Below are positions 1 through 36,990 of a stretch of 36,990 nt of DNA, one piece after another. The translations under genes were made by a program, and so were the position numbers. The first letter of the stretch is position 1. Every line of letters begins with the position of its first letter. This DNA is from Bacteroidota bacterium (GTDB lineage: Bacteria > Bacteroidota > Rhodothermia > Rhodothermales > UBA10348): the NCBI GenBank assembly GCA_029262855.1, contig JAJCYP010000109.1, positions 1-36,990 of the forward strand, in the 5' to 3' direction. The notes under the pieces were generated by a model. It saw only the letters and a list, made by a program, of their open reading frames with translations, made no database searches and was not told the DNA's origin.

Positions 1-119
1 AGCTGCAGGCTGCAAATCCAGAAAGCAGAACCATTCCGCAGAGGTGGCGCTGACGACGGTGAACGCCGATCAAGAGGCACGGGCGGAGAAAATTCGCCCA
101 TCAGGATTCGTACGGCCTC

Positions 120-902
120 TTGACATTGAGGGCCATAAACGTGTTCTCCGGACTCTATCCAATTCGGACTGCCGTCTCGGAGGATGATGGAGCCACGTGG
201 AGCGAACTCGAACCCATCGGCGATTTCGGCGGAATCGTCGCGATGGGATCCATGGAGCGACTGGCCGACGGGCGCTACCTGGCCTTCTTTCACGACGACG
301 GGCGCTTCATCGGGCCCGAAGGCGAGGCCGGACAGTTCTACGCATACGGGTCAGAGTCTGCCGACGGCGGACTCACCTGGAGCGCTCCGCGCATGCTGGT
401 GACTGACCCGGACCTCGATCTTTGCGAGCCCGGTGTTGTCCGCTCTCCGGATGGTACCCAGTTGGCGATGTTGATACGGGAAAACAGCCGGACGCGGAAT
501 TCCTTCCTGAGTCTGTCAGACGATGAGGGCGCCGCGTGGTCGACTCACGAAGAGCTGCCGCTGGCTCTCACCGGCGACAGGCATACGCTCCGCTACCTGC
601 CTGATGGTCGTCTGATCGTCGTGTTTCGCGACATGGCGGAGGGCTCGGAATCCAAAGGCGATTGGCTCGCCTGGGTGGGGACCTATGCTGAGATGGTTGG
701 ACGCGAACCTGCAGGCTTTCGCATTCGGATCATGGACAACCAGAATTCCTGGGATTCGACCTATCCCGGGGTCGAGGTGATACCGAACGGAGACGTGGTC
801 ACCACCACCTACGGCCACTGGGTCGAGGGGCAGCCTCCGTACATCGTTAGCGTGAGACTGACCTGGAAGGAAATGCAGGACTGGATCCGGCGATTCGGTT
901 GA
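120..902 (+). CDS. Sialidase-like BNR-repeat protein, N-terminus apparently missing
   Basis: The 260-residue product carries three Asp-box (BNR) motifs of the form S-x-D-x-G-x-x-W at residues 20-27, 80-87 and 133-140, which mark six-bladed sialidase-type beta-propellers. Family members act on sialylated or related glycans, usually outside the cytoplasm. The similarity begins almost at the first residue (VFSGLYPIRTA), where full-length relatives as I remember them have about 100 further residues and a signal peptide. Here an in-frame TGA at 60-62 closes the frame and the only start nearby is a TTG at 120, with no convincing ribosome site. The gene is therefore probably a 5'-truncated remnant, or a frameshift lies at or before the window edge. 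It converges on the histidine phosphatase gene 18 bp downstream. Family assignment is fairly sure; substrate and activity are unknown. Confidence 0.6.
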   Translation: MTLRAINVFSGLYPIRTAVSEDDGATWSELEPIGDFGGIVAMGSMERLADGRYLAFFHDDGRFIGPEGEAGQFYAYGSESADGGLTWSAPRMLVTDPDLDLCEPGVVRSPDGTQLAMLIRENSRTRNSFLSLSDDEGAAWSTHEELPLALTGDRHTLRYLPDGRLIVVFRDMAEGSESKGDWLAWVGTYAEMVGREPAGFRIRIMDNQNSWDSTYPGVEVIPNGDVVTTTYGHWVEGQPPYIVSVRLTWKEMQDWIRRFG

Positions 903-920
903 GGCCGGCGCGTCCGGGCG

Positions 921-1427
921 CTACTCGACCGGTCGCCAGTATATCCTTCGGAGCGTTGGCGCCTCGCCGTTGAGGTCCATGAAATAGAGCAGGTCGTACT
1001 CGCTCTCGTCGAGATCGGGCAGCTCGGGGCCGCCCAATGCGCCGATCAGAGCCGGAATGGTGTTGCTGTGTCCAACGACCAGCACCGTTGCGTCCTGTCC
1101 GAAAGCCCGCACGGCGGCCGCAGTCTGTTCCAGATGGACGGCCATCCCATCGCTGACACCGACGACCAGTGATTCGGCTCCGAAATGGGCGGCGGCCGGA
1201 GCGGCCGTGTCCACTGTGCGGGTGAAGCCGCTCGTGATGGCCGCGTCCAATCCGGAAGCAGACAGCACGCCGATGAGCGCCTCGGCACGTGCTGTTCCGT
1301 ATGCCGTCAGCGGGGGATTCGAGGTGCCGTCGCTGGCCTTCTCGGCGTGGCGGAGCAGAACTACATTCTGGGCGCCCCCGGGGGCGGCAATCAGCAGAAG
1401 CAGGGCAAGAATCAGCAGCCGTTTCAT
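921..1427 (-). CDS. Exported histidine phosphatase (phosphoglycerate mutase-like)
   Basis: This 168-residue protein begins with a signal peptide (residues 1-20, ending GGAQ), so it should act in the periplasm or on the outer surface. The histidine phosphatase hallmark LLRHAEK puts the catalytic pair at R26-H27, and the second catalytic histidine is H120 in VVGHSNTIP. Family members transfer phosphate through a phosphohistidine; short exported forms like this one resemble SixA or broad phosphomonoesterases, and the substrate cannot be read from sequence. The ATG at 1427 was chosen over upstream options because it gives the signal peptide and overlaps the stop of the preceding DUF1080 gene as ATGA (1427-1424), which indicates translational coupling. 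The domain assignment is secure. Confidence 0.85.
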   Translation of the reverse strand: MKRLLILALLLLIAAPGGAQNVVLLRHAEKASDGTSNPPLTAYGTARAEALIGVLSASGLDAAITSGFTRTVDTAAPAAAHFGAESLVVGVSDGMAVHLEQTAAAVRAFGQDATVLVVGHSNTIPALIGALGGPELPDLDESEYDLLYFMDLNGEAPTLRRIYWRPVE

Positions 1428-2191
1428 AGTTCGCGGATCCAGATGTTGCGGAAGGAAACCGGATTGCCGTGATCCTGAAGGGCGATCGCACCCGGACCGT
1501 GCGCCTCGTATGCCGGCAGGCCGATGTACTCGGTTCGTCCCCTGACTTCCACGTGATTCTGAATCAGGACGCCGTTGTGAACCACGGTGACGAAGGCCGG
1601 CTTGATCAGGCGGCCATCGGGCGAAAAGGCGGGAGCCTCGAAGAAAATGTCGTATGTCTGCCACGAGCCTGGAGGCTTCGAGGCATTGACTAGTGGAGCA
1701 TGCTGCTTGTAGACCGAGCCGGCCTGTCCGTTCGAGTAGGTGCGGTTCTGGTACGAGTCCAGCACCTGGACCTCATATTGTTCATGGAAGAACACGCCGC
1801 TGTTGGAGCGCCCCTGTCCTTCGCCGCGAATCTCTGAAACCGTCCTAAACTCGATATGCAGCTGCACGTTCTCAAACTTCTGGACGGTGCGAATGCCGCC
1901 GGAAGCGGGAACCACCGTGAAGGCCCCATCGGCCACGCGCCAGGGCGCCGGACCGCCTCGCGCGGATTCCCATGCGCTGAGGTCCTCGCTTCCGAATAGC
2001 ACGATGGCATCGGAGGGAGGGGCGTTGCCAGCGCCTGGGGTGACGACGGCCGGCTCAGGTTCCCAGATTTCAGTCAGCTCGGGAGGCCAGTCTGCCTGCG
2101 TTGTCTGTGCCGTTGCTGTACACGGAATGGCGAGGATCAACAGCAGAAAGGCTGTGGCCAAATGGCGGCGGACTACGCGGCAGGAGAGCAT
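1424..2191 (-). CDS. DUF1080 (3-keto-disaccharide hydrolase family) exported protein
   Basis: The 255-residue product has a signal peptide (residues 1-29, ending TATAQ) and a DUF1080/PF06439 concanavalin-like fold over residues ~61-255. Typical motifs are LFGSEDLSAW near the start, SNSGVFFHEQYEVQVLDSY in the middle and a C-terminal stretch ending NPVSFRNIWIREL. The family includes 3-keto-glycoside hydrolases and many uncharacterised carbohydrate-active proteins. The frame is open further upstream, to 2350, but the ATG at 2191 starts a standard signal peptide while the upstream extension is arginine-rich and unlike an exported protein. The stop overlaps the start of the histidine phosphatase gene, so the two form a small operon. 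No strong Shine-Dalgarno is visible. Family assignment is confident; the substrate is unknown. Confidence 0.82.
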   Translation of the reverse strand: MLSCRVVRRHLATAFLLLILAIPCTATAQTTQADWPPELTEIWEPEPAVVTPGAGNAPPSDAIVLFGSEDLSAWESARGGPAPWRVADGAFTVVPASGGIRTVQKFENVQLHIEFRTVSEIRGEGQGRSNSGVFFHEQYEVQVLDSYQNRTYSNGQAGSVYKQHAPLVNASKPPGSWQTYDIFFEAPAFSPDGRLIKPAFVTVVHNGVLIQNHVEVRGRTEYIGLPAYEAHGPGAIALQDHGNPVSFRNIWIREL

Positions 2192-2366
2192 GTCGTAGGC
2201 GGAGCAGGTGAAGCCGCATTCTAATTGAGGATTGCGTTCCCTGCAACGCGATTCTACCATGAATCGAGTCAGACGACTATCCGGGACTTCCTCGCGAGCG
2301 AAGCACTTGAGTGGCCGACGAAGCGAGCCTCGCAGGAGGCGCGGTACCAAAAGGCCCGGCCAAACG

Positions 2367-2404
2367 AAAAAAGCCCCTCACCACGAATGCGGTGAAGGGC
2401 TTTT
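2367..2404 (-). terminator. Rho-independent terminator after tRNA-Asp
   Basis: A 10-bp stem (2373-2382 with 2391-2400, one G-U pair) encloses an 8-nt loop. Read on the minus strand it is followed by six T (2372-2367). It lies just past the 3' end of the tRNA-Asp gene and upstream of the DUF1080 gene. Confidence 0.85.
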
Positions 2405-2408
2405 CAAG

Positions 2409-2482
2409 CGGTCCGGACGAGACTCGAACTCGCGACCTCCTGCGTGACAGGCAGGCGTTCTAACCAACTGAACTACCGGACC
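2409..2482 (-). tRNA. tRNA-Asp (anticodon GTC)
   Basis: The minus strand folds into a complete cloverleaf. The acceptor stem GGTCCGG (2482-2476) pairs with CCGGACC (2416-2410). The D-arm contains AGTTGGTTAG, the anticodon arm is CCTGC-CTGTCAC-GCAGG with anticodon GTC, and the T-arm contains TTCGAGT. The discriminator base is G (2409), as expected for Asp tRNAs. The 3' CCA is not encoded, unlike the tRNA-Phe gene nearby. Confidence 0.97.
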
Positions 2483-2727
2483 GGAATCAGTTGAGCACCA
2501 ATGATAGAACGGATCGACCGCCCTGTGCAATTCTCAAGCTAGGAGATTTGGGGAAGCTACGCGCAGTTGTGGCGGCGCGAATAGGTATCGACGCCGAAAC
2601 GGCCCATCGTCACGGATGGAGGCGGAGGGATCGAGCGCGTCCAGGCTGATGCACCTCGTGAAATGGCCCCGCGCATGCCCCCAAGCACGCAGATCGCCGT
2701 ATCCTCCACTCTGCAAGCGTCAAAATC

Positions 2728-2733
2728 AGAGGA
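2728..2733 (+). promoter_or_regulatory. Ribosome-binding site that fixes a GTG start
   Basis: AGAGGA lies 7 nt before the GTG at 2741. It supports that start over the ATG at 2663, whose leader would push the lipoprotein signal far from the N-terminus. Confidence 0.7.
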
Positions 2734-2740
2734 TGGAATC

Positions 2741-3568
2741 GTGAAGAGACTCACCGTATTTGTGCTGGTTCTCCTGATCGGATGCGGGGCCGAGGAGCCA
2801 CCGGAACCGGCGACCGAGGATCCGCGCGATCAGATGATTGTGGAGTTCACCCAGGTCATGGCAGAGATCCAATCGCGGGTGGCAAGCGTGGCCAGGGCCC
2901 AGGGCATCATGATGAACAACCTATGGGATGAGATTCCGGAGTCTGAGGGGCAGCGCATGGCCATCGCACGTGATCTCGACGCCATCAAGGACTTGCTCAG
3001 CAATCAGAAGGCGAAAATCGTCCGCTTGACGGGCGAACTTCGGGACGCCGAGTGGAACTCCCGCCAGGAAAAGGCCACCATCGCCAACCTGGAGACGATC
3101 GTTGCCGCATTGACCTCCCAACTCGATGAGCGCCTCGCGCTGATCACAAGTCTTACGGAGCAACTCGGGTCAATGGAAAGCGCCTTGGAGCAGGCCCTGA
3201 CCGAGGCTGCACAGCAGACCGAGGTTGCCGAGGAAAACCGGGAGCGGGTGGAAGAACTCTCACGAGTCTACTTCATTGTCGAGAGTCCGGCGAATCTGCG
3301 CAAGTTGGGAATCACCTGCCGAGGCGCCATCCTCGACAAGACGAGCCTATGCGACATCCATCGTGACGTGATGACCGAATCCCACGTGGGCCTCTCGGAA
3401 ATCGTTCTCGGTCCGGCGGGAACCGAGGCCAAAATTTTCACCCAGCAGGGGGCGCGCGCCGACCTCTATCGCGTGCAAGACTCCCAGGGGATGTCCGTGC
3501 TGTTCATTCTGAATCCAGAAACGTTCTGGGGCCTGCAGAAGGACCTCGTGGTCGAGGTCAAGCGCTGA
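2741..3568 (+). CDS. Coiled-coil lipoprotein of unknown function
   Basis: I do not recognise a named family. The 275-residue product starts with a short lipoprotein signal ending in the lipobox LLIG|C (C15), followed by a Pro/Glu-rich linker. Residues ~35-195 are rich in Glu, Gln, Leu and Ala with heptad-like spacing, consistent with a long coiled coil. Residues ~198-275 form a separate, probably beta-rich globular part containing two cysteines (ITCRGAILDKTSLCDIHR) and ending in LVVEVKR. It should be anchored in the outer or inner membrane facing the periplasm. The GTG start at 2741 was preferred because of its AGAGGA site and because it places the lipobox correctly. The gene is monocistronic, sits between two oppositely oriented tRNA genes, and ends before a strong terminator. 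Confidence 0.8.
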   Translation: MKRLTVFVLVLLIGCGAEEPPEPATEDPRDQMIVEFTQVMAEIQSRVASVARAQGIMMNNLWDEIPESEGQRMAIARDLDAIKDLLSNQKAKIVRLTGELRDAEWNSRQEKATIANLETIVAALTSQLDERLALITSLTEQLGSMESALEQALTEAAQQTEVAEENRERVEELSRVYFIVESPANLRKLGITCRGAILDKTSLCDIHRDVMTESHVGLSEIVLGPAGTEAKIFTQQGARADLYRVQDSQGMSVLFILNPETFWGLQKDLVVEVKR

Positions 3569-3609
3569 CCTGGTCGGGTCACCTGCACGGAACCGCTTGT
3601 GGCTCAAGC

Positions 3610-3651
3610 AAAAAGCCCGTGATTGAACATCAGTCAATCACGGGCTTTTTT
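3610..3651. terminator. Bidirectional terminator between the coiled-coil lipoprotein and tRNA-Phe
   Basis: A perfect 14-bp inverted repeat (3613-3626 with 3634-3647) encloses a 7-nt loop, with an A-run on the left and a T-run (to 3651) on the right. It can end transcripts from both converging genes. Confidence 0.92.
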
Positions 3652-3653
3652 CG

Positions 3654-3729
3654 TGGTGGTCAGGGAGGGATTTGAACCCCCGACACCTGGATTTTCAGTC
3701 CAGTGCTCTACCAACTGAGCTACCTGACC
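3654..3729 (-). tRNA. tRNA-Phe (anticodon GAA), CCA encoded
   Basis: The minus strand gives a full cloverleaf. Acceptor stem GGTCAGG (3729-3723) pairs with CCTGACC (3664-3658), the D-arm has AGTTGGTAGAGC, the anticodon arm is CTGGA-CTGAAAA-TCCAG with anticodon GAA, and the T-arm has GTTCAAATCCC. The discriminator is A (3657) and the 3' CCA is encoded at 3656-3654. Confidence 0.97.
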
Positions 3730-3842
3730 AGCGGGCGCAAATATACGCCCATGTTTGGGGCGAACAAACATGCGCAGTGGGCTTCACCGGATGTTGAAGG
3801 GATGCGGTTCCGGGCCGCCGGGGTTAGCGCGTGGAGGTGTTG

Positions 3843-4715
3843 TCACGTCTTCCGCGCGCCCCACATGAGCTTGGTCCGGAGGGTCTGAAAGAAGTGCTGG
3901 CCTTCCAGCTGCACGAGATTTACGGTGTGCGTCCCGCGCTGGACCTCGATCTGAACGCGCCCGTCTTCAATGGTTGTTCCCCGGCCGTCGCTGGTGAAGA
4001 CGAACGGGCCGCCAGCCGGAATACTGGCTTCGATGGTCACACTTCCGGGGAGCACCAGCGGCCGCACGGTAAGCGTGTGGGCAGCAATAGGGGTCATCAC
4101 AATGGCCTGACTCATGGGCACGACGATTGGGCCGCCGGCCGCAAGATTGTACGCCGTCGAACCCGTCGGCGTGGCCATGATCAATCCGTCTGCCCAATAC
4201 GTGTTCAGCAGGACACCGTTGACCGAAACGTCTATCTCCAGCAGGCTCGCGTCACCGGGCCGCTGGATGACGAACTCGTTCAGGGCCCAGGTGTCTGGCA
4301 GGTGGACGTCGCCCGCTTTGGCCGAGAGCGTCATTCGCTCTTCGACGCGGTAGTTTCCCGCTTCCATCTGGTCTATGGCGAACTCGAGCTGAGTCTGCTC
4401 CAGACTCGCCAGGAAACCCAAGCGGCCAAGATTGACCCCCAGAATGGGCGTTTCCAGAGCACCCACCTGATGGGCCGTGTTCAGCAGGGTCCCATCGCCA
4501 CCGAATGAGAGAATCACATCGGCATCGGACCCGAGTGCATCCGTGCTGACCCGGGAGGCCAGCGCTCCATCCAACAAGCCGCGCTCCACGAGACTGGGGC
4601 AAATCGCATCATCGACTCGGAACGCCCGACCAGGCTGATTCAGGTGACTGATCAGGCGCCCAACGGGCTCCCAGATGAGGTCCTTTCCGGTGTTTCCTGT
4701 GATTCCGAATACCAT
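3843..4715 (-). CDS. nadK: NAD kinase
   Basis: This 290-residue cytoplasmic enzyme phosphorylates NAD to NADP using ATP or polyphosphate. The diagnostic GGDGT motif is at residues 72-76 (LSFGGDGTLLNTAH). It is followed by NLGRLGFL, the NAD-contacting NE pair at 146-147 (ALNEFVIQR), and the glycine-rich stretch ADGLIMATPTGSTAY at 176-190. Length and motif order match the family. The start at 4715 (MVFGITGN) was preferred over the open frame reaching 4811 because the upstream residues are not family-like. The gene is transcribed away from the FAD oxidoreductase, so both promoters should lie in the 113 bp between them; no clear -10 or -7 element is visible there. Confidence 0.95.
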   Translation of the reverse strand: MVFGITGNTGKDLIWEPVGRLISHLNQPGRAFRVDDAICPSLVERGLLDGALASRVSTDALGSDADVILSFGGDGTLLNTAHQVGALETPILGVNLGRLGFLASLEQTQLEFAIDQMEAGNYRVEERMTLSAKAGDVHLPDTWALNEFVIQRPGDASLLEIDVSVNGVLLNTYWADGLIMATPTGSTAYNLAAGGPIVVPMSQAIVMTPIAAHTLTVRPLVLPGSVTIEASIPAGGPFVFTSDGRGTTIEDGRVQIEVQRGTHTVNLVQLEGQHFFQTLRTKLMWGARKT

Positions 4716-4828
4716 GGCGACAAAGTACGGTAACGCGCCTTGGGTGAAACACACCGAATCCCGGTTGAAGTGTTCCAAATGGGCTGGTGCCGGGTTGGTC
4801 TGGGCAGTCACAATCGGTAGAATGGTCC

Positions 4829-6073
4829 ATGCACGTTGTCATAGTCGGAAACGGGATCACGGGGGTCACTGCGGCCCGGTTCGTCCGGAAGCATTCGGAT
4901 CACCGGATCACCATCATTTCGGGCGAATCTGATTTCCACTATGCCCGCACGGCACTCATGTACATCTACATGGGGGACATGCGGTACGAGGACACAAAGC
5001 CCTACGCAGACGATTTCTGGACTCGCAACCGAATCAATCTGGTTCGAGGTTACGCCAGTCGAGTGGACGCGGACTCCAGGGAAGTGCATTTGGCCTCCGG
5101 GGAGGTAGTCAGATACGATCGCCTGCTGCTTGCCACCGGGAGCAGGCCCAATCGATTCGGCTGGCAAGGGGAGCATGCACTCGGCGTTCAGGGCCTCTAC
5201 GGACTCGAAGACCTCGCAGAGATGGAGAACGCCACCCGCGACATTGATTCCGCAGTTGTCGTAGGCGGAGGGCTTGTCGGCGTGGAAATGGCTGAGATGC
5301 TGAGCTCCGGCGGTATCCCGGTTACGTTTCTGGTCCGCGAGGAGCACTACATGGACTACCTGCTCTCCACACAGGAGTCGGAGTTGGTGGAGGCTGCGAT
5401 CCGGGCCCACGGTGTCCGGCTAGAGCTGGAGGCGGAATTGGACTTGGTCGAAACAGACTCTGCGGGCCGGGCCTCCGGGGTACTTCTCAAGGACGGGCGC
5501 CGCATGCCCGCTCAGTTTATCGGTCTCGCCGTCGGCGTCCGTCCCAATACGGATCTGGCGAGCACCTCGGGCTTGGATACCGGCCGCGGCATCCTGATAG
5601 ATTCGGCCTTCATGACCTCTGCGGAGGGGGTTTTCGCTGCGGGCGATTGCGCCGAGTTCCGAAGTCCCGTCGCCGGAAGGAAGGCGGTGGAGCAGTTGTG
5701 GTACACGGGCCGGAGTCATGGTCGTCAGGTCGCGGCCGGGTTACTGGGAGCGCCCGCGGACTACGCGCCGCCGCTCTTCTTCAACTCCGCCAAGTTCTTC
5801 GACCTGGAGTATCAGACGTACGGCGTCGTCGAGCCGGTGCCTGCCGACGGGCAGGCCGACCGGGTGTTCTCGGACGGCGCCCGCCTGATTCGCATCGTCT
5901 ACCGCGAAGGGGACGGGGCTGTGGTCGGCGTCAACGCTCTCGGGGTCCGCCTCCGCCAAAACGTGTGGTCCCATTGGATCCGGACGGGGGAGTCCCTGGA
6001 TGCAGTCTTGCGGGACTTCGATCGGAGCCTATTCGATCCCGAGTTCTCAACCCGTTTGGAGGTCGCTGTATGA
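4829..6073 (+). CDS. FAD/NAD(P)-dependent oxidoreductase (pyridine nucleotide-disulfide reductase fold)
   Basis: The 414-residue product has an N-terminal FAD-binding Rossmann motif VGNGITG (residues 6-12). A second, NAD(P)H-binding Rossmann motif VVGGGLVGVE lies at ~144-153, and the FAD-ribityl contact FAAGDCAEF at ~269-277. There is no redox-active CxxC near the N-terminus, so it belongs with ferredoxin/rubredoxin or nitrite-reductase-type reductases rather than disulfide reductases. It should move electrons between NAD(P)H and an iron-sulfur partner. Its stop overlaps the start of the membrane polyferredoxin gene as ATGA (6070-6073), which points to that protein as partner. The start MHVVIVGNG at 4829 places the Rossmann strand at the N-terminus as usual. 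Reductase class is confident; the physiological acceptor is inferred. Confidence 0.85.
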   Translation: MHVVIVGNGITGVTAARFVRKHSDHRITIISGESDFHYARTALMYIYMGDMRYEDTKPYADDFWTRNRINLVRGYASRVDADSREVHLASGEVVRYDRLLLATGSRPNRFGWQGEHALGVQGLYGLEDLAEMENATRDIDSAVVVGGGLVGVEMAEMLSSGGIPVTFLVREEHYMDYLLSTQESELVEAAIRAHGVRLELEAELDLVETDSAGRASGVLLKDGRRMPAQFIGLAVGVRPNTDLASTSGLDTGRGILIDSAFMTSAEGVFAAGDCAEFRSPVAGRKAVEQLWYTGRSHGRQVAAGLLGAPADYAPPLFFNSAKFFDLEYQTYGVVEPVPADGQADRVFSDGARLIRIVYREGDGAVVGVNALGVRLRQNVWSHWIRTGESLDAVLRDFDRSLFDPEFSTRLEVAV

Positions 6074-7623
6074 GCGATCGTCTGGATCCCACCCTCGCCC
6101 TCGCCTCTGGTCCGCCGGAAGAGAGTCGCCGTGTGCCGACCGTCTTGGCAGGCCTTGCGCTGCTTTTCATGGCGGTCTTTCTCTTTGGAGTGTTTCCGTT
6201 CAATCACCCGTCGGTCCTGGTGGCGGCGATTGGACTGCTCGCTTCGGCGGCCGTTTTGGCCGACCGCCCGAGTGGAGATGCGATGTCCGGCTCGCGCTTG
6301 GGCAAGAGCCTGGTCTTTGGTGGCCTCGCGCTCGGCCTCTTGGCTTTGCTGGGCCTCTGGCGCATCGTTCCCGACTGGATCCTGCTGACGGTCTCCACCG
6401 GAGCGGTGTGCGCCGGCACCATAATTCTGGCCCGCGCTCGATACGGATCGGGGCCGGCCGGCATTCGAAACCACGGGGTGTACAACACGCCCATGCTTCG
6501 CCGGGGCGGTGCTGCCTGGATTGCTGCGGTTGTCTTGACCGGTTTCTACGTGCTGCTCTACTGGTTTCCGCAGTCCCTCGAGGGCTTGATCAGGACCATG
6601 GATCCGGTGTCCTACACCATCCGAGGCGCGGCCGCGGATCAGTGGTTCATGTACGGGACGCTGTACAGTCTGGCCGTTCTGGTCATGGGTATCCGGGCGC
6701 TCTATCGCTACCGGCACGACAGGTACCAGCGTTGGAGGACCGTGTCCGTAATCCTGGCGCAGGGTGTCCTCGCCTACCTGATCCCCCAGATTCTGGTGGC
6801 CTTCAACGAGCCCGAGTTCTACTTCTCCTATTTCTGGCCCCTGAAGCCCGAGTATCTCTGGCCGGGCGATTTTGGGAATGGGTGGATCTGGGATCATCCC
6901 GGCCGACTCGGGCGGTTCATGGTGATCTGGGGCGCGGTCATGGCTTTCGTCGCCGTGCCCATCCTCACGTATTTCTTTGGCAAGCGCTGGTACTGCTCCT
7001 GGGTCTGCGGATGTGGCTGCCTGGCCGAGACGGCAGGAGATCCCTATCGCCATCTTGCCGACAGCAGTGTCCGTTCCTGGCAGATCGAGCGGTGGATGAT
7101 TCACGGCGTTCTGGTCCTGGTCACGATTGGGACGGTCGTCCTCTGGGTGAACTCTGCCATGGAAGGGGGCCTGCTGGGGTCGTTCTCCGGCGGCTTTGCT
7201 CGGGTCTACGGCTTCGTATTCGGAAGCGTCTGGGCCGGGGTGATAGGCGTTGGGTTTTACCCGCTGATGGGTGCCCGGGTGTGGTGCCGATTCGGGTGTC
7301 CGCAGGCCGCGATACTCGGTCTCATCCAGCGGTTCTTTTCACGATTCCGCATCACCACCAACGGAGGACAGTGCATCTCCTGCGGCAATTGCACTACCTA
7401 TTGCGAGATGGGCATCGATGTCCGATGGTATGCCCAGCGGGGGCAGAACATCGTTCGGGCGTCCTGCGTCGGCTGCGGAATGTGTGCCAGCGTCTGCCCA
7501 CGGGGCGTGCTGAAACTGGAGAACTCGAAACAAGAGGGCCGTTTCAACGGACCCGTTCTCATCACCTCCGACGAGGTGGATGTAATGGCCGAGGATTGGG
7601 CCGCCAGCGTCTCCTGGAAATAG
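6070..7623 (+). CDS. Membrane polyferredoxin, NapH/NosR/CcoG-like 4Fe-4S protein
   Basis: The 517-residue product has about ten hydrophobic segments (for example near 24-45, 46-64, 82-98, 150-166, 193-212, 226-245, 284-303, 343-361, 379-398). Membrane-edge cysteine motifs of the NapH/NosR type follow: WYCSWVCGCGC (308-317) and VWCRFGCP (404-411). At the C-terminus are two ferredoxin clusters, Cys 435/438/441/445 and 466/469/472/476. Such proteins pass electrons between a soluble donor and a membrane or periplasmic acceptor. Its ATG overlaps the stop of the FAD reductase, so the pair is translationally coupled and probably one complex: NAD(P)H to FAD to Fe-S clusters. The first membrane motif reads CGCGC, a variant of the usual CxxxCP. 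The exact pathway is not apparent. Confidence 0.82.
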   Translation: MSDRLDPTLALASGPPEESRRVPTVLAGLALLFMAVFLFGVFPFNHPSVLVAAIGLLASAAVLADRPSGDAMSGSRLGKSLVFGGLALGLLALLGLWRIVPDWILLTVSTGAVCAGTIILARARYGSGPAGIRNHGVYNTPMLRRGGAAWIAAVVLTGFYVLLYWFPQSLEGLIRTMDPVSYTIRGAAADQWFMYGTLYSLAVLVMGIRALYRYRHDRYQRWRTVSVILAQGVLAYLIPQILVAFNEPEFYFSYFWPLKPEYLWPGDFGNGWIWDHPGRLGRFMVIWGAVMAFVAVPILTYFFGKRWYCSWVCGCGCLAETAGDPYRHLADSSVRSWQIERWMIHGVLVLVTIGTVVLWVNSAMEGGLLGSFSGGFARVYGFVFGSVWAGVIGVGFYPLMGARVWCRFGCPQAAILGLIQRFFSRFRITTNGGQCISCGNCTTYCEMGIDVRWYAQRGQNIVRASCVGCGMCASVCPRGVLKLENSKQEGRFNGPVLITSDEVDVMAEDWAASVSWK

Positions 7624-7627
7624 CATG

Positions 7628-7675
7628 TGACAGCATCGTCTCCGGGGGCCTCTGTCTCTAAAAGCGATGCTGTCA
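7628..7675 (+). promoter_or_regulatory. Perfect 11-bp inverted repeat covering the comM start codon
   Basis: TGACAGCATCG (7628-7638) and its exact reverse complement CGATGCTGTCA (7665-7675) are separated by 26 nt. The right arm contains the comM ATG at 7667-7669, so in mRNA this stem would bury the start codon. There is no T-run, so it is not a classical terminator. It lies directly after the polyferredoxin stop (7621-7623). Confidence 0.55.
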
Positions 7676-9172
7676 AGCGTTTGGTCCGCGGCTCTGGTCG
7701 GGGTGGAGGCACTCCCGGTCGAGATCGAGACGCACGTGCGGACCGGCCTTCCGGGGTACGCCGTGGTAGGTCTGCCCCAGAAGTCTGTCAGAGAGAGCCG
7801 GGAGCGAGTGCTTTCGGCCATTCGATCCTCTGACCTGCCAATTCCTCGGGGCGCCATCACGGTGTCCATGGCGCCGGCCGACCTGCGAAAGGAGGGGGCG
7901 CTGTTTGACCTTCCACTGGCGCTTGGCTTGCTGGCGGCGGGAGGCAACGCGGACCTGGCTGAGGCCCTGAAGGATACCTTTCTGGCTGGAGAGTTGGGCT
8001 TGGACGGCCGGCTGCGGCCGGTTCGGGGGGTCATCGCGATCGCGGAATTGGCGGCCTCGGTCCAGGCAAGGCTGATCGTCCCCTTTCCCAATCTGAGCGA
8101 GGCCCGTCTGGTTAGCGGATGCCAAAGTTTCGGGGTGAAAGAACTCCAGGAGGCGGTTGCCGTGGCTCTGGGTAACTCGGAAGGGCACAATCCGACCCTG
8201 GCCGTTGCCCCACCCCGCGGCAGGCGTGCTGACCTGGCCGACGTTGGCGGACAGCCCGTGGCCAAGCGGGCGCTGGAGATTGCCGCAGTCGGCGGGCACC
8301 ATCTGCTGTTTCTGGGTCCTCCCGGCGCGGGAAAGACCATGCTGGCCAAGAGACTGCCTGGTATCCTACCACGAATGTCAGAGGAGGAGGCGCTGACCGT
8401 GACGCGAATACACTCGGTCGCGGGATTGCTGACGGAGTCGGACGGGCTCAGCCTCCATCGACCATTCCGGGCACCCCACCACTCGGTTTCGACGGCCGGA
8501 CTCATAGGCGGTGGTAACCCGCCACGACCGGGTGAGTTGACGCTCGCCACGCACGGTGTGCTGTTTCTCGACGAGCTTCCGGAATTCCGCCGCGACTGTC
8601 TGGAGAGCCTGCGCCAGCCACTCGAGTCCGGCGCCGTACACATCCGCCGGGCCGCCTACGCGTTGACCTTCCCAGCGTGGACGCAATTGGTGGCAAGCAT
8701 GAACCCCTGTGCCTGTGGCTTCGCAGGCATGCCCGACCGATGTCTCTGCGATCCCGTTCAGGTGGCCCGATATCGGAATCGGGTGAGTGGTCCCATGCTG
8801 GACCGGATAGACCTCATCGTCGAGCTCGGTCCCACCGGCTTTGATGACCTCCACGGTTCGGCGGCCGTTGAAACCTCGGCAGTCGTTGCGAGGCGTGTGG
8901 AACGGACCCGGGAATTTGCGCGGGGCCTGGGCCGGGCGCCCGGCAGTACGCAGGTCAGCCCGCTGGGAGGAATTGACGGTCACGGCACGACCGGCGACGC
9001 CCTCCAGTATCTTCGGCGGGTCGCGACCAGCTTGCACCTGACAGCGCGGGGCGTGCAGCGCACCAAACGCGTTGCCCGGACAATCGCCGACATGGACCGC
9101 TCTGAGCGGGTCTTGTCCGAGCACATGGCGGAGGCGGTCCAGTACCGAGGCGGGGGCTGGACGCGGCGCTGA
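7667..9172 (+). CDS. comM: ComM/YifB family Mg-chelatase-like AAA+ ATPase
   Basis: This full-length 501-residue protein has the N-terminal ChlI-like domain (residues ~20-180, with GLPGYAVVGLP and VSMAPADLRKEG). Next come an AAA+ core with Walker A GPPGAGKT (217-224), the conserved FRAPHHSVS and PRPGE segments, and Walker B VLFLDE (298-303). A C4-type zinc-like segment NPCACG...CLCDP (346-363) and a C-terminal helical domain ending EAVQYRGGG complete it. In gamma-proteobacteria ComM is a hexameric helicase promoting branch migration during natural transformation. The last ~150 residues are duplicated at 11728-12231. The start codon sits inside an inverted repeat. comM is a known island insertion site in Acinetobacter (AbaR islands), which makes the duplication here notable. 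Confidence 0.93.
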   Translation: MLSSVWSAALVGVEALPVEIETHVRTGLPGYAVVGLPQKSVRESRERVLSAIRSSDLPIPRGAITVSMAPADLRKEGALFDLPLALGLLAAGGNADLAEALKDTFLAGELGLDGRLRPVRGVIAIAELAASVQARLIVPFPNLSEARLVSGCQSFGVKELQEAVAVALGNSEGHNPTLAVAPPRGRRADLADVGGQPVAKRALEIAAVGGHHLLFLGPPGAGKTMLAKRLPGILPRMSEEEALTVTRIHSVAGLLTESDGLSLHRPFRAPHHSVSTAGLIGGGNPPRPGELTLATHGVLFLDELPEFRRDCLESLRQPLESGAVHIRRAAYALTFPAWTQLVASMNPCACGFAGMPDRCLCDPVQVARYRNRVSGPMLDRIDLIVELGPTGFDDLHGSAAVETSAVVARRVERTREFARGLGRAPGSTQVSPLGGIDGHGTTGDALQYLRRVATSLHLTARGVQRTKRVARTIADMDRSERVLSEHMAEAVQYRGGGWTRR

Positions 9173-9193
9173 ATCCAAAGGCCTGTGGCCTGC
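8705..9193 (+). repeat. Direct repeat, left copy: 3' end of intact comM
   Basis: This 489-bp segment runs from codon 347 of comM to 21 bp past its stop. It recurs in the same orientation at 11728-12231 with about 20 amino-acid differences over ~150 aligned residues plus a 5-residue insertion. Similarity extends past the stop (ATCC-AAGGCCT). Confidence 0.92.
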
Positions 9194-9279
9194 GCGTTCG
9201 CTTGCCGTCTGGTGGACTCTCAGGCGTGAAACCCGGCGTGTTCCTCACGCCGGGCAAGAGGCCCTTCCTGAAACCTTGA

Positions 9280-9726
9280 TCCAGCGAGGAGTGTAAATAT
9301 CTGGATGACACCGGTCATGATTGCACGGGTGTTCTTGAAAATGCTCTCTGCGATCATTTCATAGATGTAGAGAATGTCTTGAGTTGCGGCACTGCACCGA
9401 AACGTGGATTCGACTTCTCGCTCGAAAACTTAACAGCTGTGCCACAAAAAACCGAACTGCTAAGCAGCTATCCCAATCCTTTTAATCCGTCAACAACGGT
9501 TAGATTCGCGATATCAGAAGTAACTACGCACGTTACCATTAACGTCTTCGATGTATTGGGGCGTCTTGTTTCGACAATAGTGAACGAAAATGTCGAGCCT
9601 GGAGTCCACAGCGTTGTTTGGGATATTAATTCCTCTTCTGATGGGCGACTACCCTCGGGAACCTACTTGTATTCGATGGTCACTGATACATATCGGGATT
9701 CTCGCACAATCGTGTTGATGAAATAG
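9280..9726 (+). pseudogene. C-terminal remnant of a T9SS-secreted protein
   Basis: The frame is open from just after a TGA at 9277-9279 to the stop at 9724-9726. It has no ATG, only a TTG at 9379. Residues before that TTG (for example YLDDTGHDC and VLENALCDHFIDV) read like the inside of a real cysteine-containing extracellular domain, so the gene probably lost its 5' end where the AT-rich insert begins. The C-terminal ~80 residues are a type IX sorting domain: SSYPNPFNPSTTVRFAI, then VTINVFDVLGRLV, then LPSGTYLYSMVT, ending in IVLMK. Such domains direct export through T9SS and are cleaved at the cell surface. It precedes the LRR gene by 16 bp. Alternatively the TTG starts a tiny protein consisting of little more than the sorting domain; I think this less likely. 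Confidence 0.65.
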
Positions 9727-9742
9727 CCGCAGTAGAGTCAAT

Positions 9743-11260
9743 TTGAGATTCATAGGAAATCGGTTCGGATCACTCTTTCCCCCCTATCTCTTGAAAAAGG
9801 TAGGGGGGATCGTGTTACTCGTATCCCACGTGGGGCTTGGTCTCGCAAACTCACAAACCCTGTTAACCGACTCTCTCGCATTAAGTGAGTTGTATCAGCA
9901 GACGGGAGGACAAAATTGGTCTGCTCAAGTCAATTGGATGAGCGATCCAATCAATGCGTGGGAAGGGGTTTTCGTTGACGGCAACAGAGTGATTGGACTC
10001 AATCTGTCAGGATTTGGTTTGCAGGGAGTCATACCTGAAAGTACATGGGATCTAACTGGTCTTCAGATACTTAAGCTGGATCACAACGGCCTGTCGGGTG
10101 AGTTGTCAAGAAATGTGGAGAACTTGCAAGACCTGACGATACTTGATTTGAGCTTCAATTCTATATCAGGGAGTATTCCGTCGGCCTTAGGACAGCTAAG
10201 CCGATTGAAGGAGTTGCGACTCGCGTCGAACCAGTTGACGGGATCCATCCCTTCTGAGTTGGGAGATTTAAACAAGTTAGAACATCTGCAGATGTCTTCT
10301 AACGATTTGGAAGGGTCTATTCCACCCGAGATCGGAAGCCTTCAGCTTCTGAAAAGTTTGTCCATACATCACAATCAGCTTTCGGGCGCGCTTCCTCCTG
10401 AGATAGGAAATCTATCTGAGTTGTATGGTTTGGAGGTCGGAAATAATACATTTTCCGAAGGACTTCCTGAAGAGCTAGGGAATTTAACAAATCTAGTCTT
10501 CTTCGACGGAAGTGCAAATGTCTTTTCTTCAGAGATTCCCAGATCTTTCGGAAATCTCAACAATCTGGAGAATCTTTTATTGGCTGAGAACTCTCTTTCG
10601 GGAAGCCTACCTTCGGAGTTTTCTGAGATGGATGCACTTGACGACCTGCGCTTGGCTAACAATAACTTGTCTGGTGTGATTCCCGCGTCTTGGGGGCAAT
10701 TAAAAAAGATCCGTGTCTTGTTGCTAAACGACAACGAGCTAAATGGTGGAATACCTCCATCTTTTGGTGAACTGAATGCTCTAGAAGCACTGAGTGTAGA
10801 GAATAATGATAGTCTTACAGGAGTGTTGCCGCATTCATTGACAGCATTAACTGCTCTTAGTACACTCAATATTCTTGGAACTGGATTATGCGAATCATCT
10901 GCCGCAGCATTCCAGTTGTGGATCCAGTCTATTCAGTCCTTTTCAAGTTCGGGGTGCGTAGTTGATGTTTCTATTGACCTACGAGACCAAAGCATTCCCG
11001 GCCAAATCTTTCTTTCACAACCATTCCCTAATCCGTCTTCCGGTAGCGTTATTCTGGAAATGGTGCTTCCACAATTCGAGTCTGTTCAAGTCGACATCTT
11101 TGATCTGCTTGGTCGCAGTGTTAGCGGTGTGAAGATTTACGACCGGAAGAGTGGAGTACTTCGAATCTCGTGGGAAATGGGAGAGCAGGCGCCAGGATTA
11201 TTCTTCATCCGAGTATCAACATCACGAGAGACGTTTACGCGAGTCTTTCAACTTCTCTAG
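9743..11260 (+). CDS. Plant-type leucine-rich-repeat protein with T9SS sorting domain
   Basis: The 505-residue product has a hydrophobic leader (to about residue 38, ending GLANSQ) and an N-cap like those of plant LRR proteins (ALSELYQQTGGQNW). Roughly a dozen 24-residue repeats follow over ~80-385, of the plant-specific form LxxLxLxxNxLSGxIPxxLGxL. A C-terminal type IX sorting domain (~425-505) has FLSQPFPNPSSGSV, VDIFDLLGRSV and APGLFFIRVST. It should be secreted to the cell surface and bind protein or glycan ligands; the ligand is unknown. The TTG at 9743 is the only start ahead of the leader apart from an internal GTG, and no clear ribosome site is visible. Base composition is much more AT-rich than in flanking genes, which suggests transfer. 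Confidence 0.85.
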   Translation: MRFIGNRFGSLFPPYLLKKVGGIVLLVSHVGLGLANSQTLLTDSLALSELYQQTGGQNWSAQVNWMSDPINAWEGVFVDGNRVIGLNLSGFGLQGVIPESTWDLTGLQILKLDHNGLSGELSRNVENLQDLTILDLSFNSISGSIPSALGQLSRLKELRLASNQLTGSIPSELGDLNKLEHLQMSSNDLEGSIPPEIGSLQLLKSLSIHHNQLSGALPPEIGNLSELYGLEVGNNTFSEGLPEELGNLTNLVFFDGSANVFSSEIPRSFGNLNNLENLLLAENSLSGSLPSEFSEMDALDDLRLANNNLSGVIPASWGQLKKIRVLLLNDNELNGGIPPSFGELNALEALSVENNDSLTGVLPHSLTALTALSTLNILGTGLCESSAAAFQLWIQSIQSFSSSGCVVDVSIDLRDQSIPGQIFLSQPFPNPSSGSVILEMVLPQFESVQVDIFDLLGRSVSGVKIYDRKSGVLRISWEMGEQAPGLFFIRVSTSRETFTRVFQLL

Positions 11261-11727
11261 ATGAGTGTGTCGCACAAGTGTTCGGAGACGCCGCCCCGCA
11301 ACGAGCGACAAACGCCCAGCCACGCGCGACGATTGGCCCATGGTGTCGGACGCCCTGGTCATGGTCACAACCATCGGAGAAGTCGGATATTCCGCTTCAT
11401 TTTGAACACGCGGTGAGGGCAGGAGGTCTTTGCCCCCGCACTGCAAGATGTGCGAGCGTGCCATCTGACAATGGCCGCCAAGACGGCCTTGAAGTGATTC
11501 TCGCCCGCAATGAGGTTCGAGCGAGTTACAGCAGCGTCAAACGATGCACGCGAGCATGCCCGATTTACGTCCGATTATTCAAATACGGCCCGCTACTTCT
11601 GCCTGCGTCAGTCCGGGGTCGAACTCTGCACCCGAGCTGATTGTCAAGTTCTGCGGAGTTGATGGCGTACGAAGGTTCTAAAACAGGCTTTTTGGCCTCA
11701 ATTCGCAATGGTAAAACTGCAACGCAT
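11261..11727. other. Stretch without a convincing gene inside the insert
   Basis: Open frames here are short, in both directions, and none shows a recognisable domain. GC content rises back toward the chromosomal level. Small hairpins such as GGCC-GCCAAGAC-GGCC (near 11473) are unremarkable. It probably holds eroded sequence between the LRR gene and the second comM fragment. Confidence 0.5.
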
Positions 11728-12210
11728 CCCTGTCCGTGTGGCTTTGCAGGCATGCCCAACCGATGCCTCTGCGATCCCGTTCAGGTAGCCCGATATCGGA
11801 ATCGGGTGAGTGGTCCCATGCTGGACCGCATCGACCTCATCGTCGAGCTCGGTCCCACCGGTTTTGACGACCTCCACGCATCGGCTGCCGCTGAAACCTC
11901 GGCTGCGGTTGCGGAGCGCGTAGAACGGACCCGGGAATTCGCACGCGGTCTGGGCCGGAGACCCGGCAGTACGCAGGTCAGCCCGCGGGAAGGAATTGAC
12001 GGTCACTGCATGACTGGCGACGCCCTCCAGTTTCTTCGGCAGGTCGCCACCAGCTTGCACCTGACAGCGCGGGGCTTGCATCGCACCATCGCACCAAACG
12101 CGTTGCCCGTTGCCCGAACAATCGCCGACATGGACCGCTCCGAACAGGTGTTGTCCAAGCACATGGGCGAGGCGGTCCAGTACCGAGGCGGGGGCTGGTC
12201 GCAGCGCTGA
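11728..12210 (+). pseudogene. Duplicated C-terminal fragment of ComM
   Basis: The fragment encodes the last ~155 residues of a ComM protein (from PCPCGFAGMP to EAVQYRGGG) without the ATPase core, so it cannot be a working ATPase. The open frame begins upstream at 11641 (TTG), with about 29 unrelated residues. Its PCPCG matches the common family form better than the PCACG of the intact neighbour, so it may come from a different comM allele rather than a simple local copy. Two tandem duplications, 8 bp (CATCGCAC twice, 12079-12094) and 7 bp (TTGCCCG twice, 12103-12116), add 15 bp and together restore the frame. Translation is doubtful but the frame is intact to its stop. Confidence 0.85.
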
Positions 12211-12231
12211 ATCCTAAGGCCTACGACCTGC
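11728..12231 (+). repeat. Direct repeat, right copy of the comM 3' end
   Basis: This 504-bp copy pairs with 8705-9193. The 15-bp length difference is fully explained by the 8-bp and 7-bp tandem duplications. Similarity stops around 12231, 21 bp past the stop codon, at the same relative place as in the left copy. Confidence 0.9.
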
Positions 12232-12266
12232 CCATCACCTGGTCGGGAATCGGGTTTTTCGTTCGT

Positions 12267-12620
12267 GTGCGGGGCGCTCTGATGGGGGATGTAGAGGTGC
12301 AGAATGGTCATCTCGCCTTATTGACAAGTAGCAAAGTCGGTCGTACGCGTGAGGCTGGTCTAAACTGGACATCTGAGCGAGTTGGAGCGCGAACCACTGA
12401 CATTTCGATTGCAGGTGATGGCACCGCCCTTGTTGCGTCCTCAACTGCGGGGCTACTAAGCCTCGAAGACGAGGAAAACTCGCTGAGCTTGGTCTCGTAT
12501 GCGGGGCATTCTCAAGTGCTCGCTTTTGCTGAGCTTCCCGATAGGGTGTGGGTCTCGGCGGGACCGCAGGGAGTTTCCCGATCGATCGATCGCGGTTTCA
12601 CCTGGTCGCCCGTCGACTCC
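12267..12620 (+). pseudogene. Fragment of a BNR/YCF48-like beta-propeller protein
   Basis: From the GTG at 12267 (the frame is open further upstream through the end of the comM copy), the first ~118 residues read like propeller blades. Examples are GHLALLTSSKVGRTREAG, TDISIAGDGTALVASSTAG and VSRSIDRGFTWSPVDS, the last being an Asp-box-like S-x-D-x-G-x-x-W. After about 12620 the frame stays open to 12764 but reads as the antisense of the neighbouring minus-strand fragment. Both ends of the original gene are missing. It is adjacent to the comM repeat boundary, so it was probably truncated by the same rearrangement. The family call is tentative. Confidence 0.4.
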
Positions 12621-12639
12621 GTCATAAACAAGAACACCG

Positions 12640-12812
12640 CCCTCGATCGATACGATACGACCATCCGAGAGCCTCCAGTCCTGGAGCCTGTTCGCATGGA
12701 AATCCGGACCCAACCAGACCCGCTCTGTCGCGTCGGCGGCGGGCACTTCGCGGGGTCTCTCTGAAGTGCACCCGGCAGCAACGAGAATGAGGACTGCAAC
12801 TTTACTCCGCAT
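12640..12812 (-). pseudogene. 5' fragment of a lipoprotein gene, possibly PhoD-like phosphatase
   Basis: From the ATG at 12812 the minus strand encodes a lipoprotein signal (MRSKVAVLILVAAGC, C15) and then WLGPDFHANRLQDWRLSDGR. I associate that segment with the N-terminus of alkaline phosphatase D-like or metallophosphoesterase lipoproteins, from memory and unverified. About 55 residues in, sense is lost; the frame runs on to 12456 across the propeller fragment but is only its antisense there. The two fragments therefore meet tail to tail near 12620-12640. It is divergent from the TonB receptor gene and may keep its original promoter. Confidence 0.4.
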
Positions 12813-12913
12813 GACGCTCTGGGCTGTTCGTGACGATCCAAGATAGCGTCCAGCCTGTTTTTGCCCCGGGTCGGCGTGCGCTCTCGTACCGGAATTGTTT
12901 ACTTTGGGGCCGA

Positions 12914-12922
12914 AGAGGAAGG
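12914..12922 (+). promoter_or_regulatory. Ribosome-binding site supporting the GTG start of the TonB receptor
   Basis: AGAGGAAGG precedes the GTG at 12927, with 7 nt between AGAGGA and the start. This is the same spacing as for the coiled-coil lipoprotein at 2741. It decides between the starts at 12861 and 12927. Confidence 0.6.
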
Positions 12923-12926
12923 TGCC

Positions 12927-15290
12927 GTGACGGGAACAACTCGTCGAATTGCCCGGCGTCACGTATCGAAAGCCGTCGCAACGCCACCCGTGATAGACCC
13001 GCGCATCCTACGTTTTGTGCTCCTGGCGCTGGGAGTCGGCATGCTCGTGGGCACCGCGATTGCCCAGGACTCCGCGCGAACAACGGCAACCGTATTTGGC
13101 TTCGTAACAGACTCCGATAGCGGTCAGCCACTCGAAGCGGCGAATGTTGCGCTGCTTCGAGACGGGGCCGCACAAGGGGGCGTGACCGACCGAGAGGGAC
13201 GTTTCCGGGTCGATGGACTCGAGCCGGGGTTGTGGCTGTTCCGTGTGTCCTACATCGGCTACCGCACCCGGCTCGATACGCTGCGCCTGGCCGCTGAGGA
13301 TCGTATTTCCTTCAACGTGGCCCTGGATCCGGACGGGGGCCTCGTGGGGGAGCTGACTGTCGAATCGAAGCGAACCACTGGCGCGGCCAGAGTTACCGCT
13401 GGCCAGCAAACGGTTCGTCCCGCAGACGTGGAACTCGTCCCCACGCCGGGGTTGTCCGCCGACCTGGTAAACCTGCTGAGTTCCCTGCCGGGCGTCGTTT
13501 CTCTTGGCGACCGCGGCGGGCAGCTCTTCCTGCGGGGGGGTGAGCCGTCCCAGAATCTCGTGTTGCTGGACGGTGTGATGCTCTATCAACCTTTTCACAT
13601 TCTGGGCTTCTTCTCGGCCTTTCCCGCGGACATTCTCGGGCGGACGGACATATACGCGGGGGGCTATGGAAGTCGCTTTGGAGAGCGCATCTCCTCCGTC
13701 ATCGACGTGAATACGCGCAATGGCCATATGCGTCGGGGAGCTGGATCGGTAACCCTGTCCCCGTTTGTCAGCGGCCTGCGAGTGGAGGGTCCTCTCATTC
13801 GGGATCGGCTCTCGTTTCTTGGCTCCGTACGGCGCTCCGTCGTGAGAGAGGCCGCATCACGGCTCGTCGCTCAGTCGCTGCCGTTTACATTTGGCGACGC
13901 CTTTGGAAAGTTCCATGTCGTGCTCGGCCCGAGCACCAGGTTGTCGATCATGGGTATCCAAACATTCGACCGGGGGACTCTCAACCCGCTTGAGTCGGAT
14001 CGGGAAGTCCGTGAAGTTGCCTGGCAAAACAGCGCAGCCGGCCTTCGTCTCCTGGTGATTCCAAGGGCATTGCCTCTCACGGCCGATTTGCGCGTCTCGT
14101 GGTCCCGCCTGCATACCGAGGAAGGACCCGCGGAGGCTCCCGATAGGAGCAGCGAGATAGAGAACCTGGATGTCGCGGTCGACGGGACCTTCTTTGGAAA
14201 AGGCACCAGCGTCGACTGGGGGTTGTCGCTGCGCACGATCAGGATCAAGAGCACCATCGGCGGGCTTTACCAGAATATCGAGGCACAGGATGCCAACCTG
14301 GAGCATGCCGCAACGTATGTAGAAGCCAAGTACCGCTTCGGCCCGGGAATATTGCTCCAGCCGGGTCTGCGCGTCCAGTTTTTTGATGTGCGATTCGCTC
14401 CGTTCCTTGAACCACGCCTCCGGGCAGTCTGGCAGTTTCGCGACCAGCAACTAAGTGCCGCGGCCGGCATCTATCACCAGGCGGTTCTGGGCCTCAGCGA
14501 CCGGAGGGACGCTGCCAGCGTGTTCACGGCGTGGACAAACGTCCCGATGGAAAGCGATCGAAGCGATGATGTCCGAGGGGGCCGGGCACAGCTCGCCAGG
14601 CATCTGATCCTGGGATACCGGGTCACGCAGACCTCGTGGCTCGAATGGTCGGTGGAGGCATACTACAAGCGTCTGGAGAATCTGTTCATCGCCGAGTGGA
14701 CGGCGTTTCCGCGTTTCACCACACGGCTTCAGCCCGCCAGCGGAAAGACGCGCGGTTTTGATGCGCGCGTCGAAACCCGGACCAGCCGATTCTACGGATC
14801 GGTTACCTACGGGTACTCGAATTCGACGTACGCCGCACAGCAAGCCTCCCTGGTTCTCTGGTACGGCACCGAAAAACTCCGTTTCAATCCACCGCACGAT
14901 CGGCGGCACCAGATTAACGCGCTGGGGGTCTTTCGTGTGAAGGGATTGGAGACCAGCCTGCGATGGCAGTTCGGGTCGGGCCTACCGTTCAGCCAAGCCG
15001 TCGGATTCGATGGATTCGCACTCGTCAGCGATATCGGAAATATCGCAGACGTCCCGGGATCCCGACGGGTTATCTACGAGGCGCCGTTCAACGCCCGGCT
15101 TCCCGCCTACCATCGGCTGGACGTTTCGGTCGAACGGAGGATCGAGACGAAGTCAGGCGCTGTGCACCTCCAACTGAGTGTAATTAACGTCTACGACCGG
15201 CGGAATCTCCTCTTTCTGGACGTTTTTACGATTGAGCGAGCGGACCAGCTCCCCTTCATCCCATCATTCGGCATCAAACTCGAAATATGA
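12927..15290 (+). CDS. TonB-dependent receptor with carboxypeptidase-like N-terminal domain
   Basis: The 787-residue outer-membrane protein has a leader whose hydrophobic core is at ~28-46 (ending TAIAQD). A carboxypeptidase-regulatory-like domain (~54-135, VFGFVTDSDSGQPLEAANV) follows, then a plug (~165-285, with LLSSLPGVVSLGDRGGQLFLRGG split over that stretch and QNLVLLDGVMLY). The C-terminal beta-barrel ends in GIKLEI. It should import a substrate using TonB-ExbBD energy. Unlike the SusC protein in this window it lacks the SusC GSRGANGV plug signature, so it belongs to another receptor group. Its stop overlaps the start of the downstream lipoprotein as ATGA (15287-15290). The leader is long (~27 residues before the hydrophobic core), so a later start cannot be excluded. 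The substrate is unknown. Confidence 0.88.
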   Translation: MTGTTRRIARRHVSKAVATPPVIDPRILRFVLLALGVGMLVGTAIAQDSARTTATVFGFVTDSDSGQPLEAANVALLRDGAAQGGVTDREGRFRVDGLEPGLWLFRVSYIGYRTRLDTLRLAAEDRISFNVALDPDGGLVGELTVESKRTTGAARVTAGQQTVRPADVELVPTPGLSADLVNLLSSLPGVVSLGDRGGQLFLRGGEPSQNLVLLDGVMLYQPFHILGFFSAFPADILGRTDIYAGGYGSRFGERISSVIDVNTRNGHMRRGAGSVTLSPFVSGLRVEGPLIRDRLSFLGSVRRSVVREAASRLVAQSLPFTFGDAFGKFHVVLGPSTRLSIMGIQTFDRGTLNPLESDREVREVAWQNSAAGLRLLVIPRALPLTADLRVSWSRLHTEEGPAEAPDRSSEIENLDVAVDGTFFGKGTSVDWGLSLRTIRIKSTIGGLYQNIEAQDANLEHAATYVEAKYRFGPGILLQPGLRVQFFDVRFAPFLEPRLRAVWQFRDQQLSAAAGIYHQAVLGLSDRRDAASVFTAWTNVPMESDRSDDVRGGRAQLARHLILGYRVTQTSWLEWSVEAYYKRLENLFIAEWTAFPRFTTRLQPASGKTRGFDARVETRTSRFYGSVTYGYSNSTYAAQQASLVLWYGTEKLRFNPPHDRRHQINALGVFRVKGLETSLRWQFGSGLPFSQAVGFDGFALVSDIGNIADVPGSRRVIYEAPFNARLPAYHRLDVSVERRIETKSGAVHLQLSVINVYDRRNLLFLDVFTIERADQLPFIPSFGIKLEI

Positions 15291-16171
15291 TGAGGCGGTC
15301 ACTTCCTATTTGGGTCGCCGTCGCGCTTGCGCTTCCGCTGCTCGCTTCCATCGCCGCCTGCGAGGAGGATGTGCTGGGGGTTACCGGCGCAGACCAGCCG
15401 TTCACGATGTTCGGTGTGCTCAGCCCGCAACTCGACACGCAATGGGTGCGCGTATTTCCGATCGAGGGAGTGCTTCGCCCCGAGGTGGCCCCCCGGCTGG
15501 AGGCCGTGATGCAATCGACCGACCTTCGGACGGGGCAGGTCCGCCTCTGGAACGACTCCCTGTTTCAGGAGGCGAACGGGAGCTTCGCGCATGTATTCTG
15601 GTCCGACTTCCAGGCTCTGTTCGACACCCCGTACAGCATTGACGTATCCGGAGACCAGGGCAGCACGCATGTAGATGTCTCCGTCCCGCCCGAAACGGAA
15701 CTGGTGCTGCCGGAAGTAGCGGATCAGCCGCCCACACTGTTCCGCGTCGATGTGGTGGGAGAGGTGCCCCGATTGATTCGAATTGAGATCACCTACCGAG
15801 TTCGGTATCTGGGATTCGGTGGCATCGTAGATACCGAATTCGTGCGATCCTACGAAAACAGGGCCGAGAGAGCGGTTAACGGCTGGACCATCGGCGTCCG
15901 CGCCGGACTCGACATCCGAGACATAGCCCGCGAACTCGCCGATGGAGGGTTCCGCCGAAGCGACGCGCCTCTCAAGATATCGCGCCTGACGGTTCGTCTG
16001 ATCGTTGCCAACCAGGCGTGGGATCCCCCCGGCGGAGCGTTCCATCCCGAAGTTCTCGTTCAGCCCGGTCTGATGTCAAACGTAGCGAACGGCTTCGGCT
16101 TCGTGGGTGCAGGATATCGCCACGAGGGCATCTGGATTCCAAGGGATACCGTAATTGTCGGCGACAGCTGA
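15287..16171 (+). CDS. DUF4249-like lipoprotein, partner of the TonB receptor
   Basis: This 294-residue protein has a lipoprotein signal ending SIAA|C (C25) followed by EEDVLGV. A beta-rich body resembles the DUF4249 lipoproteins that commonly follow TonB receptors in Bacteroidota. Early elements are FTMFGVLSPQLDTQWVRV, and the C-terminus has FGFVGAGYRHEGIW. It should sit on the outer membrane and help the receptor with its substrate. The ATG overlaps the receptor stop (ATGA), so the two are translationally coupled. An 8-bp hairpin (16243-16250 with 16254-16261, one G-U pair) between this gene and the GH13 remnant lacks a downstream T-run and is only a weak terminator candidate. Confidence 0.68.
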   Translation: MMRRSLPIWVAVALALPLLASIAACEEDVLGVTGADQPFTMFGVLSPQLDTQWVRVFPIEGVLRPEVAPRLEAVMQSTDLRTGQVRLWNDSLFQEANGSFAHVFWSDFQALFDTPYSIDVSGDQGSTHVDVSVPPETELVLPEVADQPPTLFRVDVVGEVPRLIRIEITYRVRYLGFGGIVDTEFVRSYENRAERAVNGWTIGVRAGLDIRDIARELADGGFRRSDAPLKISRLTVRLIVANQAWDPPGGAFHPEVLVQPGLMSNVANGFGFVGAGYRHEGIWIPRDTVIVGDS

Positions 16172-16899
<728 letters not shown>

Positions 16900-16940
16900 T
16901 GCCTAAAAGTATAGAACCCCTTTTTCTTGCGTTTCTTGAC

Positions 16941-16958
16941 GATGTAATCGTTTACATC
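16941..16958. promoter_or_regulatory. LacI-type operator upstream of the lacI-family gene
   Basis: GATGTAATCGTTTACATC is a near-perfect 18-bp palindrome with a central CG, the typical architecture of LacI-family operators. A TTGACG (16936-16941) that could act as a -35 overlaps its left edge. The inner 16 bp occur again, as the exact reverse complement, at 33984-33999. Confidence 0.8.
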
Positions 16959-17005
16959 GAGGTGGATTCCCCCTAGCTTCCGATCCCTTCCAACAGTCGG
17001 TTAAT

Positions 17006-18013
17006 ATGCCAACCCTGCTCGATGTGGCCCGCGCTGCAGGCGTCTCGACCGCGACCGTATCGCGCGTTCTCAACGAGCCAGCACGGGTCCAGCAGGACAC
17101 TCGAGCCCGAGTGGAAGCCGCCATTGTACGGCTTGAGTACTCCCCCAGTCGCGTAGCGCGCCGACTCCGGGTTCAGGCGGCGACAGAACTGATCGGCCTG
17201 TTGATTCCGGACCTGCAGAATCCTTTCTACTCCGACATCGCGCGCGGCGTGGAAGACGTGGCGTATGAGAACGATCACGCACTGATCGTGTGCAACTCCG
17301 ACGAGGACCCGGAAAAAGAGACTGTCTACCTACAGACCATGAGATCCGAGGATGTGGACGGGGTCATCCTCCCCCCAAGCGGGACGGGCACGGAAGGAAT
17401 CCGCCAACTCCTCGCCGCCGGAATACAGGTAGTCTGCGTAGACCGCAGACCGCCGCCAGGAGTCGATCTCGACATGGTCCTCGCGGCCAACGAGGTCGGG
17501 GCCCGAGCGGCCACTACTCACCTGCTTGACCTCGGACACACGCGGATCGGCGGCATTGTCGGTCGCTCTGCTCTCTCGACAAGTCGTGAGCGCCTGGCCG
17601 GATTCGAGAGTGTCTTCAGGGAGCAAGGACTCCGGTTTGACGAATCCCTGGTACAGTTTGGAGATTCGCGCATCGACTCCGGGCGCGAACTGGCCCTTGA
17701 GCTACTCAAGCTGCCGAATCCGCCGAGTGCCCTCTTTACGATGAACAACATGATGACCCTGGGCGCACTTCAGGCCATCCGCAGCTTGCGTCTGAGAATC
17801 CCTCAGGACGTGGCTCTTATCGGGTTTGACGACCTTCCCTGGGCAACGGCCTTTGAACCACCCATTTCGGTCGTCAGTCAGCCCTCGTATGAAATGGGAA
17901 GGCGGGCGGCGAGTCTGTTGCTGGCCCGGGTCGATGATCCGGCACGGGTCGTCCGGACGGAGACCCTGGAGTGCCAACTGGTGATTCGCGGCTCTACCGG
18001 GCCTGCCGCCTGA
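17006..18013 (+). CDS. LacI family transcriptional regulator
   Basis: The 335-residue product has an N-terminal LacI helix-turn-helix (residues 2-25, LLDVARAAGVSTATVSRVLN) and the minor-groove hinge helix region (SPSRVARRLR, ~47-56). A periplasmic-binding-protein-like sensor domain covers ~60-330 (IGLLIPDLQNPFYSDIARG; DVALIGFDDLPWA). It should bind DNA as a dimer and release it, or bind it, on sensing a sugar. An operator-like palindrome lies ~50 bp upstream, suggesting autoregulation. The start follows TTAAT with no Shine-Dalgarno. The sugar kinase gene starts 2 bp after its stop. The inducer is probably a trehalose/glucose- or sucrose-related sugar given the neighbours, but this is inference. 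Confidence 0.93.
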   Translation: MPTLLDVARAAGVSTATVSRVLNEPARVQQDTRARVEAAIVRLEYSPSRVARRLRVQAATELIGLLIPDLQNPFYSDIARGVEDVAYENDHALIVCNSDEDPEKETVYLQTMRSEDVDGVILPPSGTGTEGIRQLLAAGIQVVCVDRRPPPGVDLDMVLAANEVGARAATTHLLDLGHTRIGGIVGRSALSTSRERLAGFESVFREQGLRFDESLVQFGDSRIDSGRELALELLKLPNPPSALFTMNNMMTLGALQAIRSLRLRIPQDVALIGFDDLPWATAFEPPISVVSQPSYEMGRRAASLLLARVDDPARVVRTETLECQLVIRGSTGPAA

Positions 18014-18015
18014 TC

Positions 18016-18894
18016 GTGCCCTCTTCTCCCCCCATAGTCCTCGGAATTGGTGAACTCCTCCTTGACGTGTTCGAGGACAGTCGCCGTCCGGGCGGCGCGC
18101 CAGGCAATGTCGCCTTCCACGCGGCACAGATTGGAAACCGTGGTGTCGTGGCCAGCCGGATCGGAGACGACGAGGACGGTCGGGTCCTGAAAGCGTATCT
18201 GCAAGACAGGAACGTGGACACGACCTTCCTGCAGATGGATCAGGCGCACGCTACCGGCACGGTCTTCGTTTCCTTTGAAGACGGAGAGCCGTCGTATCGA
18301 GTAAGCGAAGAGGCCGCGTGGGACTTCCTTCAGCCTACCACCGAGCTTCTGAGGCTGGCCGCGTCCACGGACGCGATCTGCTTCGCGACCCTGGGCCAGC
18401 GTCATGAGACGGCAAGAGCCACCACGCAAGCTGTTCTCGCGGCTACCAGGGGTATCAAGGTATTGGACGTGAATTTGCGCCCGCCGTTTGTTTCTGCGGA
18501 GGTGATCCTGGCCTCAATCGACGCGGCGGACGTAGTGAAAATCTCCCACTCCGAGCGAGACACCCTGGCTTCCAAATTTTCCGTGGCGAAGCCCTGTGAT
18601 TGGCTCCTGGGGCGAGGAGTGGCCCTGGTCTGCGTAACTCACGGAGCCAGGGGCGCCGAACTGATTACCGCGAATCACACGGCCGTCCGCGGGGGGATAG
18701 CCATTGACGTATCAAGTGGAGATGCGGTGGGAGTGGGGGATGCCTTCGTGGCGGCAATGACACACCAGTTGGTACGTGGCGCCAGTCTTGAGACGACGCT
18801 GGAGGTGGCAAATCACTACGCTGCCCAGGTTGCCAGTCACCGAGGGGGCATGCCGGTTATCCCCCAATCACAGCTGGCGGCCTGCCTTCGGTAG
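18016..18894 (+). CDS. PfkB family sugar kinase (fructokinase-like)
   Basis: This 292-residue cytoplasmic kinase has the ribokinase/PfkB N-terminal signature PGGAPGNVAFHAAQIG (residues 25-40). The C-terminal signature is DAVGVGDAF (236-244), with catalytic Asp242 in the GVGD anion-hole loop, where the family usually has GAGD. The pattern GELLLDVFED...GGAPGNVA is typical of fructokinases, though some act on other hexoses. The GTG at 18016 was chosen because it is the only good start near the first beta-strand and lies 2 bp after the LacI-type stop, implying one operon. A fructokinase beside a lost GH13 enzyme hints that the locus once handled a fructose-containing disaccharide as well. Kinase family is certain; substrate is not. 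Confidence 0.88.
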   Translation: MPSSPPIVLGIGELLLDVFEDSRRPGGAPGNVAFHAAQIGNRGVVASRIGDDEDGRVLKAYLQDRNVDTTFLQMDQAHATGTVFVSFEDGEPSYRVSEEAAWDFLQPTTELLRLAASTDAICFATLGQRHETARATTQAVLAATRGIKVLDVNLRPPFVSAEVILASIDAADVVKISHSERDTLASKFSVAKPCDWLLGRGVALVCVTHGARGAELITANHTAVRGGIAIDVSSGDAVGVGDAFVAAMTHQLVRGASLETTLEVANHYAAQVASHRGGMPVIPQSQLAACLR

Positions 18895-18955
18895 CGACTC
18901 CGCAACAGACATGCGTCTTTGGCGTGAGAGCGCTCGACCCCATCCAAACACGTCC

Positions 18956-20884
18956 ATGAAACGGCTAATCATTCTTGCCCTCCTTCCCCTTCTGGGCGCG
19001 TGTCGGCCACAGGAGCTGCAGCCCCTCGATGGAAGCATTTCGGTAGATGTATCGGCTAGTCTGGAGACATTGGTCGGACAGGAGGACACCGATGGTGACC
19101 GGCAGATTACCATCAAGGACGCAGGCCCCAGGTCGATGACCCTGACCTCCGCCGACGGAGCGCGTTCGGTCAGCATCGAAGGCACCTACCCACTGTCCAA
19201 TCTGTTGCAGGAGCTTGCGCTGGCCACCGATGGGGATTCGGAGGTCACCACGATCAACCTGGCGCGTCTCTTCGAGCACCCGGTCGCCCGCATCTCACGG
19301 ATGATCAAGGACTACTACTGGGACGGGCTCACTCGGCGAATTGACGCAGAGGGATTGAGTCGGATTGCAGTCGACACCAAGAGTGACGCGGTCCGGCCCC
19401 GGATCTACGTGCCAGCCACGGACCCGACCGCATACTCCTATTTCAGCGGCATCGCCTCGGAGACCCCGGACCTGGACCTGGACGTGGTTCGACTCCCCCG
19501 CGAGATAACGCCGGAATATGTCCGCTCCATAAACGACAGGCCAGGTATTCTCGTGCTCGGCCTTCAGGCGGAAGGTGGCACACTCTCAGGGATACCATTC
19601 GTGGTTCCGGGCGGTCGCTTCAACGAGATGTATGGCTGGGACAGTTATTTTGAGGCGCTGGGACTCCTGCAGGACGGGCGTGTTGATCTGGCCAAGTCCA
19701 TGGTAGACAACTTCGTCTATGAGATCACGCATTACGGCCGGATCCTGAATGCCAACCGCAGCTATTACCTGACGAGGTCGCAGCCCCCTTTCCTTACCGC
19801 CATGGCCACGTCGGTATTCGATGCCATGGAGCCCGGGACGGCACGCGACACCTGGTTCCGGACGGCGATCCTGACTGCCATCCACGAATACGAAGCGGTC
19901 TGGACCGGAAGTGACCGGCTGACGCGAACAGGCCTCAGCCGATACTATGGAGCGGGAATAGGGAAACCTCCAGAAACAGAAAGAGGACACTACGATGCTC
20001 ATCTGGCACCATACGCAGAAGCCGCCGGAGTCGAATTGGAGTCCTTCACGGAGGGCTACCTGAACCGGGAGATCATCTCGGAGGAACTGGATGCGTATTT
20101 CGTTCATGATCGCACTGTACGAGAATCGGGTCACGACACCAGCTACCGGCTGGAGGGTCGGGCTGCGAGCCTGAATACGGTGGATCTGAATTCGCTCCTG
20201 TACCGCTACGAACTGGACATCGCGAACGCCATCGAAACGGTCTTCGAGGGAGAACTTGAGGGCCACACTCCATCCGCGTGGCGCGCGCGGGCGCACAGTC
20301 GACGAGAACTGGTGGACTCCCTCCTCTGGGACGCGGACGCGGGCTGGTATTTCGATTATGACTATGAGACCAACCGGCGAACCGGCTTCCAGAGCGCCAC
20401 CGCCCTCTATCCGCTCTGGGCGGGAATGGCATCCGCGGAGCAGGCCGCACGATTGGTTGCGAACGCACTCCCCGCGTTGGAAACCGTCGGCGGAATCGCG
20501 TCCACCAGTTCCGAATCCACTGGACAGACCGGACCGGACCGGCCCCAGCGCCAGTGGGACTATCCCTATGGGTGGGCGCCGCATCAGATGCTCATCTGGA
20601 AAGGCCTGGCAGACTACGGCTTCTCGGAAGACTCCCAGCGTCTGACGACGAAATGGCTGACCATGATTGCCCGCAACGCGCGTGACTTCAATGGCACCAT
20701 TCCGGAGAAATACGACGTCGTCCTGGCCACTCACGATGTATTCGTGGAGTACGGCAACGTCGGGACCCAGTTTGATTACATCACGCGAGAGGGATTCGGG
20801 TGGATGAATGCTTCGTTCCAGGTGGGTCTGGCATCGCTCGAACCCGACTGGCTGGAAAGGCTCAAGGCCGATACGGACTTCTAG
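18956..20884 (+). CDS. treA: Lipid-anchored GH37 trehalase
   Basis: The 642-residue enzyme splits trehalose into two glucose units. Both PROSITE trehalase signatures are present: PGGRFNEMYGWDSY from residue 218, and QWDYPYGWAP from residue 533. A lipoprotein signal ends in LLGA|C (C16), so it should be tethered in the periplasm or on the surface rather than free. Just after it, DTDGDRQITIKD (44-55) looks like an EF-hand-type calcium loop. It begins 61 bp after the kinase gene and probably belongs to the lacI-pfkB operon. It converges with the plug-lipoprotein gene, whose stop lies 95 bp away; no T-tailed hairpin is seen between them. The glucose it makes could enter by the symporter at 34159. 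Confidence 0.94.
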   Translation: MKRLIILALLPLLGACRPQELQPLDGSISVDVSASLETLVGQEDTDGDRQITIKDAGPRSMTLTSADGARSVSIEGTYPLSNLLQELALATDGDSEVTTINLARLFEHPVARISRMIKDYYWDGLTRRIDAEGLSRIAVDTKSDAVRPRIYVPATDPTAYSYFSGIASETPDLDLDVVRLPREITPEYVRSINDRPGILVLGLQAEGGTLSGIPFVVPGGRFNEMYGWDSYFEALGLLQDGRVDLAKSMVDNFVYEITHYGRILNANRSYYLTRSQPPFLTAMATSVFDAMEPGTARDTWFRTAILTAIHEYEAVWTGSDRLTRTGLSRYYGAGIGKPPETERGHYDAHLAPYAEAAGVELESFTEGYLNREIISEELDAYFVHDRTVRESGHDTSYRLEGRAASLNTVDLNSLLYRYELDIANAIETVFEGELEGHTPSAWRARAHSRRELVDSLLWDADAGWYFDYDYETNRRTGFQSATALYPLWAGMASAEQAARLVANALPALETVGGIASTSSESTGQTGPDRPQRQWDYPYGWAPHQMLIWKGLADYGFSEDSQRLTTKWLTMIARNARDFNGTIPEKYDVVLATHDVFVEYGNVGTQFDYITREGFGWMNASFQVGLASLEPDWLERLKADTDF

Positions 20885-20979
20885 AGGAGGCCGTTCAAGA
20901 AGTGATGCACACCTGTCTGAGGCGGCGCCCGCGCCGGGGCCACCGCCGGGTCGACCGTCGCTCGTTCTCTGCTCGCGCC

Positions 20980-21468
20980 CTAAATCTTCGTCTTGATTAC
21001 GATGACTCCGTTGGCCCCGCGCGAGCCGTACTGAGCTGTTGCGAACGCCCCTTTCAGAACGTGGATCGACTCTATGTCGTAGGGGTTCAGAAAGGGAATT
21101 CCGCCGCCAGGCCGGGGCGTCACCGGGACACCGTCGATCATGTAGAGCGGATCCCCGGCAGCCCCCCGGATTCTTATGACCACGCCGTTGGGACCCTCTG
21201 TCACCCTGACTCCAGAGACTCGCCCTTTCAGGATGTCACTGACTCGCGCCGGAGGCTTACCGCTACGAGCCCTCTCCATATCCACCTCTTCTCCACTCGC
21301 GCTGTCGAAGTCTCCCGGCCGCCTATCATCATTATCCACCTCCCCAGCGACCGCATCCGGCGGAGCATCCCCCGTGGGCTGGCTCGCTTGATCGCCCTGC
21401 GACCTTGAGGCGCCCGCACATCCGGCAAGTAATACCAACAGAATTCCGATTGTCAGCTTCTGGTGCAT
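20980..21468 (-). CDS. Plug-domain-only lipoprotein (TonB-receptor plug without a barrel), copy 1
   Basis: This 162-residue protein has a lipoprotein signal with lipobox LLAG|C (C17) and a Gly/Asp-rich linker to ~75. Residues ~75-162 are an isolated SusC-type plug: DILKGRVSGVRV, VVIRIRGAAGDPLYMIDGVP, NPYDIESIHVLKG and YGSRGANGVIVIKTK. The chain stops exactly where a receptor barrel would begin. In ordinary receptors the plug occludes the barrel; here it is anchored alone in a membrane. It starts 6 bp after the stop of the small lipoprotein upstream, so it is the last gene of the minus-strand run. The barrel was not lost recently, since the downstream sequence shows no barrel remnant. Function is unknown; a decoy or adaptor for SusC barrels is conceivable. 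Confidence 0.85.
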   Translation of the reverse strand: MHQKLTIGILLVLLAGCAGASRSQGDQASQPTGDAPPDAVAGEVDNDDRRPGDFDSASGEEVDMERARSGKPPARVSDILKGRVSGVRVTEGPNGVVIRIRGAAGDPLYMIDGVPVTPRPGGGIPFLNPYDIESIHVLKGAFATAQYGSRGANGVIVIKTKI

Positions 21469-21474
21469 GGCATG

Positions 21475-21873
21475 TCACTCTCTTCTGAGTTCGAGATCGG
21501 CGATCCCGGAAAAACCAGGACCAGTCATGGTCGCCCTGATTACCATCCTGTCTTCGCTGACGTTTCCAGCCAAAGTGCCCGGCGGGGGATTGTCGAATAT
21601 CAGAGACAGACTCAACAACGGGTGTAGGTAACTCCCGGGGTCTGAAACGCTAAACCCGCGCGCATCACCTCTCACGGTTACACTCCCGCTACCTGTCACG
21701 AACGTAGCCGCCTCGGTCAATTCAATCGAAACGGGCATGGCAACCCCTGACGATGTCACCTCTCCCACCCACGTTCCGGAAATGGATGTCTGCATCACTT
21801 CCACGGCAGAACCGGACGAATCACACGCCGCCAGCAGCGGGAGGCCAAGAATCAGCAGGACAACACGTCGCAT
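21475..21873 (-). CDS. Small beta-rich lipoprotein of unknown function
   Basis: I do not recognise a named family. The 132-residue product has a clear lipoprotein signal (PLLAAC, C17). The mature part is beta-rich and lipocalin-like in pattern: ISGTWVGEVTSSG near the start, alternating hydrophobic strands, and a C-terminal strand IADLELRRE. No catalytic motif is visible. The ATG at 21873 was chosen because it starts the signal peptide; the open frame upstream overlaps the end of the giant propeller gene. It lies 35 bp after that gene's stop and 6 bp before the plug-only lipoprotein, so the three are probably cotranscribed and may form one outer-membrane assembly. Confidence 0.78.
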   Translation of the reverse strand: MRRVVLLILGLPLLAACDSSGSAVEVMQTSISGTWVGEVTSSGVAMPVSIELTEAATFVTGSGSVTVRGDARGFSVSDPGSYLHPLLSLSLIFDNPPPGTLAGNVSEDRMVIRATMTGPGFSGIADLELRRE

Positions 21874-21908
21874 GGATATCGTACGTCGCTTTTCGGAATT
21901 GGTCCCGA

Positions 21909-24900
21909 CTAGTGTTCGTACCGGTATAGCAGGACAGGCGCATCGTTGACCGCCGCCAGGAATGTCGAACCCGGCCCGTCCATGGCCCTGAGGGCCTGCA
22001 CCTGCCCCCCAAGGTAGAGACCTTCGGGCAGGCGAGCGGACAGACTCTCCGAGCCAACCTCCAGCAGGATGCCCCATCCAGCGTCCAAACGGCCTCTCCG
22101 AGGCGAGACTCCGGTAAAATTTCCAGCCAAGAGAAGCACCAGGCCTCCATTTTCCAGCCGATCCACCTCCAGAACGGATGAGATCGGGAAGAGCTGGGCT
22201 TCCGCAGGTAATGGCTCCACCGCGAATCGGCCAGCCCCGTCATTCCGAAGCAATAATGAACGATGCTCCATGACAGGGATCGATCGAGACGGTGTATCTC
22301 CGAGTACGGCATCCACAGTCGATATGGAGTAATCCGCGTTGGACGAAAACGTGGTCACCAGGGCTGGCATCTGTCGAAGTAGCGCTTCCCGACCACCAAA
22401 CGGAATGCGTACTCCTCCAAACAGGAAGGAGACGAATGGATCCGGACTTCCATTCCGGTCGAAATCACCTATGTGCAGCATCACTGGATCATCTTCCGAT
22501 CCAACCAGGGTTCCATTCAGACCGAGATTGCCTGCAATCAGATCCTGGTCGCCGTCCTCATCCGCATCGATGGTGGCCACGCCTTGCCATAACCCGGTTA
22601 ACCCGGACAGGCCCGCCTCCTGCGTCTGCTCCACAAACCTCCCGGACGACTGAGCGAATAGCCTCGGCGGCATCCAGTCGCCGACTACGACAAGATCCAG
22701 GTTGCCGTCTCCGGTGAGGTCCGCCCAACTGGCGTCGGTCAGCATACCGGCCGAGACGAGGTCGGGCGCGATGCGATCCGTCACATCCTGATAATTTCCC
22801 GATCCGTCATTTTCCAGCAATCTACTGCGTGGCGAGACCGCATATTGCCTGGACACGACGCGCGCGCCCACGAACAGGTCAATGTCCCCATCCCGGTCAT
22901 AGTCCGATGGCCGCACACAACAACTGTTCTGGAAGCCCTCTGGAAGCGCCTGGAGATCGCGCACAAAACCACCCGATCCATCATTCCGGTACAGTCGATC
23001 CAGAAGGGTTCGGTTTTGCCCCCAGAACTCATTCCCCCCGCTGGCCACGTAGAGGTCCAGATCGCCATCCCGATCCGCATCGAAGAAAGCAGCGTCCACG
23101 TCTTCAAACAGGCTGTCAGCCCTCCAAATATCAGCGCCCGTTGGCCTCCAGGATCCATCGGGATTCTGCAGGAAGAGACCGGCGGCTTGCCACTTTGCGC
23201 CGCCGACGAACGCATCATCCAGGCCATCCCCATTCACGTCACCAACAGCCAGAGCCGGACCTTCTGCGGAGAGCAGGTGAGGAATCAGAGGCTCCCGACT
23301 GAAATCACTGAATTCATTCTCCTCATGGATGAAAGGCGGAGCGATACCGGCGGTGAATGATCGCCGGGCTCGTTGGCCCTTTATCATGGAATCCCCAGGG
23401 TCAGGAGGTGCACGGGAGTCTTTTTGCACCACCAACACCGTATCCACGGGCAGCCCGAGCAGGGTCTGGGTGGTACGATCCGGCCACTTCACCTGAACGG
23501 AATCTACTCGGGTCAAATGGCCCACGCCGAAGAAGAGTCGCGGATCTACGGAGGATGCCCACCCCCGGCTTGCGTACTGTTCCAGGACGGTGGATCCATC
23601 ACCGAAGAACGCGGTCACTCGCGCGCCAACACCCTGCGAGTTCTTGCCGGGTGACTCAAGCGCGAGGCCCAAGCCGTGGCTGACAGATTTGCCGACGGTG
23701 TTCTGATAAACCAGCACCTCCGCGTCCACACTGTTGACCACCAGATCCAGGTCACCGTCGTTGTCCAGATCTGCGTACGCCGCCCCGGTGGACGCCCCAA
23801 GTGCAGCCAGCCCCCATTCCACTGATTGATCCGAGAATCGGATCGCGCCCTCATTTCTATATGCGACGTTGGCTGCCAGCGCGGACGGCAGGCGATCCAG
23901 TGCCTGGCGAAGGGTCTCCGGACCGCCAACGAGCAATTGCTGCCCTTCCGGAGTCGAAATCCATCGTAGGTAATCTCGATCATTCGGCCGCCGAAGGATC
24001 CCGTTGGTCATGAACAGGTCTGTTCGTCCATCCAGATCGTAATCGGCGGCCAAAACGGCCCATGTCCAATCTGTTGCCTCAATCCCGGCATAGCGGGCGA
24101 CTTCGCTGAAATGCCGGCCCTGGCGATTCAACTGCAGGGTGTTCCTTCCATCCTGGTGATGAAAGCCAACTCCCACCTTTGCGCGATAGATTTCGTGGTC
24201 CTCGAAGCTGACGGCGGCTCGCATCCCTTGAGCGTCGGGCGGGAGCATATCGGCCACAACGATATCCGTCCAGCCGTCACCGTTCAGGTCTGCGATGTCG
24301 TTTCCCATGGAGGAGCGACTGGTATGGCCCATGGCCGAGACCACGGACTCGGTGAACGTACCATCGCAATTGTTGTAGTAGAGGTAGTCGTTTTCGTGGA
24401 AATCATTCGAGACATACAGGTCCGCGCAGCCGTCCCGATCCAGATCCGATGTCCCCACCGCCAGGCCGTAGCCCAGGAAACTGGAACGAATTCCCGCTTG
24501 TTCTGTGACGTCCAGGAAGCGGCCGTCCTCGTTTCGCAAGAGTCTGTCTCCGGCTTCCTCGCTACGCTCTGACCTGAATACGGCTCCTCCAACGACACCC
24601 GTCTTGTGGGTTGAGTGGTTGACCAGATAGACGTCCAGGTCGCCGTCCAGATCATAGTCGAAGAACGTGGCATGCGTGGCCAATCCCGAGAAAGCAAGGC
24701 CGTAGTCCTCGGCAACCTCATCGAAAACTGCCTCTCCCCGATTGATAAAAAGCTCATTCCGCCCGCGCAGTCCTTCGTGGTTGACGTTGGTGACGTAGAT
24801 GTCGCTTAGGCCGTCCCCATTCACATCGGCGACAGCAACTCCCTTGGTCCAGTCTCCGGTGCCGGAAACGCCGGCTTTGTCGGTGACATCCTTGAATCGG

Positions 24901-25181
24901 AAATCACCCTGGTTTTCGAACAGTCTGTTGGACCCCTGATTGGCCGTCAGGAATATGTCCATCAGACCGTCTCCATTGAAGTCACCGATTCCGACTCCTC
25001 CGCCATCATAGAAATAGAGATACTCCAGGATATTGACGCCGGGCGCTTCGGTCAGGTCATTCCTGAAATCGATGCCGGATTCTGAGGCGGGCACCGAGCG
25101 AAAGAGGGTGGGCGTGGATGGGCCACCACAGGCAAGACCCAGCAGGGGCAGCAGGACAACCGATAAACGAGGCACACTCAT
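21909..25181 (-). CDS. Giant FG-GAP/VCBS propeller lipoprotein with ASPIC/UnbV domain, copy 1
   Basis: The 1090-residue protein has a lipoprotein signal (lipobox LGLAC, C18) and at least 13 calcium-binding repeats of the DxDxDGxxD type (for example DFNGDGLMD, DLDNDGDLD, DADRDGDLD). These form two beta-propellers, ~55-495 and ~615-1090. An ASPIC/UnbV domain (PF07593) sits between them at ~516-587 (GVGARVTAFFGDGS, RLFFGVGHLTRVDSVQVKWP). Such proteins resemble the CRTAC1 and UnbV families and are frequent near SusC/D genes in marine Bacteroidota. They are probably surface-exposed and calcium-dependent, with no proven activity. It starts 22 bp after the stop of a paralogue with the same layout. 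Confidence 0.9.
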   Translation of the reverse strand: MSVPRLSVVLLPLLGLACGGPSTPTLFRSVPASESGIDFRNDLTEAPGVNILEYLYFYDGGGVGIGDFNGDGLMDIFLTANQGSNRLFENQGDFRFKDVTDKAGVSGTGDWTKGVAVADVNGDGLSDIYVTNVNHEGLRGRNELFINRGEAVFDEVAEDYGLAFSGLATHATFFDYDLDGDLDVYLVNHSTHKTGVVGGAVFRSERSEEAGDRLLRNEDGRFLDVTEQAGIRSSFLGYGLAVGTSDLDRDGCADLYVSNDFHENDYLYYNNCDGTFTESVVSAMGHTSRSSMGNDIADLNGDGWTDIVVADMLPPDAQGMRAAVSFEDHEIYRAKVGVGFHHQDGRNTLQLNRQGRHFSEVARYAGIEATDWTWAVLAADYDLDGRTDLFMTNGILRRPNDRDYLRWISTPEGQQLLVGGPETLRQALDRLPSALAANVAYRNEGAIRFSDQSVEWGLAALGASTGAAYADLDNDGDLDLVVNSVDAEVLVYQNTVGKSVSHGLGLALESPGKNSQGVGARVTAFFGDGSTVLEQYASRGWASSVDPRLFFGVGHLTRVDSVQVKWPDRTTQTLLGLPVDTVLVVQKDSRAPPDPGDSMIKGQRARRSFTAGIAPPFIHEENEFSDFSREPLIPHLLSAEGPALAVGDVNGDGLDDAFVGGAKWQAAGLFLQNPDGSWRPTGADIWRADSLFEDVDAAFFDADRDGDLDLYVASGGNEFWGQNRTLLDRLYRNDGSGGFVRDLQALPEGFQNSCCVRPSDYDRDGDIDLFVGARVVSRQYAVSPRSRLLENDGSGNYQDVTDRIAPDLVSAGMLTDASWADLTGDGNLDLVVVGDWMPPRLFAQSSGRFVEQTQEAGLSGLTGLWQGVATIDADEDGDQDLIAGNLGLNGTLVGSEDDPVMLHIGDFDRNGSPDPFVSFLFGGVRIPFGGREALLRQMPALVTTFSSNADYSISTVDAVLGDTPSRSIPVMEHRSLLLRNDGAGRFAVEPLPAEAQLFPISSVLEVDRLENGGLVLLLAGNFTGVSPRRGRLDAGWGILLEVGSESLSARLPEGLYLGGQVQALRAMDGPGSTFLAAVNDAPVLLYRYEH

Positions 25182-25203
25182 GGGTAGCCTTACCGCGCCG
25201 GGA

Positions 25204-28200
25204 TCAGTCCGTTTCGTCAGTCGATTGAATCTCCCTGCTATCGGTCAGCCTCCATACAGAGACGGGGCCGTCGCTTCGCGCCACGACGAGGTATCGCACC
25301 CCTCCGGCCCCGGCAACAACCTGGAGGTCGCGCACTTCCCCCTTCAATGTCAGTTCGGTCTCGAACGGCTCCAGCCCCGACGATCCTGAATGCATGACGA
25401 GTCCTTGACCCGCATCCAGCGGGCCTATTCGTGGCTGCATGGCCAGGTAATTTCCTGCGGCTATCACCTCGACCTCGCCATCCAGATCCATATCTCCTGA
25501 GACGAAGGCGAATGTCGCGGTCCGCTGCGCCTCATCGGGCAGTCGATGTCTGGTGAACCCGGATGCCGTTCTTTCCATCCAGACCGACGCCAATTCGTGT
25601 ATCACCAAGCGCTCTGCCCGAGCCAATTCTTCCGCCGTCAGCAGTTGATCCACCGTCAGGCTTGCATAGGCGGCGTAGGTTGGAATTCGCGAGACGAAAG
25701 ACGGCAGAGCCCCCAGCACATCGGGGCGGAGGGGCACCAGTCTGCCTCCACTCACCAGCAGCTGATCCATCCACCCATCCCGGTCAAAATCCGAAACGAA
25801 CATCTCCATCGGGCTCTCCAGCGAGGCCCTGAATTCAGTATTCAGGCCCAGATTGCCCATGAGCAGATCCGTGTCACCATCGCCATCGACGTCTGCTGCT
25901 TCGAGCCTAAGCCACCACCCGCTGACCTCAGTAAGCCCTGCTACCTCCGTTTGCTCCAGGGAGCCTCCCACGCTTGGCGAAAAGACCGACGGAGCAGCCC
26001 AGGGACCGACGGTGACGAGGTCTTCGCGTCCATCCCCTGTCACATCCAGCCAGGCCGCATCACTGACCATTCCGATCGACTGGATAGCCGGCGCAACACT
26101 CAACGTTTCGTCCGAGAAGCGCCCCGAGCCATCATTGACAAGGAAAGCGTGCTTCGGCGGGATCCCAAACTGCCACGGAATCATCCGACTGCCAACAAAG
26201 AGATCCGTATCGCCGTCTCCGTCAATATCATGGGGAGCGACAACCGATGAGCTGACATGGTTGGGCGGCAGGTTACCCGGCGCGAGAGTGAAAACGCCTT
26301 TCCCATCGTTCAGATAGAGCCTGTCCGCGAGCGCCGGGGCCATCCTTGAAAACTCGTTACCGCCGGAGGCAACGTAGAGATCCAGGTCGCCATCCCCATC
26401 TGCATCGAAGAATGCCGCATCGACATCCTCTGAGATCGCCTCACCTGGAAACGAGGCCAGAAGCTCGAAGCCCGGCCCCGCCTGGCGATACACGCTGCCT
26501 GGAGCGTTCTTCGCCCCACCGATAAACACATCCTTCAGGCCGTCAGCATCCACATCACCGATGGCCATCCGCGGCCCCTCACGCGAGATCATTTTCGGTA
26601 TCAGCGACTGCCGGTCGAAGTCGTTGTACTCGTTCTCCACATGCACATAGCCCAGTCCGGCGCTGCCGGTGACGTCCACGAACATCTGTGACCCGGAGAG
26701 GGCGGCCCTCCGTGGCGCAGCATCCTGGCTCAAGGCATCCGCTTGCGAAAGCGTGTGCCTGACATTGACAGCCGGGCTCAAGAGTCTCTGAACCCGGCCA
26801 TGGGGCCACCATACACGAACGGAGTCAATAGAGAGTTGCTCGCCCAGCCCGAATGTCAGAACAGGGGAAACGGAAGAAAGAAAACCGCGCGTCGGGATCT
26901 GTTCCAGATATCGGTGGACCGAGCCGGCCCAGACATCAATCTGAGCCCCCACGCCGGCAGTATTCGGCGCCGCACCGACCAGCTCGAACTGAATCCAGCT
27001 GCGCTCGGGAAACAACGAATCCGTCTCGTTCCGGAATATGCCGACCGGCTGGTTGACGTTGTTGACCACAAGATCCAGGTCCCCGTCGTTATCCAGGTCG
27101 CCGTATGCCGAGCCGTTTGAAAAGCTCGGTGCCGCGAGGCCCCATTCGGCGGCCACGTCAGAGAACTGCATACCCCCCGCATCGACAAACATCACATTCG
27201 GAAGGGGGGTCGAAGGTATGCTGCCCATGACCTCCGAGAAGTCGGGTGCCGCCGAACCGCGAAACTCTGACATCCGGTCTTCGCTCCCAAAAAGGGTCAG
27301 GAAATCCTGATCTGTCAGATCCCGATATATCCCGTTCGTGACGAAGATGTCCTTCAATCCGTTGAGGTCGAAATCCGCGATCAGGGCGCTCCAACTCCAG
27401 TCCGTACGCGAAACGCCGGCCATCGGACTCACCTCCGCAAACGTGCCGTTACCCCGGTTGAGTTGAAGCGTATTCCGCATGATTTGCGCATGGAAATCGT
27501 TCCGCAGCCCGTACTGGAAAGCTGGCCAGCTATCGAAGGTGGACATCGTCTTCAATCGGCGATCGTCCGATGGTAGCATATCCGTCACGTACAGATCCGG
27601 CCAGCCATCGTTGTTCAGGTCGGCCATGTCTGCCCCCATCGACGACTGACTTATATGTGCCATGGCCGATTGGATTTCCTCCGAAAAGGTCCCATCTCCC
27701 TCGTTCCGGTAGAGGTAATCCTGTTCGAAAAAGTCGTTGGACACATAGATATCCAGCCAGCCATCCCGATCCACGTCGCCGACTGTGGTGCCAAGCCCGA
27801 ATGCGATCTCGCTGCCATTGATGCCGGCGTCTGAGCTGACATCCTCGTAGAGTCCGTTGTTGTTTCGATAGAGGCGGTCTCCCCCATCCGGATGCCGAGT
27901 GGCGCGTATCTGACGTTCCTGAAAGTCGGATATGGCCCGGGATGAGTTGTTCATCACATACAGGTCCAGATCCCCGTCACGATCATAATCGAAGAAAGCC
28001 GCATGCGTCCCGAAGCCGGCGTCCGCAATGCCCCACACGGCCGCCTGCTCCTCGAACCGCAGGGCATCTGATTCATCCAGGCCAAGGTTGATGAACAACT
28101 CGTTTTCGCGCGTATCCCCCCGGATGTTTCCCGAGTTCGACACGTAGATATCCGGACGACCGTCACCGTTCACGTCCGCGATGGTGACCCCCGTGCTCCA

Positions 28201-28551
28201 GCCGTGCGAGCCGGCCACTCTGGCGGCGTCCGTTACATCCTCGAATGCCCAGTTTCCGCGATTCAGGTAGAGCTCATTGTCCCTCTGATTGGCCGTCAGG
28301 AATATGTCGAGGAGCCCGTCCCCATTGAAATCGGCCAGACCTGTTCCTCCGCCGTCGAAGAAGTTCCTATAGGTAAAGACATTCAACCGCCGGGAATCCT
28401 CCAGCCGGTTTTCAAAACCGATACCCGTGAACGAGGCAGCCAGGGACGTGAACAACAAGGAAATCGCTGGCGCTTCCGATCGATCCGGTGTTCCGGTCGA
28501 GCAACCCACAAGAGTCAGGCAGACCACAGAGATCCCAACCGACTTCCGCAC
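25204..28551 (-). CDS. Giant FG-GAP/VCBS propeller lipoprotein with ASPIC/UnbV domain, copy 2
   Basis: This 1115-residue paralogue of the gene downstream has a lipoprotein signal (TLVGC, C17) and about 14 DxDxDGxxD-type calcium loops (DFNGDGLLD, DVNGDGRPD, DADGDGDLD, DVDGDGDTD). The ASPIC/UnbV domain at ~530-600 contains GVGAQIDVWAGS and LTFGLGEQLSIDSVRVWWP. Similarity to copy 1 runs end to end (for example shared DIFLTANQ and FFDADxDGDLDLYVASGGNEF), so the pair arose by duplication and diverged. It starts with GTG at 28551, sharing one base with the TAG stop of the plug-only lipoprotein (TAGTG), which indicates tight coupling of those two. A role in glycan or protein binding at the outer membrane is an inference. 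Confidence 0.9.
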   Translation of the reverse strand: MRKSVGISVVCLTLVGCSTGTPDRSEAPAISLLFTSLAASFTGIGFENRLEDSRRLNVFTYRNFFDGGGTGLADFNGDGLLDIFLTANQRDNELYLNRGNWAFEDVTDAARVAGSHGWSTGVTIADVNGDGRPDIYVSNSGNIRGDTRENELFINLGLDESDALRFEEQAAVWGIADAGFGTHAAFFDYDRDGDLDLYVMNNSSRAISDFQERQIRATRHPDGGDRLYRNNNGLYEDVSSDAGINGSEIAFGLGTTVGDVDRDGWLDIYVSNDFFEQDYLYRNEGDGTFSEEIQSAMAHISQSSMGADMADLNNDGWPDLYVTDMLPSDDRRLKTMSTFDSWPAFQYGLRNDFHAQIMRNTLQLNRGNGTFAEVSPMAGVSRTDWSWSALIADFDLNGLKDIFVTNGIYRDLTDQDFLTLFGSEDRMSEFRGSAAPDFSEVMGSIPSTPLPNVMFVDAGGMQFSDVAAEWGLAAPSFSNGSAYGDLDNDGDLDLVVNNVNQPVGIFRNETDSLFPERSWIQFELVGAAPNTAGVGAQIDVWAGSVHRYLEQIPTRGFLSSVSPVLTFGLGEQLSIDSVRVWWPHGRVQRLLSPAVNVRHTLSQADALSQDAAPRRAALSGSQMFVDVTGSAGLGYVHVENEYNDFDRQSLIPKMISREGPRMAIGDVDADGLKDVFIGGAKNAPGSVYRQAGPGFELLASFPGEAISEDVDAAFFDADGDGDLDLYVASGGNEFSRMAPALADRLYLNDGKGVFTLAPGNLPPNHVSSSVVAPHDIDGDGDTDLFVGSRMIPWQFGIPPKHAFLVNDGSGRFSDETLSVAPAIQSIGMVSDAAWLDVTGDGREDLVTVGPWAAPSVFSPSVGGSLEQTEVAGLTEVSGWWLRLEAADVDGDGDTDLLMGNLGLNTEFRASLESPMEMFVSDFDRDGWMDQLLVSGGRLVPLRPDVLGALPSFVSRIPTYAAYASLTVDQLLTAEELARAERLVIHELASVWMERTASGFTRHRLPDEAQRTATFAFVSGDMDLDGEVEVIAAGNYLAMQPRIGPLDAGQGLVMHSGSSGLEPFETELTLKGEVRDLQVVAGAGGVRYLVVARSDGPVSVWRLTDSREIQSTDETD

Positions 28552-28979
28552 TAGCGTTTCCCGGCGCCCGTTTTGGTCTTGACCAGAATCACGCCGTTCG
28601 AGCCCCGCATCCCATAGGGAGAAGTGTCTGCGAGCTCTTTCAACACACTTATGGACTCAATTTCGGTAATTGACACACCTGGAAGTGTCCCGTCGGCGTT
28701 GGGACTGACGGGAATGCCATCCACAACGAAAAGCAATTGATCCTCACCGGTGAGCGAGGCGACGCCACGCGCCCGGACCATAAGATACCCTTCTGCAGTC
28801 TGGCTGACCCTGATCCCGGGTACCCGGGAGATGACGAGGTCCTGTACGCGTACCGTTTGCAAGCGCTCGATCTGATCCCCGGATACCCCTGGTTCTGCAT
28901 CGCCTGTCTGGACAGAGCCAGCTCCGGCGCATCCCAGGGCCGAAGCCAGCACACCGGCCAGAATCGTTCGCCTCATCAT
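28551..28979 (-). CDS. Plug-domain-only lipoprotein, copy 2
   Basis: The 142-residue product has a lipoprotein-like signal (LASALGC, C17, with an imperfect lipobox). An isolated SusC-type plug covers ~38-135: QDLVISRVPGIRVSQ, YLMVRARGVASL, LLFVVDGIPVSP, ITEIESISVLKEL, YGMRGSNGVILVKTK. It ends GAGKR, with no barrel. It is related to the plug-only lipoprotein at 20980 but clearly diverged. The GTG at 29060 would put the leader inside the susD terminator, so ATG 28979 (or 28976) was chosen. Its stop overlaps the start of the giant propeller gene by one base, which suggests that plug and propeller are made in equal amounts and work together. The exact role is unknown. Confidence 0.83.
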   Translation of the reverse strand: MMRRTILAGVLASALGCAGAGSVQTGDAEPGVSGDQIERLQTVRVQDLVISRVPGIRVSQTAEGYLMVRARGVASLTGEDQLLFVVDGIPVSPNADGTLPGVSITEIESISVLKELADTSPYGMRGSNGVILVKTKTGAGKR

Positions 28980-29016
28980 GACCGTCTCGTCTTGACTGGG
29001 GAAGGGTAGGCGGAAG

Positions 29017-29053
29017 GAAAAAAGCCCAACCGGCACACGTCCGGTTGGGCTTT
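29017..29053 (-). terminator. Terminator downstream of susD
   Basis: A perfect 13-bp stem (29021-29033 with 29041-29053) encloses a 7-nt loop. Read on the minus strand, T residues follow down to 29017. It separates the susCD transcript from the plug/propeller genes, or attenuates read-through into them. Confidence 0.9.
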
Positions 29054-29093
29054 CTCCCACTCACAGGACAGTGTCCTGTTTCATCATTCGGAC

Positions 29094-30689
29094 TTAGTAG
29101 CCCGCGTTCTGCGTGAGATTGGGGTTGGAATCGATCTGGACCTGAGGAATCGGACCCAAAACGAGGTGACCACCCCCGGCGGGCTTAAACTCCCAGGCGT
29201 CGGTGAATTTACCAGCCCGGATAAGGTCCTGACGACGTGTGGCCTCCCAGAAGAGTTCAAATTGACGCTCACTCCAAATGGCTTCGCGGGCATCGGCCTG
29301 TGAAGTGGCAGCCACCGGCTCATCCGGGTCGAAGACGCGCGCACGCAACTGGTTCACGATGGCCATGGCACCAGCGGTCTGTCCCATCTCGTTCATGGCC
29401 TCCGCCTTGATCAGATACATCTCGGCGAGGCGGAAAAATGCGTAGTCGTTTCCGTTATCACCGCCGACACGGCCAGAATCGATCTCCCACTTCATCACGC
29501 GTGCCCCGGAGGTCTCGTTCAGGTTGACCGCGACGTCCGTAACTGGATTTCCGCTTGGATCAAAGTAATCCAGCGTGAAGGAGAGGGGATTACCAACCCG
29601 GTCTTCCAGGGCAGCGCCAGTGGTGAAGCATTCGTTTCCGAGGCAACCCTGATTAGGCTCCGCGAACTGCTGTCCAACCAGGAATATGTTCCGGCGCTGA
29701 TCATCTTCGTCGAATCGATTGTACGTCTCGGCGAGCGTCGAGAAGCCGTTCCACGGCGTCTGCGGAATCTGGTTGTAATGCAGGCCGCGCATGATGAAGG
29801 TGAGTCCAAGGCCTCCCTTTCCCAAATGCCCGACTGAGAAAATGATCTCTGGCGAGGTGTGATTGCCCGCGCGGAAGTTGTCCCTTTGATCACCGGTTAG
29901 CTGATACTGCCCCGAATTGAGGACACGATCGGCCGCCGTGATGGCATCGGCCCATCTTGCGGTTCCCCTGGCCAATCCGGATCCCGAAACAGTACCGGTG
30001 AAGACCTCTGCATTCAGATAGATCTTGGCAAGCAACGCATCTGCTGCACCCTGCGTGGCACGGCCCTGGTTAGCACCATCCCAAGAGGTGGGCAGGTCGG
30101 TACGCGCTTCGTTCAACTCGCTTTCAATGAAGCTGAATACGGCCGCCCTGGATTCACGAGACGGTGGATTGTCCTGGTCCACCACAGCGTCGGTGACCAC
30201 CGGAACGCCTCCGAAGAGGTCCATCAGTTGATAGTAGTAGAAGGCGCGCAGGAAGCGCAACTCGGCTGCGATAGACGGATCGGAACCGTCAGGCAGGTTC
30301 GCAAGGACCACGTTCGCCCGCGCAACCCCCGTGTAGGCATCCGTCCACGCCGAATTGAAATCGCCGTTGGCCGCCGTCCATGTATGGACGTGCAGTTCGC
30401 GCCATGCTCCGCCATCATCCCAGTCCGTGCCGCGTACAGGAACAAGTGCCTCGTCAGATGACACCTGGCTGATGTTGTGATAGGCCCACATCATCGAGCG
30501 CAGTTGCGCATAGACCGGGGCGAGGGCTGCGATGATTTCTTCGTCGGTCTGAAAGAACTGATCCGGCGTGATCACGCCGAAGGTCTCTTCATCCAGATCG
30601 GTACAGCCCTGAAGCACCGTAGTGACAGGGACGAGCAAAATCGCCGCCACCAGCCAAAGGCTCCAGGATTTAGATAGTATTCTGGTCAT
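29094..30689 (-). CDS. SusD/RagB family outer-membrane lipoprotein
   Basis: The 531-residue protein is the surface glycan- or nutrient-binding partner of SusC. It has a lipoprotein signal with lipobox VLQG|C (C29) followed by TDLDEE, the usual acidic export tag region. Typical SusD elements follow: an N-terminal TPR-like part with AELRFLRAFYYYQLMDLFGGVPVV split over that stretch and SRESRAAVFSFIESEL, and a C-terminal segment with YLIKAEAMNEMGQ and FWEATRRQDLIRAGKF. The start at 30689 has an AGGAAA site 8 nt upstream. It follows the susC stop by 50 bp and is followed by a strong terminator. The bound nutrient cannot be read from sequence; the shared operator suggests a trehalose-type or other alpha-glucoside substrate. 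Confidence 0.95.
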   Translation of the reverse strand: MTRILSKSWSLWLVAAILLVPVTTVLQGCTDLDEETFGVITPDQFFQTDEEIIAALAPVYAQLRSMMWAYHNISQVSSDEALVPVRGTDWDDGGAWRELHVHTWTAANGDFNSAWTDAYTGVARANVVLANLPDGSDPSIAAELRFLRAFYYYQLMDLFGGVPVVTDAVVDQDNPPSRESRAAVFSFIESELNEARTDLPTSWDGANQGRATQGAADALLAKIYLNAEVFTGTVSGSGLARGTARWADAITAADRVLNSGQYQLTGDQRDNFRAGNHTSPEIIFSVGHLGKGGLGLTFIMRGLHYNQIPQTPWNGFSTLAETYNRFDEDDQRRNIFLVGQQFAEPNQGCLGNECFTTGAALEDRVGNPLSFTLDYFDPSGNPVTDVAVNLNETSGARVMKWEIDSGRVGGDNGNDYAFFRLAEMYLIKAEAMNEMGQTAGAMAIVNQLRARVFDPDEPVAATSQADAREAIWSERQFELFWEATRRQDLIRAGKFTDAWEFKPAGGGHLVLGPIPQVQIDSNPNLTQNAGY

Positions 30690-30739
30690 TGGATGTTTCC
30701 TATATGATGTGTTGGAACTCCTCGTCTGAGGCCTGAAGC

Positions 30740-33700
30740 CTAGAAGCCGAGGCTGACTCCAACCGTAAATGTACGCGCTCTCGGGTAATTGGTATAGTCA
30801 ACTCCCAGTGACGCAATCGGGACGCTCCCGGCGGAGGTCCCCGCATTGGTATTGGCTTCGGGATCGAACCCATTGTAATCGGTCAGCACAAACAGGTTAT
30901 TGGCTGCCAGATAGATGCGTGCCCTACGCACCGTCCCAATCCAGTCACTCGCGCCCGTAAGGTTGCGGAATGTGTAGCCAACTGTCAGATTCTCCAGTCG
31001 CAGGAACGACCCGTCCTGAATCCAGCGCGACGAATAGACCGGAGCCTCCGCCAGGGGCGTAGGATCCTCCAGAGCTTCCCGGAGGAAGTTCACGTTTGTG
31101 TTCGCGAGGTTCTTCGACGTGTATTCCAGGCCGGTATTGTTGAATATGTCGCGGCCCTGCTCGCCGCGGAGGAAGAAGCTGAAGTCCACCTGCTTCCAAG
31201 TCACGTTCCCGGTGAACCCGTAGGTGAAGTCAGGCTGGGCATTGCCAATGATGCTGAGCACGCGATTTCCTTGTGCGTCCTCTTCAAACATCTGCGAGCC
31301 CGTCGCCGGGTCGAAGCCCAGGAACGTCGGACCGAAGAACGTCCCAAAAGGCTCACCTGGCGTGATCAGCTGGGAATTGATTCCCGACAGTCCAGCACCC
31401 GAGACGCGACCCGTGAAGATCTGCTCGCGACCGCCCAGGTTGATGACCTCGTTGGAGTTGGCATTGAACGTGGTCCCCAACTCAGCGGTCAGGTCTTCCT
31501 TGTCATAGACGAAGGCGTTGATCGAAAACTCGATCCCCGTGTTCTCCATCTCGCCCGCATTGGCCAGCCGTGTCGGCACGGCCGCCGGCTGCGGCACTTC
31601 AAACTCCAGAAGCAGATCATCGGTTGTCTTCTTGTAGAACTCGATTGAGCCCGATACGCGGCTGTTCCAGAGTTCGTAATCCAGGCCGACGTTTATCTGC
31701 GAGGTCTCCTCCCACTTCAGGTCCGGATTCGCGAGGTTGGTCGGGGCCACACCTGATACCTCTGCATTGCCAATGACGGCGTTGCCCGAAGCACCGAAAA
31801 TGGGCAGCGATCGGAGGTTTCCGATCTCCTGGCTTCCCGTTATTCCGTATCCAACGCGAAGCTTGAGATCGTCCACAAAGTCGACGTCCTCCATGAAACT
31901 CTCGGAGGAGAGACGCCAGCCCAGGGTAACGGCGGGGAATGTACCCCACTTGTTGTCATTACCGAATCGCGAGGAGCCGTCCCTACGAAGGGATGCCGAG
32001 AAGATGTACCGGCTGTTGTAGGAATAGTTGAGTCGTCCAAAGAAGGAAACCAGCCGGCTCTTGGTCCGGAAGGATCTGATGTCGAACGTGGAGGACTGAC
32101 CAGCAGCCAGACTGTTGAAAGAGAACACGTCCGATACAAATCCCTGGGAAAGAGCGCCGAATCCTTCGTTCACGAATTCCTGGAACGAGTAGCCTCCGAG
32201 CAACTGCACATCGTGTCCGCCGTCATAAACCTTCGCGTAGTTACCGGTGAGTTCGAACACCTTGGACGAGAGTTCATTTTCGCCTCGTTGTGCCTCGCCG
32301 CCGACGGCGGCCTTCAACGGGTTCGCAGCCGGGATGAAATACGACCGACTCGACTGAGACCGGTCCAATCCAATATTGGCCGAAACCGTGAAGTCATCGA
32401 ACAGGCTGTAGTCAGCACGCATGCTCGACAGCACCCTCGTCGTCTTCGTGTTGTCCTGCACCTGACTGGCCATGGCAACCGGGTTGCGCACCGAAGTCTG
32501 TCCAAGCACCTCGAAGAATGAGCCATCTGCGTTTACAACCGGCAGGGTCGGATTGAACTTCATGACGTTCGTTAGAAGACCGCCCTCGAAGCCGCCCGTC
32601 TGGTTGAAAGCAGCCCGGTTATCGTTGAAGTAGGATCCCGTGATCCGCATGTCAAGGCGAAGCTTGCCATCGAACGCGGTATGATTGACGTTCGTGCGAC
32701 CCGATACCCTCTCCATACCCGAGTTGTTGATGACGCCCTGGTTGTTGAGGTAACTCACCGAAGCCCGGTACTGCGTGTCATCGGTGCCGCCGCCCATCGC
32801 GAGGTTATGCTGCTGCGAGATGGCTGTTTGCGTAACCGCCTCCTGCCAGTCCGTATCCGCGTTACCGAGGTTAACAGTGGGCAGACCCTGGGATTGTACA
32901 AAGCTCCGATACTCGCTGGCGCTAAGCAGATCCAGGCTGCCCGCGAAGTCGGAGGTAGACACGTATCCGTCATAGTCCACGATAGTCTGACCGGAGCGAC
33001 CCTTCTTGGTCGTTATCAGGATCACGCCATTGGCTCCGCGAGAACCGTAGATAGCCGAAGCCGAAGCATCCTTCAGCACGTCGATGGACTCGATATCGTT
33101 CGGGTTCAGGAAGACAAGCGGGTTCTTGGCGCCCGAATCGGGAGTATTGCCTCCCCCCGAGATCAGGCTGGAGGCGCTGGACGAGTTATCGATCGGAACG
33201 CCATCGATAACGTAGAGCGGTTCATTCGATGCAGAGATGGACGTACCGCCTCTGATTCGAACGGTGACCGGCGCGCCGGGCTCACCGCCGTTCTGGATGA
33301 TGCTGACGCCGGCAACCCGTCCCTGGAGCAACTGCTCTGGAGAACTGATCAAACCAACGTTGGCCTCGGAAGCATCGACGGAGCCAACGGAGCCCGTGAT
33401 ATCCGCGCGCTTCTGAGTCCCGTAGCCCACTACGACCACTTCGTCCAGCAGCACTTCATCGACCAACAGCGACACATTCATCGTACTCCCGCCGCCGACT
33501 GTGCGCTGCTCGGAAATAAATCCTATGAATGAGAATACGAGCACGTCGCCTGTTGCGGCTCGGATCGTGTATGAACCGTCTACGGCGGACGCCGTGCCGG
33601 TTGTTGTGCCCTGAATGGAAATGTTGACGCCGGGCAGGGCAAAGCCGGTCTTGGCATCGGTGACCGTTCCGGTGATGTCGCGCGCTTGCCCAAAAGCGAG

Positions 33701-33751
33701 CCCGACAATCATTGGCAGACAGACACTGAACAGCAGTAGTCTCTTGACCAT
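30740..33751 (-). CDS. SusC/RagA family TonB-linked outer-membrane transporter
   Basis: This 1003-residue protein has a signal peptide (to ~22, GLAFGQ) and a carboxypeptidase-like domain (~25-100, DITGTVTDAKTGFALPGVN). The SusC linker VVVVGYGTQKRADITGSV (near 106-123) is followed by the plug (~125-250, with the hallmark YGSRGANGVILITTKKG) and a long beta-barrel ending in RTFTVGVSLGF. Together with SusD it imports oligomeric nutrients in a lid-and-bucket fashion powered by TonB-ExbBD; exbBD-like genes occur at the right end of this window. It is divergent from the symporter gene and its upstream region contains the 16-bp operator core, 233 bp before the start. The isolated plugs elsewhere in the locus resemble its plug. 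Confidence 0.96.
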   Translation of the reverse strand: MVKRLLLFSVCLPMIVGLAFGQARDITGTVTDAKTGFALPGVNISIQGTTTGTASAVDGSYTIRAATGDVLVFSFIGFISEQRTVGGGSTMNVSLLVDEVLLDEVVVVGYGTQKRADITGSVGSVDASEANVGLISSPEQLLQGRVAGVSIIQNGGEPGAPVTVRIRGGTSISASNEPLYVIDGVPIDNSSSASSLISGGGNTPDSGAKNPLVFLNPNDIESIDVLKDASASAIYGSRGANGVILITTKKGRSGQTIVDYDGYVSTSDFAGSLDLLSASEYRSFVQSQGLPTVNLGNADTDWQEAVTQTAISQQHNLAMGGGTDDTQYRASVSYLNNQGVINNSGMERVSGRTNVNHTAFDGKLRLDMRITGSYFNDNRAAFNQTGGFEGGLLTNVMKFNPTLPVVNADGSFFEVLGQTSVRNPVAMASQVQDNTKTTRVLSSMRADYSLFDDFTVSANIGLDRSQSSRSYFIPAANPLKAAVGGEAQRGENELSSKVFELTGNYAKVYDGGHDVQLLGGYSFQEFVNEGFGALSQGFVSDVFSFNSLAAGQSSTFDIRSFRTKSRLVSFFGRLNYSYNSRYIFSASLRRDGSSRFGNDNKWGTFPAVTLGWRLSSESFMEDVDFVDDLKLRVGYGITGSQEIGNLRSLPIFGASGNAVIGNAEVSGVAPTNLANPDLKWEETSQINVGLDYELWNSRVSGSIEFYKKTTDDLLLEFEVPQPAAVPTRLANAGEMENTGIEFSINAFVYDKEDLTAELGTTFNANSNEVINLGGREQIFTGRVSGAGLSGINSQLITPGEPFGTFFGPTFLGFDPATGSQMFEEDAQGNRVLSIIGNAQPDFTYGFTGNVTWKQVDFSFFLRGEQGRDIFNNTGLEYTSKNLANTNVNFLREALEDPTPLAEAPVYSSRWIQDGSFLRLENLTVGYTFRNLTGASDWIGTVRRARIYLAANNLFVLTDYNGFDPEANTNAGTSAGSVPIASLGVDYTNYPRARTFTVGVSLGF

Positions 33752-33983
33752 CTCTGAACCTAGTTTTTTAGTGGGGGGATTCCGTTGTGGGTATCTCGAT
33801 GAATGGGATTCTCAGTCGCCAACCGGCGGTGATTCCAGTATCGTTTGGCTCCGGAGGGGAGTTCCCAATAGTGGGGAGTAGTCCGGTTCATCAGTCCAAT
33901 TGTGTGGGTAATGACTTTGCGACCAGGACGTGTAAGCAGCAAGACCTAAGTAAAACAGGACCTCCGCGAATGTCAAGGGCTAA

Positions 33984-33999
33984 ATGTAAACGATTACAT
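33984..33999. promoter_or_regulatory. LacI-type operator, second copy
   Basis: ATGTAAACGATTACAT is a near-perfect palindrome identical over all 16 bp to the reverse complement of 16942-16957 ahead of the lacI-type gene. It lies 160 bp before the symporter ATG and 233 bp before the susC ATG. Confidence 0.8.
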
Positions 34000-34002
34000 A
34001 GC

Positions 34003-34010
34003 TATTTTTG
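34003..34010 (+). promoter_or_regulatory. Possible Bacteroidota -7 promoter element for the symporter
   Basis: TATTTTTG matches the Bacteroidota consensus TAnnTTTG. It begins 3 bp after the operator copy, so a bound repressor would cover the upstream promoter half. No obvious -33 TTTG partner is present. Confidence 0.4.
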
Positions 34011-34158
34011 GACAACGAGGGCTGGTTTTGCCGTCTGCCAATTCAATCGTGTGCGAGGCCGCCGCGTCGGCGTGGTTGGGGGACAATGTCTATGTTATGC
34101 CGCGATCGCGACTGCTTGATCCGGCACCTACCCGTCTCCCACAACCGACTTCAGGAAG

Positions 34159-35760
34159 ATGAATTTCGAGACCATTGACTACCTTGTCTTCGGCGGCTAC
34201 GTGTCCCTGATTGTCTTCATGGGCCTCTGGGTTTCCCGCGAGAAAGAGGGCCATCAGAAGAACACCGAGGATTACTTCCTGGCCTCGAAATCGCTGCCAT
34301 GGTGGGCCATTGGAGCCTCGCTCATCGCCTCAAACATCTCTGCGGAGCAGTTCATTGGAATGTCCGGCTCCGGATTTCGCCTGGGGCTGGCAATCGCCAC
34401 ATACGAATGGATGGCAGCCATCACGCTGCTCATTGTGGCGTATTTCTTCCTTCCGATCTACCTGAAGAAGGGCATCTTCACGATGCCGCAGTTTCTGGAG
34501 GTTCGCTACGATGCTCGTGTGCGGACCGTTCTGGCCGTTTTCTGGCTCCTGGTCTACGTCTTCGTCAACCTGACGTCGGTCCTGTATCTGGGGGCTCTGG
34601 CCATGGAGGGCATCATGGGCGTACCACTCTGGTGGGGGGTCTTCGGACTGGCAACCTTCGCCGGCGTGTACTCGGTGTACGGCGGACTCAAGGCGGTGGC
34701 ATGGACCGACGTCGTGCAGGTGATATTCCTCATTGGCGGAGGACTGCTCACCACCTATCTCGCTCTCGACGCCTTTTCCGGAGGAGAAGGGGCGTTTGCC
34801 GGTATGTCCAGACTCCTCGGCGAGGCGGGCGATCGTTTCAACATGATTCTCTTCCAGGGAGAGCTCATGTTCACGGACGACGGCGGACAACTACAGGATG
34901 CCTACGACCTGCTCCCCGGCCTTTCAGTCCTCCTGGGTGGAATGTGGATTGCCAACCTGTTCTACTGGGGTTGCAACCAGTACATCATTCAACGCGCGCT
35001 GGCTGCCAAGGACCTCAAGGAAGCTCAGCGAGGCGTGGCCTTTGCTGGCTACCTGAAGCTCGTCCTCCCACTGATCGTGGTCATTCCCGGCATCGTGGCC
35101 TACGCCTTGGACGCCCCCATCACCCGGGGTGACGAAGCCTATCCCTGGCTCCTGAATACCTACGTGGGCCCGGGGCTCAAGGGCCTGACGTTCGCCGCCC
35201 TCATTGCGGCCATCGTGTCTTCCCTCGCGTCGATGATGAACTCGACCGCGACCATCTTCACGATGGATCTGTATCGAAACTATGTCAAGAAGGATGCCAG
35301 CGAGCGGCAACTGGTCAAGGTCGGACGGACAGCCGCAGCTATTTGTCTGGTGATCGCCGCATTGCTGGCACCCCAGTTGTCGGGCCTTGACCAGGTATTC
35401 CAGTATATCCAGGAATACACCGGGTTCGTGAGCCCCGGCGTGCTGGCCGTCTTCATGATGGGCCTCTTCTGGAAGAAATCAACGGCTAACGCAGCCCTCA
35501 CGACAGCCTTGCTCTCGATCCCCATCTCCGTGCTCATGAAGGTTTCGCTGCCCAGTCTGCCGTTTATCGACCGAATGGGCGTCGCATTCCTCGCCTCTGT
35601 TGCCCTGATCGTTCTGATGTCTTACTGGGAGAACAAGGGCAAAGATGACGATAAGGCCATCAAGCTCGGGCGTGGAATCCTGGAGACCGACCCGGTATTC
35701 GCAGGGGCGGCGTTCGGAATTATCGGCATTACGGCGGCGCTTTACGCCATTTTCTGGTAG
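34159..35760 (+). CDS. Sodium:solute symporter (SGLT-type sugar transporter)
   Basis: This 533-residue inner-membrane protein has about 14 hydrophobic segments and the SSS/SGLT family signature YSVYGGLKAVAWTDVVQ (near 172-188). Other family elements are TEDYFLASKSLPWWAIG at ~36-52, ASNISAEQFIGMSGSG near 57-72, and ASMMNSTATIF in the middle. It should import a sugar with sodium. The length fits SGLT-like bacterial transporters. The gene is divergent from susC and lies behind the operator copy, so it is probably coregulated with the lacI-pfkB-trehalase genes: outer-membrane uptake by SusCD, hydrolysis by trehalase, then glucose import here and phosphorylation inside. The substrate is inferred from this context. 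Confidence 0.92.
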   Translation: MNFETIDYLVFGGYVSLIVFMGLWVSREKEGHQKNTEDYFLASKSLPWWAIGASLIASNISAEQFIGMSGSGFRLGLAIATYEWMAAITLLIVAYFFLPIYLKKGIFTMPQFLEVRYDARVRTVLAVFWLLVYVFVNLTSVLYLGALAMEGIMGVPLWWGVFGLATFAGVYSVYGGLKAVAWTDVVQVIFLIGGGLLTTYLALDAFSGGEGAFAGMSRLLGEAGDRFNMILFQGELMFTDDGGQLQDAYDLLPGLSVLLGGMWIANLFYWGCNQYIIQRALAAKDLKEAQRGVAFAGYLKLVLPLIVVIPGIVAYALDAPITRGDEAYPWLLNTYVGPGLKGLTFAALIAAIVSSLASMMNSTATIFTMDLYRNYVKKDASERQLVKVGRTAAAICLVIAALLAPQLSGLDQVFQYIQEYTGFVSPGVLAVFMMGLFWKKSTANAALTTALLSIPISVLMKVSLPSLPFIDRMGVAFLASVALIVLMSYWENKGKDDDKAIKLGRGILETDPVFAGAAFGIIGITAALYAIFW

Positions 35761-36096
35761 AGATTCACATCAGCCTGGATGAAGGGATTCAAGCAGTAGA
35801 TCCGGACGATCGCCGGACCTGCGCCCCACCGAGCGGGCTAAAGATCTGGCCAGGGTGGACTCAGGTTTTCGGAACCAGAAGCCCTCGGATCCGGAGGGAG
35901 CTTCCGTGGATCTCATAAATCAGGGCTCGGGCCGCTCGTAAGCTGCGTTTTGTCATGTGGCACCTTCCTTGCCATCCGCAGCAGGGCCACCAGACAGATT
36001 ATTCTCGTCATGAAATCGAACACTCACCTCTGCCCACGCATAATGAAGGCCTCTGCGCTTCTCGTGGGAGTGATGATTTGTCTTGAGCCCACCAGC
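35761..36096. other. Stretch without a convincing gene after the symporter
   Basis: No T-tailed hairpin is seen. A short ORF from ATG 36043 has a signal-peptide-like start (MKASALLVGVMICL...ALAQ), but from about 36097 it overlaps the sensor fragment in another frame and ends at 36240. I read it as debris rather than a gene. Confidence 0.5.
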
Positions 36097-36276
36097 GCCC
36101 TAGCGCAGGTATCTGTGTCGGCCTGCTGCTCCAGGAAGTGCGCACCGCGGGCGCGCAGGCCGCGATTGATGGCGAGACCGGAGTTGACATTATTGACGAC
36201 TATCGAGGGGTACGGGTACTCAGCGCCCATCAGCCTCTGAAGATTCCAGGCCTGAGTTGGGCCCTGCTAACTAAGG
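36097..36276 (+). pseudogene. Fragment resembling a Cache sensor domain
   Basis: About 60 codons in an otherwise unstructured stretch read as VRTAGAQAAIDGETGVDII followed by DYRGVRVLSAHQPLKIPG and SWALLTK. This matches, from memory, the membrane-distal half of dCache-type domains of bacterial adenylate/guanylate cyclases and chemoreceptors (G-E-T-G...DYRG-V-x-V-L-S-A). The frame is closed upstream by TGA and the similarity stops exactly where the exbD stop begins, with no start codon, membrane segment or output domain. It is probably the leftover of a deleted sensor gene. Confidence in the family is moderate. Confidence 0.45.
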
Positions 36277-36681
36277 CCTGCGCCCCGCCCGTTCGCTGGC
36301 CATCTGCACTCTCAGGTTCAGTGCCTGCGCAATGCTCGCGACGGCCGCAAATTGGCCCACAGTCGCGTCCCGATCGGCTCGGACCAGCATCGCGGTCCGG
36401 TCGCCCACCGCATTTCGAATGGCATCCAACAGCGCCTCTCGAGGGACTCGATTCTGCTCCACGTAGAAATCGCCGTCCGACGTGATGGCAACGGCGACGT
36501 ACTGCGGATCGCTGGGGGCCTGCGTCTCGGTTTGGGGCAGGTTGACGCGAATCCCGAACTGTGGAATGAAGCTGGAGGTCAGCAGGAAGAAGATCAGTAG
36601 GAGCAGGACAATATCGGCCAGCCCCGCCTGGCTGAATGCCGTCAAAGGCTTTCGATCCGTGGAGAAGTCGATTCCCGCCAC
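36271..36681 (-). CDS. exbD: ExbD/TolR biopolymer transport protein
   Basis: The 136-residue protein has a short cytoplasmic N-terminus, one membrane helix (~22-38, ADIVLLLLIFFLLTSSF) carrying the proton-path aspartate D23, and a periplasmic domain of the ExbD/TolR fold (~45-136, RVNLPQTET; MLVRADRDATVGQFAAV). It works with ExbB to energise TonB or Tol-type processes across the envelope. It starts with GTG at 36681, sharing one base with the TAG stop of the upstream exbB-like gene (TAGTG), so the two are coupled. Whether it serves TonB or Tol cannot be decided here, though the abundance of TonB receptors in the window favours TonB. Confidence 0.9.
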   Translation of the reverse strand: MAGIDFSTDRKPLTAFSQAGLADIVLLLLIFFLLTSSFIPQFGIRVNLPQTETQAPSDPQYVAVAITSDGDFYVEQNRVPREALLDAIRNAVGDRTAMLVRADRDATVGQFAAVASIAQALNLRVQMASERAGRRP

Positions 36682-36990
36682 TAATTCACCCTCCGCGCCG
36701 GTGCCGGTGCCTGGAGGAGATCAATGAAGTCGGTGGCTGTCCGCTCCATGTCGTTGATCAGTCGGCGGATTCTGCCCAGGAGCAGGTTGTAGCAGAAGAG
36801 CGCGAGGATGCCGACCACAAGCCCGGCTGCCGTCGAAATCAGCGCCTCCCAGATGCCGCCGGCCAGTACGCTGGGGTTGACGTTGCCCTGCAGATTTTGA
36901 ATCTGCTGGAAGGCCTTAATCATGCCCGTTACCGTCCCGAGAAACCCGAGCATCGGAGAAATGCCAGCAATGCTTGCCAGCATATCCGTG
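36681..36990 (-). CDS. exbB: ExbB/TolQ/MotA proton channel protein, 5' end outside the window
   Basis: The last ~102 residues of an ExbB/TolQ family protein are present and run off the right edge. Visible are the conserved helix-3 region ([18 protein letters not shown]), the helix-4 region ([18 protein letters not shown]) with the family's G-x-x-x-A-L-x-T-T/A-A-x-G pattern, and an amphipathic cytoplasmic tail ([20 protein letters not shown]). It forms the pentameric channel around ExbD helices. The stop overlaps the exbD start by one base. Confidence 0.93.

Follow-up and report, generated by a model that had tools for sequence, protein, structure and literature searches.

The window analysed here, a stretch of 36,990 nucleotides from a Bacteroidota bacterium of the class Rhodothermia, codes for two lipoproteins that carry the plug domain of SusC-type TonB-dependent transporters and lack the barrel. 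Since about 60 relatives share their anatomy, in Rhodothermia, in Gemmatimonadota and in a single record of Zixibacteria, the two window plugs are more than a chance occurrence. The best explanation, to which we give a probability of roughly 0.4, is that the free plug may act as a spare stopper, tethered to the membrane, for a SusC barrel from which the built-in plug was pulled out.

Both plug lipoproteins are encoded at the coordinates given in the original prediction, on the minus strand. P0001 (20980-21468) has 162 amino acids, with the lipobox LLAGC, a disordered linker and a SusC-type plug, while P0002 (28551-28979; start ATG at 28979, stop TAG at 28551) has 142, with the lipobox ALGC, a short linker and the plug. 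The Pfam Plug profile PF07715 scores 55.9 bits in P0001 and 45.5 in P0002 (gathering cut-off 23.9), covering profile positions 21-107 and 12-107 of 107, and the SusC signature TIGR04057 is reached by both (62.4 and 48.4 bits; cut-off 46.2). Scores for the full-length SusC/RagA family TIGR04056 (92.2 and 78.3 bits) stay far below its cut-off of 368; the Pfam search found no PF00593 match for a C-terminal beta-barrel in either protein, and the stop follows the plug after one residue in P0001 and five in P0002. A motif search found no TonB box before the plug in either. The plug had been called complete, a slight overstatement: this holds for its C-terminal end, but at the other end there is neither a TonB box nor the first segment of the plug. 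In the model of P0001 the plug is confident, with blocks from residue 71 on at 81-93, and the best PDB match of the free plug model is the SusC of the dextran utilisome (8aa4). The plug domain, the TIGR04057 signature and the tyrosine of the aromatic lock are common to free plugs and SusC/RagA proteins (TIGR04056; BT1763, 8aa4); free plugs differ in having no barrel, no CarbopepD_reg domain and mostly no TonB box, and in the addition of a lipid anchor.

The two genes belong to a minus-strand operon with the order SusC-SusD-plug-ASPIC1-ASPIC2-small lipoprotein-plug. SusC (30740-33751; 1003 amino acids) carries its own CarbopepD_reg domain, TonB box (DEVVVVG in the alignment), plug and barrel, and the SusD lipoprotein (29094-30689) has the acidic export-type signal CTDLDEE. 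ASPIC1 (25204-28551; 1115 amino acids), whose closest fold is CRTAC1, and ASPIC2 (21909-25181; 1090 amino acids) are FG-GAP propeller/ASPIC lipoproteins. The P0002 stop overlaps the start of ASPIC1 by one base (TAGTG), an overlap that had been described as a fusion but does not join the two proteins. Between ASPIC2 and the last plug lies a small lipoprotein gene (21475-21873), absent from the original prediction, which is the C-terminal part of P0003; its start was chosen by inspection, at the signal peptide, and loci L031, L036 and L045 hold relatives. An intrinsic-terminator-like hairpin with a T run (29019-29055, minus strand, limits approximate) separates SusD from plug 2; a consensus promoter/terminator scan gave no more matches than shuffled sequences, and this hairpin was not among them. 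On the plus strand, genes for a LacI-family regulator (17006-18013) and a PfkB sugar kinase (17971-18894) are found together with a trehalase with a lipoprotein-like N-terminus (18776-20884), which converges on the operon and hints at the substrate: the SusC-SusD-ASPIC glycan importer probably takes up trehalose or other alpha-glucosides. Divergent from SusC, also on the plus strand, is a putative transporter gene (34159-35760) annotated from its translation only, whose product we take to be a sodium:solute symporter-type transporter. The SusCD-ASPIC importer operon recurs in Bacteroidota, Gemmatimonadota and neighbours.

Across the family, a regular-expression search found a signal peptide and lipobox cysteine in 64 of 66 free plugs, both window copies included, and the signature residues are kept: the xRG arginine in 61/66, the lock tyrosine in 62/66 and the YGxRG arginine in 62/66. 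A TonB-box-like VxVGYG stretch occurs in 11 of 45 free plugs, and a larger set of 64 likewise gives 11 (L036 is an example). Two frames that run into the end of a locus or contig and were mislabelled by length (L106_22026, L144_4083) and a spurious frame (L240_2830) were dropped before counting, as were L053 and L063, copies of L038 and L037; L053 comes from a carrier in culture, Roseithermus sacchariphilus MEBiC09517. Nine frames of 303-1281 amino acids were opened as candidate fusions of a free plug to other domains, a possibility that was rejected: eight are ordinary plug lipoproteins preceded by open frame and the ninth, L259, is SusC-like, its residues continuing past the plug.

The tabulation of neighbours confirmed a recurrent neighbourhood, with the short plugs lying beside SusCD-ASPIC loci in somewhat more cases than not and several elsewhere. 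Among 36 Rhodothermia plugs, counted without the two of the window and seven found via ASPIC, 19 have ASPIC at a distance of up to 10 kb, and 21 have either ASPIC or SusC. In Gemmatimonadota, ASPIC lies within 150 bp of the plug in 14 of 20 loci; the count becomes 13 of 19 when L246 is set aside, a locus whose contig looks, by its length and sequence, like that of L056 (both were kept in the 64/66-plug set and in the mirror-tree test). Copies away from SusCD-ASPIC operons include L044, beside a GH2 gene with SusC 7 kb away, and L133 and L139, each beside a xylose-isomerase-like gene; a GH13 gene with CBM20 was also found in the surroundings of a free-plug locus.

The location of the free plugs in the cell was approached through the acidic export signal, which stands just after the cysteine of Bacteroidota surface-exposed lipoproteins (PMC5080379, available part) and was scored as at least two acidic residues at positions +2 to +7 after the lipid cysteine. 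It occurs in one of 64 free plugs and, for SusD, in 13/13 Rhodothermia, 10/17 Gemmatimonadota and 38/42 sequences elsewhere. Because free plugs are without the signal of SusD, a place facing the periplasm is likelier than the surface, and the surface complex envisaged in the original prediction finds no support. This reading is tempered by the ASPIC lipoproteins, which are likewise poor in the signal, and the export-signal rule may not hold for Rhodothermia.

From such a position, a free plug could work as a stopper in the following way. TonB would pull the own plug of SusC out, or a barrel would stand empty; the tethered free plug would then move in trans from the periplasm into this barrel and cap it, which would limit leak and set the number of open channels. 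Since the TonB box is missing in most free plugs, these would not be pulled themselves. The lock tyrosine of free plugs aligns with Y191 of BT1763, which stacks with a phenylalanine of the barrel wall and a tyrosine adjoining the TonB box (PMC7618045, in the part available), and cryo-EM of lid-closed SusCD showed complexes from which SusC plugs were absent, with whole-plug removal by TonB suggested in the accessible text (PMC7782687). Against the stopper, the plug was present in all barrels of the levan utilisome (PMC7618045), and data on FepA have been taken to mean that its plug does not leave the barrel, the isolated FepA plug behaving as unfolded (PMC11658791, again as far as the available portion goes). 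Several free plugs have no SusC in the retrieved stretch (L032, L039-L041, L046, L050, L133, L139 and L145 in the Rhodothermia-side table; L230, L233, L235, L239, L247 and L250 in the Gemmatimonadota-side table), and 17 of 20 ASPIC loci retrieved from the class have no adjoining plug, a spurious short 'plug' in L204 being left uncounted. The genome of the window was also searched for a barrel lacking a plug, as a partner for the free plugs, with a negative outcome: of the 28 barrel matches, all but one sit in frames that have a plug match as well (matched by eye), and the exception, C39:28, begins at a contig edge. Plug sequence outside a transporter also occurs in M56 peptidases, to which, unlike in free plugs, only the C-terminal half is fused. 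That half-plug, which has no barrel, keeps the YG...GVI..TK motif, so that motif conservation cannot prove docking; with one case (L185) in 56 loci with 1.5-kb flanks, these peptidases were too few to serve as a barrel-free control.

Among the alternatives to the stopper, a periplasmic ligand binder or sensor is rather unlikely. The upper loops of the plug, which can contact substrate in SusC, would hold a periplasmic sugar and hand it to a transporter or regulator, in keeping with the sugar genes of the loci and their surroundings (trehalase, LacI, PfkB, GH13 with CBM20) and with the copies beside GH2 or xylose-isomerase-like genes. The loop that joins IDG to DIES varies among free plugs, but it varies in SusC too; the isolated FepA plug bound ferric enterobactin at 5 uM, but about 100-fold more weakly than intact FepA and as an unfolded protein (PMC11658791, same portion).

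The docking adaptor of the original prediction, in which the plug links propeller lipoproteins to SusC at the surface or aids assembly of the complex, ranks next and is unlikely. It accords with the frequent direct adjacency of plug and ASPIC genes in Rhodothermia and Gemmatimonadota, and with the mirror-tree test, which did not single out the barrel and in which ASPIC1 was tracked about equally: the partial r of free-plug divergence was 0.25 with the SusC barrel corrected for ASPIC1, and 0.26 (p 0.008) with ASPIC1 corrected for the barrel. When SusD was added to the correction, the value for the barrel was 0.13 (p 0.086) and that for ASPIC1 again 0.26 (p 0.008), a fading of the barrel link that also speaks against the stopper. 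A surface adaptor is opposed by the sequence after the cysteine, which in 63 of 64 free plugs has at most one acidic residue, and by 65 Bacteroidota-labelled loci (52 of at least 15 kb) in which a SusCD-ASPIC operon lacks a free plug lipoprotein; this tally leaves out L067, which has a longer N-terminal part and no lipobox, and L113, a fragment of SusC, and L066 was entered by hand as plug-bearing.

An assembly aid or decoy, holding nascent SusC barrels or competing for TonB, is improbable: the minority of copies with a VxVGYG stretch would suit it, but most free plugs, including both of the window, lack this stretch, and the window SusC carries its own plug.

Free plugs are under purifying selection, with dN/dS of 0.05-0.34 for 13 of the 14 pairs that could be estimated, the remaining pair giving 0.65; together with intact frames in three phyla, these low values uphold the earlier argument for function. 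Two complete genomes of classical Bacteroidota gave 142 plug matches and no frame shorter than 361 amino acids, in a control that is not fully sensitive, the same kind of search in the genome of the window having recovered one of the two short plugs and missed P0002. The best plug tree split free plugs from the sampled SusC plugs (41 versus 78 rows) with support 91, and a larger best tree (62 versus 89 rows) with support 57, both leaving out L145, L048, L067 and L136 and the SusC rows L110_1762 and L068_18255. In the first tree with those rows and the two cut rows (L106_22026, L144_4083) kept, the free-plug/SusC label needed 4 changes; free plugs may form a group apart, which the trees neither show nor reject. 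Truncated SusC remnants or assembly errors, suggested by a single short domain and a few very diverged copies (L048, L203), are rejected as highly improbable on account of the selection, the shared anatomy in about 60 loci of three phyla, the separation in the best trees and the absence of short plugs among the 142 matches.

The plug is a known domain in a form for which no description was found, a stand-alone lipoprotein: among the matches listed in aimed full-text literature searches, neither a stand-alone plug nor an association of ASPIC with SusCD was described. A comparison by way of working is offered by the Plug of the T9SS, which closes a large outer-membrane channel of Bacteroidota, albeit a different one, as a protein of its own; it seals the SprA translocon (PMC10994853), and its loss together with PorV permeabilises the membrane (PMC12611786), both from partial texts. 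For split FhuA, it has been studied how cork and barrel are incorporated when each is made on its own (Braun 2003, as cited in the available part of PMC2615193), an artificial experiment, whereas free plugs are a natural gene arrangement. By extension, and more doubtfully, separate membrane-tethered plugs would enter SusC barrels in trans in three phyla, making a natural split TonB-dependent transporter whose closure would depend on interchangeable stoppers in addition to the built-in plug.

The passage of bulky sugars through TonB-dependent transporters without opening a hole in the membrane lacks an agreed explanation, and exit of the whole plug is disputed, in the portions of the literature available. 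A natural family that keeps the plug and drops the barrel, often beside plug-bearing barrels, offers a direct genetic handle on this question. The free plug is an added accessory of the importer operon, not mentioned in the accessible parts of the utilisome literature, and it suggests that pores of the outer membrane might be closed by stoppers made as proteins of their own.

The operon of the window lies on the minus strand and comprises SusC (33751-30740), SusD (30689-29094), free plug 2 (28979-28551), ASPIC1 (28551-25204), ASPIC2 (25181-21909), a small lipoprotein (21873-21475) and free plug 1 (21468-20980); the window is one entire contig (G000:C109, 36,990 bases), and one base is common to the plug 2 stop and the ASPIC1 start (TAGTG). 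The original prediction described the two plug products, P0001 (free plug 1) and P0002 (free plug 2), as a lipobox and a linker followed by a SusC-type plug without barrel, and this was confirmed by Pfam, NCBIfam and the stop positions: both have a lipobox, a linker up to the plug domain (55 and 24 residues, respectively), plug and SusC signature matches and a stop codon 1 and 5 residues past the plug end, while no barrel was matched by either database. In the AlphaFold2 model of P0001 (mean pLDDT 74.6) the linker is poor and the plug confident, with blocks of 81-93 from residue 71 on; its top structural match in the PDB is the SusC 8aa4 (E 1.2e-7), and the PDB matches by sequence are SusC and RagA chains. 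Another gene of the window, at 12861-15290 on the plus strand, codes for 809 aa with CarboxypepD_reg and Plug domains; at an E threshold of 0.001, Pfam gave no barrel for it.

Genes for LacI, a PfkB kinase and a trehalase are on the plus strand and converge on the operon, which is therefore likely an alpha-glucoside locus. Between SusD and plug 2, a strong hairpin resembling an intrinsic terminator is found at 29019-29055 on the minus strand (-34.1 kcal/mol, z -6.4); given this element, SusCD output may exceed that of the downstream genes. At the equivalent spot, L049 and L047 have strong hairpins ahead of a T run, the hairpins of L142 are weak, and a T run was not found in L043 and L045.

Free plugs are a family and not an accident. 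Short-frame plug proteins recurred when 60 relatives and then the whole class Rhodothermia were searched, and a common anatomy was seen in the free-plug loci examined; among 66 free plugs, a regular expression identified the lipobox in 64, the linker has a median of 32 residues, and the tail past the plug has a median of 3 residues and a maximum of 39. Two complete genomes of the same phylum, outside the class, gave 142 plug matches and no frame below 361 aa, with a search that on the window's own genome listed P0001 and missed P0002. Codon comparison yielded dN/dS of 0.05-0.34 in 13 of the 14 estimable free-plug pairs and 0.65 in the remaining one (L045 vs L049), a fifteenth pair being saturated and dS being high in several others. 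Of the 30 class genomes that encode a short free plug, 29 have an ASPIC1 homologue (E ≤ 1e-150), vs 98 of the 238 genomes searched, a comparison that ignores kinship. The Gemmatimonas record L064 comes from genome G334; among 200 genomes of that phylum, 54 gave a match at E ≤ 1e-21, and frames of at most 310 aa make up 54 of the 86 rows listed.

The neighbours of short plug lipoproteins were tabulated, as had been proposed, and ASPIC and SusC genes proved recurrent: an ASPIC gene lies within 10 kb of 19/36 Rhodothermia free plugs, and ASPIC or SusC of 21/36, these being the plugs found by the plug query with the window excluded and several of the misses being on short contigs. The plug is placed between SusD and ASPIC1 (window, L031, L043, L045, L047, L049, L142), downstream of the ASPIC genes (window, L031, L035, L036, L037, L038, L135) or ahead of SusC (L033, L034, L042, L048, L132, L138, L141). 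The Gemmatimonadota query was an ASPIC-linked plug, which biases towards that type, and 20 loci were hand-picked mostly from the higher short-frame rows; in 14 of them no more than 150 bp separate the plug from an ASPIC gene, including L237, where the plug extends to the contig end (13/19 without L246, a repeat of L056). Of the others, L243 adjoins SusCD only and five have neither ASPIC nor SusCD nearby, as is the case for a 21st locus, L230. The Gemmatimonadota plug is usually between ASPIC1 and ASPIC2 on the opposite strand, a layout found also in L059, the single Zixibacteria record.

Some loci showed further arrangements. Tandem free plugs (L133:9189-10350 and L139:9664-10711), with no SusC in the fetched stretch, adjoin a gene for a xylose-isomerase-like TIM-barrel protein; those of L133 also adjoin a Gfo/Idh/MocA gene. 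Opposite-strand frames of 758-842 aa with weak SusC similarity stand between plug and ASPIC1 at L047:9161-11437 and L202:7379-9907. The plug that precedes SusC at L048:8460-8972 and L203:14940-15380, both from one genus, is intact and strongly diverged, and sister genomes showed none in the stretches covered (L204, L205); plug loss in progress is possible in this genus.

With ASPIC as the starting point, the top 79 ASPIC loci listed include a free plug lipoprotein in none of 65 labelled Bacteroidota (52 of them of at least 15 kb), in 4/9 Gemmatimonadota, in 1/1 Zixibacteria and in the Rhodothermota record L053. A 66th Bacteroidota-labelled locus, L063, has a free plug identical to that of L037, and is thus a member of the same family as the window. 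Of 20 ASPIC loci from within the class, chosen mainly where a plug had not yet been seen and some on short contigs, 17 have no adjacent plug and three have one, that of G237 being known beforehand; seven genomes of the plug-less loci carry a plug elsewhere (G043, G029, G053, G239, G234, G240, G238). By these counts, the plug is a lineage-specific accessory of the operon and not a core part. The order SusC-SusD-ASPIC1(-ASPIC1)-ASPIC2 recurs in many loci of the set L053-L131, in records of Bacteroidota, Gemmatimonadota, Zixibacteria and Neomarinimicrobiota, with CRTAC1-like proteins of about 1100 aa; the window ASPIC1 has a confident predicted fold (pLDDT 83.5), best matched by CRTAC1. Genes assigned to the PAP2 superfamily by Pfam, presumably vanadium-haloperoxidase-like, follow ASPIC genes (L036:2063-3439, L037:13346-14707), and PAP2-like genes stand behind ASPIC1 by sequence resemblance in L058 and L064. 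No description of stand-alone plug lipoproteins or ASPIC-SusCD loci was found among the open-literature matches listed, a set that subscription papers are mostly outside of.

A single branch (SH-aLRT 91) divided the free plugs from the SusC plugs in the tree built on 41 and 78 domains, respectively, as it did in that with Gemmatimonadota added (62 free vs 89 SusC, support 57), both on 96-97 columns; in a first tree, with cut and long-branch rows included, the free/SusC label needed four changes. These alignments neither show nor reject what may have been a single split from SusC plugs, and, the SusC rows being mostly from ASPIC loci, the free plugs could also derive from another SusC group. 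The window plugs are two lineages: plug 2 groups with the plugs of L031, L045 and L049, each between SusD and ASPIC1 (99 and 98), and plug 1 with the final gene of the L031 operon (99).

The signature residues are largely kept, namely the xRG Arg (61/66 free plugs vs 90/91 SusC), the YG Tyr (62/66 vs 93/93) and the YGxRG Arg (62/66 vs 91/93). By alignments and a hand-derived 25-residue offset, the YG Tyr corresponds to BT1763 Y191, which according to excerpts of PMC7618045 stacks with Y89, beside the TonB box, and with a barrel-wall Phe; the inference of docking from the kept motif is weak, because an M56-peptidase half-plug keeps the YG motif without a barrel. A TonB-box-like stretch occurs in 11/45 free plugs (11/64 in the larger set) and in neither window plug. 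In those Bacteroidota that have been studied, surface lipoproteins carry a mark of acidic residues behind the lipid Cys (PMC5080379, excerpts). Among proteins whose lipobox was recognised by the regular expression above, at least two such residues were found in 1/64 free plugs, in SusD (13/13 Rhodothermia, 10/17 Gemmatimonadota, 38/42 others), in ASPIC1 (4/18, 2/19 and 33/94) and in ASPIC2 (4/11, 1/18 and 19/44). The natural reading is that the free plug would face the periplasm, with the caution that ASPIC proteins, presumed surface-exposed, are also signal-poor.

As for the partner, mirror-tree analysis of 31 plug rows showed the divergence of the free plugs to follow the SusC barrel after correction for ASPIC1 (partial r 0.25, p 0.010) and ASPIC1 after correction for the barrel (0.26, p 0.008), with no tie to SusD or the built-in plug after barrel correction; with SusD also given, the barrel link was 0.13 (p 0.086) and the ASPIC1 link 0.26 (p 0.008). 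This covariation is compatible with more than one model, with a tilt, if any, towards ASPIC. SusC plugs were missing from lid-closed states in detergent, and their whole removal by TonB was suggested, in the portions available of PMC7782687; every barrel of the intact levan utilisome was plugged (PMC7618045, excerpts), and a review, in its accessible part, reads FepA data as the plug remaining in the pore (PMC11658791). The T9SS channel is sealed by a separate Plug, as stated in extracts of PMC10994853 and PMC12611786. The favoured idea is that of a tethered spare stopper for SusC barrels: held at the periplasmic mouth, the free plug could fill an emptied barrel.
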